64,000 bases of DNA from Hypericum androsaemum (taxonomy: Eukaryota; Streptophyta; Magnoliopsida; Malpighiales; Hypericaceae). Where the stretch lies: positions 2,307,155-2,371,154 of the forward strand of contig OZ023189.1 in NCBI GenBank assembly GCA_963995505.1. The letters are read 5' to 3'. The notes below the pieces were generated by a model. That model had not been told where the DNA came from and searched no databases. It was given only the letters and a program-made list of their open reading frames with translations. How positions within the stretch are numbered: position 1 is the stretch's first letter; each line of letters begins with the position of its first letter. The translations under genes and the position numbers were made by a program. Of this stretch, positions 1 through 64,000 are shown piece by piece.

Positions 1-194
1 AACAAGGTGCACCTTCTTTTCTGGCACACATCTTGAGAGAACTCCAAGGTTAAACGCGTTTGGCCGAGAGTAGGATCAGGATGGGTGACCTCCTGGGAAG
101 TATTTTCTGGGATGCGTTTGAGTGAGAACAAAACACGCTGGAAAAGACTTATGTTGGTCTGTGGAGACAATCGGTCAAATCATGGGACGTTACA
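1..194 (+). mobile_element. 3' part of a Cassandra-type TRIM LTR (solo or 3' LTR)
   Basis: The stretch contains a 5S rRNA-like segment and ends with GGGACGTTACA at 194, a typical LTR-like end. Cassandra is a known family of short, non-coding LTR retrotransposons whose LTRs carry 5S rRNA sequence with an RNA polymerase III promoter. No primer-binding site of the usual TGGTATCAGAGC type follows position 194, so this is a 3' LTR or a solo LTR and not a 5' LTR. The start lies outside the window, so length and TSD cannot be checked. Confidence 0.75.
30..118 (+). pseudogene. 5S rRNA-derived segment with pol III internal promoter boxes
   Basis: The sequence follows the 3' two thirds of plant 5S rRNA. 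An A-box-like stretch lies at 47-61 and a perfect C-box (AGGATGGGTGACCTCCTGGG and the following AAG) at 78-100. The intermediate element around 67-76 and the A box carry substitutions relative to plant 5S. It sits inside an LTR-like sequence and not in a tandem 5S array, and the 5' part diverges from 5S, so it is read as a Cassandra-borne copy and not a functional 5S gene. Confidence 0.8.
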
Positions 195-1780
195 ACCGTT
201 TTGAAAAAAAATTTGGAATGAACATCGGGTCCTTTAAGTGATAAAAATTAAAAAAAGTTAGTCAGATTCTATTTGTTTTAAATCACAGAATAGAGAATAC
301 CCAAGTAAAAATCTGTGATACTACATGGTACTAAAATGTACTTTTTCTTATATAAAAAACTTATTCTGAATTTTAAGCCATGGGCTGAAATTTTTATACA
401 TGATTTTGCACAAACTAATATGGTAATCATAGCACGTCTCACTGTACAGATTTTGACTATAACATGTTCTATATGATCGACCGTGTGTATTAAAATATAC
501 TCGTCCAACTGAAAACTATAAGATAATTGGTGTTGTAGTGTAAGGGTTCATCATGAAACTACAAAGAGTCCACTAACGTGATGAATAACAAATTTTAAAG
601 GCAATTTGAGAAAAATAATCTTGAAACATGATTTAATTACTATTCTTACAATGTTATTTGTCCCCGATTAATGTTGCTATGGGTTTAGTAAAGTATATTT
701 TTAGGACAATTTAAAAATATCTGAAGATCAAATGAGCAACAACTTCTTTGATTTTTAACCTAATAACTATATGTAAAGTGCTTTAATGGGGATGGATAAA
801 TGGGATAGATATAGGAAAATAATTCAAAATAAATTGGGATCAGAAGAATGGGTTGATTTTTTCCCTCAACTTGTTTCCTTTCCCCTCTCCCTCCCCGTTT
901 CTTTCTCTCTCTCTTCGATAAAGCGCTTCCAATCCCACGCTACGCCATGTCAGATATCCAAATCTATATAAAAAATAGATATCAAATTAAATTTTAACCA
1001 TCAAATATTTTGCTCACACTTATTCATCACACTTATCTACCACGTTACCATTCACATCTTGCGCTAATGAAACTTGATGTCTTGGTCAGAGCTACCAGAG
1101 TGCCACCACTGAGTCACTTTATTAGGAGATTTGAGAGAATTGAGCACGAGCTATGAAAAAAATTAAATCATGCAGTCGAACTTCATCGTCCTCATGCTCT
1201 AACGAGATCATGTTACATGATGTATTAATGCGAGGGCTAAATGGTATCGTCTTAGCAATGGCGCTAATCAACGGAGCGACTTGATGTGCCTTTTAGCTAT
1301 ATTTAATCCAATAATAGAGTTTTCTAATTTTCTATATTTAGCTTTTATTTATAACACCGCATATTTTGCATTCCCTGTTGTACACTAACTTCTTTATTTT
1401 GCTTAGTGAATGTCCTCTTGGTTTATTTTCTATAACATATCTCATTTTTTGTGGATATTTTGGTTTTAATCATCTTATGAACTGTGGAAACTTATCGTTG
1501 TTAGCATGAAAATTTAAGAATTACATTTTCTACCAGATTTGCACAACTAATAATATTGTCTAAAGAAACGTGTTGAAAAATGTCATATGTGTAGAGATTT
1601 TCAACGAGATAGTACTTTTTCGACTCTTTCAAAATAGCATCGATTTATCCCTCTAGTAGTAAATAGTAATCAAATGAATTAATTATAGATATGAAGGCAT
1701 AAGAACTCGATAATATTATATTTTTTAATAGGATATATGATTTTAAGAATCCTTTTAAGTTATTAATTTTAATCGAATAC
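195..1780. other. AT-rich intergenic stretch, no gene seen
   Basis: No coding signal is recognisable on either strand. Short open frames at 278-508 and 786-971 have low-complexity composition and resemble no family I know. A pyrimidine-rich run lies at 861-920. No terminal repeats were found. Confidence 0.5.
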
Positions 1781-2502
1781 TGTTGGAGCGGAAAATTAAT
1801 TCTCGGATTTGTTTGACTATGTCTCAGTAAAATAGACGTATCTTCCTACTCGTATATCCGATTGATGCGATTCTAAAAGCTACAAAAAGATAAAATATAG
1901 ATCTAGAATTTTATAGTTTGTGACTTCTCCAAATTCGGTGCAGAATGTAGTCGGACTTGGGTAGGAAGTTTCGGAAGTAGGTTTTTTCCTTATTAGGCCG
2001 CAGATCTGTAACTTTATTTTTTATAACTTTTCCAAATTCAGCATAGAAAATGGTCAAATATGAGTTGAAAGTTTCGGGCAGTTTAAGTTTTTTTTATTAG
2101 GCCGAGGCTATGTTAAGTTTTCCCGTTTGAAAACGGCCTAGGGTTTTTCTATGAGGCTGGGGCGAGCTTATTCTATATAAGGAGAGCTAGGTACAGGCAT
2201 AAAGGACACACAAAAATAACACATCAAACTTTTAGCTTCATAGCTTTTATCGTAGCTTTTATCTTATGTAGCCTCTAGCTTTTATCTTTATATTTTTTCC
2301 TTCCCTTTCTCCCCCATATGTTCAATAAAGTTCTTGCTCTTCTACCAATTCTTTTCTCTTCTATCTATTCTAATATTTATCTTCTCTTCTCTTTTCCCAT
2401 ATTTCTTCTATTTCTCCCTTTCGTTCGAATCATTTTTGGGACGACCACTCCGGACCCGTTCTTAAGATCGTTTCTGACGTTCTACCATAATTTATTACAA
2501 CA
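1781..2502 (+). mobile_element. Solo LTR, 722 bp, TSD AATAC
   Basis: It starts with TGTTGGAGCGG and ends with TTACAACA, the normal TG...CA ends of an LTR. The five bases before it (1776-1780) and after it (2503-2507) are both AATAC, a clean target-site duplication. A TATA box (TATATAA) lies at 2174-2180 and a polyadenylation signal (AATAAA) at 2324-2329, both on the plus strand, which sets the orientation. A degenerate repeat of about 107 bp occurs twice at roughly 1894-2108. No internal domain is present, so it is a solo LTR formed by LTR-LTR recombination. The element family was not recognised. Confidence 0.85.
2174..2180 (+). promoter_or_regulatory. TATA box of the solo LTR
   Basis: TATATAA sits about 150 bp upstream of the AATAAA at 2324-2329, the usual U3-R arrangement in an LTR. 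Confidence 0.5.
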
Positions 2503-2823
2503 AATACTAATCAAATACATTATTTGTACAAAATAAGAATACTTACATTAACGATTTTGAGCAAATTTTAAATCGGGTCACCAAATTGGCATTAATATTC
2601 TCGACGAGGTTCAAAGCTTAGGGTTTCTTGATTTCAGCTAAATTTGACATGTAATTCATAGTTAACATTGTATCTCAGATATGAGGTGTACGACTTTTAA
2701 TTTTGAAGAGCCGCCTATCATAAACCTAGATCTGGTAATGTAGACAGCAAGAACGTGTCAAACCGAAAATTTAGTCGAAGCCAAAAATGAATTAAGCCTG
2801 GCTGTCGCAATTAATGTTTCGGG

Positions 2824-3053
2824 TCATGTCATGGAATGGTGGAGGTTCGACTTTTGGATGTCCGTCTGATCCACTTGTGTGTCTAAAGGTGGATGGAGGC
2901 GGCCATACCTTGACTTGGTTTATGTGGTTATTTTTAATTTTAACATATAGAACAAGTTTGAATGAAAAACTAGGAGGATAGTTCAATCTTGTTCTCAAAT
3001 TTTGAAGAACCATAATCATTCAAAAATAATGCAAAAATGCCTTTTGACCGGAC
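2824..3053. repeat. Unclassified repeat, copy 1, left part
   Basis: This stretch matches 9331-9552 at most positions, including TGTCATGGAATGGTGGAG at the start and TTTTGACCGGAC at the end. It is interrupted after CGGAC (3049-3053) by the LTR element at 3054-7642 and resumes at 7643. Nothing coding is seen in it. Confidence 0.75.
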
Positions 3054-3548
3054 TAAAGGTTGATATACAATAATTATAGTTCACAATCATATAATTATCA
3101 ACCTTAATTAAATAACGAACGAATACGTTAAATCGTAAATATACTTACTTGTTGAAGTACAATATCTTTGGGATCGTAACAGAGGTCTGTCACAAGTCGG
3201 TTCTTACTTACGATCAATTAAAGTAAGAACAATTTTCACAAATTTATCTGCCTCAGAGTTGAATCGAGAATTCCGGAATCAAATTAATAATTTGATCTTT
3301 TTGTATATGTGTAGAAGTTCACCTCCATGAACTTATGACCTTTTTCTTCCTCTTTTTAAAGAGGAGAAATCATCTTCTCTTGTCATCACCAAAAGGTGAT
3401 TAAGCCTCTATGTGGCAAGGCTACCATTGGTAGCTTGCTCATGTATGAAGCCATGTGACATCAATTTGCCACCCAAAAGGTGGAGGTGGCCCATAAGCCC
3501 ACCATATGAGCTTATTGATAATCACGGGTGTAAAACTCAATACCAACA
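3054..3548 (-). repeat. 3' LTR of the minus-strand copia relic
   Basis: It aligns with 7190-7642 along its length. It is longer because of an extra stretch near 3070-3110 that is absent from the other LTR. On the minus strand it begins TGTTGGTATT, and a purine-rich tract (AATAGGAGAATG on the minus strand) just inside it is a plausible polypurine tract. Confidence 0.85.
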
Positions 3549-4627
3549 TTCTCCTATTCACACATGATTGATCTTAATCAAAATTCTCTCTTATCATTTT
3601 AGGCAAATATTTCGTGCGACCAGCATATATCGAGTGCCCGTAGCTAAACTCAAGAGCACATAACGGCCACTTGAATGATAGCATCTCGATATCTCCATTA
3701 CATAAAGTATGCCTTACCCCAGGTTTCATCTCACATTCATTGTTTCCACATGTGATTTCCGAAATAATCTATTCGTTTTCACTATTGCATTGCTCTCAAC
3801 ACAATTGGTACGCACCAGTGAACCACGAAGCTTCGAGAATGTAATCGATAGGAAACCTTCTCCCTTAACAATATTTTTTCCATCATGATTCAGCCTACTT
3901 TTCCAGTCAGCCTTGCCAGGTCGAATCTAACCATGACCCTTTAAAGATATTCCAAGCTAGCAGCACTGAATCATACTTCCAAAATATGTTTAGGATCTTA
4001 AGGGTAGAGTCTGAAAACTATAGTTTTCATAGTTGGTCTAACACCAGGGAAATTGAAATCACATAACAAAAAAATAATTTCACATCCATTAGTCGTTAAG
4101 CTCACATGACACGATTCATGTGCTATGGTGTTCTTTCCCCTGAACCGGAGCACATGTCATTCATAAATAACACCATACTAGAGTATCTGCCACGATATTT
4201 TTGAACATCGGCCTTAGTCTACTCAAAGACTACTCTAGGCTATCAAGACAGAATTATGGTAAGTTTCACTTACTTCTTACCATTTGGATTCCATATAATC
4301 TAATAAGTTCAATAACTTATTTAATGCAGCATACATTGCTTGCATCATTGTTAATCTTGCACTTTAACAAGATCCTCTCTTGTAATTAAGCAAGATGGCA
4401 TTCATATTTTAGAACAGGCACTCGATATTTAATGATGTTCTAAAATTACCTCATCTCAATCAAGAATCAACACATTGATTCTCACTGAGGTAAACACATG
4501 TGTGAGTGGGCTACTTTTATGTCCGACATGCATTAGTAAATGTTACTCAAAATAACATTCACACAATTCGTATTGCAGAAACAAATTAATTATATTAAAC
4601 AACTAATTCTTTACAATATGAGTAAAA

Positions 4628-4996
4628 ATACTAACACCTTCGCAAACCTAGGGACCTGACATGTTTCTCAAACACATCTCTAACAACATCCTTGGTCATT
4701 GGGTCTGCGACCATATCTTGTGTAGATATGTGTTTTATGCTCACCTCCTTACACGCAACCATATCCCTAACGAAGTGATATTTAATGTCGATATGCTTTG
4801 CTCTGCTATGATATCTTGGATCCTTAGAAAAAGCTATCGACGCTTGATTATCGCAAAATAAGCTCAGTGGTTCTATTGAGTCGGGTAGGAATAAATGGCT
4901 CAAGAATCTCTTCAACTATACCGCTTCTTGCACAGCAGCAGCAAAAGCTACATACTCAGCTTCCATAGTTGATAAGGAGACACACGTCTGTTTCAT
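4628..4996 (-). pseudogene. Ty1/copia RNase H fragment
   Basis: Minus-strand translation gives STMEAEYVAFAAAVQEA, then an in-frame TAG where the family has Trp, then CDNQASIAFSKDPRYHSRAK and HIDIKYHFVRD. These are hallmark copia RNase H motifs (STMEAEY, CDNQ.A, KHIDI.YHF.R). The frame ends at its normal C-terminus (...MVADPMTKD..., Leu-Gly-Leu). Upstream coding sequence is absent: homology stops near 5000, where unrelated sequence begins. It marks the element as Ty1/copia. Confidence 0.85.
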
Positions 4997-5334
4997 AAAA
5001 AAATGTGTGAGGAGTATGTTTCAGCAATACATTATAATTTACTATACGTTTATAACTTTAAGCGATATAAAGTTTTCAATTAACCTCGAATTCGAAGTAG
5101 GTCACGGGCATGTTTTCCCTCACCCTGCAAGAATTAATTTCAAACTTTAAACGATTAAAATTCTTTGATTGTAAATTCAAGTGGATATTTCTCATAGTAA
5201 TAATTACAATTAAATAAACAAACTATTTAATTACAGAAACACACATGCGTCTTTATTACAACCATGAAAATACATGAAGTTTTATACACATATGTACAAA
5301 AAATTCTAACAAGACTTAAACCCATATAAAAGAT

Positions 5335-5796
5335 CTACGCATTATTAAAGACAATATTTATATATATGACTCGGGCTGGTACAGAGTTCATGATTGTCCA
5401 CTTACTAGGATAAGAGAATTCGAAAACATATCCTCGAGTGCAGAAACGACGTACTTTACGTCCACTTCGCAACTTCATTGAAGTATTATAAGGAATTTTC
5501 TCTAAAAATTCATTTCTACTCAGATATGAAACAAGACGTTCCACAGCTTTCCTATGAGTATTCCCAGTGTCAGGAAATAGGAAAATTTCAACATTTTTCA
5601 TAATCTTCAGTTTATCGAGAAGATCAGTGAACATTAATAGCCAGTTATATCTGCTGTTATAACCCCCAGTCAAGATACATTCTTGTATCTCATTGTGAAC
5701 TGAAACAATATGCTTGTTAAGTACTTGTTCGTTATGTCTATGCACCCACCGAAAGATACGACGCTTTAATATCTTTTGGCACATGTTGTTTGCCAT
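5335..5796 (-). CDS. Unrecognised 153-aa open frame inside the copia relic
   Basis: An ATG-started minus-strand frame of 153 codons lies in the same orientation as the host retroelement. The product is basic and begins MANNMCQKILKRRIFRWVHR. It has no transmembrane segment or motif I recognise. Just upstream, a different frame of about 38 codons runs from a plausible 3' splice site (...GATGCAG near 5857) and overlaps the start, so the locus may be a captured, frameshifted host exon. It is not part of gag or pol. Coding status is uncertain. Confidence 0.35.
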   Translation of the reverse strand: MANNMCQKILKRRIFRWVHRHNEQVLNKHIVSVHNEIQECILTGGYNSRYNWLLMFTDLLDKLKIMKNVEIFLFPDTGNTHRKAVERLVSYLSRNEFLEKIPYNTSMKLRSGRKVRRFCTRGYVFEFSYPSKWTIMNSVPARVIYINIVFNNA

Positions 5797-7173
5797 TGCA
5801 ACAAGCTAAGGCTTGACACACTTTCTTGAACAACGCATCATCTTCAGTGATAACCTGCATCATAATGCAAGTCATTTGGGTCAACTCATAAGTAGTCCCA
5901 ATTGATTAAAATCACAATTTTAATCATATCAATGACGAAGTGCATAAAGAATATTCACAATAAAACATTTTATTGCGTGATCCTTTTTTTTAAGTCTTGT
6001 AACCTTCCATATTTTTAGTGTCTTAACTTTTAAAATATTGGAAGGAATATATTTTAGAACTTATTCTAAAACATATTTTGATTTTTAAAATTATCATGAT
6101 AATTTTAAAACTAACTTTATCAAAAGATTATTCTAAAATCCTTTAAAAATTAAATTTTATTCAATCAGGCCAAAACAAAAACAGGCATACTTGACCATTT
6201 TGTCAAAATGGGCCGCGTGGTTAAGGGGTCCAAAAGGCCCGCGTTGACTCTAAGTCAAAACGCGGGACGAGCTGCATAATGTTTTTATATATTATTGTTC
6301 GGCTGAATGGCCCGAGGAGTAACCCGCGTTGACCCATGGTCAACAGATATACGGGTTGGGCTGCTAACAGATTTGGATGGGCCCGGACTGTTCACTTACG
6401 GCCTAAGCGAAGGAGAGAAAAAAAATTTTAAGCCTGGACACAAAACCATGAATCCAATTTTCAGGGTAAAATTACAATTTTGCCCTCCGCATAACTCGTC
6501 ATCTTCTCCCTTCCTCCTTTCTCCAGAAGCGAAGAAGAGGAAAAAAAATTGATTCACAACACGAACACCGGCGGTCTCAGAAACTGATCGCCAACTGTTC
6601 TTCGTGGATTCTCCGGGACAACCAAATCATCCCGTCGACACCCCCATTATTTCTTGTTAATTTCTCGAGCTAAAAATGAACACCGTCGTTCATTGGAAGG
6701 AGAAAACTCCATAGCTCGATTTCTATCCGAAATTGGCTGGAAAACATCCGACCACAAAGGTCGCTAGAGTCGTAGTATGCTCAGGTGAAGAGATCGTGGT
6801 TCGTAGTCCACGAAATTTTGTTGATTTTGGGTTGATTGAATTTGGGAAAAAACCCCAGTTTAGGATTAGGGTTCATCCCCGATTTGGGGATTTTTGGAAC
6901 AAAATTACAATTCAGTCCCTTAAATTTTCACGCATTTACACATAAGGACGAAATCCTTATACGCGTTCTGCGCACTAATATCATATTAGAACATGGGATT
7001 TTCACCCGTGTGCAAATAAGGACGAAGTCCTTTTATGCGTGTTTTGTACAATAATTTCAATTCAATCATCAGAGCTTTCCGGATTATGCACTCAGGGACA
7101 ACAGAAACTATTTACCAAAGAATAGTTTCAACAAATCCGATTTTTGAACTCAACAACCAGAACAAGAACCCAT
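5797..7173. other. Non-coding interior of the copia relic
   Basis: No retroelement protein is recognisable. A hairpin-forming stretch lies around 6235-6270 (CCCGCGTTGACT ... AGTCAAAACGCGGG). Two near-palindromic motifs (AAGGACGAAATCCTT and AAGGACGAAGTCCTT) lie at about 6944-6960 and 7018-7033. Plus-strand open frames at 6307-6552 and 6733-7054 are not convincing. The region may be long leader sequence or captured host DNA. Confidence 0.4.
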
Positions 7174-7189
7174 CTCACTCTGATACCAA
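7174..7189 (-). promoter_or_regulatory. Primer-binding site (tRNA-iMet type) of the copia relic
   Basis: The minus strand reads TTGGTATCAGAGTGAG directly adjacent to the right LTR. TGGTATCAGAG is complementary to the 3' end of plant initiator-Met tRNA, the usual primer of copia elements. It identifies 7190-7642 as the 5' LTR. Confidence 0.85.
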
Positions 7190-7642
7190 TAAAAGTTGAT
7201 ATACAATAACGAACGAATGCGTTAAATCGTAAATATACTTACTTGTTGAAGTACAATATCCTTGAGATCATAACAGAGGTCTGATACTGGCCGGTTCTTA
7301 CTTACGATCAATTGAAGTAAGAATAATTTTCACGAATTTATCTACCTCGGAGTTGAATCGAGAATTCTGGGATCAAATTGGTAATTTGATCTTTTTGTAA
7401 GTGTGTAGAAGTTCACCTCCACGAACTTATCACCTTTTTCTTCCTCTTTTTAAAGAGGAGAAATCATTTTCTCTTGTCATCATCAAAAGGTGATTAGGCC
7501 TCCATGTGGCTAGGCTACCATTGGTAACTTGCCCATGTATGAAGCCACGTGGCATCAATTTGTCACCCAAAAGGTGGAGGTGGTCCATAAGCCCTCCACA
7601 TGGGCTTGTTGGTAATGATGGGTGTAAAACCCAATACCAACA
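7190..7642 (-). repeat. 5' LTR of the minus-strand copia relic
   Basis: It aligns with the LTR at 3054-3548. On the minus strand it starts TGTTGGTATTGGGTTTTACA. A TTTAAAAAG stretch within a small inverted repeat (about 7442-7460) is a possible TATA region. Confidence 0.85.
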
Positions 7643-7700
7643 CGGACCATTACAATTGAAAGGTGTTTATCCACCTGAAGTCACAATATCAAGAGGCATT
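7643..7700. repeat. Unclassified repeat, copy 1, right part
   Basis: CGGACCATTACAATTGA and the following bases continue the repeat broken at 3053. They match 9546-9630, although copy 2 holds an extra segment (about 9570-9592). Confidence 0.7.
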
Positions 7701-8538
7701 AAATGAAGCAAGGATTTGATTATGGTAATATAAAGAAGACATACCATACTATTTAGATCTAAATTATTGATTTTTAAATCTGGATAGTTAATAATCAATC
7801 TGTATCCCTTGCCTCTAAAATTCTGTATTAAATTGTCGCTTATTAAAATTTTTACCATACAATATAATATATTATAGTTATAAAAAACGGCCGTAAAAAT
7901 TGGTACACTTGCGCTTTGCAAATTCTACGTGAAAAATTACCGGCAAGACTTGGTTGACATTGAATATCGAAAGCGCAAAATAATCACCAGTTATTTGTCG
8001 GGCTAGTACTACTATAAGGGATTTAAATTGGAATAAGGATCAAAAGCTCCCTGTCAATTCTCAAGAAATGTAATTAATTTTGTGTACTCAAAATTTGTTG
8101 ACATAATATCATATACTTCTCAAACTTTGCCAATTAAAATTTTGAACTATTTTTTTGTCATCATCGACACTTCATCATTTTACATCGTATTCACATAATC
8201 ATTTGCATACCGCATCATTTAATTTTTTTAAAATATACAATATAACAACCCACAAAACCTTCGACCTCCGTAAACAAGATAATTCAAAAACCCTTTTAAC
8301 GTTTATTCTTCCTCCGAGAAACCTTGAAGAGCTCTTATATTGCAATTCAATTGTTCTTTATCGTTCTCTGTGTCTCACACAAACTTCAAACTCATAATGG
8401 AAGATGAAGAATCTGCTCTGTTTTAGATTTGTATTTTTTGGTCAATTGCGTGAGTGGAATGGTAAACTTTTTTTTTTGAGAAGCGGAATGGTTAACTTTG
8501 GGACTAAAGATAAATGAGCAATTGGGTTTAATCTACTT
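7701..8538. other. AT-rich intergenic stretch, no gene seen
   Basis: No supported coding region, RNA gene or terminal repeat was found. Open frames at 7667-7921 and 8155-8397 look random. Confidence 0.5.
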
Positions 8539-9223
8539 TAGACCTGGCCATTGTTAGAATCCGATTCGTGATTTGATTTGATTCGATTCGTTCTCAATTC
8601 GATTTGATTCAGTCACAATTCGATTCGTCCAAAATTTGATTTGAATTCGTCATGAGACGAATTGAATACGGTTTAAGATTTCTACAATTCGTCAAACCGG
8701 TGAATTGAATTTAAATTCGAGTATCGAATTTAATTCGAGTACAATTCGTGTAAATTCGATTATAATTCGTCCATATTATATAAAAAATTTAAGAAAGTAC
8801 CAAGAAATACTTATATTATTATCTAATTATGTCATCAAGTAGAGCAAATGATACGTAGGCTACTTAATTTGGCACATTAAATGCAACCTCAATATTTAAT
8901 TAATTTCTTTTTCCCAAAAAATATTCAATATTAAACCTAAATTTTGAAATATATCAAAAAAGTGAAATTTTGAATTTTTTTCAAAAACCTTACGAAAATT
9001 TTGAAAATTTTCAAAAAATTCGGTAGTTTTTGAATTTTTTTATTCAATATTAGAATTAAAGAAATAATTCAAATTCATTTCAAATTTGATTCGAATTTGA
9101 AGAATTATAATTCGTATTCGATTCGATTTTGAACAAATTAAATACGGTTTAAGATTTTGATGAATTCAAATTTGAATCAATTTGATTCCAATTCGACCCA
9201 ATTCGAACCGAGATCAGATCTAA
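8539..9223. mobile_element. Non-autonomous hAT-like element
   Basis: Left end TAGACCTGGCC and inverted right end TTAGATCTGAT form short imperfect terminal inverted repeats. The flanks are ATCTACTT (8531-8538) and ATTTACTT (9224-9231), an 8-bp duplication with one mismatch, as expected for hAT. Both arms (about 8565-8775 and 9060-9215) are packed with AATTCGA/TTCGAAT motifs, including a shared ACGGTTTAAGATTT block. Repeated motifs near the ends are where hAT transposases usually bind. No coding sequence is present. Confidence 0.55.
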
Positions 9224-9330
9224 ATTTACTTGCATGATTTTGTGTTGCCTCGGGGATTGTCGCTGTGTTGTACAAACCGAATGAGAGGCTACGGACATGG
9301 AATGGTGGAGGTGACCGATAGCCGTTGCGT

Positions 9331-9640
9331 CGTGTCATGGAATGGTGGAGGTTTGACTTTTGGATGTGGATCTGATCCACGTGTTTCTAAAGGTTGATGG
9401 AGGGATCATACCTTGACTTGATTTATGTGGATATTTTTAATTTTAACGTATAAATCAAGTTTGAAAAACTAGTAGGATATTTCAATCCTCCCCTCAAATT
9501 TTGAAGAACCATGATCACTCAGAAATAATGCAGAGAAGTTTTTTGACCGGACCATTACAATTGAGAGGTGTTCATATTCTTCGACGATGTGTTTTATCCA
9601 CCTGTTATCACAATATCATGTAGCATTAAATCGAGCACGA
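9331..9640. repeat. Unclassified repeat, copy 2 (unsplit)
   Basis: It matches 2824-3053 followed directly by 7643-7700 and so preserves the empty site of the copia relic. Nothing coding is seen in it. The class is unknown. Confidence 0.7.
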
Positions 9641-10256
9641 ATTTAGTATTGGTAGTACAAATTGAGCAGTATCATAATGTTAAGTTTTGAACTTTTGATT
9701 TTAAATCTGGCTGGTCGAGATTTATTTCCCATTTTACCTCTCTTTATTACATGTACAGCCTTCTCTTCCACCTCCCGCTCCCGCTCTCTCTTCCCTGCAA
9801 CAAAACAACGACACCCAAAGGATGCCATGAAAGTTGTCGGTTTAAATTAACTAGCAAAGGTTTGACTTTGGTTGAACTCTTCTGGTGATTTGTTACGACG
9901 AGACAATATTGTTTATTTTCCATACCTTTGATCGAGATAACAACAATCAATGAAGGCAAGGACAAGGAGCTTAAAAGAGGGTTCTGTGCGTATGGAATAC
10001 TCTTTCCATACCTTTTTTGACACAATATTGTTTAGTTTTTTTAGAATGATAATATTGTTTAGTTACTTTGTAAACAGAGCAGCTTTCTATGTTTTTGGGA
10101 ATAGATACTTTGTTTTCAAAGACAAAAATTCTAACAGCACATAAATTGCAATGTCGTATTATCCAAAAGTAACAACGCATAATTTTTTACCTAAATTATG
10201 TCCAGGTCCTTAGGATATAGCCAAAAATAAATTAGAAAAAATCGATGATGTCAACT
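9641..10256. other. Intergenic stretch, no gene seen
   Basis: Overlapping short frames on both strands (9643-10180) show no family resemblance. A CT-rich run lies at 9760-9800. Confidence 0.45.
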
Positions 10257-11465
10257 GTCACGACTCACAAAATAGAAGTGACAAATGCCTGAGAATTTAA
10301 ATACCTCGTAAGACACCAATTTTATTACAGACAAAAAATCAATTATCCAAATGTAAATAACCATAAATTAAATACGCAAATCAATATTCTTTTTAAATAT
10401 CCCAAAAACGAAAAAAAATGCAAGGTTTTACCTATTTATTGAAAATCATAACTAGGAAGCCCCCTCTACGACTCCAACACACGATCCGAAGCCTCATGAT
10501 CTGAAAATACATATGGAAATATTGGTGGTGAGTCAAAAACCCAGCAAGAGGATCACAGCAATACAAAATCGACATAACTCATAAATGAAGCACAAATCAA
10601 ACAGATTAGCCAAACAGAAACTACAACAGAGCGGAGCTCCGGAGTCCACAGAAATCATGTCGGGATCCTCGTAGGGAACAGATAAATACCCCCCATTCCT
10701 GTGAGGTGGGCCCAATAGACGAAAGAGTATCCCCTCCGCGAGTCCAGATAGTCCACATACTCCCCATCCATTCAATCACACATACTTCAGGTTACCTAGT
10801 AGCCCCTTAAGCGATATGTGCAAACCACTGGGCCCAATAGGTATGGGACAATTCCGCATGCCAAAATAGATTATCACATCAATGGTTATATACAGGAATC
10901 ATATACAGAAATCATACAGAATGGTCATCAACAGATCACCACATCAATTTCGAACACCCAAATAAACTCGGGCATAATCCACTTACCTGATGTAATTCCC
11001 TAATCTTTCTGCCTTCCTCAGAATCTCCAAACATCTAACCTGAAACCCTACACGAGTCCCATATTACTCTTAAGGATTGCCCTATAACGTAGGAGATATA
11101 GCACTTCGAAACTTACCCTGCTTCTCCTAAGGATCCGTCTTTTTCCCTCGTGATTGATCTGTCGATTGTACCGATCTCCTCACCTTTTGAACAACCAGGA
11201 GAGCACATCCACGAGTATCTTATGCTAAGCTAAGGTAAATCGAACTGAGAAAAATGAGGTTGATAACTTACCCTACGATTCTGGTGGCTCTCGAATAATC
11301 TTCTCTTCTTCTAGTGTGCTCGGTTAGGTCAGGTTGTGATCTTCGCCTTCACAGTAGAGGAGAAAATTTCATGAGTTTTGGTGTGAAAGGGGAAGGAGGG
11401 CGACCAGGGCCCTTTTAAGGTAATTTTCAGAGCAGAAACCCTAAGGAGGGCGATCGACCATTGAT
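10257..11465 (-). repeat. Probable 3' LTR remnant of the gypsy element
   Basis: The low end starts TGTCACGACTCAC, typical of plant chromovirus LTR ends (..GTCGTGACA when reversed). The integrase fragment's open frame fuses into this stretch near 11440, so a deletion joined pol to the LTR. No second copy is present for confirmation. Confidence 0.5.
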
Positions 11466-11868
11466 GCTCTACTTTAACTAATTGGAAAATCATGCAACTT
11501 GCCACATAATCTGCTATTTCCTTCTTCATACCGGACCACTAAAAGTTAAGCTTGAGGTCCTGATACATTTTAGTTCCCCATGGGTGTCCTGCATAGCGGG
11601 CTGTGTGTGCCTCTTCCAGTACTTTATTCTTCAATTCTTTGGCTGCAGGCACATATATCCTGCTTTGATAGTACAGGTAGCCATCAGTCCCTATATGGAA
11701 ATCCTCTACTTCTCCCCGTTCAACTTGGCATCTGAGGGCCGTAAAGGTGGCATCTCTGTGTTGTCCTTCACTCAATTGGGTTCGCAGTGTAGGTTCTAAT
11801 TCCAGGCTCGCCAGAGTACCCGTTGGATCCTTATCCTCTAATCCTAAACTTCTCAGTTCTCGTGCCAA
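11329..11868 (-). pseudogene. Gypsy integrase N-terminal zinc-binding fragment
   Basis: The minus strand encodes GYLYYQSRIYVPAAKELKNK, then VLEEAHTARYAGHPWGTKMY and, in a second frame, MKKEIADYVASCMIFQLVKV. This is the integrase H2C2 region (H...H...C..C), with one expected Cys replaced (CMIFQ instead of C..CQ). A frameshift separates the two parts near 11535. The DDE catalytic core is absent, because the frame runs into LTR-like sequence. Confidence 0.8.
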
Positions 11869-12105
11869 TTCCTCCTGTGTTGTCAGCTCGTCTGTTGGTA
11901 TGGTCCCTTCATTCTGGTCCTTACTTCTTAAGGCATCCGCTACGATATTGGCCTTCCCTAGATGGTAGTGAATCCCGATATCATAGTCTTTGATTAACTC
12001 CAGTCACCTCCGCTGTCTCATATTCAATTCCTTCTACGTGAAAATGTATTTAAGACTTTTATGGTCTGTATACATTTCACAACGTACCCCATACAAATAG
12101 TATCT

Positions 12106-12559
12106 TCATACCTTAAGAGCATGAACTACAATTGCCAGTTCTAAGTCATGAGTGGGATAATTTTTCTCGTACGGCTTGAGCTGTCTGGATGCATACGCAA
12201 TCACCTTATCATCTTGCATTAGTACACATCCCAACCCATTTTTTGAAGCATCGCTGTAGATAATAAAGTCTTTTCTCTCACTCGGCTGTGCCAGTATGGG
12301 TGCCGACACTAGTCTATTCTTCAGTTCTTGGAAACTTTGCTCACATTTCCCTCCCCATATAAACTTCACCCCCTTTTGGGTCAACCTCGTTTGTGGCATC
12401 GCTAGCTTGGAGAATCCTTCTACAAAATGTAAGCTTGTTCAGCTCCCGGTAATCCACACACATTCTTATAGTTCTGTCTTTCTTCTTCACAAATAGGACT
12501 GGTGCTACCCAAGGGGATACGCTAGGCCTGATGAATCCCTTATCCAATAACTCTACCAC
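12106..12559 (-). pseudogene. Gypsy reverse transcriptase scrap joined to RNase H
   Basis: The minus strand begins with the RT N-terminal motif ([40 protein letters not shown]) and then jumps directly to sequence before RNase H ([20 protein letters not shown]). RNase H follows ([36 protein letters not shown]). The RT palm with its catalytic Asp pair is deleted, and a frameshift lies at the junction near 12430. The protein cannot be active. Confidence 0.85.
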
Positions 12560-12580
12560 TTACACCTTCAACTCTTTCAA

Positions 12581-13210
12581 TTATGCTAGGGCCATATGGT
12601 ATGGTGCTTTAGAAACTGGTCTAGCCCCGAGAACCAACTCAATTTGAAACTCAACTACACGGTCCGAGGGTACTTCATGTACATCTTCTGAGAATACATC
12701 TGAGAACTCCTTAGCCACAGGGATTCCGTCCAATGTACCCTCACTCCGGGTATCCCGCATCGTAGCCAAATAAGCTACTGCACCATTTTGCATCATTCTC
12801 CTCGCCTCAAGAGCAGAGATTATACATAATAGTGGTTCAGTGCATTCGCTCTCGTATATGAATTCTTCTTGCTCGAGAGTGCAAAAAATGACTGCTCTTC
12901 TCCTACCATCAATGGATACGTGGTGTTCTGCTAGCCAATCCATACCTAAAATGACATCGAAATCCATCATTCCCAAAATTTGGAAATTCCCCTGGAGTTG
13001 ACGACCGCTGATGTTGATGTCACAATAACACCAATGGTCCACCAGAACAGTCTTTCCTATCGGTGCTCTAACTTCCATTTCCTCTTTACACCTATTCTTT
13101 AGTAGCTTATGTCTTCTCACAAAATGTTCAGCAATAAAAGAATGGGTAGCTCCAGAATCAAACAAAATATTTGCAGTAAAACCAGCTACTAAGAACTGGC
13201 ATGTCACCAC
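12581..13210 (-). pseudogene. Gypsy aspartic protease domain with RT leader
   Basis: The 209-codon minus-strand frame contains the retroviral-type protease active site (ILFDSGATHSFIA, with D-S-G) and the later LGMDWL motif. It ends in the linker to RT (VPSDRVVEFQIELVLGARPV). In an intact element this domain processes the Gag-Pol polyprotein inside virus-like particles. The frame stops before RT because of a lesion near 12580. Confidence 0.85.
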
Positions 13211-14488
13211 GTCTCCTCTCTGACCCGCCTCCTCTTGAATGAGTGCGTAGACCTAAACTGTAGCTTTGGTTGCTGGGTTCGCTCCTGCTGGTGTGGAGGT
13301 ACAGTTGTTAGGGCCCGCTCTTGCACGAAGTTTAGGACAGTTTGCCAGCTGATGTCCCATATTCCCACACTTGAAGCAAGCCCCAGTGATCCACCTGCAT
13401 TGTTCTTATGTGTGCCCTGCACACACCTCCCACACCATGTGTCAGCCATGTGCCCTGTATTGCTCTTGACGAAACTTCCCCCGGGTCTTGATGTTGGGTT
13501 ATATGGCCTCTTTGCATGTTCTGTAGACTGACCCCCAACATTTGGGCCCATCTTCCTCTTGACCAGCTCCTTGTTCACTTTCCTTCGCTGCAGGTTTTGC
13601 TCAACAACTAGTGCCCTCTCAAGTACGTCCTTGTATGTGGATAACATGAAAGGCACCACATGGTCCCTGATGTCTTCTGCAAGTCTCTCCTTGAATTTTC
13701 AAGCTCGAGTGTCTTCATCTAGAGAAGCAGTAGACTTGAACGTCGAGAGCCTAGAAAACTCCTGATCATACTGTGTCACTGTCATATCCCCTTGCACCAG
13801 TTGATCGAACTCTCGTGCCATCTCCCTCAGCTTGGGAGCTGGGATGAATCGATCTTTGAAGTCCTTCAAGAACACTTCTCAGCCATAAACTTCAGCTTCC
13901 ACAACCCCATTGGCATGATGGTTCGTCTCCTCTCCACCTGTATTCATTCCTGAGTTTCCCACCATCTCCGAGCATTCCCTTTCAGTATATACAAAGCGAA
14001 CATGACTTTCTTAGCTGGCAGGGAAAATGCCTTCTCTATCTCCATCACCCAGTCCTCCACTTGTATTGGGTCTTGTATACCATCAAAGTCAGGTGGCTTG
14101 ACCCTCAGAAATTCAGGGTAGGCCCCAGATGCTAGCTGAGGATGCATCACCACCGGTTCTTGCACGGCAGTAGCAGTTGCTTGCTGTTGCTAGGCCAGCA
14201 AGGTCAAGATCTATATAAGCGCACCATCGGTGTTTAAACCCAATGGGTTCAGGGGTGACGGCAGAACAACACCCGCCGGGCCATTGATATGGGCCTCAAA
14301 GTTATCATACACATTGGTGGCAGATTGTGCGTCTGAGTCAACATGCGCATTGGAGTCCGCAGGTGTACCAGTGGCAGCAACTCGCGCATTCCTGGAAGCA
14401 AGTGGAGGCAACCCTGACAGTTCCTCAGGAAGTGCTCATGTCCCGAACTTTGACCCCTGGATGCTCGGCTCCTTATTTGTGGTGCCAT
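13204..14488 (-). pseudogene. Gypsy gag remnant with zinc knuckle
   Basis: It begins near 14488 (MAPQIRSRASRG) and shifts frame several times. A gag core piece lies at 13944-14165 (FLRVKPPDFDGIQDP, KGNARRWWE). A CCHC knuckle, CFKCGNMGHQLANC, is encoded at about 13338-13380 in a different frame from the surrounding open frame. Gag forms the particle shell and binds genomic RNA. Frameshifts and stops (for example near 13659-13690 and 13944) make it a pseudogene. Confidence 0.75.
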
Positions 14489-14490
14489 AA

Positions 14491-14801
14491 TTTCTTGTCT
14501 GATATATTATCACTACAACATTAAGCTACATAGTAACTTATTGCCATGATTTCTTGCCATGATTTCTTGTCTAATCTAACATAATTATTCTGTCTTTCTT
14601 AATTATAATATAATTTCTATTTACATAGTAACTTATTAATGTAATAAAAGTATATTTATTTCGTACCCTCGTTCTTTGTTAAAAAAATTACTAAGATATA
14701 GGCATATAAATAGACCAATTGAATTAGGTACAAATAGTTGATAGGAAGTCCTATCTGAAAAGTTTCAACCTAATGATAATGTGATGATGTACATTATTTT
14801 G
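14491..14801. other. AT-rich spacer, no gene seen
   Basis: It lies between the gypsy gag start and the Copia-A insertion. A short direct repeat (GCCATGATTTCTTG, twice) lies at about 14543-14567. The expected gypsy 5' LTR is not recognisable here. Confidence 0.5.
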
Positions 14802-15012
14802 TGTTGGGTTTGAATAGAAAATTCAATGCAAGCCCAATAATGGAAAGACCTAAAGGAAAGGCCCAAAAGGGAGATGGAAGGTTGCAATCCCACATTGAAT
14901 AGAGCAAGGAGGATTTCCTTGTTTATAAGGAATTTCCCTCCTTGCCTCTCAACTTGATTGACTTCCTAAAAGGCTGACTCACCGCTAGCTGCCTGCGAGG
15001 ACGGTGCGAAGC

Positions 15013-15017
15013 ACCGT

Positions 15018-15067
<50 letters not shown>
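15013..15067 (+). repeat. GAGCAC hexamer microsatellite in the Copia-A 5' LTR
   Basis: About nine tandem GAGCAC units. The matching site in the 3' LTR (20403-20458) is followed by GCGCTCGC-type variants, so the array has changed since insertion. It creates long Ser/Cys or Ala/Arg open frames that are artefacts. Confidence 0.9.
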
Positions 15068-15068
<1 letters not shown>

Positions 15069-15431
15069 TGCGCATTGGATGCAGGTCGCAATGGGCACTT
15101 TGTGGCGCACTTGGCACTTCACACGTGCGCATCGTCTGGAGGAGCCTTAAGTATTTTGCCCGGGTCCAGAGGCAGCTGCGCAGCTACCAAAGCGACGAGG
15201 AGCTGCGAGCACCTTCAGGTTGGCCGCCGAAGAGGCACGACGGGCTGGAAAGTCCAGGAGACTTCCAGAAGGCCGAAGGGCTGCGAGATCTATCACGAAA
15301 GGGCGCCAGCGCAGCCTGGGCGCGCCTGGAAGGATCCTGAAGCCACCGAAGGGCCACGAGCGCAGCCAGTCAGCCTGCTGGCCGAGCGGACGCGTCCCTT
15401 CGGGGTGGCTGCCTCCCTGCCTCCTCCAGCC

Positions 15432-15439
15432 TATAAATA
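15432..15439 (+). promoter_or_regulatory. TATA box of Copia-A
   Basis: TATAAATA follows the GC-rich U3, and transcription would start about 30 bp downstream. An identical box occurs in the 3' LTR near 20903-20910. Confidence 0.7.
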
Positions 15440-15669
15440 GGCCTGCCCCCCTGCCAGAATCCTCATCCCAGCAGCAAGTGCACCTCCTAGCATTGTTGTC
15501 TTCTCCTCTCCCCCCGTTCTTCACTTAGAAAAGAGTCTGAAAGTTCTGTGTATATAAGGGTTCACCCGAAATTTCGAGATACGTGTGCAACATTCTTGGA
15601 AATGCCCTAAACAGTCGTTGTATCTTGGGGACGATTGCCGAAGCCCGTACCGCACTGAAATATACGGGG

Positions 15670-15684
15670 CAATCTCGTCTTACG
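15670..15684 (+). promoter_or_regulatory. U5 segment complementary to the Copia-A primer region
   Basis: CAATCTCGTCTTACG is the exact reverse complement of 15756-15770. It begins 238 bp downstream of the TATA box and so should lie within the genomic RNA. It can also pair imperfectly with 15630-15639 (GACGATTGCC), giving a local hairpin that competes with the long-range pairing. Confidence 0.8.
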
Positions 15685-15755
15685 GAGAAAGTGTCCAACA
15701 CTTGCCTCGACTGAAGTAGATCCTAATCAAGTACACCACTCCGACAAACAACAAT

Positions 15756-15770
15756 CGTAAGACGAGATTG
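15756..15770 (+). promoter_or_regulatory. Self-complementary primer-binding region of Copia-A
   Basis: CGTAAGACGAGATTG begins two bases after the 5' LTR, where the minus-strand primer site of an LTR retrotransposon normally lies. It does not resemble TGGTATCAGAGC (initiator-Met tRNA). It is a perfect 15-nt complement of LTR positions 15670-15684. Known precedent: yeast Tf1 primes from its own folded 5' RNA. The role here is inferred. Confidence 0.7.
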
Positions 15771-15781
15771 TGTACTTTAAG

Positions 15782-16680
15782 ATGGCATCGACAAGCTCAG
15801 CACCAGTGTCAGCAGTCCCGGGAACTGTCCATGCCGAAAGGCCGGCCAAGTTCAACGGTACCGAGTTCAAGAGGTGGCAACAGAAGATGTTATTCTACCT
15901 GAGACGCTCAACTTGATCCGATTCTTGAAGGAAGAGGCTCCGAAGGTGGCAAAAAATAAGGCAGATCAACAGAAGATCAACGCCCTCGATGCATGGAGTC
16001 ACAGCGACTTCCTATGCCAGAACTACGTCCTGAATGGAGTAGACGACACGCTCTACAATGTCTACGCGGAAGCTAAGACCGCTAAAGAGCTGTGGAGTTC
16101 ACTCGAGAAGAAGTACAAAACAGAGGATGCCGGAACGAAGAAATTCATCGTCGGACGATTCCTCAACTTCAAGATGGTGGACTCCAAGAAGGTCATCGAC
16201 CAAGTGCAAGAGTTGCAGCTGATCCTTCACGAGATTCAAGCCAAAGGGATGCAACTCAGCGAGTCCTTCCAAGTAGTTGCGATGATCGAGAAGCTCCCCC
16301 CGCTGTGAAAGGATTTCAAGAGCTACCTCAAGCACAAGAGGAAGGACATGGGCCTAGAAGACCTGATCGTGAGACTTAGGATCGAGGAAGACAACCGAAA
16401 GTCCGAAGTCAAGCAAGGTAAGGCCAACCCCGAGACCACCGTGCACCTCACCGAGGGAAAAGGTAGCAAGAAGAGGAAGAAGTCTGGGGATAAGCAAGAG
16501 AAGCAAGAGCCCAAGAAGAAAAAGAAGATCAAGGGCGACTTCTACAACTGCGGTAAACCCGGACACATGGCTAAGGACTGTCACCAGCTGAAGAAGAACG
16601 ACCAAGGAAGGGCTAACCTGGCTGAAGACTTATCCCAGATGGATCTTTCAGCCATTGTGTTTGAAGCCAACCTGGTGGAC
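15782..16680 (+). pseudogene. Copia-A gag (capsid/nucleocapsid)
   Basis: The chosen start is the ATG at 15782 (MASTSSAPVSAV), because the frame leads into the conserved KFNGTEFKRWQQKMLFYL. The frame shifts near 15903 and continues as ETLNLIRFLKEEAPK and VVAMIEKLPP to an in-frame TGA at 16306 where the family has Trp. It resumes to a lysine-rich region (16440-16540) and a zinc knuckle, [13 protein letters not shown]. The first knuckle Cys is replaced by Phe, so RNA binding may be impaired. The domain resembles the UBN2/copia-type Gag family. It packages element RNA in cytoplasmic particles. Confidence 0.85.
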
Positions 16681-17121
16681 AATTCGAGAGAGTGGTTCGT
16701 GGACACAGGAGCTACCCACCACGTCTGCTCGGACAAGGAGATGTTCTCGAACTATATCCCGATCGCCGGCCGAAAACTATTCATGGGAAACTCCGCAACG
16801 TCCAAGATCGTTGGTCTGGGAAAGGTGGTCCTGAAGCTGACCTCAAGAAAGGAGCTGACCCTCAAGGATGTGCTGCATGTCCCGGACATCCGCAAGAACT
16901 TAGTTTCTGGCTCACTGTTAAGCAAAGCCGGTTTTAAGCTTATATTTGAGGCTGATAAGTTTGTACTGACCAAAGTGGGTCAATTCATAGGAAAGGGTTA
17001 TCTAGAGAGGGGGCTGTTTAAGATGAATGTAATAACTGTACATCGCACCTTTAACGGTGAAAATAAAGTTAACGCTTCTTCTTACTTGGCCGAGTGTTCT
17101 AATTTATGGTTTGTAGATTAG
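16348..17121 (+). pseudogene. Copia-A gag C-terminus, protease and integrase N-terminus
   Basis: The 257-codon open segment carries the nucleocapsid knuckle and then the aspartic protease site ([12 protein letters not shown] at about 16693-16728). [19 protein letters not shown] block follows, typical of the protease-integrase linker in copia Pol. The frame is lost near 17108, where one base is missing inside the integrase zinc motif (LW then C-RLGHVN in the next frame). Protease would release mature Gag and Pol proteins. Confidence 0.85.
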
Positions 17122-17627
17122 GACACGTAAATCTAAATTCGCTAAGAAAGTTAGTAAGTTTAAATTTATTACCGAATCTAGAGTTCAACCCATCCGATAA
17201 ATGTGAAGTATGTGTAGAGGCTAAAATGACCAAAGCACCTTTCCATTCAGTGGAAAGAAGTACTACGCCTTTAGAATTAATTCATACAGACACTTGCGAT
17301 ATGAAACACGTGCAAACTAAAGGCGGGAAGAAATACTTCATCACGTTTATCAATGATTGTACGAGATACTGTTACGTATATCTCCTAAAGGGCAAAGACG
17401 AAGCTCTTGATGCTTTTAAGAGATATAAGAATGAGGTTGAAAATCAACTCAGCGTGAAAATCAAAATGATCCGAAGTGATCGAGGAGGAGAATATGTAGC
17501 TCCGTTTGAGGAACTCTGTCAAGAACACGGCATTATTCATCAGACGACTGCTCCATACTCACCTCAATCGAATGGCGTAGCTGAACGCAAAAATCGAACT
17601 CTTAAGGAGATGATGAACGCTATGTGA
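17106..17627 (+). pseudogene. Copia-A integrase, catalytic core
   Basis: The open segment starts in the zinc-binding domain ([13 protein letters not shown] ... CEVCVEAK) and continues through the core: [30 protein letters not shown] and [19 protein letters not shown]. Asp (HTD), Asp (RSD) and Glu (VAERKN) form the DD35E triad, so the catalytic residues are intact. The segment ends at a one-base deletion in the codons after MNAM near 17625. The product would insert cDNA into chromosomes. Confidence 0.9.
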
Positions 17628-18118
17628 TTAGCTCGGGCTTACCCCAGAACATGTGGGGGGAAGCTGTGCTCTCAGCTAACCACATTCTGAACAAATTGCC
17701 ACACAAGAAAAGGGATAAAACCCCATATGAACTATGGAAAGGAAGGACGCCTTCCTACGGTTACCTTAAAGTGTGGGGGTGCCTAGCAAAGGTCGAAGTA
17801 CCTAAGCCTAAGCAGGTGCGAATAGGACCCAAGACCATTGATTGCATCTTTATCGGATATGCGCAAAATAGTAGTGCTTATCGATTCTTAGTGCATAAAT
17901 CTGAAAACCCTGAGATAAACACAGGAATGGTCATAGAATCAAGGAACGCAACATGTTTTGAAGATAGCTTTCCTAATAAGAAAAGAGCTCACGAGACTAC
18001 GCTAGGGTCAAATCAGAAAGATGATAAACCTAGACGTAGTAAACGGATGAAGGTAACCAAATCTTTTGGTCCGGACTATCTAACCTATGCGTTAGAAGAT
18101 GAACCCAGGATAATCTAA
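17624..18118 (+). pseudogene. Copia-A integrase C-terminus and RT linker
   Basis: The translation continues directly from the preceding segment (SSGLPQNMWGEAVLSANHIL, YELWKGRTPSYGYLKVWGCL, IGPKTIDCIFIGYA). These are standard copia integrase C-terminal motifs. A basic hinge (RRSKRMKVTKSFG) precedes an in-frame TAA at 18116. The same frame stays readable afterwards into RT. Confidence 0.9.
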
Positions 18119-19642
18119 GAGGCATTGTCCAGTCCAGATGCTCCTCTCTGGAAGGAAGCTATCAATAGTGAGATAGAATCCATTATGCAAAACCACATGT
18201 GGGAAATCGTGGATCTCCCACCGGGCTGCAAACCTTTGGGATGTAGGTGGATCCTAAAAAGGAAATACAAAGCTGATGGATCAATCGATAAGTACAAAGC
18301 TTGATTGGTAGCTAAGGGGTTCAAACAGAAGGAGGGATATGATTTCTTTGACACATATTCACCGGTCACAAGAATCACATCGATTAGAGTACTCATAGCT
18401 GTTGCAGCAATCTATAACCTCGAGATCCACCAAATGGATGTAAAAACAGCTTTCCTAAATGGAGAACTGGAAGAGGAGATATACATGGAGCAACCTGAAG
18501 GGTTTGTGGCTCCCGGTCAAGAGCATAAAGTGTGTAGACTAGTCAAGTTACTATACGGGCTAAAACAAGCGCCGAAACAGTGGCACGAGAAATTTGACAG
18601 AACAATGTTGTCAAATGGATTTAAGATCAATGAGTGCGATAAATGTGTTTACATTAAGGGCACACCTGAAGCTTACGTAATTGTATGTCTCTATGTAGAT
18701 GACTTACTAATTATGGGAAGCAATAAAGAGGTTATTGTGAAAACTAAGAACATGTTAAAGAATCACTTTGACATGAAAGATATGGGTCTGGCAGACGTCA
18801 TACTAGGAATAAAAATTTCTAGGAAAGTTGACGAAATTATCTTGACGCAATACCACTACGTGGAAAGCGTGCTCAAGAAATTTGAAGCTTTTGATAAACC
18901 TCCGGTTAAGACTCCAGTAGATTTGAATCTACACTTAGCCAAGAATCGAGGGGACCCAGTATCTCAACTGAAGTATGCGCAAATTATCAGGAGCTTGATG
19001 TATTTAACAAACTGTACTCGTCCCGATATTGCGTACTCGGTTAGCAAACTTAGTAGATTCACAAGTAATCCAGGAAAGGATCACTGGCTAGCTCTAGAAA
19101 GGATTTTACGGTATTTAAAACATACCATAAATCATGGCATACATTATGCTAAATATCCAGCTGTATTAGAAGGATACAGTGACGTAAACTGGATATCGGA
19201 CACTAAGGACTCCAAATCCACGAGTGGATACGTATTCACCATAGGAGGAGGAGCTGTGTCTTGGAAGTCCTTTAAACAAACGTGCATAGCTCGATCCACC
19301 ATGGAGTCGGAGTTTATAGCACTAGACAAAGCTGGGGAAGAAGCTGAATGGCTCAGAAACTTCCTAGAGGATATTCCGTGCTGGAGTAAACCGGTGCCTC
19401 CCGTATTGATACATTGTGATAGCATGTCTGCAATCGGGAGAGCACAAAGTACATTGTACAACGGAAAGTCTCGACACATCCGTCGGAGACACAATACCGT
19501 AAGACAGTTGATCTCTAGTGGGGTGATCACCATTAACTATGTAAAGTCCAAGGACAACTTAGCTGATCCTTTTACAAAAGAAATCAATAGAGATCAAATG
19601 TACAACGCAGTAAGGGGAATGGGATTAAAATCCACACACTAA
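18119..19642 (+). CDS. Copia-A reverse transcriptase and RNase H
   Basis: The frame runs from [20 protein letters not shown] through a TGA at 18302 (family Arg; CGA to TGA) into an uninterrupted 445-codon stretch at 18305-19642. RT motifs seen: [37 protein letters not shown] and the catalytic [11 protein letters not shown]. RNase H motifs: [45 protein letters not shown] and the [10 protein letters not shown] block. It ends at a normal C-terminus (GMGLKSTH). The enzyme pair would copy element RNA into double-stranded DNA. The open part looks intact; start and expression depend on the broken upstream polyprotein. Confidence 0.92.
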
Positions 19643-20185
19643 AGAACGTCCATAGCGGTAACTCAACCATGATGAGTGGAGATCCCACAAACTTGGTTCA
19701 ATGAGAAAACTAAGTTATAGAGGGTTCAGTTAATCACCTGGAACCTATCTCATTCTCAGAAGCTGCCCAGGTATTAACCTGCAGAGGTGTGGTAAGGTTA
19801 AGCATTACGCTTTTAATAATTCCTATACCTTGATTAAGGTGGAGTATAGCAGGATACTCCTGATAGGAGATCACCTATGTAAGTGTGAAGTGAGGCCGCT
19901 TCAAATGGGAAAAACACTTATGAATCCAAGATACGGTCCAAGGCCGAAACGGACACAACGTGAGAACCCAAATATACTAGGGTTATTATTGTGTAAATTT
20001 TATTATCTTGGTTTACACCAAAAGCTGACGGTTCAAAACATCGCGTTCACCGAGCAGCGAGTAAATCTGATAACATATTACTAGAGAAGGTTCAAAGCCG
20101 CAAGCTACCTATCTCGATGCAATAATAACACGTCAGAACTTTCGATTAGAGTATGCATGCATTAATCATCATTCATGTGGGGGAT
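19643..20185 (+). other. Copia-A 3' untranslated region with conserved blocks
   Basis: It is non-coding, but strings of sequence are shared with the equivalent region of Copia-B (33359-33957): AAGGTTAAGCATTA.GCTTTTAAT, GCAGGATACTCCT, GAGATCACCTAT and CATCGCGT.CAC. GGATACTCCTGATAGGAG can fold locally. It ends with the polypurine tract ATTCATGTGGGGGA next to the 3' LTR, identical in both elements. A role in RNA packaging or priming is inference. Confidence 0.7.
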
Positions 20186-20401
20186 TGTTGGGTTTGAATG
20201 GAAAATTCAATACAAGCCCAATAATGGAAAGGCCCAAAGGAATAGCCCAAAAGGGAGATGGAAGGTTGCAATCCCACATTGAATAGAGCAAGGAGAATTT
20301 CCTTGTTTATAAGGAATTTCCCTCCTTGCCTCTCAATTTGATTGACTTCCTAAAAGGCTGACTCACCGCTAGCTGCCTGCGAGGACGGTGCGAAGCACTG
20401 T

Positions 20402-20458
<57 letters not shown>

Positions 20459-21226
20459 CGCTCGCGCTCGCGCACAAGCACGTCCATGTGCGCATGGCGC
20501 ATTGGACGCAGGTCACAATGGGCATTTTGTGGCGCACGTGCGCATCATCGCGAGGAGCTGGAGGAGCCTTAAGTATTTTGCCCGGGTCCGGAGGTAGCTG
20601 CGCAGCTACCAAAGCGACGAGGAGCTGCGAGCGCCTTCAGGTTGGCCGCCGAAGAGGTACGACGGGCTGGAAAGTCCAGGAGACTTCCAGAAGGCCGAAG
20701 GGCTGCGAGATCTATCACGAAAGGGCGCCAGCGTAGCTTGGGCGCGCCTGGAAGGATCCAAAAGCCACCGAAGGGCTACGAGCGCAGCCTGGCGCGCCTG
20801 GAAGGATCCAGAAGCCACCGAAGGGCCACGAGCGCAGCCAGTCAGCCTGCTGGCCGAGCGGACGCGTCCCTTCGGGGTGGATGCCTCCCTGCCTCCTCCA
20901 ACCTATAAATAGGTCTGCCTCCCTGCCAGAATCCTCATCCCAGCAGCAAGTGCAACTCCTAGCATTGTTGTCTTCTCCTCTCCCCCCGTTCTTCACTTAG
21001 AAAAGAGTCCGAAAGTTCTGGGTATATAAGGGTTCGCCCAAAAGTTTCGAGATACGTGTGCAATGTTCTTGGAAACGCCCTAAACAGTCGTTGTATCTTG
21101 GGGACGATTGCCGAAGCCCGTACCGCACTGAAATATAAGGGGCAATCTCGTCTTACGGAGAAAGTGTCCAACACTTGTCTCGACTGAAGTAGATCCTAAT
21201 CAAGTACACCACTCCGACAAACAACA
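20186..21226 (+). repeat. 3' LTR of Copia-A (1041 bp)
   Basis: It matches the 5' LTR nearly throughout and has the same ends. The extra length comes from the GAGCAC/GCGCTC array (20403-20475) and a tandem duplication of about 50 bp (GGCGCGCCTGGAAGGATCC unit, about 20740-20820). It is followed by the TSD TTTTG. Confidence 0.93.
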
Positions 21227-21231
21227 TTTTG

Positions 21232-21579
21232 ATGATGAAAATGCAAAGTATTTGTAGTCGGTTATAAATACGTTCATATTTTATTTACATAAATTTCTTA
21301 TTCATATATTATTTGAACTATTTTAAATCTCTGGTGTATGCAGTAATAATGAAATTGCTGATTCCCTCTGTTTTCGTACATTATTGAAAGATTTGATATG
21401 AATTGTGTGTACATATCGGTGGCAGAAAGTACTTTTGCGAGAAACAAACTTTTTACCTGATGTGAACAAAATTAATCTTATCTCTTTGACAAAAAAAATA
21501 CTAATCTTCCATTTTTGAAGAGTCGCCAGTTCCAAAATTTACATGTAGCACTTCGAGCATCTCCAACAAATTCTGGGCA
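21232..21579. other. AT-rich spacer, no gene seen
   Basis: It lies to the right of the Copia-A target site. No coding or terminal-repeat signal was found. Confidence 0.5.
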
Positions 21580-22400
21580 AACTTCAATTTGCATCTTGGA
21601 GATGGCTCGGGTTTCTTCTTTGGGAATGATCCTTGGCTACAAGGTGGAGTTTTTAGTGAGACTTTTCCATGTTTGTACTTGGTTTCTTGTCAGAAGCTTG
21701 CTCGTGTGAAAGACTCTGGTCATTGGGTTGGAGAATCGTGGGTATGGTCTTTGCAATGGAGAAGGGCGCTCTTCTCTGAGAAATTGAGGAGGCTCAGTCA
21801 TTGTTGCATCTGCTTCGCTTTGCTGAAGCAGGGGAGGGATTTAATAACTTAGGGGACAGGAACTTCTCCGAAATACAATACAAAGGATCTGAAGGCCTTG
21901 GCTTACGAAGGAGGGAGTGCTTCAGGTTCAGTGCTTGCTCGGGTATGGTCCAACCATGTTCCTTTCAAGGTTCAATGCTTTCTATGGATTCTCCTGCAGG
22001 ATAAGCTCCCAACACGCGTGAACCTGATCAAGACGAGGAGGCTTGATCCGTGGAACTGTCTTTGCCCGTTATGTGGCGATGAGGACGAATCGACACACCA
22101 CTTATTTTTCAATTGCTCGGTCTCGTGGCGGGTGTGGAATTACTTTGTGAGGATTTCGGGAGAAGCTGGTGTGGCGGTCCTCCCTTTCGAAATATTCTAG
22201 CTCAGTGGTTGGGTATTTCGGTGCTATTATGTGGAGTATTTGAAATTATCAAAACTGAGTAATTTTTGATGAGGTTAGATGTGAGAAAAAGTTATTCCTA
22301 CACTCTATCCCCTAACATGACGATAAATGGTTGATTTGGGGAGGCATTGTCAAAGGGTTTAACAACCAGAACTTTTTTCTGTGGTTGAATTCTTATTCTT
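21580..22400 (+). pseudogene. LINE (L1-type) 3' remnant with RT zinc-binding domain
   Basis: Plus-strand fragments match the C-terminal part of plant LINE ORF2. The first is HLGDGSGFFFGNDPWLQGG at about 21589-21660, followed by DSGHWVGESWVWSLQWRR. The second is the zf-RVT domain at about 21925-22170: VPFKVQCFLWILLQDKLPTR, CPLCGDEDESTHHLFFNC (C-x2-C...H-H...C) and WRVWNYFVRI. Frameshifts separate them, and only decayed tail sequence follows. The RT core and endonuclease are absent, as is usual for 5'-truncated LINE copies. No clear poly(A) tail or TSD was found. Confidence 0.8.
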
Positions 22401-22854
22401 AATAAAGAATTGACTTATGCATATATTTAAATCTATTTATATTAATAAAGAATATTTACTTATAAAAAAATTAGCACTTCGAACATTATTTAAGTGTATT
22501 TCTATTGAAACAAACCTAAGGTGAACACGGATTATGTAATATCCTACTTAAGAATATTACTTAAAAATTTTGGAAAAAATTTACTTTAGTACTCCGTAGT
22601 TTGCGTCTTTAATAAATAAAAATTTATAATTTAAAACTCATCAAAAAAATCTCCCGTAATTTCCCGGGCTCATCAAATAATTCATATTTCTTTATTCAAA
22701 AGTTCTTGTCGTCTTGACTCTCATTAACTTTTTTTTCTGAAAAAAAAAACTCCGAGTCCACTTTCTCTCTTCCACTCACGCATAAAAAAATGGGATAAAG
22801 GCCCCCGATTTTCCTCCAAGCTCCAATCGGCTCCTCTTTCCGGTCGTGGGGGCT
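22401..22854. other. AT-rich spacer, no gene seen
   Basis: Contains A-rich and T-rich runs. A CT-rich stretch at about 22750-22850 could be the 5' leader of the short ORF that follows. Confidence 0.45.
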
Positions 22855-22968
22855 ATGGCCACTTTTCTAAAATCCCACCGGAGCTCGGTTCTCCTCATCC
22901 TCCTCGTACTCTGCCGACCTTCCTCTCTCTCTATCGTTGTCTCCGGGTCCGTCCACGAACGTTCTTAA
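22855..22968 (+). CDS. Short ORF with a signal-peptide-like N-terminus (37 aa)
   Basis: ATG at 22855 opens MATFLKSHRSSVLLILLVLC, a basic start followed by a hydrophobic core, then small residues (SLSIVVSGS) and an early TAA at 22966. That pattern is typical of a secretory signal peptide. AAG/GT at 22967-22971 resembles a 5' splice site, so this may be the first exon of a truncated or mutated gene of the secretory pathway. Codon use and GC content differ from the AT-rich surroundings. No downstream exon was recognised, and function is unknown. Confidence 0.35.
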   Translation: MATFLKSHRSSVLLILLVLCRPSSLSIVVSGSVHERS

Positions 22969-22971
22969 GGT

Positions 22972-23650
22972 ACTTTATCTTTGAAGGTTTCAAGGCAAGT
23001 GCTTAATTGATTACTGAGTTTGAAGATTGGAAAGTTTAGTGGTTTTCCTCGTTTGAAGGTTTAAAGCCATTCTTTTTTTAATCGCCGGAAAAATTCGAAG
23101 AGGAAGACGAGGACATGTGAAGTCATTTTTTAATGCTTCCCTATGAACGGTCGAGAGGAATCGGGAGGAGATGGGAGGCGAAGGTAAGAATCGGGAAGGG
23201 GAAGGGTTGGGAAGAAGAGAGAAAAAAAATGGGAGTCCAGTGGTGGCAAATACAATTGGGAATTTTGGGATATAAAAAGGCAATTTTAAAAGAATATAAA
23301 GAAATGGGAATTGTTTGATTTTTTTTAACTTGTCATCAATTTTGGGTAAAAATTTAATCTTACATAGCGTGCTTCGTAGGACTAAATTTTGTTTAGGAGG
23401 AGAACAAAGTCCAATGACATCTAAAGTTCGAATATTTAAGTCAATTTGCCTAAATTTTTTCAAAAAAAAATTCAAAAATTATTGTACCCTATTCTAATGA
23501 TTCGGTCTTTTATCTCTATGAACAGTTTTTAACTCGGTCACTTAATGGATACAGCAAAGACCACCTTAAATTCACTAATCAGCGGCTAGCTGCACCCAAA
23601 AAAAAACATAAAATTAATGGGGTCTCCTCCATTTCTCCCCGTAAATCTAA
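22972..23650. other. Spacer between the signal-peptide ORF and the ERF gene
   Basis: Includes a purine-rich stretch (about 23150-23235). The minus-strand frame at 23011-23475 looks like the shadow of this purine-rich tract. No supported gene. Confidence 0.4.
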
Positions 23651-24109
23651 TTAAACTATCTGCAGATAGTCATCAACGGAAATGCTTAAACCGTCCCATT
23701 CCGATCTACTCTCATTTACATTGTCATAATTCGCACTAGAACCGCTTCCATTACCCACCACGCCAACTTCGCCATTAATGCTACCGGAAGACGGCTGGCA
23801 GCTCGCTATCATCTGCGCGTCAATGGCCATTCCGGCATCTGAAGCGGCTCGTTGCACCGACTTGGGAGACATGTTGTCTCGGACACTGGAAGGTAGCATC
23901 AGCGGGAAGTTGAGGTTGTCCGGTGAGGAGACTCCCCGAAGACAGTAAAACGCCACGTCATGTGCCACCGCTGCGCCCTCCGGTGTCGAGTAAGTTCCCA
24001 GCCAGAGGCGCCCCTGGCTTCCCGGAACCCTAATCTCCGATACCCACTTGCCCCATTTCCGGCGCCGGACACCCTTGTACTTGTTCGAATTCTCTGGTGA
24101 AGTGCTCAT
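23651..24109 (-). CDS. AP2/ERF transcription factor, ERF014/DREB-type
   Basis: A single intronless 153-codon frame, ATG at 24109 and TAA at 23651-23653. One AP2/ERF DNA-binding domain spans about residues 11-69: [19 protein letters not shown] (YRG part) and [20 protein letters not shown] (RAYD part). Val at the DREB-diagnostic position (KWV) points to the DREB side of the family. A block after the domain ([30 protein letters not shown]) is characteristic of the ERF012-ERF015-like group. The C-terminus is acidic ([14 protein letters not shown]), a possible activation region. The protein should be nuclear. At 153 aa it is somewhat short for the group. It is the only clearly intact host gene here. 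The exact orthologue is not determined. Confidence 0.92.
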
Positions 24110-24205
24110 AATATGTATTGGGAGAGATGGTCTTTCCTTTTGGGTGTGAAGGGCGAAGACTTGTTCGTTAAGAGCTTATGGGTGTTTGAGATGGAAACCG
24201 AAATG

Positions 24206-24214
24206 CTTATATAG
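24206..24214 (-). promoter_or_regulatory. TATA box of the ERF gene
   Basis: The minus strand reads CTATATAAG about 95 bp upstream of the ATG at 24109, a normal spacing for a plant gene with a short leader. Confidence 0.6.
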
Positions 24215-24254
24215 GTTGAGGAAATTAAAGAAAGTCAGAGGCAATGGGTATGTA

Positions 24255-24295
24255 GGTCAAAATTTTCAATGGTCAAAATAAAGAAAATTTTGACC
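24255..24295 (-). promoter_or_regulatory. Cluster of W-box motifs upstream of the ERF gene
   Basis: TTGACC occurs on the minus strand at 24255-24260 and 24271-24276 and on the plus strand at 24290-24295, all within about 90 bp upstream of the TATA box. TTGAC(C/T) is the WRKY-factor binding core. Clustered W-boxes are common in stress-induced ERF promoters. Regulation by WRKY factors is inferred. Confidence 0.5.
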
Positions 24296-24439
24296 TTCGA
24301 GTTTTGTCAAAACGATTAAAGTGGACGGTGATTCATGCAACTGGGGGATCGTGGAAGTAATGATGGGTAGGGCACGGCAAAGGTTCAAATGGCTCATTAG
24401 GCTTTCTTATGATTGGAAGGAGCTTCTTCTTCGTCAAAA

Positions 24440-26325
24440 GGACCTGTTACAAACAAATATATGATATTTAATTATGATGCTGTTTCAATTTTTAGTGTAA
24501 GTGAAAAAAATTTCTTTCGGTTCTGCTTCCGCTGCAATAGATTTTAATATCATGTTTGGTTATAAATGAATAAAATTTTTATTTAATTTACAAGCAAATT
24601 TCAAAATATACCAAAAAAATATTTGGCTATTTTAAAACTGTTATAGTTACGGCCGTCATTCACCAAATCTTCGGTCCTCGGGACACTACCTCGACACTAT
24701 GATTTTGAGCCACATGGTGCTTAACTAAAAATATATAAAATTAAAAAATTACAAGTAACTGTTTTCCCGCCCTTCACAATACTATCGACACTACTTTGTT
24801 GTGATAATAGGTCTTGAGAAGACGTTAGAAATTATATTATATTTAGTTATGAGTTTAATATAAAAATTTTAATATATTAATTTTATTACTCATTGTTGTT
24901 CCGTAATTTTCCAGATCTAAACATGTGATATGTTAGATATGAAAAATTTAATGTAATATTTTGTTTCGTAATGAATTACATACAATTGTGATTACTACTA
25001 GCATCTATAGATAAACGTAATTGGGCTCTAAGCACCAGCACCGGCAGGAAAAGCAAGCGAGCAAGATTGTCTGGGTTGGATTGGGACAAACCCTCTGCGG
25101 TGGATAGTATATTTACCGCCCCCTAGGATGGGGTAAGGAGGTTCACAAGATAAGACAACTGGTCAACGTATTTTAATTATAAGAGGACCAAAACAAATGG
25201 AATTAATTAATCGGATTACCTAAGACATGACGTCACGAGCCTGATTTTCTCGCTACGTAGCTGACCTCGTAAACATAATTAAATTCATTCAACTCAAGTC
25301 ATCTTCATGAAACACACAACTGGCTTTTGGCTGCCAGTTTAGATCACCGTCAAGATACGCATGCGGTACAGAATTTGTCAAAAAACCAAAAATAAGACGA
25401 TGCGGAGTCCAGAAAATATTTCATCGTCTTTGGCTCAATTATATAATATTAAATAGAATTTGATAGTGCTCGACTCTAATTATAAAAAAATATTTAGTAT
25501 TTAAAAATTTACTAGGCTGATTAATAAAAATTTAAAATAGCTGGGATGTTGATAGTAACAAAATTTTCCAATCAGTATCCTGAATGCCAACTTTATTTTC
25601 TATTATAGAATAAATCAGGCCGTTAGAATTTAATTATGTGGACATTCGTTTGAGGCTTGAAACAGAGATACAAGTCTGCAACTAATTGTAATCATTTAAA
25701 CCCAGCTCCTTTTTATTTGGCCAAAAGAGTTGCAGTACATTTTTTAGAATTTCATATACAAAAATAATGCGTTGAAATAATTAGAAAGTTATTAAGATAA
25801 TTTTGTAACCATTTAAAATTTATATTCAATTCAAATTTATATTCAATTCGAATTTTAATTCATTAATTTTTTAGATCACAGATAGTTCCAAAGAACATAC
25901 CACATTCAGATAGCCTCGCATCTTTTCTATCCAACAAAACTGCAAAAAGACGTGGCGTAGAAACGGGAGATATCACAATTTTCGGTGTAAAATTTGCTTG
26001 GATAGCTTAAGACTACTCACATTGGTGAGCGGATCTAATCTACTTACGCAATAAATAAATAATTTCTTTCTCATCAAAATACTATTCAATCCAACCAAAT
26101 CTTTTACCATCTTTATTAGTGATCTCATCTAATCGCTCACTAAATAAATAATTAATTTCTCTCTCATCCACATATTATTTATAATTTAATTTATGTTTAT
26201 ATATAAATTACAATAAATATATAAAATTATACGTCTATAATTATAATAAGGAAAAAGTTAAAATAAAATAACAAAATTAAGATTATAAAAGTTGGAAAAT
26301 AAAATTAGAAAGAAAGAAATCGAGC
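24440..26325. other. AT-rich intergenic stretch, no gene seen
   Basis: No coding segment of recognisable family. GC-richer sequence at about 25020-25150 shows no motif I know. Confidence 0.5.
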
Positions 26326-26560
26326 TACAAATGGATGTCGAAAATATATTTGAAGTCAATAGTCGAGCAAGTTACGAGGAAGAGTTTCGGTTGAGGAGCC
26401 ACAATTTCTTATTTCGGAGTTCGATTGAGTTGATTCAAGTTGCTTTCCGAAGGTGAGACGTATATCTACAACTTTTTAGTTTATGACTTCTCCAAATTCG
26501 GAATATAAGAATATCGAAAATATATTTGAAGTCAATATTAGACCGAATTACAAGCGTCCA
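26326..26560 (-). repeat. Isolated, inverted copy of the 177-bp satellite monomer
   Basis: Read on the minus strand, it matches the monomers at 42844-43719 across more than a full unit. Shared words in plus-strand form include TCGAAAATATATTTGAAGTC, TATATCTACAACTTT and GACTTCTCCAAATTC. The GTCGAAAATATATTTGAAGTCAA motif occurs twice about 180 bp apart, so slightly more than one period is present. Confidence 0.7.
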
Positions 26561-27157
26561 AAGTTTGAATACAAGATTGAGTATCAAAATATGTCAATAT
26601 TTAGCTCTATTTATAGAGAGTTGAAAAATAATAATTTTCATATTTTTTAAATTTTAAATTTTATCAAAATATAATATTAATTATGATAAACAAATAAATA
26701 ATATTTACTAATATCTATTTCAACAAATTATATTTTGTCACGTACCACTAGGATTAGATTAAGATAAGAAAAAAAGATCACGAGCGTCGATCTGCCAGTC
26801 GTGCGGCTCGGCCCAAATCCATCCATTTTCTATTTTTTTTTAATTTCTTCTTTGTCCTTATACGGTGAGCGTCTAATGTTCGATGTGAAAATTGAGTGGA
26901 TCGAAAGGGCACGATACAACACAGTAATCTATGATTTTCTTCAAAGACTAACCGATTATATCACAACCCTAAAAAAAACCGATTATATCACTGCAGCACG
27001 ATAAAAAAAAAATAGAAAACACGACTAGAGCGCAAAAAAGAGAAATGCTCTTTAATATCAAACTCTCAGACTTCTGAAAATGATAAACTCTCTATATATT
27101 TATAAAACAAGTACATTGTGCTATTTAAACTAATCAGCAAACCCTAAACATACTTAA
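26561..27157. other. AT-rich spacer, no gene seen
   Basis: No supported features. The short frame at 26801-27004 is low complexity. Confidence 0.5.
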
Positions 27158-27394
27158 TGTTAGATTAGTTCTCAAATTCCGAATTACTTCCTATTGTATA
27201 AAAGTTTGCTATTTCATGTATAGAAAATTATGATTAACCTACCCTCAAAAAAAATTATGATTTAACCTCCTATAAATAGGAGGACATAGGTTAGGAGTTC
27301 TTCGGCTCTCACAATGTATGCAGCAGTATAAGCAGAGAGAACTTGAGGCAGGTCGCCTCGCAATAGCCTATGTATCCATTTGTACTCCACATAT
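27158..27394 (+). mobile_element. Left part of an older LTR split by Copia-B
   Basis: It probably starts TGTTAGATTAG at 27158 and holds a TATA box (CTATAAATAGGAG, about 27270-27282). It continues after Copia-B at 35235-35376, ending CCTAACA. The following AGAAGTATCTAAGCTCGGGC resembles a mutated TGGTATCAGAGCTCGGGC primer site, so it would be a 5' LTR of a decayed copia-like element. Confidence 0.5.
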
Positions 27395-28161
27395 TGTTGG
27401 AGAATTGATTTATTAACCAAGGAAGAGATGGCCCAATACAAGTGAGTGTGTTGGGCTTTGGCCCAAATATTTAATTAGAGGGAGAATCCTAATTAAATAT
27501 AATAACTAAGTAATTAGTGGGTAACTTTGAGCTAATTTAATTGAAGGTCACACCAATTGATTTTGGGTGTTTGTGAGATCAATACGAAGCTCGTTGATAG
27601 AGCTTCGTAACGATATATAACACTTGCGAAAATCCAATTCTCGGAGTGAATGAAAATTGGCTTTAAAGTGGTATGGTTGTTATTAAAATAAGCACAATCC
27701 CACATTGGTTAGCGCACCATGCTGAGACAAGTTTATAAGGGACTAGAAGTCTAGCATGGGTAAACTGGTGGAGAAGGGAGAGGCTCCTCGCGCCATCCGT
27801 CCATCCGTCTGCCCGGCTCGGCACGCACGCACGAACGCACGCGCGCGCACGCCCCGCCCCGCCCCGCCCCGTCTTGGACCGGGCCGGGCCGGGCTGAGCC
27901 CGGGCTCGGGTTACGGGATTGTGAGAATTGTTCCAGGTTCCAGGCCTTATCTTTTTAGAACTGGGCCGGACCTGTTGAAGCGATTCTGGGCTCTAAGTCT
28001 GTTGGGCTTAAGCTTGGACAAGCCCATCTTCTGGATCCTTCTTCTCCTTCCAGAAAGTGTCTCTTTGAGGGGTAATCATGGCTCTTATAACAGCAAAGTT
28101 ATGAGGGGTATTCATGGCTGCCATTGATTTCGGATTTGGAGGTAGGAGGTCCTTGGCTACC

Positions 28162-28168
28162 TATAAAA
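28162..28168 (+). promoter_or_regulatory. TATA box of Copia-B
   Basis: TATAAAA lies in ACCTATAAAAGGAGCCCTCC, a strong plant TATA context. The same box occurs in the 3' LTR near 34799-34805. Confidence 0.7.
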
Positions 28169-28389
28169 GGAGCCCTCCTCCCTCATTCCAAATCATCCCA
28201 GCTCTCACTCTTCCTTGAGCTCTCTACTTCTCCCTCTATAGCATGGCATTTCTCACTCTCATTGTGTCGGAGTTCTAAGGCTACGAAAAGTTCGAAAGGT
28301 GTACGAAAGTGCTTCCTTTTGTACACGAGGTTGGGCGTTGTACCTTGGGAGCTCTCTTACCCACGGAGGCCTGAAGCATATAGGCGGGT

Positions 28390-28404
28390 AATAAGAGTTA
28401 TAAG
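28390..28404 (+). promoter_or_regulatory. U5 segment complementary to the Copia-B primer region
   Basis: AATAAGAGTTATAAG is the exact reverse complement of 28595-28609. It begins 228 bp downstream of the TATA box, close to the 238 bp in Copia-A. An upstream partial complement (CTCTTACCC, 28354-28362) can form a competing hairpin with GGGTAATAAGAG (28386-28397). Confidence 0.8.
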
Positions 28405-28594
28405 GGCACACGGCTTGCTGTGGTCTCGTCCAGGATTGCATCCGAAGATCACTACCTTGAAGAAGACGGTATTCACACTTAGTTCGAAGTATGATCGTGA
28501 GCATTCTCTAAACTCCTCTCTTTTATTTGGCTTACGGATTACATACGATTATATGCTTTATATATTCGTAGTTTACTAATATTTGACCAACAAT

Positions 28595-28609
28595 CTTATA
28601 ACTCTTATT
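28595..28609 (+). promoter_or_regulatory. Self-complementary primer-binding region of Copia-B
   Basis: CTTATAACTCTTATT begins two bases after the 5' LTR. It is unrelated in sequence to the Copia-A 15-mer, but it is again an exact 15-nt complement of its own LTR. No initiator-Met tRNA complement is present. Confidence 0.7.
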
Positions 28610-29243
28610 CTCTAAAATATTAGTATACTGGTGTGTAGTTCGTATGCTTATTATTACTGTTGTTCGAAACCATCGGTCATCAGTGTGACACTTAACATAA
28701 TTCTTTACATTCGGTTTCTAACTGATCATTACCTTCTGTGGAAACAAAAGGAAAACTGATTGTAGTGAAAAATTGATGAGTCAACAGGTATTATTTAAAA
28801 GAAGAAGTTGATGCGTGAGTGCTTCTGTGAAGGGATAAAAAAATAATAATAAAAAAAAAATTCACCAATTTTATTTTCCCACGTTTGTTTTTTGCTTCCG
28901 TTCATGTTTTAATGGGTTTTCTGATTAAATTCGTAACCTATTAAAGTCGCTAGCAATACGTTTTTACAGTAAGGTTTCTTCTGCAAAAGCGTTTACTAAC
29001 GTCTAATTAATTAGTGTCTCTTTACTCCTGCTGTTAAGTAAAGCTTAAAAAAATTACTGTGATATTTGAAAGGGTGCTTGTTTCATCTACTTTGCGTAAC
29101 CGTTTTTATATTTGATTACAGTTCGTGTAATTAAAACAGCTTTATAATCTTAGTTGTTACGGTTCTCGGAACAAATAATTTCTGGATTTATCCATTGTGT
29201 GAAAATTGTCGTTTACTCACTAAATCCTATATTTGAAATATAG
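28610..29243 (+). other. Copia-B 5' leader, no gene seen
   Basis: AT-rich sequence between the primer region and gag. No upstream open frame of note. It is much longer than the 11-nt spacer in Copia-A. Confidence 0.5.
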
Positions 29244-29318
29244 ATCATAGCTGGAATTAACAACTCTCCCCCACACGAGATCAACAACTCCGGTGCGACG
29301 AACACCACGAATGACAAC

Positions 29319-31169
29319 TTGAACGAGGAGGTTCATGTTGTGAGGGCTAGCGGCGCTGAGGCCGTGATGCCGGGTCATAGACACCCAATGCCACTGCCGT
29401 ACTCTCATCTTGAGAAACCGGAAAAGTTCAAGAGTGGAAATTTCAAGAGATGGCAACAAAAAATATTGTTCTACTTGACTACCTTTAACTTTAGCCGGTA
29501 TGTCAAGGAGGAGAAACCCAAAGAGAATGTGAGTGATCCGCTTCAAACCGCGATCCAAAATGCATGGGTACATGAAGATTACCTATGCCGCAACTATATA
29601 TTGGGTTCACTCGACGATTCGCTTTACGGCGTGTACTATACCAAAGAAACGTCTAAGGATCTTTGGGAATCGTTGGAGCACAAATATAAAGTTGATGACG
29701 CCGGTGCAAAGAAATTTGTGGTCGGGCGCTTCCACGACTATTGGATGGTCGATGGAAAGAGCGTTGTGGAACAATGCGAAGAGTTGCAATTGATCTTTCA
29801 TGATCTTGCAACGGAGGAAATGGCCACCAATGATGCCCTCCAAGTGGCGATGGTAATTGAGAAATTACCACCATCTTGGAAGGACTTCAAGATGTACCTC
29901 AAATACAAGAGGAAGAAGATGACTCTCGAGGACCTTATCCGAAGGTTGCGCATCGAGCAAGGCAACCGAAAGGTTGATAAGAAACCAAGTGGCATGGTTG
30001 CTAAGGCCAATGTGGTCGAGACCGGGGGGAGCTCCCGTGGGAACAAGCGGAAATGCTCAAATGATTCCAAGGGAGATGCTCAGAACAAGAGCTTTACTGG
30101 TGCTTGCTTTGTTTGCAACAAGACCGGCCATCGTGCCAAAGATTGCTACAAACGTCTAGCCGCGGAGGGTAAGAAGACGGCAGGACCAAGCAAGGGCAAG
30201 AAGAAGAAGCCCGCCAATGCTAACATTGCGGAGGCTAGCTTGAGCTCCGACCTCGATGAGATGCACCTCACGGCCGTTGTGTCCGAGGTGAACCTCGTGG
30301 GTGGGAACTCGAAGGAATGGTGGGTGGACACGGGGGCTACCCGCCATATTTGTGCCAACAAATGGATGTTCAAGACCTATCAACCGGTCGATGATGAGAA
30401 CTGCTACATGGAAAATTCTGCAGTCTCGAAGGTTGAAGGCAAGGGGACGGTCATGCTGAAGATGACCTCGGGTAAGGAGCTGACCTTGACTGATGTGCTG
30501 CATGTGCCCGAGATTCAAAAGAATCTTATCTCCGGAGTGGTGCTCAACAAGAGGGGCTTTTGGCTTGTGTTCGAATCCGACAAGGTCATCATGTCCAAGG
30601 GAGGGATGTTCGTTGGCAAGGGCTACTTGACCAACAATCTTTTTAAGATGAGTGTAATGACTTTAGCTCCCAAGGCAAAGTCTAGTGATAAGATTGCCAA
30701 TAAGGCTAGCACGAGCAATAATGTAATAAATGTTGCCGATAAGGCCAATGAGAAAGTGAAGGTTGCTTATTCTCGGGATTTGTTATATTTATGGCATGGT
30801 AGACTAGGTCATGTGAACTATAAGTCTTTGCAAAGGCTAATATCACTTAGCCTACTACCAAAGTTTAACATCGATCACAAACATAAGTGCGAGACTTGTG
30901 TTGAGGCCAAGTACGCCAAAGCATCTTCCCACTCGATTGAGCGAAGCACGGAACCATTGGATTTAATCCACACCGACGTATGTGATTTAAAATACGTACA
31001 AACGCGTGGCGGTAAAAATTATTTTATAACTTTTATCGACGATTGTACGAGGTATTGCTATGTCTACTTGATGAGAAGTAAAGACGAAGCAATAGACATG
31101 TTCATTCACTATAAGAATGAAGTTGAGAACCAACTTGGCAAGAAGATCAAAAATCTTCGAAGTGACTGA
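29319..31169 (+). CDS. Copia-B gag, protease and integrase (long open segment)
   Basis: A 616-codon open stretch; it is open from about 29244 and has no ATG before about 29367, so the original start may be lost. Gag: KFKSGNFKRWQQKILFYLTT and VIEKLPPSWKDFKMYLKYKR. Zinc knuckle intact: CFVCNKTGHRAKDC. Protease: WWVDTGATRHIC. Integrase zinc region: LWHGRLGHVNYKSLQRL ... CETCVEAK; core begins HTDVCDLKYVQTRGGKNYFI and ends at RSD before a TGA (31167, from CGA). The products would form particles, cleave the polyprotein and integrate cDNA. Close to Copia-A in every domain and less damaged. Confidence 0.93.
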   Translation: MNEEVHVVRASGAEAVMPGHRHPMPLPYSHLEKPEKFKSGNFKRWQQKILFYLTTFNFSRYVKEEKPKENVSDPLQTAIQNAWVHEDYLCRNYILGSLDDSLYGVYYTKETSKDLWESLEHKYKVDDAGAKKFVVGRFHDYWMVDGKSVVEQCEELQLIFHDLATEEMATNDALQVAMVIEKLPPSWKDFKMYLKYKRKKMTLEDLIRRLRIEQGNRKVDKKPSGMVAKANVVETGGSSRGNKRKCSNDSKGDAQNKSFTGACFVCNKTGHRAKDCYKRLAAEGKKTAGPSKGKKKKPANANIAEASLSSDLDEMHLTAVVSEVNLVGGNSKEWWVDTGATRHICANKWMFKTYQPVDDENCYMENSAVSKVEGKGTVMLKMTSGKELTLTDVLHVPEIQKNLISGVVLNKRGFWLVFESDKVIMSKGGMFVGKGYLTNNLFKMSVMTLAPKAKSSDKIANKASTSNNVINVADKANEKVKVAYSRDLLYLWHGRLGHVNYKSLQRLISLSLLPKFNIDHKHKCETCVEAKYAKASSHSIERSTEPLDLIHTDVCDLKYVQTRGGKNYFITFIDDCTRYCYVYLMRSKDEAIDMFIHYKNEVENQLGKKIKNLRSD

Positions 31170-31988
31170 GGTGGTGAATATGAATCTCCATTTGCACAAG
31201 TTTGTGCCGAGAATGGAATCGTTCATCAAACCACGACGCCTTATTCTCCCGAGCAAAATGGAATTGCGGAAAGGAAGAATAGGACGCTTAAGGAAATGAT
31301 GAATGCGATGCTTATTAGTTCCAGATTACCAAGGAATTTGTGGGGGGAAGCGGTGCTTTCGGCCAACTATGTGCTCAACAGGGTACCACATAAAAAGTTG
31401 GATAAAACACCTTACGAATTATGGAAAGGTCATGCGCCTAGCTATAAATTCCTAAGGGTTTGGGGATGTCTTGCTAAGGTTCCGATCCCGCCTCCTAAAA
31501 GGACAAGGATAGGACCCAAGACGGTGGATTGTGTGTTTATCGGTTATGCACAAGATAGTGCTGCATATCGATTCTTGGTACACAAGTCAGATAACTCTGA
31601 TATCCACATAAATACTATCATAGAAGCTAGGGATGCTTCATTCTTTGAGAAAATCTTTCCTCACAAAGCTCAAACTAGTGTTGACCGTCAAGTTGACCAA
31701 AGTGGGAGCAATGTGGGGGGAGAGGAACCTCAAGATGAAGGTGAAGAGTCTAGACGTGGGAAAAGGGCTAGGAAAGAAAAGTTCTTCGGATCAGATTTCC
31801 TAACATATCTGTTAGAAAAAGATCATGTAACCTACAAGGAAGCAATGTCTTCTACAGACTCTGCTCTTTGGAAGGAAGCGGTGAATAGTGAGATAGAGTC
31901 TATCTTACATAATCACACTTGGGAACTAGTAGATCTACCTCCGGGTAGTAAACCACTAGGCCATAAGTGGATCTTCAAAAAAAGATAA
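31170..31988 (+). CDS. Copia-B integrase, remaining core and C-terminus
   Basis: The frame continues after the TGA with GGEYESPFAQVCAENG and [18 protein letters not shown], which supplies the catalytic Glu. The integrase C-terminus follows (LPRNLWGEAVLSANYVLNRV, YELWKGHAPSYKFLRVWGCL, IGPKTVDCVFIGYAQDS). The uninterrupted part from 31296 is 230 codons. It ends at TAA near 31986, where a frameshift separates it from RT (WIFKKR then KPDGTVDKY in another frame). Confidence 0.9.
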   Translation, partial: GGEYESPFAQVCAENGIVHQTTTPYSPEQNGIAERKNRTLKEMMNAMLISSRLPRNLWGEAVLSANYVLNRVPHKKLDKTPYELWKGHAPSYKFLRVWGCLAKVPIPPPKRTRIGPKTVDCVFIGYAQDSAAYRFLVHKSDNSDIHINTIIEARDASFFEKIFPHKAQTSVDRQVDQSGSNVGGEEPQDEGEESRRGKRARKEKFFGSDFLTYLLEKDHVTYKEAMSSTDSALWKEAVNSEIESILHNHTWELVDLPPGSKPLGHKWIFKKR

Positions 31989-33358
31989 AGCCTGATGGTA
32001 CAGTGGATAAGTACTAGGCAAGACTTGTTGTTAAAGGCTACAAGCAAACAAAGGGTGTTGATTATTTTGACACATATGCTCCTGTCTCCAGGAAAACATC
32101 TATTAGGTTAGTCATAGCCTTGGCGGCTTTGTTTAACCTAGAGATCCATCAAATGGATGTGAAGACGGCCTTCCTTAATGGAGATTTGGAAGAGGAGATT
32201 TACATGGAACAACCCGAAGGGTTTGTGGTTCCAGGTAAAGAACATAAGGTGTGTAAACTTGTAAAATCCTTGTATGGACTAAAACAAGCACCTAAACAAT
32301 GGCACGAAAAGTTTGATAGTGTAATGCTATCTAACGAGTTTCAAATAAACCAATGTGATAAATGTATCTACGTGAAAGGAGATGATAATGACTATGTGAT
32401 AGTTTGTCTCTACGTAGATGACATGTTGATCATGGGTAATAATGATAATATCAAAATTACCAAGAAAATGTTGTCACAAAATTTCGACATGAAAGACTTG
32501 GGACAAGCTGATGTAATACTTGGGATGAAAATCACCAAGACTTCAGAAGGTTACGCGCTTTCCCAAGGTCACTATGTCGAAAAGATACTTGACAAATTCG
32601 ATAAGGATAGCAATGTAATTGCGAGAACACCTATGGAAGTGGTGTCGAGTCTCTGCAAGAATCGCGGAGAGAGTGTGAGACAACTAGAATATTCTAGAGT
32701 TATAGGCAGTCTAATATACCTCATAGACTGTACTAGACCAGATATTGCAAACTCGGTTAACAGATTATCGAGATATACGAGTAATCCCAATTATGAACAT
32801 TGGAAAGCGATAGTTAGAGTCCTTAGATACCTAAGGTACACTGCTAACTATGGATTACACAATACGAGACATCCAGCCGTTCTGGAAGGGTATTCAGACG
32901 CGAACTGGATCTCAGACTCCAAGAATATAAAATCCACTAGCGGATACATATTTACATTTGGAGGAGCAGCAGTCTCGTGGAGATCATGCAAACAAACTTG
33001 CATTGCTAGATCAACTATGGAATCAGAATTCATAGCGTTGGATCTAGCAGCTGAAGAGGCGGATTGGCTCCGAAATTTCTTGGAGGACATTCCGATGTGG
33101 TCAAAACCAGTGCCTCCCATTAGCGTGCACTGTGATAGTCAATCAGCTATTGGAAGAGCACAAAATAATGTGTATAATGGAAAGTCTAGACACATATGTC
33201 GTAGGCATAAATCCGTGAGAATATTATTGAGAACGGGTGTGATATCTTTAGACTATGTAAAGTCAAAAGAGAACATCGCGGATCCATTAACTAAGGGTCT
33301 AACAAGAGACCAAGTTGAGGTATCATCGAGGGAAATGGGATTAAAGCCCACGAAATGA
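31989..33358 (+). CDS. Copia-B reverse transcriptase and RNase H
   Basis: After the frameshift the reading resumes with KPDGTVDKY, a TAG at 32016, then [10 protein letters not shown] and an open run to 33358. RT motifs: [37 protein letters not shown] and the catalytic [11 protein letters not shown]. RNase H motifs: [45 protein letters not shown] and [12 protein letters not shown]. The C-terminus is GLKPTK. Catalytic residues appear intact. With only three lesions across pol, this is the better template for studying the family. Confidence 0.92.
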
Positions 33359-33957
33359 CCTAAACCCATGATGGCAACCCAACCTGGATCATAAATCCCG
33401 ATCTGCAGGTTCAAAGGGACAACCGAATTGTGAGGCCAGGGTCGAACAAAGTACTCGGAAAATTGAGTTCCTTGCCTATTCCTATGATGGAAGAGTGATA
33501 GACCTGTCCATGTGAAGGTTAAGCATTAAGCTTTTAATGATCCTTATACTTCGAGTATATATATAAGTGGGGTATGGCAGGATACTCCTTATAAGAGATC
33601 ACCTATATCGAATGTGAAGGGGCCACTTCTATGAGATGAGTTAAGGGCTAAATCTCTAGAGCATTCGATGAAGTTTCCAAGGCAGTCCAGGGCCAAAATG
33701 GACAACAACGAAAGAACCAAGTAGTGGTTTGAGAAGGAGTTATGTGAGTACCTTTGTCTTGGTATACATAAAATGCCGAACAGTTTAAGGCATCGCGTCC
33801 ACTGGTTGGCAAGTATATCCGAAGGTATTTCACTAAGAAAAGTTCAAGGCTTTCAACCACCTTTCCTGATGCAACAAATTCTCGCAGAACTCCAAGTTGT
33901 ATGTAGCAATGGTAGGCTCATATCATATATAAGCCAATTTGCATTCATGTGGGGGAT
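33359..33957 (+). other. Copia-B 3' untranslated region with conserved blocks
   Basis: It shares ordered blocks with Copia-A 19643-20185: GTTAAGCATTA.GCTTTTAAT, GGCAGGATACTCCT, GAGATCACCTAT, TCTTGGT.TACA and CATCGCGTCCAC. It ends in the polypurine tract CATGTGGGGGA. The conservation in non-coding sequence suggests a required RNA element. Confidence 0.7.
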
Positions 33958-35229
33958 TGTTGGAGAATTGGTTTATTAACCAAGGAAGAGATGGCCCAAT
34001 ACAAGTGAGTGTGTTGGGCTTTGGCCCAAATATTTAATTAGAGGGAGAATCCTAATTAAATATAATAACTAAGTAATTAGTGGGTAACTTTGAGCTAATT
34101 TAATTGAAGATCACACCAATTGATTTTGGGTGTTTGTGAGATCAATACGAAGCTCGTTGATAGAGCTTCGTAACGATATATAACACTTGCGAAAATCCAA
34201 TTCTCGGGGTGAATGAAAATTGGCTTTAAAGTGGTATGGTTGTTATTAAAATAAGTACAATCCCACATTGGTTAGCGCACCATGCTGAGACAAATTTATA
34301 AGGGACTAGAAGTCTAGCATGGGTAAACTGGTGGAGAAGGGAGAGGCTCCTCGCGCCGTCCGTCCTCCCAGCTCGGCTCGGCACGCACACATGCGCGCGC
34401 GCATGCCCCGCCCCATCCCGGACCGGGCCGGCCCGGGCCGGGCTTGGGCTCGGGCTCGGGCTCGGGTTTGGGCTCGGGTGCGGGTGCGGGTTGCGGGTTG
34501 TGGGATTGTGAGAATTGTTCCAGGTTCCAGGGCCTTATCTTTTTAGAACTGGGCCGGACCTGTTGAAGCGATTCTGGGCTCTAAGTCTGTTGGGCTTAAG
34601 CTTGGACAAGCCCATCTTCTGGATCCTTCTTCTCCTTTCAGAAAGTGTCTCTTTGAATTCAAAAACATGGGATTTGAATTCAGAGGTAACAGCCAATATA
34701 AATGAGGGGTAATCATGGCTCTTGTAACAGCAAAGTTATGAGGGGTATTCATGGCTGCCATTGATTTCGGATTTGGAGGTAGGAGGTCCTTGGCTACCTA
34801 TAAAAGGAGCCCTCCTCCCTCATTCCAAATCATCCCAGCTCTCACTTTTCCTTGAGCTCTCTACTTCTCCCTCTATAGCATAGCATTTCTCACTCTCATT
34901 GTGTCGGAGTTCTAAGGCTACGAAAAGTGCGAAAGGTGTACGAAAGTGCTTCCTTTTGTACACGAGGTTGGGCATTGTACCTTGGGAGCTCTCTTACCCA
35001 CAGAGGCCTGAAGCATATAGGCGGGTAATAAGAGTTATAAGGGCACACGGCCTGCTGTGGCCTCGTCCAGGATTGCATCCAAAGATCACTACCTTGAAGA
35101 AGACGGTATTCACAATTAGTTCGAAGTGTGATCGTGAGCATTCTCTAAACTCCTCTCTTTTATTTGGCTTACGGATTACATACGATTATATGCTTTATAT
35201 ATTCGTAGTTTACTAATATTTGACCAACA
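33958..35229 (+). repeat. 3' LTR of Copia-B (1272 bp)
   Basis: It matches the 5' LTR apart from a roughly 50-bp segment at about 34656-34706 and differences in the GC-rich GGGCTC/GGTGCG repeats (34436-34505). It is followed by the TSD CATAT. Confidence 0.93.
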
Positions 35230-35234
35230 CATAT

Positions 35235-35376
35235 CATACTGATTGATCATCTCGGCCTCGTGAATGTAGGTTAGTTGATCATATTACGTACATCGTGTGT
35301 TCTCTATGATTCTCATATCTCTGTTGTTGATAAGATTTTATTAAATTATTGTGTTTGCGCTTTCGTTGTCCTAACA
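35235..35376 (+). mobile_element. Right part of the older LTR split by Copia-B
   Basis: It continues the LTR interrupted at 27394 and ends at CCTAACA. A degenerate iMet-type primer site follows at about 35379-35395 (GTATC..AGCTCGGGCCC). Confidence 0.5.
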
Positions 35377-36087
35377 AGAAGTATCTAAGCTCGGGCCCAA
35401 TAGAGGTGCGAAGGTTTCTCCGAAGACTCCCTTGTTCCATGAAATTTGACTAGGTCTGTTTTGGGTTCATAAAAATGTTGGACTAAGAGTTAGATCTTGT
35501 GAAGACCTTAAGCAGAGTTTGGCATAGGTTTGACGCAATGCAGTTTGACACAGATTAAGCGCTGTGCAGATTTGGCGCAGTGTAGTTTGACACAAATTTG
35601 GTGCATTGCACATTAGGAACAGATGTGGCGCAGTGACTAGTTTGATGCAATACTATTTGGCACAAATTTTGCATAGTGCAAATTTGGCGGAGGCTATAGT
35701 TGGGAATTTTGGTTTTATGTGTATATATATAATCTTAAAAAATTAGGGTAGAATTTAGGTCTGATCATATAGACTCATGGTCATACTTTTATATTTCTTA
35801 AGAATAAATATTTTAACAAAATTCGGGTCTAGACCTGATCAAAATTAACGTGTCTTAGACTCGAAAAGTTTAGGATTTGGATTCCTGAGCATCAGAGTGT
35901 AATTTCAATCCCTAAATAAAAAGCTCAAACATAACAAACGGGTTCAAAAACGTAAAAAATCAAATATTAAAAAATTGAGTATAACATCTATAAATTATTC
36001 ATAGTCATGGTTCTCTATATGAAACCCGTGTATTAAATAAGCTATAACAAATAAATCAAGGAAGGTAATTATACTTTTCTCGGAATT
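35377..36087. other. Decayed element interior with an imperfect repeat cluster
   Basis: At 35515-35695 the words TTTGGCGCAGTG, TTTGACACA and GCAGTTTGACAC recur about every 20-40 bp, an imperfect minisatellite. No coding sequence was recognised. It may be leader sequence of the older copia-like element. Confidence 0.45.
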
Positions 36088-36320
36088 GTTTGTTATAGTT
36101 GTATCTAGATTTTACTTAGAGATGGAAGTATGATTTCAAAGAAAAAAAATGGACAGAGAAGGAGGGGAAGAAGTTGCTGGACGAAATCACAGAGAGGTGA
36201 AGTGGAAGAGAAAATTAATTCTAGATCATTCTCTACTATTCTGACATGTCTATTACATATATATAAGATGGACTAAACTTGGCCAAAAGGCCCAAGTGAT
36301 AATTGGGCTCAATTATCTAA
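36088..36320 (-). repeat. 3' LTR of the Tork-like element
   Basis: About 233 bp matching 41048-41281, with a TATATATAAG stretch near 36260. Confidence 0.85.
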
Positions 36321-36437
36321 TAATCTCTACCTTGAGCCAAATTGTGTCCAAACTAAAAATCGAACATTAACCAAACAACGAACACTAAACACAACTAGCA
36401 AAAGCTAGTAACAAACCGACACCGAATTAGTACAAAA

Positions 36438-36938
36438 TCAAAACTTTGCAACTGAAAGACGCTTTATGAGTATGTCAGCAGGATTTGACTCCGTACCAAT
36501 CTTCTTCACAAGAACTTTACCTTTCGAGATGACGTCTCGAACAAAATGGTACCGGATGTCAATATGCTTGGTCCTCTCATGGTACATATGGTCCTTTGTC
36601 AAATGAACCGCACTTTGACTGTCACAAAATACCACAATAGAACCAAGAAAAGAAGACATCTCACCAATAAATGATTTGAGCCAAATCGCTTCTTTGATTA
36701 CCTCCGTAATTGCAATGTATTCGGCTTCGGTAGTTGAAAGTGCAACAGTTGGCTGGAGTTGAGACTTCCAACTAATTGCAGATTTGTCAAGAGTGAAAAT
36801 GTACCATGTCAATGATCTACCCTGATCAAGATCACCACCATAATCAGAATCCACATAATCGGTTAGTGCACCATTTTCTTTTCCAAACTCCAAACGAGCA
36901 TCAATGGTACTTTTTAAATAGCGAAAAATCCATTTCAC
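36438..36938 (-). pseudogene. Tork-like RNase H
   Basis: The minus strand reads KWIFRYLKSTIDARLEFGKE, DYVDSDYGGDLDQGRSLTWY, VALSTTEAEYIAITEVIKEA and FCDSQSAVHLTKD, then HERTKHIDIRYHFVRD. All are RNase H motifs of the Tnt1/Tork type. A stop separates it from RT at about 36940 (GKGH stop KAVKWIF). It ends IKRLSVAKF, a typical C-terminus. Confidence 0.88.
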
Positions 36939-36944
36939 TGCTTT

Positions 36945-37760
36945 TCAATGCCCTTTTCCAGGACAAGAAACATACCTGCTAACTACACTAACAGCTTGTG
37001 AAAGATCGGGTCGGGTACATACCATCAAATACATAAGGCTCCCAATGGCACTTGAATATGGAACCTTCTCCATGTATCTCCTTTCACCATTGGACTTCGG
37101 ACTCAATTCACGTGAAAGCTTGAAATATTTTGCAAGAGGAGTAAAGACAACTTTAAGATTCTTTATGTTAGACTGAAACCGATGAAGAACTTTCTCAGCA
37201 AAACTCTTTTGTGAAAGATAAAGCTTCCAGTTGGAACGATCTCTTGTGATCTCCATACCAAGGATTCTCTTAGCAGACCCTAAATCTTTCATCTCAAATG
37301 CCGAGCTAAGTTGCTCTTTCAACTTTTGAATTTCTCCCATATTGGTGGCCGCAATTAAGATATCATCCACATACAACAACAAGTAGATGAAATCAACACC
37401 ATCCAACTTCTTAAAATAAACACAACTATCATAATTAGAACGGGAGAAATTGATACTAACCATGAAAGAGTCAAACTTCTTATACCATTGCCGAAGTGAC
37501 TGCTTAAGGCCATAAAATGACTTCTTTAATAAACACACATGGTCCTTATATCCCAGAACTTTGAAACCCTCCGGTTGTTCCATATAGATTTGCTCTTCTA
37601 AATCACCATGCAAGAAGGCTGTTTTTACATCCAATTGTTCCAATTCCAAATCCTTCATTGCAACCAAAGAGAGCAAAATCCGAATGGAGGTATGCTTAAC
37701 AATGGGTGAGAACACTTTATTGAAGTCAATACGTTGCACTTGGCTATAACCCTTAGCCAC
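36945..37760 (-). pseudogene. Tork-like reverse transcriptase
   Basis: The 271-codon segment starts AKGYSQVQRIDFNKVFSPIV and includes LDVKTAFLHGDLEEQIYMEQ, FYGLKQSLRQWYKKFDSFM and the catalytic LLYVDDILIAA. Upstream, stops near 37779 and 37825 separate it from the integrase linker. It would copy element RNA. Catalytic residues are intact in the segment, but the polyprotein is broken. Confidence 0.9.
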
Positions 37761-37874
37761 AAGCCTTGCCTTATATCAAAAAATTTCAGAACTTGATCCA
37801 TCTACCTTCCTCTTGAAAACTCACTTACAACCAACAATTCTCTTATCATTAGGTGGCTTCACAAGAGTCCAAGT

Positions 37875-38830
37875 CTAATTTCTTTCCAAGGAATGAACCT
37901 CCTCATTCATGGCACCAACCCATTCAGCTTCATCTTTGGAAGAAACTGCTTCTTCATATGTTGATGGATCACTAAACTCCACCTCTTTAGCAGCAGCCAA
38001 ACAGAAAGCAAAATCAGACCATCCATATATTTTCGGTGCTTTGGTCTCCCTTCTAGGTCGGTCCCTAGCCAAAGAATAAGGTTGCTCGACTTCTTTACCT
38101 TCTTCTTCTTCATCAAATTTTGGAAGCGGTACCTCAAACTCCATATTTTGCTGAACTTTCTCATTCTCCTTAATAGCCGACTCGGAAGCAACATCCTTTG
38201 CTTTCAATAGTGCCGATTCATCAAATGTAACATCTCTTGAGATGAGAAACTTGGATAATTTAGGACATCATAAATTGTATCCCTTCACATTCTAGGTTAC
38301 CCAACAAAAATACACTTCTTTGCTATTGGCTCCAACTTTCCTTCATTTGTGTGAGCATAAGCAGGACAACCGAATACCCTTAAGATTGAATAATCAGTCG
38401 GCTTACCCGACCATACCTCCTTGGATGTCTTGCACTCAATGGAAGTGGTAGGAGATCGATTCATCAAATAGCATGAAGTGCTCACAGCTTCTGCCCAAAA
38501 TTCCTTTCTCAAACCTGCATTAAAAAGCATACATCGAGCCTTTTCAAGTAGTGTCCTATTTGCCCTTTCTGCAACCCCATTTTGTTGTGGAGTATACACA
38601 ACGGTCTTATGCCGAACAATCCCTTCGGTTTTGCAAAACTCATCAAATTCTCGGTTACAATATTCTAAACCATTATCAGTTCTCAATCTCTTCACTTTCT
38701 TTCCTGTTTGCTTTTTCAAAAGGGTTTTCCGTTCTTTGAAGGTCTTGAACACTTGGTTTTTCTCCTTCAAGAAATAAACCCATACTTTTACTTGAACACT
38801 TGGTTTTTCTCCTTCAAGAAATAAACCCAT
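37875..38830 (-). pseudogene. Tork-like integrase core, C-terminus and hinge
   Basis: Segment 38297-38830 reads KRLRTDNGLEYCNREFDEFC, YTPQQNGVAERANRTLLEKA, FWAEAVSTSCYLMNRSPTTS and VFGCPAYAHTNEGKLEPIAK, with Asp (TDNG) and catalytic Glu (VAERAN). Segment 37875-38207 is the acidic hinge before RT (FDEEEEGKEVEQPYSLARD, EEAVSSKDEAEWVGAMNEE). A stop/frameshift lies between them near 38250. A 47-bp tandem duplication at 38744-38837 breaks the frame just upstream. Confidence 0.88.
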
Positions 38831-38837
38831 ACTTTTA
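38744..38837 (-). repeat. 47-bp tandem duplication disrupting the integrase frame
   Basis: Units 38744-38790 and 38791-38837 are identical. Because 47 is not a multiple of three, the duplication shifts the integrase frame and repeats the peptide KVWVYFLKEKNQVF in two frames. Confidence 0.9.
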
Positions 38838-39246
38838 TAGAAAAGTCATCAATGAAAGTAAGCAAGTAACAAGAACCTTTACCTTTTGATGGCATACGAG
38901 AGGGTCCCCAAAGATCGAAATGAATGTAATCCGTTGTTCCTTTAGTCGAATGAATGGCCGTCGAGAAGCTTAACCTCTTTTGTTTGCCACATACACAATG
39001 TTCACAAAAGCTCATGCTACTTGTGCATTGGCCACACAACAAGCCTCTTTTACTCAAGATGTCCATTCTCCGCTCACTCATATGTCCTAACCTCATATGC
39101 CATAACTTTGTAACATCCGCATCCGCGGTAGGACAAGCAATAGTGGCTGAATCCTTGACCGTGGAACCTTGCAAGAAATAGAGAGTTCCAACTCTCTTTG
39201 CCTTCATAATAGTAAGAGATCCTCTTGAAATTCGTAGAACTTGCAT
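38788..39246 (-). pseudogene. Tork-like integrase N-terminal half
   Basis: The minus-strand open segment contains the zinc-binding motif (LWHMRLGHMSERRMDILSKR ... CEHCVCGKQKRLSF) and the start of the core (YIHFDLWGPSRMPSKGKGSC, YLLTFIDDFSIKVWVYFLKE). One catalytic Asp is present (HFDLWG). The frame ends inside the 47-bp duplication. Confidence 0.88.
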
Positions 39247-39478
39247 CCCTTTTCTTCAAGTGACCTTAATGAGATCAAGTTTTTTGTTAAATCAGGTATA
39301 TGCCTCACACCTGTCAATCTTTGGATCTTGCCATCATGAAACTTAATCTTGATTGTGCCAACACCTGCAACTTGCACAAATTATTGTTGCCCATGAGTAT
39401 CTTGCCATTTGACGACTGATATGTCTCAAACTAATATCTATTTGGAGTCATGTGTTGACAGGCACCCGTATCCATAAT
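39247..39478 (-). pseudogene. Tork-like protease remnant
   Basis: The minus strand near 39440-39480 reads IMDTGACQHMT in a frame interrupted by an upstream TAG. D-T-G is the aspartic protease active site. The rest of the domain down to 39247 is frameshifted. Confidence 0.7.
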
Positions 39479-40329
39479 CTAATAATTCTCATCATTAACA
39501 CTACAATCAATTGCACAAAGAGTGTCAATTGTTTCACCACCAGCTACATTAGCCTCCTCTAAAACAACACCTTTAGCCTTTTGTTTATTCTTCAACTTAA
39601 AACAATCGGCCTTGATGTGTCCCTTCTTCTTGCAATAATGACATGTGAGATTCTTATTCCTGGACTTGGAATGAGTTCTTGAATCTTTCAGAGTTTTTTC
39701 TTTAGATCTACCTCGATCCACAACCAAACCAACACCTTGACTCTCCTTCTCAACATTGGTCATCTCACTATCCAAGTGCAACTTGGCTTGCAAATTACTT
39801 TTAACATCATCAAGGGTAATCTTCTCTCTACTATAAACCATCATATCTCTAAAAGACTTATATGATGCAGGTAATGAACATAACAACAACAGAGCTTGGT
39901 CCTCATCCTCTACCTTTATACCTAATTTATCCAAATCATTCAAGATTGAAGTAAACTCCGCAATATGATCAGAAAGTGATGTACCTTCATCCATGCGAAG
40001 AATGTAGAGGCACAATTTTAGCCGGAAATGATTAGTTAGAGAATTTTTCATATAAATGCCCTCTAACTTTTCCCACAAACCTTTTGCAGTTTTCTCTAAT
40101 AGGACTTCCTGTAGCATTGCATTACTCAAATATAATTGAATAGTTGAGAGAGCCTTGTCATCCATATCTTGCCACTTCTTGTCTGAAATAGCATCACCCA
40201 ATTTGTCTCTACCATAAATGGTACCCTTAATTCCAAGATTAGACAAAATAGCACCCATACGCACTTCCATAGTGCAAAACTCATCTTCCCATCATACTTC
40301 TCAATATCATACTTCGTCGACATCTCCAT
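39479..40329 (-). pseudogene. Tork-like gag
   Basis: It starts at the ATG at 40329 (MEMSTKYDIEKYDGKMSFAL), shifts frame near 40265 and continues for 263 codons: DDKALSTIQLYLSNAMLQEV, LWEKLEGIYMKNSLTNHFRL and LLLLCSLPASYKSFRDMMVY. A basic region is followed by a zinc knuckle, CHYCKKKGHIKADC. This is the Tnt1/Tork-type copia Gag, a structural and RNA-binding protein. Only the frameshift near the N-terminus breaks it. Confidence 0.9.
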
Positions 40330-40539
40330 CTCAATCGATTCAAATCCAACAACCCCAAAAAGTTAGGGTTTCACGAGATACCTTAGGGCAGCGGTAACTA
40401 GACCCACAGCGATGCTCGGTCGACACACCAAGACCCACAAACGTCAAGGAGTGAAGGTGGACAGGGAGGAGCACAGATGTCCTCTCCCTTTTCAAAATGG
40501 ACTACTGTTCACCGAGCTTCTCTCCTCAAACCGATGATG

Positions 40540-40837
40540 TGTAATACCCGACCAAGTGAGTTACACTTAGCTGGGTTTAATAAGTATGTTAAGACGTTCA
40601 ATAAATAATAAAATACTATATTACAAAATAGTATGAAAAGTTGTTTGATATGACGAGGCATTTACTCTACATTTTGGTGAGAACTCAGGTCCTGTTTGTA
40701 TATTTATTCCTTCGAAGAGCCAGTTTGAGTATATATATTAATATATATATGAAAATCATTCATTAGGTGAGATTTTGATGAAGTGACTGATCACCACTTT
40801 ATCAAGTCATTTATACACCCTTATATATTTGATTTCT

Positions 40838-40883
<46 letters not shown>

Positions 40884-41015
40884 CCATTGGTTGAGTCTCA
40901 CCAAATGTTTGAGTTATTATAAATTCTGAATACATTTGAGGCTGGCTAGATTTCTTTATGATTAAAGGAGTTGAAGTCTAGTGCCGATCACCGACCACCG
41001 ATTTGGGTCGTGACA
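40540..41015 (+). mobile_element. Solo LTR of gypsy type nested in the Tork-like leader, TSD TGATG
   Basis: It starts TGTAATACCCGACC and ends GGGTCGTGACA, ends typical of plant chromovirus (Tekay-like) LTRs. TGATG flanks it on both sides (40535-40539 and 41016-41020). It lies between the primer site and gag of the Tork-like element. A (TA)20 tract lies at 40841-40880. No internal domain is present, so it is a solo LTR that postdates the host element. Confidence 0.88.
40841..40880. repeat. (TA)n microsatellite
   Basis: Forty bases of alternating T and A inside the solo LTR. Confidence 0.95.
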
Positions 41016-41035
41016 TGATGGGTCACGACAAACTA

Positions 41036-41047
41036 GCTCTGATACCA
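41036..41047 (-). promoter_or_regulatory. iMet primer-binding site of the Tork-like element
   Basis: The minus strand reads TGGTATCAGAGC next to the 5' LTR, the standard initiator-Met tRNA complement in plant copia elements. Confidence 0.9.
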
Positions 41048-41281
41048 GTTTGTTATAGTTGTATCTAGATTTTACTTAGAGATGGAAGTATGATTTCAAA
41101 GAAAAAAAAATGGACAGAGAAGGAGGGGAAGAAGTTGCTGGATGAATTCACAGAGAGGTGAAGTGGAACGGAAAATTAATTCTAGATCATTCTCTACTAT
41201 TCTAACATGTCTATTACATATATATAAAATGGACTAAACTTGGCCCAAAGGCCCAAGTGACAATTGGGCTCAATTATCTAA
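41048..41281 (-). repeat. 5' LTR of the Tork-like element
   Basis: About 234 bp matching 36088-36320 closely, adjacent to the primer-binding site. Confidence 0.85.
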
Positions 41282-42600
41282 AAGTTTTTGTAATTTACCA
41301 CTCGACCTAGGTTTTAGTATTAATACGTCATTATGGCATGCCGTGGACAGAGTTGGAATGGCCAGAGAGCAAAGGCGCTCAAGAAGGAAGACAAAGGTGT
41401 CGAGGGACTAGGAGGTCATGAAGGGTGGTCGGCCATTAGGGCCCACTAGGTGAGTTATCGCTTGTTTTCACGTGTTTGAGGCCATAGGATTTATTTACGA
41501 GGTCTAGCAACGCGGCTTTAGATTGGGTACGGAGTGAAGGAATTGATTCCAAACGGTTTGGAGTGAAAGGGACCGCAGTGGCAAGCGCAGGTATGTGGTA
41601 ATGACAAGCGCAGTTATGTGAGAATGGTAAGTACAATTATGTGATAATGGCATTTGTTTTTGTGAAAACGGCAAGTCCTTGTTGATGATAATAGCACGCG
41701 TAGTTTTTTTATTTTGGTTCCCCCGTATTTTAGCATTTTTGCAAAAAGGTCACACTAACATGTGTAGTTATGTGATAATGGCATGCGCCATTATGTGATA
41801 ATGGCATTTGTATCAGGCCTGTGTTTGTGCGTAGTTTTTTTTATTTTGATCCCCGTATTTTAGCGTGTTTGCAAAAAAGTCCCCGCATGTCTTCATTCCA
41901 AACGGTTCGAAATAGTGTCATTCGGTACCTAATCCAACCCCTAGCAAGGCCCGCAAGTTCACGGAATCCGCCAGTAATACAGTGATAAAGAATATCGAAC
42001 CCATGAGAATGGACTGTAATGAATACATAAGTTATTATATAATCCTAATATGAAGTAAATTAAACAAATTACCAAGTAAAAAAGATTGTAAAGTTATCCA
42101 ACGAGACGAACGGCAAAGTAATCGAATTTCCTAAACAAAACCTACAAACTGAGTCCGAAATTCCTGAATAAAATTTTCTAGGAGAATTTGCACTACTTAT
42201 CGTCCGCTGAACTCGAGTACTATGGCTAAAGGTGATCACTATAAATATAACAAAAGAGAAGTTCCGTCTCCTCCCTAAATAAAGGAATAAAACTAAACCT
42301 TCGGAGGACACCAACCTTGCTCCTATTTTGGAAGGCATCGAGGAGCAAGCGATCCGCTCTCTTAGGCAAGCTAGATTGGCAAAGATGCTTGGAATATGGC
42401 CGTGAATCTTGAATTGACCAGGGATATTGATGCAACACAGATTCTCGGGGGACAGATTCGGTACGGGGCCAAAGTCTCTTTCTCCACGCGTCCATCCCAC
42501 ATGTTCCTTTTTTTAAATTTTATGTTATTTGTATATTATATTAGAATAAATTAAACTGATATATTTTTTAAATAATTTTTTATTATAAGTATTAATTAAT
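41282..42600. other. Unclassified repeat-like DNA
   Basis: At 41575-41860 the phrase TTATGTGATAATGGCA and relatives recur, with TTTTTATTTTGGT.CCCCGTATTTTAGC twice. A 143-codon minus-strand frame at 42069-42500 resembles no protein I know. It may be non-coding retroelement sequence. Confidence 0.4.
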
Positions 42601-42739
42601 ATTAATCATTTTATAAATATGTTATGCCATTTTATCATAACCGGGCGTGCCATTTTATGTAACAAAAATAGTCATTTAATCGTAATCGGACCTGCCATTT
42701 GATTAATTATTTAATTTATTATAAGTTCTATTAAATATT

Positions 42740-42843
42740 AATCTGACATGCCATTTGACATAACCTAGGCATGCCTTTTGACATAATTTGGGCATGCCAT
42801 TTGACATAACTGCGGCATGCTATTTGATATAACTTGGGCTTGT
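42740..42843 (+). repeat. 23-24-bp minisatellite (CATGCCATTTGACATAAC unit)
   Basis: Four contiguous units vary around CATGCCATTTGACATAAC plus TTGGG. Related, more diverged units precede it from about 42620. It runs directly into the larger tandem array. Confidence 0.8.
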
Positions 42844-43719
42844 AACTCGGTCAACTATTAACTTCAAACGTATTTTCGACACCTTTACACTCTGAATTTG
42901 GAGAAATCATAAACTATAAAGTTGTAGATATTTGTCTTAACTTCGAACAATAATTTTAATCACCTCAATCAGACTCCAGAGTAAGAATTTTTGGCTCCCC
43001 AACCACCAAAATTAGTCGAGCACAACTCGGTCCACTTTTAACTTCAAATAAAATTTTGACATCCTTACACTCTGAATTTGGAGAAGTCGTGAACTAAAAT
43101 ATTGTAAATATATATATCTCAGCTTTACATAGTAATTTGAATCAACTTAATTGAACGCTGGAGTAAAAATTTGTGGGTTCCAACCGAAATTAGTCGACCG
43201 TAACTCGATCAGATTTTGACTTCAAACAACTTTTCGATATCTTTACACTCTAAATTTGGAAAAGTCATAAACTATAAAGTTGTAGATATATATCTTAGCT
43301 TCGCACAACAACTAAAATTAACTCAATCAGACTCAAGAGTAAAAATTTATGGCTCCCAACAGAAATTAGTCAATGGTAACTCGATCGGGTTTTGACTTCA
43401 AATAAATTTTCGACATCCTTACACTCTGAATTTGGAAAAGTTATAAACTACAAAGTTATAGATATAAGTCTTAGCTTTACACAGCAATTTGAATCAACTC
43501 AATCAAACTCTGGAGTAAAAATTTGTGGCTTCCAACCGAAATCAGCCGACCATAACTCGATCGACTTTTGACTTCAAATAAATTTTCAACATGCTTACAC
43601 TCCGAACTTGGAAAAGTCATAAACTACAAAGTTGTAGATATATATCTCAGCTTCACACAGTAACTTGAATCATCTCAATCAAACTCTGGAATAAGAAGTT
43701 GTGGCTCTCCAATCGAAGA
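42844..43719 (+). repeat. Tandem array, five monomers of about 177 bp
   Basis: Monomers start at 42844, 43024, 43202, 43378 and 43554 (spacings 180, 178, 176, 176), each beginning AACTCGGTC or AACTCGATC. Shared words include CTTACACTCTGAATTTGG, AAACTATAAAGTTGTAGATA and CAATCAGACTC. The unit length is close to that of plant satellites and nucleosome repeats. Single degenerate copies occur elsewhere in the window (26326-26560 inverted, and part of the LTR at 1781-2502). Confidence 0.9.
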
Positions 43720-43750
43720 ATAAGAGAAGAAAAAAAAGGGAACATAAAAA

Positions 43751-45105
43751 GGGCAAATTACTATCAAGTTCTTGACCTTTTGTCATCCTCCCCCTAGGGT
43801 CCCTGACTTTTGGAAAATGATTGTCCCGTCCCTAAGTTTTGATGATAATAGACTCTCGGGTCCCTGGCTGACGTCATCGGCTTTTTTTCATTTTTAGTTA
43901 TAGAAATGACCAAAATACCCTTAACCTTTGACCAAGAATACCAACAACCAAAAACTAACCCAAAAATAAGATCAAACTAATCAAAATTAAGAACACAACC
44001 AAGAACATCAAGAACAACACCAAAAAAACTCGAAACCCAGAAACAAAGAGCACAAAATTCCCTATCTTATTAAATTAACATCAAGCTTAATCCCTTGTCA
44101 CTCACGAATCCTTCATCCCCTGTCAAAAACTCAACCCAGAAGATCCTTCACCCATAAATCCTTCATCCCCTGTCAAAAACCCAAACCTACTAATAAAATC
44201 AAAACCGAATAAACAAACCTAATAACCCACTAGCATTTTGGTTGGTTCTCTGATTTTTTTATTAGTTCTTGGCTTTCATTCAAGCTGACGGAGAAGATGA
44301 GACGTCCTCAAAGTTGGACCAACTCAAAGCGGAGCTCCTAGTCGCTAAAGTCACCGGCAGTGCCTCCAAAAGTAGAAGGCGGAGCTCCGATGTCTTCTCG
44401 ATGTCATACCCCTCTCTCAATTAATCAACTAACCAACCAACAACCCCCTTTTAATTACAAGTACGATGATGACGATGACCTAGGGCTAGGAGGAGAGAGG
44501 GGGAAGAAGGTTGCACTCGTTTAGACCAACCAACAACCCCCGTTCAGGCCACTCCACCGGTGACATGCTTGCACTCATCGTGGATGTCTCTGGCGTCCCC
44601 TCACAGGTGATTAAGGTCGCCTCATTCTACTTAGAGACCGACCATACCAAATTTGGTCAATAACGACCCCAGCATTATTGATAGCAAAAACCCAAATAGT
44701 CAGGGCGAGAGCGGAAAGGATTTCTGAGTTTTTAACGAATCCCAAAAAGGGGATTTTTGGGTTCTGGTTTATTTTATTGGGTGTTCTTAATTTTTAATTG
44801 GGATGTTATTGAGTGAGATGTTAATTGGATTTTTTTGTAGTTCTTGATGTTCTTGGTTGTGTTCTTAATTATTTTTAGTTTGATCTTATTTTTTGGTTGA
44901 TTTTTGGTTGTTGATATTCTTGGTTAAAAGTTAAGGGCATTTTGATCATTTCTATGACCAAAAATAAAAAAAGAGCCGATGGCGTCAGCCAGAGACCCGA
45001 GAGTCTATTATCATCAAAACTTAGAGATGGGATAATCATTTTCTAAAAGTCAAAGACCCTAGGGGTAGGATGACCAAAGGCCAGGGACTTTAGAGTAATT
45101 TTCCC
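43751..45105. mobile_element. MULE-type element with about 275-bp inverted ends
   Basis: Left end (43751 to about 44027) and right end (about 44836-45105) are inverted copies of each other. The left begins GGGCAAATTACTATCAAG and the reversed right begins GGGAAAATTACTCTAAAG, with shared internal words such as GACCCGAGAGTCTATTATCA. Very long terminal inverted repeats starting with GG are typical of Mutator-like elements. The interior lacks a transposase and holds coding-like fragments. A perfect 9-bp TSD was not seen (flanks ACATAAAAA and TAAAAAAAT). Confidence 0.85.
44284..44524 (+). pseudogene. Captured gene fragments inside the MULE
   Basis: 44284-44424 reads ADGEDETSSKLDQLKAELLV then AKVTGSASKS, a charged, helix-like peptide ending at TAA. 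44459-44524 reads KYDDDDDLGLGGERGKKVAL. Both are richer in GC and more protein-like than the flanking inverted repeats. The donor gene was not recognised. The arrangement fits a Pack-MULE, a MULE that carries pieces of host genes. Confidence 0.45.
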
Positions 45106-45426
45106 TAAAAAAATTGATGCAACCTAGAAATAGAAGCAAAAAAGAAGAAGAGAAAATACCTAAAATGCTCCTTTGAACACGCGGGGCATGTCAGCCATTT
45201 GATCTGGACTATTGAAATATGGTCGGTGTTGCATGGCTCCTGCACGACACATGACATTTTCCACTTCCGTAGCCAATCCGCATCGAGATTCTCAATGGCT
45301 GTGTGGAACTCCTGTTAGAAAATATCAAAATCATGTCTTTGACCCTTCGTGATCCTCTTTTGGTATCTTTATCATTTTTTGGGTGTATATCTTGCCCCTT
45401 TGGGTTGTAATTATCTTAGTGTAACT
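45106..45426. other. Spacer, no gene seen
   Basis: It lies between the MULE at 43751-45105 and the split solo LTR. No supported features. Confidence 0.5.
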
Positions 45427-46258
45427 TGTTGGAGAATTATACTTTAAATCTAACGAGGAGGTTGGCCTAACAAAAGTTTAAGTTGGGCATGAGCTTAAGA
45501 GCTTAATTAGAAAGAGAATTCTAATTAAATATGATCTCTTAGAAACTTTGAGCTAATTGTAATATGTGGGTCACACCAATTGGTTTTAGGTGTCTATGAG
45601 ATCATTGTGAAAATTCATTGAGAAAGTTTTGTAACGATAAATGACACTTACAAAAAATCATATCTCGCTGTTAATAAAAATTGGCTTCGATGTGATACGA
45701 TTTTACCGGCCGTCATTAATTTGAGATGTATGACTTATTTAACCATTCATTTATTGACCGTGGTTAATAGGGACGTTAATGGCTGTAACTGCTCATTTTT
45801 TTGACTATTTTAATAAAGAGATTAATGACTGCCCATTATTCCAGAATTAAATGGTGTCTCTAATCCTCCCTATAAAAGGGGACCTCCTCCTCTCATTTTA
45901 CACACACCAAAACTCACAAAGAATTTTACTCTCCTCTCTCCCCCCCTAGCATAGGCATTCTTATATTTGCATAGAGTTGGAGTTCTGCAACCTATAAAGG
46001 TTCGAAGAGTGTTCAATAGTGCTTCCTATTGTACACGTGATTGGGTGTTGTACCTTAAGAACTTTCTTACCCATGGAGGCCTGAAGTATATCGGTGGGTA
46101 ATAAGAGTTTAAGGGCACATGGCTTGCTGTGACCACGTCCATGATTTAATCTGAAGTCCACTACCTTGGAGAAGACTGTTTTTAACACTTTGAGCAAAAT
46201 GTGATTGTAAGGATACTCTTTATTTCTCCTCTCTTATATTGTTTACCTCTTATATATA
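45427..46258 (+). mobile_element. Solo LTR related to Copia-B, left part, split by a MULE
   Basis: It starts TGTTGGAGAATTATAC and follows the Copia-B LTR along its length, including GTCACACCAATTG, a TATAAAAGGGG box at about 45871 and the hairpin/U5 area (TCTTACCCA ... TGGGTAATAAGAG at about 46070-46110). It breaks off in TTATATATA, the MULE target duplication, and its last 40 bp lie at 55489-55528. Flanks TAACT and TAAAT are a 5-bp TSD with one mismatch. No internal region exists, so it is a solo LTR. Confidence 0.85.
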
Positions 46259-46610
46259 GGGTTTTTTGTTTGAATGGTGTTACTATTCACTATTTTTTGT
46301 AAAAAAAGTGTCCGAATTTAAAGTATTGTGGAGCTGGTGTCTACGTGGCACAGATGACAAAAAAGTCAGATCTTGGACCAAGATCTGACTTTTTCTGTCG
46401 GATGACCAAGATCTGACTTTTCTCGGCAAATCTAACATCCGGCGAAAAAAGTCAGATCTTGGTCAAGATCTAAATTTTTTATTGATTCTTGGTCGATAAA
46501 AATCTTAAAGGACCAAGATCCGACTTTTTTAGTCAATTCTTGGTCGATAATCTAATCCCGAATCTATAAAGTAGATTTTCGCTGTTTGGCTATATAAACA
46601 AGATACCGAA
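46259..46610 (+). repeat. Left terminal inverted repeat and subterminal motif cluster
   Basis: After the outer 110 bp, the motif GTC.GATCTTGG(T/A)C occurs about five times in both orientations. It includes a near-perfect palindrome centred near 46377 with 17-bp arms (AAAAAGTCAGATCTTGG and its complement). The same motif is clustered in the right arm. Such subterminal repeats are candidate transposase-binding sites. Confidence 0.75.
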
Positions 46611-47009
46611 GCAGTTTCCAATTCATTCGTTGCCGTCATTCATCCCTCTCTGCTTTGATCAAGGTAATTAATTTAATTTATATGTACATTTTGCTTATTA
46701 TTTATGTATAATTAATATATTTAAGTTCATACGGTACATAATGTAAGAGAATGTTGAAAATAATTTGTCTATTTTATGTGGATGTTTTAGATATACTAAT
46801 TTTATGGAAAAATCATCGTCATTTATCAATTTTTTCGAAATATTTATAATGTTGAGAACATTGGTCTAGAAATGACCCGGTGGCCGACCCAGGCATATTT
46901 TTCGAGTTTCTTATCTGACTGGTTGAAAATTTTGGGGGTGGGCCTAGAATAAAATTTTACAACCCCATTGGTCCGACTGGTACAGTTAGATAAACTAGTC
47001 AGACCGGTC

Positions 47010-48019
47010 AGAACGATGCCATGAGGAATGTCATGAAGATTGCAGGTAACATGCATGGGTGTTTTGTAGTCTTAAACTATTTTTCAAGTTGTTACTCCAC
47101 ATATAATATTATTACTATGTTGGTTGTAGGAATGCAAGCACAACTGTGGAAGTTGGAAGCTAATATGCGAGAGATATAGAAAGTCGACCAGGAGGTGTTC
47201 AACAGGATGGATGAACAAGAATTGCCCAAGTGGAGCTTAACGTGGGATGGCGGACGCCGATATGGTAGCATGACGACAAATATTGCCGAGTGCGTAAATA
47301 TAATCTTCAAAAAAGGTCATCGTTTGCCGGTGACTGCCTTGGTGGCAGAGACATTTAATAAGCTAACTGAATATTTTGAAGAGAGATCAACTAAGTGTAT
47401 GAAAGATAGTGGTACTGGCAAAATAGTGTTGTCAAAGAAGCTCCTCAACAGGTTGGACCGGTGGAAGGAAAAGGCCAATGGACACAAAGTGCGAGTTTCT
47501 GACAGTATAGTTGGAGCGTGCGAAGTTTGCACTAGATACGAAATGAGAAGAAAAAAGGGAGAGAGAAAACATTAAGTACATCTTGCCACAGCATTTTGTG
47601 GCTGCGGTAAATTCCAGGCTTACTACTATCTGTGCTCACATGTAATGGCGTGTTGTACTGAACTTGGCCTCGATTACAAGATATTTGTGGATAAGTATTA
47701 TCGCCTAGAAACCACGCAAGCGTACTACCAACATAAGTTTGTTCCTCTTGGCAATCCTAAATATTGGCCATATCCTGAAGACTCAACGGTTCTAAGGCTC
47801 ATTCCAGATGAAAGATTAGTGAGGGGTAGAGGATAGCCACGAAAGCGCATACAAAATGAAATGGATACGGTGCCTTTCATACGCTGTACATTCTGTAAAG
47901 CAAGGGGTCACACAAAAGCCAATTGTACTGATATAAGAGAAGTTGCGGCGCAAAGAGCGGCTAAAGTGGTAGCTATATCCGGAGGGGCTAGTACGAGTAG
48001 ATGCCGTCGTGGACGTTGA
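47010..48019 (+). pseudogene. MURA transposase, C-terminal remnant
   Basis: An exon end near 47044 (RNVMKIAG) is followed by a GT..AG intron to about 47129, then one frame to 48019 with stops at 47176 (TAG), 47573 (TAA) and 47834 (TAG). Motifs: LPKWSLTWDGGRRYGSMTTN (with IAECVN), a SWIM zinc finger CGCGKFQAYYYLCSHVMACC (CxC...CxH) and a knuckle CTFCKARGHTKANC. These are the order and motifs of MURA, the Mutator transposase, after its catalytic domain. The N-terminal domain and DDE core are absent. MURA binds the element ends and catalyses excision and insertion. Confidence 0.9.
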
Positions 48020-48169
48020 ATTGTAACAAATTTGGAACTGGAAGGATTGTACTTTGTAATATTTTGTGAAACTCGATGTGGGTTATGTTGAGTATTATGT
48101 ATTGAACTCTTAAAAGTTCTTTGTAACTGATCGTGAAATTTATGTTTTATTTTACTCCATTTTAGCAGA

Positions 48170-48627
48170 ATAATGACGCATTACACTCCTGTGACGTATT
48201 CAAGCTGATGGGTCGGAACTGGTTTTTAGAAGATGAGTATAATTATCCAATGGACCCATTGATGATGAACACGCATGATGTGGCTAGAACAATGGTGAAC
48301 GAATGGACTTATTGTATTGGTCAATCAATTACGTTACGCTCAGAGGCGCAGAGAGTTTGTCTTAAGGTTGTTAGAGCAAAAGCCATTAACATGCCGCGAT
48401 TTGATGCTGAATGTTTGTAGAGAGCTCTTTTTCGGATAAGGGAAGAAAATAATCGTATTCAACAACGTATCAACACATATTGGTGGAAACATAGGATTAA
48501 AGAGATGATTCAATCAGGTGAACATCAGGAAGCACAACAGTGGATATATATGCTACAATATGGTACATCAGATTACGAAAATAAATTCGAATCGAATATT
48601 GAAATGTCAGATGAAGACAATTAAGAC
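48170..48627 (+). pseudogene. Unrecognised small gene 1 in the MULE
   Basis: The plus frame follows a possible 3' splice site (TTTTAGCAG, 48161-48169). It includes MGRNWFLEDEYNYPMDPLMM from 48208, an in-frame TAG at 48418, then RALFRIREENNRIQQRINTY and an acidic end (SNIEMSDEDN) with stop near 48624. The composition is protein-like, rich in charged and aromatic residues, with a likely helical second half. No family was recognised. It sits directly downstream of the transposase remnant on the same strand. Confidence 0.45.
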
Positions 48628-48660
48628 ATGTACCTTCTTGTCTTCATCAAACATGTATGC

Positions 48661-49089
48661 CTAATTATTAAAAACTTTCTCTCTATGCATATCTGATAGC
48701 TCCTTACCTAAAGTTGCCACTTGCTTCCTTGCCAAATCTAACATATGATATCGATTTCGTCGCAATATCATTCGGTTATTCTCTTGACGGATCATTATGA
48801 CTGCTACTTTAAATGAATCTACGTTGCTTCGTTCCACATCCAACGACCTCCTTTTTCAAAATAGGCGTGTCCAGTATTCGTAGACTTCCTACAAATACTT
48901 CAGACTGGGCTACTCGAAAACCCCACTCCCGTCGCAAGCCAGCATAATACTCTCTCCTATCTCTAAGACGTTCATGCCTATAATCATCATTGAAATCTGG
49001 TAGTATCCACCTCTCTTCGATTCATGTCAATTTTTTTTCTCTTTGGATTGCAAATAATAACTGCACATTCAACCTCTTATTTAAAGCCA
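48661..49089 (-). pseudogene. Unrecognised small gene 2 in the MULE
   Basis: Minus-strand reading from ATG near 49089 (MALNKRLNVQLLFAIQREKK) contains an early TGA, then ILPDFNDDYRHERLRDRREY, then a frameshift near 48835 into RSNVDSFKVAVIMIRQENNR and DLARKQVATLGKELSDMHRE. The second half looks like a coiled coil. It runs toward small gene 1 (convergent). No family was recognised. Confidence 0.4.
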
Positions 49090-49538
49090 TAACGCGCACC
49101 TTTAACAATTCAGACTACACCCACTCACGGGTGTTGATCATAGTGCTATCATGTCAGATGTGACTGTATTAGTCACGGGTGTACTATTTAGACTACACCC
49201 ATTCACGGGTGTTGGTCATAGTGCTATCATGTCAGATGTTGGTCATAGTGCAACGACATTATTGAGTTATCTAGATAACATCCAAAAAGTAGATTTTCGA
49301 ATAGTCACGGGTGTTTTATCTTCTTCTTCTGATAACCCTATCTGAAAAGTAGATTTTATGCTACGATTATATGAAATGTAGATTTCGGATTGGATTTTCA
49401 TTTAGTCACGGGTGTTTTGGCTTCTTCTTCATTTGATAACACAATCCAGAAATCCAAATCCTCTACATATACGACCCACACAACCGTATTTTCTTCACAC
49501 ATTTTATAAATACGTTTATTGTCATTTTATAAATACCA

Positions 49539-50729
49539 ATGAGGAGAAGTGGCAAAAAGCCAATTGCATAGGATGACGAAGAGATTGAGAATGTGTTATC
49601 TAAAAATTGGGATATTGACGAGGAATTTGAAGAACAAACTCCAGCAGCACCACCTCCTCAGAAACGTGAAGAACCAGAGCGTCCTCAAATAGATTAGAAT
49701 GCTCTACGTGGCTCTAAATTTGGGTATATTTTCAAATGATTAGAGAGGCCATCCAACGATAGATCAAAAGTCCCTCCTCAGAAACCTACCAAAAACAACT
49801 GTTATTACAACCTTGTCAAGCGAGATCCAGAACCGTGGAGCAGAGCCATGGACTTTCTGGCAGTTGAAGGTATTCCATGTTTCTAACTTGGATCACCTAA
49901 TAATTTTATTAAATTTTAATTTATTTTACAGGGATGATGATTGGAACCTGTTTTAAAGGAAAAAGTATTCAGAGCTTCAAAAATACCCATAGTGGTACTA
50001 CAGTTCTGCTGGTAATAAATTTTACATTATCCTTTAATTTGAGTTAGCATCATAGTCAATTTTATAACAAGTATTTTGTATTTGCTTGTAGATGGTTATG
50101 GAGGTGACCCGTTTTGAGCGTGTAGGTATCTACACACTCGCGACATTTAAGGTAGAATTATTTGTGTTATGTAAGAAATTTCTTAAACTTTTTATATTTT
50201 GCAGGATTCTACCGGCAGTATTACTGGTAGCATAAATGACTCTACCGGTGTTGTTGAAGCTGGATGTGTATTGTATCTAAAAAATGTGAGCATATCCTTT
50301 TCTTTTTTTTACTCAATAGTCTCGGATACTTGTTAACTAATTTTCTGGTTCTTCAATAGGTAAAAGCTGACTCGTCCCCATACCCGAACAACAAAATCTT
50401 GATCATTACTGATGAGAACGTGGTCAAAGTGTTCAGAAAAAATGGGGATTCCGATGAAGATTTCTAAGAACCAACTCGTCCAGAACCATCCTCTGATCCG
50501 TCGTCCTCCTCCTCTAGCACCATATCCTGAGGAGCGTGGTGTCAATTTGAAGGCACACTATGGCTCAGAGTTCTTTGAGCATCACCAACAACAAAAGAGG
50601 TTAGAGCTGCAGAAAAAGGAAGGTGAAGCTCAAGCTAAATCAGCCCTTCGAAGGAAAGCCATTCTAGCTGAAGCTGACCGTAAAGCCAAGGACATTTTCA
50701 ACAATGAAACCGTGGACAACAGCTATTGA
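49539..50729 (+). pseudogene. OB-fold protein gene, first module (HROB-like), intron-containing
   Basis: Exon-like segments are separated by AT-rich GT..AG introns: 49539-49870 (MRRSGKKPIA..., three stops), 49933-50011, 50092-50151 (FERVGIYTLATFK), 50205-50285 (DSTGSITGSINDSTGVV...GCVLYLKN) and 50361 onward (NNKILIITDENVVKVFRKNG). The pattern D-x-T-G-x-I-x-G-S-I, G-x-V-L-x-L, then N-V-V-K-V-F resembles the OB-fold of plant HROB/C17orf53-type DNA-repair proteins. A frameshift near 50455 leads to a charged helical tail (FFEHHQQQKRLELQKKEGEA). OB folds bind single-stranded DNA or partner proteins. Similarity is by eye; stops suggest decay. Confidence 0.5.
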
Positions 50730-50809
50730 ATTTGTTCTATCTCACTGTATTACGAAAATACTTATATTTGTTGCTTACAATATAATGTATCTAAATTTTA
50801 AATTTTGTA

Positions 50810-51400
50810 GGTTTGATGTATGGAGCTAACGTTGATGGAATATCTATTGAGGATGTCAAAAAAATCTCTGAAAGTATGACAATTCCACAGGTAACATTTG
50901 TGCATATATAAAAAAGGTACAATTTGCAAGTATTGTTATTGTTAACTATGAGACTTGCAAATGGTTCTATACATGAAAAAGAAGGAACATGTATACAGCG
51001 ATGGTTTCCGAGCTATTTTTCAGGTATTATTTCAGAATGTATTATTTATTTCTTAATAATTTTTTATATTTACCAGAGACTTCATATCTGTAAATTTCTG
51101 AAGGACCCTACTGGTGAAATCACGGGGAGTTTACAAGACATTGAGCGTACCTACTGTTATGGATGTGTGTTGCTAGTAAAAGATGTAAGCCATATATTAC
51201 CATTACACTATGTTCAATAAATTATTTTAATAAATCACTGACTTAATTTAGTATTTTCTGAACAGATTTATGTCTCATATGAAGAAAATTGAATATATTT
51301 CAGTGTTGATCACGAGAATGTGAAAAGAGTTTTCAAGGCATACTCGCAAATATGTCCCTACCGGAGATTCTGATGAGAATGGCGTCAACGTGTTGAGAAA
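50810..51400 (+). pseudogene. OB-fold protein gene, second module
   Basis: A further set of exon-like pieces follows: MYGANVDGISIEDVKKISES (50817-50890, ends at GTAAC), 51076-51183 (RLHICKFLKDPTGEITGSLQ ... CYGCVLLVKD, donor GTAAGC) and about 51267-51345 (IYVSYEEN stop IYFSVDHENVKRVFKAY). The module repeats the D-P-T-G-x-I-x-G-S-L, G-C-V-L-L, ENVKRVF pattern of the first. Two OB-like units in tandem therefore exist, either two domains of one protein or a duplication. Confidence 0.45.
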
Positions 51401-51579
51401 CATGAAGATATTTTGTTGTTATCTGTTATTTGAGATTGTTGTCATCCTATTTCAGTGTTTCACTTCTTAGTTTTGTCATGTCGTTTGTCCTTATACTGTA
51501 CTTTGTTTATTGTTTGGACGACATAATTATGTAGAAAGGTATAACGTTTGAAAGGTTACGAAAAATGAAACACAAATCA

Positions 51580-52640
51580 TTAAAAAAATATGAAGTTAAG
51601 ACAGTCATAAAAATATCCACCGAATGTCCAGTACAGAAGAACAGAAGAATAAACTACATCTTCTTCTTCTGAGGCTTCTCCTTTTGAGGCTTCTCCGGGT
51701 GAGCCTTTGCCTTCCACGATTAGGCTGACGCCAGACCAGAGGTATTTCTTCTTCCCCCGAATCGATTGGATCATCAAATGAAGAGTCATCACTACCATGA
51801 GTTGAAGTAACACGTGGCAAAGTCCTATTAAAAAATATCATAAAAATTATCAAAAGCAACAAAATTAAGTTATCAACACAATAATATCATACAATCAATT
51901 CAAAATTTATAAATGCAATTCATAATTAACACCCACCAAATTAAAGAGAACTAACCTCTGTGTAGGCGTCGAAAATAGTTGGGGTGCCTGGGTACCAGAT
52001 CGGGGCAAACCAAAACTGGACTGCGTGTTGGACGTATGAGTCCCAGTTTGTGCTAAAGCAAAAGCGGACATCATTTGGGATCTCTGAGACCCAGTTTGGG
52101 CCTAACCAAAACTAGAGTGCATGTGGGACATCTGAGAATCTGAGGGGCCTAGTCTGTAAGACAACGGCTAAAAACACCTAGCTGCCATTGTACCGTCTCC
52201 AACGAGACCACCCCTAATAACAAAATAAAGAAATTTAGACAATAATGAAATAAAATTAATTCAACATGTAGTAATTAACTACACAATTAACACCGTAAAT
52301 TAAAAGAAGTAAATACCTCTGCCTAGGGGGAGTAAACAACAGGGAAGGCTGCACCCCAGGGTGGGCCAAGCCGTAACTCAAGTGCTGGTGGGACGGCTGG
52401 GAAGCAGAGCCACGGTTGCCAAAATTCATGTGCTGGGAGAACGGATGAGAGGCGGAGGTATCCATGCATAGAGACGTCACCGTGTTTGCTGGAATCTACG
52501 TCTCGACTGATAATCTTCCCAGACCATGGGCTCCACTTGATAACCGTGTACGGGCTCAGGCCGGGGTATTGGTTGCCGCTTGCTAAAAAGGGTGGTTTTA
52601 CGTCTGATGACAAATATCCTCTCTGATTGCAAAATTTCAT
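51580..52640 (-). pseudogene. Low-complexity C-terminal region of the mobile domain gene
   Basis: Minus-strand pieces are rich in Ser, Pro, Gln and His (SASQPSHQHLSYGLAHPGVQ, ASHPFSQHMNFGNRG) and, further down, Asp/Ser then Arg-rich (DDSSFDDPIDSGEEEIPLVW, RRSLKRRSLRRRR). Such tails usually follow the plant mobile domain. Exon borders are unclear; the pieces lie downstream of the domain on the same strand. Confidence 0.5.
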
Positions 52641-52899
52641 GTCATGTGCTCCGCCTGTGTCACAGGTAGCTGGCTGTCCGGGAGACCTAGGTACCGTCTA
52701 TGCTCATCGGCAAACCCAAGTGCAGCCTGAGACAAATTTTGAATTTCGAAAATGTCTGAAGACCTGTGGCGTATATGCTCAACAACATCCACCTACAAAC
52801 AAAATCATATTATCATTAGCATTCTGGAACCACGTTACGCAAATTAAAATAGACAACATATTTATTTAATATAGATAAATTAACTTACACTCATGTGTA

Positions 52900-54463
52900 A
52901 CATTACGCTAGCAGGGCTGATGAATCGCCGAGTAATCTTCCTGTACAATCCATATATCCATCATGATAATGGATATACAGTGATATTTGTACTCCGTGAT
53001 ACACATATGTCGTCCAAAATTCTACCCAGATCTTCACATGGCCTTCGTAAATACTATTCCAATTTTGGCCAGCCTGACCCCGACCATCCACCGCACTATG
53101 TATCGCCTCATCAATCTCAGGTCTAGCCAGAATACCCTGGAGTAAGCCGAACTGTCATAACACCCGATCAAGATAATGTCACTCCACATGTAAATAGCAT
53201 ATCAATAGGACTCGTGCCAATCACAAGCCATAATCACGATGGCATATTGTCGGGAGATTGCCAAAGATCGCGTCATTATATGGCATCCATACAACCTATA
53301 ATAAATGTACACACTCGTAGCTCGTCCAAATGGTGATGGTGATATAATCAACAAGAATTAACTAATACAATATATATGCAACACAATATGATTTAAGTCA
53401 AAACTATTCATTATAATTTAATAAATAAATTACTTACATCTGATTCTCTAAGCTCCTCCAACCTACATCTGTAAACAGATACGACTATTATTTTTTTGCT
53501 GGCAGCTCTGTTTAATTTTCCACTCCACCTGCACAGTGACATAAATATACTACGTCAAGTCTATCATGTTAATCAGCGGCTAAAGTGCATTAAGTAGTAA
53601 TTTGTATCTGATGTCCAGTGCTTGCCCTAGTTGTTGCACTACTGGATATAACAAAACTGGATGATTTGGGATGATCCATTCCCAAGCCCACATACATACT
53701 AACGTCATAGCACCGACAATAAGTGAACGTGTCGAGCTTGTAGCTTTACATAAATGGCTGTACGTGTGTGCCAAACACGCACTACCCCAGCTGTAAGAAC
53801 CAATTGTCTCTACATTCTCGAGAAGTGGCAACCAGTATGTGTTGACCCTCGCATCACTGGACTCGGGAAAAAGAATGCATCTGCTCGAACATATCGTTTC
53901 ACGACCTCATCACCAGCATCAATCGGGATAGTAGCAGGGTCAAAATGGTCCTCGAACCATTTTAGGGCAATTTGATTTTTCCAAACTATTCCAGGGGTAT
54001 CTGCCGGGTTAATGCCAAATAGGCATACGCACAACTCGTGCCAATCAGGAGGTGTCTGCAACCCTATTACTGGGTGTCCATTGATAGGAAGCCCGAATAA
54101 CACAGCAATGTCCTGGAAAGTAACAGTCATCTCACCCACAGGCATATGGAATGTATGGATCTCGGGCCGCCACCGCTCCACCAAGGCTGTAATAAATGCC
54201 ATTTCGAGAACGATCCATCCAATACACCACACATCCCAGAAACCTGCCTCCTTCATATAGGCTATAAAGGCCTCGTTCTGCACATGAGACACCGTCCATC
54301 TCCGTCGGTGTATCTTCAACAATGTGTCCTGATTATCGTTAATCTCTTCACGAACCTCACGGTTCCACACCTCCTGAGAACGGTGCACATCCTAGTGCAC
54401 TAATACCGATAGATCTAAGGGCCCTCCATTCCCTAAAAGATGCCCGTATGGTTGTGCATCCAT
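52900..54463 (-). pseudogene. Plant mobile domain (PMD) gene carried by the MULE
   Basis: ATG at 54463 gives MDAQPYGHLLGNGGPLDLSV, a TAG (54392-54394), then a 192-codon run (53810-54388): FIAYMKEAGFWDVWCIGWIV, MAFITALVERWRPEIHTFHM, PVGEMTVTFQDIAVLFGLPI and HPVIGLQTPPDWHELC. These are the signature of the aminotransferase-like plant mobile domain, as in MAIN/MAIL1. A frameshift near 53825 leads to LLENVETIGSYSWGSACLAH and WAWEWI (53580-53831). Further pieces around 52903-53150 read GQFGLLQGILARPEIDEAIH and GQNWNSIYEGHVKIWVEFW. PMDs are known both as host silencing/genome-stability proteins and as transposon cargo. This copy is broken. Confidence 0.88.
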
Positions 54464-54604
54464 ATCTAAACAACACAATAGACATACAATTCTACTTACT
54501 AATATATTAACAAAATTAGCAAATCCAACAATGTTAAGTAGTGAACAATTATAACATTAATCAAAAAATTTATTCAAATAGCGTTATAAAATTGATATAA
54601 CATT

Positions 54605-54765
54605 TACAATTTTGGTCGAACCAGTTGGACCATATTTCGGTCAAACTGATCGAACCAAAATTTGGTCGAACTGATCGTACGAAATTTTGGTCGGACCGGC
54701 CATACCAAAATATCGGTCGGACCGGTCACACCAAAATATCGATCAACCCGGTCAGACCAAATAGA
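54605..54765 (+). repeat. Short tandem motif GGTCGGACCGGTC/CCAAAATATC
   Basis: About five units of 25-29 bp share TTTGGTCG.ACTGATCG and TCGGTCGGACCGGTCA. Related words occur in the left arm at 46970-47010 (GGTCCGACTGG, AGACCGGTCAGA), so the motif is present in both halves of the MULE. Confidence 0.6.
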
Positions 54766-55139
54766 TTGAACCTTGATTCACTAAAAATTATTCTATTAAC
54801 CAAGATAATTAATTAACATCAACAATTAACCAATAAACTATTTAACTAACATCACCAATTAATTCATTAACTAACATTAATAATTAACCAATTAACTAAA
54901 ATAATTAACCTATTATATTAACCTATTAACCAAAACAATTCACCAATTAAATTAACCTATTAACTAATTAACATTTACCTAATGGCGACGGCGACGGCGA
55001 GCGAAGAGGCGAGGCGAGCGGACCCAGAGAGGCGAGGCGAGGCGAGGCGAGCGACGGCGAGGAGAGGCGAGCGGCGAGGTGAGGCCAGCTGAGGTGGGGA
55101 CGGGACGAGGAGGCGGAGCGAAAAGAGGGAAGGGCGATC

Positions 55140-55479
55140 TAAGTGAGTGGCTGAAAAAAGTCAAATTTCGGTGTCTATTTATTGACCAAAATCAGACTTT
55201 TTTTGTCGGATCTTGGTCATTCGACTGAAATAGTCAGATTTACCGACCAAAATCTGACTTTTTTTGTCGGATCTTGGTCATCCGACTTTTTTTGTCGGAT
55301 CTTGCCATCTGACTTAAAAAGTTGGATCTTGGTCATCCGACAAAAAAAGTTAATTCTTGGTCCAAGATCCGACTTTTTTACCTGTCTGTGCCACGTGGAC
55401 ACCGTCCCCACAATCCTTTTAATTCGGACACTTTTTTCATAAATAGTGGTAAATAGTAATACCAAACAGATAAAATACC
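55140..55479 (-). repeat. Right terminal inverted repeat and subterminal motif cluster
   Basis: It contains about seven copies of GTCGGATCTTGGTC or GACCAAAATCTGAC and ends with the inverted copy of the left end (ATTCGGACACTTTTTTC ...). GGCGAGGCGA repeats at about 54985-55075 lie just inside. Confidence 0.75.
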
Positions 55480-55488
55480 TGATATATA

Positions 55489-55528
55489 TGCTTGTTCAAA
55501 CTATAATTTATTACTAATATTTCCAACA
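55489..55528 (+). mobile_element. Last 40 bp of the split solo LTR
   Basis: TATGCTTGTTCAAACTATAA and the following TTACTAATATTTCCAACA match the end of the Copia-B LTR (28552-28592), completing the LTR that was interrupted at 46258. Confidence 0.85.
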
Positions 55529-55875
55529 TAAATATCCTTGATATTATTTTAGGAATAACAGAACTTTACTTGTCAAAAAAATAAAGGAATAAAAAGTAAC
55601 ATTAAAACAGGTGGACGAATACCAGGATTGTTAAGATTTTATAGCAAAAATTATACTCAACTCACTAGTTTATAAATTTATTACTGATGCGATCTTTATT
55701 TTCTTTAAATATTTTGCCATTCTTTTTTTTGAGGAGAATATATTTTTCCATTCTTGTATCTTGTTAAACGTTACTCTAATGTCTAATGCTGACAATTAAT
55801 GTAAGGTGGGTCGGATGACAACGAATCTTGACTCGTTTCCCAGGAGTCAGTGGGTCAATTAAATTATCCACCCCT
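55529..55875. other. Spacer, no gene seen
   Basis: It lies between the split solo LTR and the Athila LTR. AT-rich, no supported features. Confidence 0.5.
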
Positions 55876-57433
55876 TGCGGAAATAGCAAAATATTGCTCG
55901 AGAGGAATGATGTACGCAAAATTGCGAACAATTAAACGCACAAGCAAATAGTATAGTGGTAAGTAAGGTTCTTAGAACTGAGGGTTGAACACTAAATCAA
56001 GGCAAGTAATTGTGTGAAGCGAAAAAATTAAAGTTTTATAATGATTGTGAAAGGTCGCAAGTAAATAAACGAGATCGAAAACGCAAATAAAAGACGAGTT
56101 GTAAATCAATGGAGATAAACGAGCACGATACCCTTACGGACTACCCATCTATGTCGAGACTATGGTTTTTATGAAGTTCTAACTAGTACCCGGAGTGTTC
56201 TAATGCATCTCCCTAACGCTTCCGCTCATTAGGATGACAAAACTAAGCTAGAGTAGTTCATGATTACTAATCAACGCTTCCGCTCATTAATTAGACTAAG
56301 AACTAAACTAAACTCAATTATGATGTTAACTCCTAGCGGGTTATCCCTTAGTATCAAGATTCCTCATTAATACCTTAAGACATGTCAATTGACTCTTTCG
56401 TTGATTCTAATGCCTTCCGGTCCATTATTATCAACTAAATAATCTAAGTGATCAAGTTAAATTAAGCATTAAGATCATCAATTGACAACTACTACGAAAG
56501 ATAATCAAACCATAGCTAACATAGACAAGTAATCACATAATTAGGGCATCGCACTCACGAGAGAACTACTCGCTAAGCATGTTGACAAAGCAGAAAAAAG
56601 ATTAACGAAGAACATGATTGCAATTAACATAAAGGTAGAGATAGAGAAAGCTTAGTCGTGATGATCAAGCCTTGCCAATCCTTTTCTCGTAGCTAACTGA
56701 AATCGCGGCTTTATTAAACTCCAAGGCTGTGTCAAGTTACCGTCGAAACGTCTCTCTAAAGCCTAAGAAACTAAGACCTATATATAAGCAAAAGTCTAAC
56801 TAGAAATTAAAAAAACCTAGAGGAGGTTAAGCTAAATTGGAAGTCTTGCTGACCAAGTAATAATAAAATAACATAACTTAAGTCCTAAAGCCAAAATATG
56901 AGGCTAAAAGTCGAATATAACTGAAACAAATTGAGTCTCCGTGTTAGAAGGAAGTCTGAAAAATCTATCGTCGAGGGTCTGGCGCCCGCCAATGGAGTTG
57001 GCGCTCGCCAACATAGCTTTCTGTAACAGACTTGGCGCCCGCCAAGTATTTGGCGCTCGCCAAATCCCTGATCAGCTTCATCGCATCTTCGTATTTTACA
57101 GTTTTGACCCTCTTCCGCTTCGAATTTGGCTTTGACTATAAAATACGAAATGTAGATCTCTCTTCAAGATTTCCAATGGTATCTCATTTGATATAATTGG
57201 ACACTCGAGCTGAAAGTTATAACTTTTGTAATATAGTCTCTCAAAATCACCCCTCGAACAACCTCCATTGAGCTCCAATTTCCTACAAAATATGACAATG
57301 GTAGAAATCCATTCCCGAACATAAATATACTAAAATAATCATAAGACTTGACATGACATGATGAATATAACTCAAAATATGACTAAATACACACAAAATA
57401 TATGATAAAATATGAGCATTTACACACTCATCA
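55876..57433 (-). repeat. 3' LTR of the Athila element
   Basis: The plus strand starts TGCGGAAATAGC and ends CACTCATCA, i.e. TG...CA on either strand. At its right edge a purine-rich tract (minus strand AAGTGTGGGGGTG at 57434-57446) is the polypurine tract expected before an Athila 3' LTR. The low-coordinate end is inferred from the TG motif. A TATATATAAG box occurs near 56780-56790. Four E2F-like palindromes lie at 56979-57063. Confidence 0.65.
56979..57063. repeat. Four TTGGCGCCCGCCAA-type palindromes in the Athila LTR
   Basis: Copies at 56979-56992, 56998-57011, 57032-57045 and 57050-57063 each read (T/C)TGGCGC(C/T)CGCCAA. The last includes TTTGGCGC, a match to the E2F consensus TTTSSCGC. 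Three related copies lie in the element interior (60615-60681). Confidence 0.8.
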
Positions 57434-58860
57434 CACCCCCACACTTATTTCCTTGCTTGTCCTCAAGTAAGGCACATCAGACACCCCACAATTTCATAAT
57501 CTTATTAAATGACCACCCCACGACCGAGTAGTGTACTTACCTGAGCACAAGGAGTAAGAACGTGTAGACATCGCATCCTTAATAGTTTAACCCAGTTTTC
57601 GCACTTAGTAGATTACACTATAAGGTTGACCACTCAGAGGTTAAGAAATTTAAGCTCACATATATGAGTAGTCAACTACCTATCACTCGCGTACACGTCC
57701 GGGATCTCAAAGTTTCATACGTCTCACTCAGTGGTGTCTCGATAAATGCAGGGCTCATGATCAAGGAGACTTTTCATTGGGTTGTAATGGGGTTAGGGTC
57801 AGGTGAGGATAATATATGTGGGAAGTAGCTAAACCACACGGCCGAGGAGCTCACAAAAATGTTCTAGCTCTCGTCTATTCTAAACATCTCACGCTATATC
57901 TAATATGCACTCATCCCAATATTACCCCCAAATCCTATTGACCACATAGCTCGAGCCGTGCCATTTATTCACTTTCCAACCTCTTTCCAAACTTTTCACT
58001 TTCCATCATTCAACGTTTGTTCCATTTCCAACTTTTCCAATCCCTTTTCATCACTTTTTTTTTCACTTCTTTTCCTTCACTTCTCGCTTTCTTTCTCCTT
58101 TCTTTTTTTTTCTTTTCACTTTTCACAACCTTCCTCAATCACATCCATTCATCACTTTACATATCAAAGGCAACTGGTCTCGGCTTCTTTGTTGGCCTCA
58201 TTTCTACCCATTTTCCCCATTGTTCATTCCCAAGCTATTCTACCAAATGAACCCTTACAATTATACCCCAAAGATAAAAACCTAATGCATCCTCGGACCA
58301 AAGTGATCAAAGGTGGGTAAGATTGTGGATATAGGGCTTACATATTGGCTTACATATAATATTTCAAGGAAAAAGGCTTAAGCTCAACGTGTTTAAACAA
58401 GGGATATACAGGATTTTCAGCTCTAAGGCTCTAGGCTCCAAATCAAAGATGGCCCCCGTCCTCTCATTTATACCCACACCACCAAAATGGTACCAAGTGA
58501 TGGTATGAAACCCGATGACCGGAGCAATGTAGGCACCTCATGCTATGCGAAGATGGTTGTCTCCTCCTTCAGCTCTAAAATCTCACAAGGTCACTCGTCA
58601 ATGCCGCTAATATAATCTACCAAGTGCAACCACTAACCTAAACAACCAAGGGTGTTGTTCCTACACGTCTTTACTCATCATGCTCAGGTTTGATTCCTAA
58701 CAAGGTATGGAATTTAACTTCTAACAAAAGTTCAAAATTTGAGGGGGGAGGTTCATCATCTGCTTTTGACAACACTGCATTCAAAAACACAAACAAACGC
58801 AATCCTAAATTCAGACCTAGACTCGATCACATACGCCAAATTGAAATAAAATGCACGTTG

Positions 58861-58891
<31 letters not shown>

Positions 58892-59150
58892 ACGCTTATT
58901 AAACACATTGTCCGCAATGTAGGGGACACAAGCAAATAGCACAGCATAGAAACAAAGACTACAAGGACATGACAGACACTACGATAATAGACAATACGAA
59001 AGGGAAGGGATTGGTACCGCCCTGTCACTCGTGAGGTAGAGGTGGTGGTGGAAAGGGGAAATTAGCGCGCATCCACTCAAGCTGCTCGAGCTGAGCCGCT
59101 TCCATCCGTGTGTGATACTCTCGCTGGGCAGCAAATTGGGCGGCCTCCAT
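57434..59150 (-). other. Athila 3' non-coding region
   Basis: Long untranslated stretch between the ORF-1-like gene and the 3' LTR, as usual in Athila elements. It contains the polypurine tract (57434-57446), a CT-rich stretch (57960-58140) and a poly-C run (58862-58891). No convincing gene. Confidence 0.6.
58862..58891. repeat. Poly-C run of about 30 bases (poly-G on the minus strand)
   Basis: The uninterrupted C run could form a G-quadruplex in minus-strand element RNA. The exact length may be affected by sequencing or assembly error. Confidence 0.85.
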
Positions 59151-60207
59151 TCAAACATTGTACTCGAGTTGTCGTTGCCAATGGGCCTCAGAAGCAGTGA
59201 CTAGCTCGTGGAGCTGAAGTTGTATGCCATTGAACTGCTGTTGGAGCTCACGAAGCCCGACCTGGGGTGGCAGAATCTGGGAGGGTGTGGTCGCCTTGAG
59301 ATGGTCTTGGACAGGTTTTCGGTTCTCCCATGCCTTGTAAGTCACCATCTCCTGGCCATTGCGCTCGGACTTCTCGTTGAGGTTGCTGTGGTTAAGGTGG
59401 TTGATGTTGATGGGGACAGAATTGCTAGTGGGACCCACATAACTTGCATATTTGTCAGGGAAAAAGTGCTCTGCGAGCCGTGAAATAATATGTCCCAAGT
59501 TCAAGCGGGCCGGCTGGGCAGTGATAGTGCATTCAAAAACCTCAATCAGTAAAGCAAATGTGCTAAATGGTATCTTGCGACGTAGACAATGAATGGCATA
59601 TAGTTGGGACCGGAACACCTTGCTTTCCTCAGACTGACCGCTAAATGTGAGAGTCATAAAACGATGCAGAATGCCAATGCAAGGGTCCTTAATAAGGGAA
59701 CTGGGGGCCTTGCCAGACTCATATTTGCTAAAACTAGTGATATCAAGCTATTCCTTATGGGCCAGCTCAAAAGGCGTAAAATCTAAAGGCCCCCGACCCC
59801 GACGGATGCCTATGATGCATCGCAAGAGTGGCTCAGTCACTTCAATTGGGCAGCAAAAGAAGAATGATTCCCAGCAATGGTCAGGGTGCAGTAAAACTCA
59901 AGTGACAAAGTGTCTTTAGCAGAGATAGCATTAGTAGCAAAATGCTCTCAACCAAAGTGTTCTAGTGCATTGCGTAAATCCTCCTCGACTCTTAATATTC
60001 GCATATCATCCCAATTAATCGTAAAATGACTAAGGTGTTCAAGCTTAGAGAGTCGGGTATACCTCTCCCCTCCCAATCGTAGTAGATGGCGAAGGGGGCG
60101 TCATAGTTTCGGGCAATGTTGCATGGCGGCGAAGCATTGGGGCGAGCCTTCTTATGAGTGGGTGGCTGCTTGCCACCCCCACGACTCGAGCCGGCTGTAA
60201 TGACCAT
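59151..60207 (-). pseudogene. ATHILA ORF-1-like protein gene
   Basis: The minus frame at 59992-60207 begins MVITAGSSRGGGKQPPTHKK with a basic, low-complexity N-terminus and DAPFAIYYDWEGRGIPD. The middle (59657-59990) is broken by frameshifts. Segment 59151-59657 reads MTLTFSGQSEESKVFRSQLY, RKIPFSTFALLIEVFECTIT and RLNLGHIISRLAEHFFPDKY, ending in a Gln/His-rich stretch (LQQQFNGIQLQLHELVTASE). This layout matches the ATHILA ORF-1 family located between pol and the 3' LTR in Athila elements, sometimes called env-like. Molecular function is unknown. Confidence 0.6.
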
Positions 60208-60829
60208 GATGGTGCACGGGAGTGGGTGGCCGGAGCTCCAGCAAGTGGTGGTCAGTGGTGGCGGTCGGCGGTGGTCAGCACTGGTAGGCTCGGGGCAGAG
60301 GCCGCGCTGTGGGGATCACTTTCTCTCAAAGCGGTACTTGGCATTGAAGCTTCATTGGAAAGCAATCGGAGTTGGAAGAAAAATTTAGGGTAGGACCCCC
60401 CGGGTAACCAAGGAGAGCACGCCGGACGAAGTTACTGGTCGGGGAGGCTCGACGGATGAAATTGAGGCTTCGGGTGCATGGCCCACGGGTGAGCGGTGAG
60501 CGGTGGTGGTCGATTGTGGTGGTCCGCTCTGGGGATGGGCGGTTCTCTTCTTAGATGTGGTGGAGCAAGTGGAGAAGAAAGGAACCCGCCCCCTTCGATT
60601 TTTTTTAACGAGGCTTAGCGCCCGCCAAGCCAATTGGCGCCCACCAATGATTCTCTGTGTGCCAGCGTTGGCGCCCGCCAATTCGTTTCTTTCGCTCTTT
60701 TTTATAAAAAAATTTCTCTGCAAAACAAATAAACATAATTAAACTAGATTACTGAAGCAAAAATACAGAAAATAAAAGCACATGGAATTCAAAATTTGAA
60801 ACATGCTAATTTTGAGTTGTTAGCTTGAC
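60208..60829 (-). other. Spacer between Athila pol and the ORF-1-like gene
   Basis: Contains three TTGGCGCC-type palindromes (60615-60628, 60634-60647, 60668-60681) like those of the LTR. Short frames here (60154-60393, 60385-60723) show no family resemblance. Confidence 0.5.
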
Positions 60830-61978
60830 TTAATACTCCCTGGGACTAAGGTGCGGATGGTGGAAGCAACGTATGCACGACTCCAGCGTGCTCCACATCA
60901 CACCCAAGGTACAGTTTGCACCGTTGGCCGTTGACTTTAAATGTTCATCCCTCCGGATGCTGAACTTCAATAGCCCCATATGGGCAACACTGATGATCTT
61001 AAATGGCCCTCTCCACCGTGACTTCAGCTTACCAGGGAACAGCTTCAAGCGTGAATTGTATAGCAGTACTTGTTGTCCCACCTGGAAGTCTTTTGTGCTG
61101 ATATGAGCGTCGTGTCTTTTCTTGGTAGTTTCCTTATAGATCCGTGAGCTTTCAAAGGAACTTGAGCGAATTTCTTCGAGTTCTTGGAGTTGTAGGACTC
61201 GACGTTCTCCAGCAAGCTTGTAATCGTAGTTCAAGGCCTTAATCGCCCAAAATGCTCGATGTTCGATTTCCACTGGAAGGTGACATGCTTTGCCATAGAC
61301 CAAACGATAGGGTGTTGTACCAATTGGGGTCTTGAAAGCGGTGCGGTAAGCCCATAGTGCATCATCCAGCTTCAAAAACTAATCTTTACGGGCTGAACTC
61401 ACCTGCTTCTCTAAGATCCTCTTCAGCTCCCTATTAGAAACTTCAACTTGGCCACTCATTTGAGGATGATACGGAGTGGCTACCTTGTGAGTGACACCAT
61501 AGCGTATGAGAAGTGTGGCGAATGGTTGATTGTAAAAGTGCGACCCGCCATCGCTGATAATTGCACGAGGACCACCGAATCAGGCAAAAAGTTTTTTGAG
61601 AAAGCGTAGGACCACCCTGGCATCGTTGGTTGGGGTAGCCCAGGCCTCCACCCACTTGGAGACATAGTCGACTCCAATAATTATGTACTTGTTACCTTTA
61701 GATGGGGGGAAGGGACACATAAAGTCAATCCCCCACACGTCAAATAGCTTGACCTCCAAGATGCTCGATTGAGGCATTTCATCTCTTCGAGAGACATTCC
61801 CCATTCTTTGACATCGATCACAGCATTCTGCGAACTCTCTGGCATCCTTGAAAATGGTGGGCCAATAAAACCCACACTCTAACACTCTTGAAGCTGTCCT
61901 TGCTGCACCGAAGTGGCCAGCGTAAACTGACCCATGACATTCCTGGAGGACAGATGGTATCTCATCATCCGAAATACA
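60830..61978 (-). pseudogene. Athila integrase
   Basis: Reading from 61978 down: [40 protein letters not shown] and DRCQRMG form the H2C2 zinc domain. The core has [16 protein letters not shown] (Asp), [10 protein letters not shown] (Asp) and [16 protein letters not shown] (Glu). The C-terminal part at 60830-61375 ([56 protein letters not shown]) is characteristic of Athila/Tat integrase. In-frame TGA stops lie near 61978 and 61579 and a TAG near 61380. The DDE residues remain. Confidence 0.92.
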
Positions 61979-62542
61979 TCACCTTAGGAGGCCATCAGCG
62001 CAGCGGCGGAAAAGGTATGGCTCATCCCACATGTAAAAGCGAATATCGCTGAGGAACTTCTTTTTCTGAGAGTAGCTCAGGCCTTCGGGCATGACTTCAC
62101 TCACCAAGTAGTTAGCAAAATATGCGTACCATAGAGGGCTCATTGACTGCACATAGAACAAGGCTTCATCCGGAAAGTACTCGAGGATCCTCCCTTCTTT
62201 GTCCATGCCATCACTATTCTCCAAGCGAGACAAATGATCTACTACCACATTCTCCGTACCCTTCTTATCTTTGATCACCAAGTCAAACTCCTGCAAGAGT
62301 AAAATCCAACGGATAAGTCGGGGTTTCGCATCTTGTTTAGCAAAGAGGTACCTCAAGGCGGCATGGTCGGTGTAGATGATGACTTTCGAACATAGTAGGT
62401 AAGGCCTAAACTTGTCGCAAGCATACACCACTGCAAGCATCTCTTTTTCTGTGGTAGTGTAGTTGAGTTGTGCTCCAGCGAGGATGCGACTGGTGTAGTA
62501 GATGACATGCAGGCACCCATCTTTCCTTTGGCCTAGGAACAA
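61979..62542 (-). pseudogene. Athila RNase H and connection
   Basis: The minus frame reads [60 protein letters not shown] and [20 protein letters not shown], followed by the linker to integrase. TTTEKE and YTDHAAL are RNase H core motifs. It is separated from RT by a frameshift near 62540 and from integrase by a TGA near 61977. Confidence 0.92.
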
Positions 62543-63627
62543 CCCAATGCATCATTGCTGACATTGCACATGAGCTCGAATGGGAGGTCCCAAGATGGTG
62601 AAGTGATGACCGGGGCAGTGACCAATGCCATCTGGAGTGTCCTGAAAGCACTTAAACAAGAATTTTTAAACTCAAAAGGGACATCCTTATTTAAGAGGTT
62701 AGTCAAGGGTTTCGCAATAGAAGAAAAATCCTTAATAAAGCGGTGATAAAACCCGGCATGTCCAAGGAAGGCACGGACGCCTTTGACTGTCGTGGGTGGT
62801 TGCATCTTTTCTATCGCTTCAGTCTTGGCACGATCAACTTCAATTCCCTTATTGGAGATCTTGTGACCCAACACAATGCCTTCTTCGACCATAAAGTGGC
62901 ACTTCTCCCAATTGAGCACGAGTCTCTTTTCTTCGCATCTCTGGAGTACTTTATCCAAGTTATGAATGCACCCCTCAAATGAATCTCCAAAGAAAGAAAA
63001 ATCATCCATGAACACCTCTATGATGTCTTCATTCATTCCCTAAAATATTGCCATCATGCACCATTGGAAGGTGGCGGGCGCATTGCATAAACCGAAAGGC
63101 ATTCTCCTGTAGGCAAAAGTGCCAAAGGGAAAAGTGAAAGTAGTCTTCTGTTGGTCTCCAGGATAGATGATTACCTGATTATACCCAGAGTAGCCATCGA
63201 AAAAGCAGTAATAAGCATGTCCAGCGATGCGCTCCAATATTTGATCAATGAAGGTAAGGGGAAAGTGATCCTTTCGAGTAGCAGCATTGAGCTTCCTATA
63301 GTCGATGCACACCCACCATTCGGTAACTGTTCTGGTTGAGATGAGCTCTCCCTCTTCATTAGTTTGTACTGTCATACCTCCCTTCTTGGGTATGCATTGA
63401 ACAGGGCTCACCCATTCACTATCTGAAATAGGGTAGATAATTTCAGCGTCGAGAAGTTTGATTTCCTCCTTCTTCACGACCTCCTTCATATTGGGATTGA
63501 GTCTTCTTTGACGATCTGCCTTGGGCTTTGCTCCCTCCTCCATATTGATGCGATGCATCACAATATCTGAGCTAATTCCTTGGATATCAGAAATTTGCCA
63601 TCCCATGGCTTTGATTCTCTTATTCAC
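62533..63627 (-). pseudogene. Athila reverse transcriptase
   Basis: One frame with a single TAG near 63039. The first half reads QRRLNPNMKEVVKKEEIKLL, EIIYPISDSEWVSPVQCIPK, DYRKLNAATRKDHFPLTFID and FGTFAYRRMPFGLCNAPATF. The second half has the catalytic VFMDDFSFFG, then RCEEKRLVLNWEKCHFMVEE and GVRAFLGHAGFYHRFIKDFS. These are textbook Athila-type RT motifs. The enzyme would make element cDNA. The TAG between the halves and the later frameshift disable it. Confidence 0.93.
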
Positions 63628-63648
63628 CAGGGGTAGGACTTGCTCTTC

Positions 63649-63897
63649 TTACTTTTGAGTAAGCTTGTTGGAGATGATGATGGGTAGCCGTCCTCCTTCT
63701 TTCAAGAAGGCATATCGCAAGTGAGGGGGCAATTCCTTCAATTCTAAAGTTGGGGCATTAATGGTAGATGGCAGTGTGGGTGCCCTCCTATAGAGTTCTA
63801 ATTCTAATTTGGCCTCCTCCTTGTCTACTTCTTCATCCTCTTCGACCTCTTCAATTTGGCATGCTTGATCGAGAGACTCCTCGTCTTCCTCTTCCAT
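63649..63897 (-). pseudogene. Athila pol segment upstream of RT
   Basis: An acidic stretch (MEEEDEESLDQACQIEEVEE) is followed by PTLELKELPPHLRYAFLKEG and IIISNKLTQK, the conserved lead-in to Athila RT. A stop near 63650 separates it from the RT frame, although the same translation phrase continues on the other side (EEQVLPLVNKRIKAMGW). The protease would lie further right, outside the window. Confidence 0.85.
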
Positions 63898-64000
63898 AGT
63901 GATCCAGCTCCATTATTTTTCAACACCGAAAGTTTCCTCAGGCATCAATTCGATGCGCATGCAAGTTTCATCCTCTTGATGGTGTTGCATTGCCTTGGCC

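Follow-up and report, generated by a model that had tools for sequence, protein, structure and literature searches.

The window, that is, the whole 64,000-nt stretch of DNA analysed here, contains two elements on its plus strand, designated Copia-A and Copia-B. Copia-B spans positions 27395-35229 (7835 bp; TSD CATAT). Its 5' LTR (27395..28592, 1198 bp) is a direct repeat with the 3' LTR (33958..35229, 1272 bp), has the ends TGTTGG...CCAACA and differs from the other copy by a K2P distance of 0.030. Two separate plus-strand open reading frames lie between the LTRs. The first (29319..31169) encodes gag (PF14223), a zinc knuckle, Pol_BBD, gag_pre-integrs and the start of the integrase, the last represented by a partial rve match of 28.8 bits, below the cutoff of 32.6. 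The second (32120..33358) encodes the reverse transcriptase (RVT_2) and part of RNase H. Copia-A (14802-21226, 6425 bp; TSD TTTTG) has a 5' LTR of 952 bp (14802..15753) and a 3' LTR of 1041 bp (20186..21226), with a K2P distance of 0.040 between them. Both of these LTRs carry an array of the hexamer CGAGCA, with about 8 copies at 15019-15068 vs 13 at 20403-20482. The coding regions of both elements are broken, with gag and pol in separate reading frames. Judged by their sequence features, namely PF14223 gag and gag_pre-integrs in Copia-B and a downstream RVT_2 domain in Copia-A and Copia-B, the two are plant Ty1/copia LTR retrotransposons. A protein search with the Copia-B gag-pol reading frame gave 967 matches, and the named ones among the 120 listed are from flowering plants, without lineage names, so that the content of the window marks it as plant DNA; identity was also found to copia-type proteins carrying PF00665.

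Further repeats surround these elements. A minus-strand copia element at 36088-41281, which served as a control, is bounded by LTRs of ∼233 bp that are 96% alike; at 41036 it has a site of the tRNA-Met type. About five 176-bp units form an array at 42842-43712, with related copies in inverted orientation near 26.3 kb, and a long inverted repeat (43750-45106; arms of ∼280 nt, 86-88% complementary) adjoins this array.

An earlier note on this DNA had pointed to an exact complementarity across the end of the Copia-B 5' LTR, and recomputation confirmed it. The putative primer-binding site CTTATAACTCTTATT (28595..28609) is the exact reverse complement of a putative self-primer, AATAAGAGTTATAAG (28390..28404), within the 5' LTR. 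It is separated from the LTR by the 2-nt spacer AT (28593..28594), which mirrors an AT preceding the 3' LTR. In Copia-A, the putative self-primer CAATCTCGTCTTACG (15670..15684) likewise pairs exactly with the putative primer-binding site CGTAAGACGAGATTG (15756..15770), so that the length of 15 nt and the offset of 2 nt that the note had given for both elements are indeed found in both. Not one mismatch or G-U occurs among the 30 base pairs of Copia-A and Copia-B. The 3' LTRs contain intact primer 15-mers as well, at 21143-21157 (Copia-A) and 35027-35041 (Copia-B). The putative TATA box of the Copia-B 5' LTR (TATAAAAG, 28162..28169) aligns with that of Copia-A (TATAAATA, 15432..15439) and with that of a third LTR, termed D (see below). 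Its distance to the primer is 228 nt in Copia-B and 238 nt in Copia-A, in agreement with the earlier values, and 229 nt in D. What did not hold was the claim that the two 15-mers share no sequence: anchored at their LTR-proximal ends, they agree at 6 of 15 positions.

This pairing is not random. In the shuffled-LTR control that the earlier note had proposed, a complement of 15 nt was reached in 0/5000 shuffles for Copia-A and in 0/5000 for Copia-B; the best complement among the 5000 dinucleotide-shuffled LTRs measured 11 nt and 13 nt, respectively. When 498 internal 20-mers were compared with each LTR, the longest complement was 14 nt (Copia-A) and 11 nt (Copia-B). Under a mononucleotide model, the expected number of exact 15-nt complements starting 0-5 nt past the LTR is 3e-6 for Copia-A and 1e-5 for Copia-B. 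Pairing is also specific for the element's own partner: with partners swapped (A site with B LTRs, B site with A LTRs), no more than 7 nt paired. The tRNA-Met-type controls C, with its site TGGTATCAGAGC adjoining the LTR, and E, with the site TTGGTATCAGAG and an LTR end that is not firmly fixed, paired with their own LTRs over only 6 and 7 nt, respectively, and thus lack the long fold-back of Copia-A and Copia-B. The largest off-target pairing in the cross table was 9 nt (E site with B LTR). All of these figures refer to n=2 complete pairs of primer and site, from related elements in one window.

Sites of the tRNA-Met type (TGGTATCAGAGC, with up to 2 substitutions) were located in the window at 51002, 2336, 7177, 28081 and 41036, and none lies directly after the 5' LTR of Copia-A or Copia-B. 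The Copia-B site shows a partial likeness to tRNA-Lys, and was rejected as a tRNA-Lys-type site on account of its wrong sense for priming.

Relatives were also sought outside the window. Among viral contigs, neither the alignment of the reverse transcriptase (59 stretches) nor the gag protein (7 stretches) revealed a relative, and none was found among phages. The search of genome contigs returned two loci, L001 and L002. Four plasmid records matched with the reverse transcriptase protein and two with the gag protein, both of the latter being among those four or among the other loci found; a distant blastn search of plasmids with the Copia-B leader gave no match. Two of the loci are filed as plasmids: L003 (NZ_CP115454.1, 4649 bp; Kitasatospora cathayae) has a plant-type Ty1/copia reverse transcriptase, and L004 (NZ_CP115302.1, 5159 bp; Streptomyces camelliae) has one identical to it in the tree and carries a tRNA-Met-type site after CCCAACAAC. 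Both are probably plant contamination. L001 (NZ_SWBM01000016.1, 4351 bp), a contig in a Robertmurraya genome, contains a copia-type pol, and L002 (CAKZGI010000313.1, 10780 bp), a contig in a Trichormus MAG, contains two copia-type pol copies that are ∼80% alike; these are probably eukaryotic contamination. L001 is the nearest relative among the loci found (56%). It has no LTR between the end of pol and the start of a second gag, and the 16-mer following a CCAACA has no complement of at least 8 nt within L001. A further 5' LTR with a site of the A/B type was not found among any of the viral, genome, plasmid and phage loci.

The earlier note had spoken of covariation across families and of two unrelated pairings. 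Three observations show that Copia-A and Copia-B are not unrelated families. Their RT-RNase H regions are 67% identical, they group together in a tree of nine rows (92/92; 100/99 for A, B and L001, rows without lineage labels), and the leaders within their LTRs can be aligned from the TATA box to the primer, with the two primers in corresponding places. C, L002 and L004, on the other side of this tree, have tRNA-Met-type sites. On the same grounds (RT-RNase H identity, tree and leader alignment) an independent origin of the two pairings was rejected; kinship and alignable leaders together indicate one inherited layout in which the letters have changed. The primer and the site covary. When the two stems are aligned from the end next to the LTR, 9 of the 15 pairs have changed on both sides and 6 of the 15 are the same, and sliding one partner by 1-3 columns reduces the two-sided changes to 1-2 pairs. 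The shuffle figure for covariation, 3/500, has little meaning, as only two sequences are compared. From its observations the note had concluded that the pairing exceeds chance and implies selection. The first part stands, given the absence of 15-nt complements among the shuffles and the shared length and offset, and so does the covariation. The second is too strong, since templating could also keep the strands complementary: if the binding site is rewritten from the primer in each self-primed cycle, covariation need not reflect selection on pairing.

The third LTR, D, is a truncated LTR related to that of Copia-B (77%) at 45429-46240 (∼45.4-46.25 kb), with its TATA box at 45871. It contains a primer-like segment, AATAAGAGTTTAAG (46100..46113, plus strand), that is one base short of the Copia-B primer. 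D neither supports nor tests the pairing, because no binding site of its own lies in the window. Repeats of the AAGATCTGACTTTT type follow D and occur also near 55.2-55.5 kb. Directly 5' of the self-primer of Copia-B, a small hairpin with an ACCC...GGGT stem is predicted at 28359..28389 (-7.5 kcal/mol); the 5' LTR of Copia-A (-7.2 kcal/mol) and D (-10.2 kcal/mol) likewise have a predicted hairpin immediately before the primer. A hairpin in this position seems common to A, B and D, with pairs that differ between the elements, which we take as a lead only.

Such an arrangement has precedents. Among plant Ty1/copia elements, the TAR lineage has been predicted to self-prime (Neumann et al. 2019; PMC6317226), and an earlier proposal for the TAR members Houba and Osr-1 is cited there. 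The criterion given in that article, a complement to the 5' LTR of 10 bp or more that starts 0-5 bp after it, describes Copia-A and Copia-B as well (15 nt at +2). As described there, TAR elements resemble ours in being Ty1/copia, in having a predicted self-primer in the 5' LTR that complements the region just beyond it, and in having no tRNA-Met site. Copia-A (6425 bp, LTR 952 bp) is also near Houba (6437/968) and Osr1 (6400/965) in size (PMC1940013), whereas Copia-B, with 7835 bp and an LTR of 1198 bp, exceeds both. Copia-A and Copia-B are probably members of the TAR lineage. In the literature searched, no statement on the position of the TAR primer relative to the RNA start was found. Self-priming has been demonstrated for Tf1/sushi elements, whose RNA pairs through its own 5' portion with the primer-binding site, so that no tRNA is used (PMC7175516; PMC4600332). 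Tf1/sushi pol is of the Ty3/gypsy chromovirus type, in contrast to the copia-type RVT_2 pol of Copia-A and Copia-B. Moreover, the Tf1 primer is formed by the 11 nt at the very start of the RNA, whereas the 15-nt primers described here are predicted, judged from the TATA boxes, to lie ∼200 nt downstream. A Tf1-type primer at the RNA 5' end was rejected for our elements: their predicted start zones complement the sites over only 4 nt (Copia-A) and 3 nt (Copia-B). Other copia elements, among them Bianca, Osser, Bryco and Gymco-II, share with Copia-A and Copia-B the lack of a full tRNA-Met site, according to the same account of the Ty1/copia lineages (PMC6317226). Their sites pair with tRNA halves, unlike those of Copia-A and Copia-B, which pair exactly with their own LTRs. 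The putative Tork-, Ale- or SIRE-type copia elements compared here (C, E, L004 and L002) share the Ty1/copia pol with our two elements and differ from them by a TGGTATCAGAGC-type site after the LTR.

Taken together, these results argue, with a probability of roughly 0.78, that Copia-A and Copia-B are related copia elements, probably TAR members, whose own RNA serves as the primer of reverse transcription and whose binding site is rewritten in each cycle. The transcript, the cut, the priming and the rewriting are the parts that we infer. In Copia-B, the primer RNA (28390-28404) would pair with the binding site (28595-28609) of the transcript, and the RNase H of the element, by analogy with Tf1, would cut after position 28404 and thereby free a 3' end. 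Reverse transcriptase would then extend this end through the AT and U5, yielding the minus-strand strong stop, which would subsequently be transferred to the 3' LTR. In the last step, the primer RNA would be copied during plus-strand synthesis, so that the binding site is rewritten as its exact complement; the predicted hairpin at the 5' edge of the primer could limit the copied stretch to 15 nt. Rewriting would account for the 15/15 match in each element although 9/15 pairs differ between the two. Elements that use a tRNA primer renew their primer-binding site by copying that tRNA. A self-primer would likewise be copied into the binding site, and changes in the LTR would spread to the site with no selection acting separately on it. 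In both elements, the spacer AT stands at both internal LTR edges, before TGTTGG and after CAACA, the edge of the 3' LTR reading GTGGGGGAT followed by TGTTGG. This mirrored AT would give symmetric cDNA ends if minus-strand synthesis begins precisely at the border of the paired stretch.

With the RNA assumed to start 30 nt past the TATA box, the primer begins ∼208 nt (Copia-A) and ∼198 nt (Copia-B) into the transcript. More tentatively, we suggest the combination of an internal self-primer ∼200 nt into the transcript, a 5' hairpin that stops plus-strand copying, and a primer and a binding site that evolve in concert and drift freely. The concerted evolution would follow from the rewriting of the site from the LTR in each cycle, with no host tRNA to track. 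An internal primer also constrains the 3' end of the RNA. A cut in cis after the primer would separate the leader from the rest of the template; the strong stop would therefore end at 28405, and the RNA 3' end would have to lie beyond it. This leaves 69 nt (Copia-A) and 188 nt (Copia-B) of the LTR past the primer for the RNA 3' end. If the RNA ends earlier than the primer end in the 3' LTR, either priming must occur in trans or the model must be wrong.

Priming in trans, a variant of this reading, is included in the figure given above for self-priming, and we consider it somewhat unlikely. Here, a second RNA packaged in the particle would supply the primer as a short LTR fragment while the template stays whole. 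R would then not have to extend beyond the primer, and cleavage on either side of the primer would account for matches of exactly 15 nt. Against it, Tf1 is described as having the first 11 bases of its RNA on the primer-binding site, with cleavage falling between bases 11 and 12 (PMC7175516). Clearly less probable is a reading in which the stem, as a conserved RNA structure, has another role, such as packaging, dimerization or translation control, and a different RNA serves as primer. Covariation alone is silent on the function of the stem, and the leader that aligns between the TATA box and the primer in A, B and D, with a hairpin before the primer, would fit such a role. Against it, the 3' strand of the stem occupies in Copia-A as in Copia-B the position of a primer-binding site, 2 nt beyond the LTR, where no tRNA-Met-type site is present, and the perfect pairing throughout both stems resembles copying more than an ordinary selected stem. 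We give still less credence to the idea that the complement in the LTR is incidental and that the partner of the site is a small RNA such as a host tRNA or half of one. Half tRNAs do serve other copia lineages, for example half tRNA-Ile in Bianca (PMC6317226), but the sites of Copia-A and Copia-B lack an initial TGG, differ from each other at 9/15 positions and each match their own LTR exactly. The 64-kb window contains no tRNA genes, and the search against Rfam gave 0 matches. Finally, a chance match has next to no probability: in a looser control, 3140 20-mers of the window were each compared with the ∼1 kb before them, and 2 did have complements of at least 15 nt, but one of these is an A/T-rich low-complexity stretch (27001-27020, 16 nt) and the other (44841-44860, 20 nt) belongs to a long inverted repeat, whereas Copia-A and Copia-B have the length, the offset and the place of the pairing in common and were matched by none of the shuffles.

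Self-priming by the elements themselves therefore remains our preferred reading. For TAR elements it has already been published as a prediction, and what is new here is mainly detail. Possibly the new point is the location of the primer, which would lie ∼200 nt from the start of the predicted RNA, with a small predicted hairpin immediately before it, and not at the 5' end as in Tf1. Such an internal primer predicts where the RNA must end, which can be checked in ordinary transcript data. An exact 15-nt match that drifts between relatives also offers a simple sequence test of the copying of the site in each cycle. If the reading is true, this lineage would need no host tRNA to start reverse transcription, and it could then not be blocked by tRNA fragments binding to the primer site.
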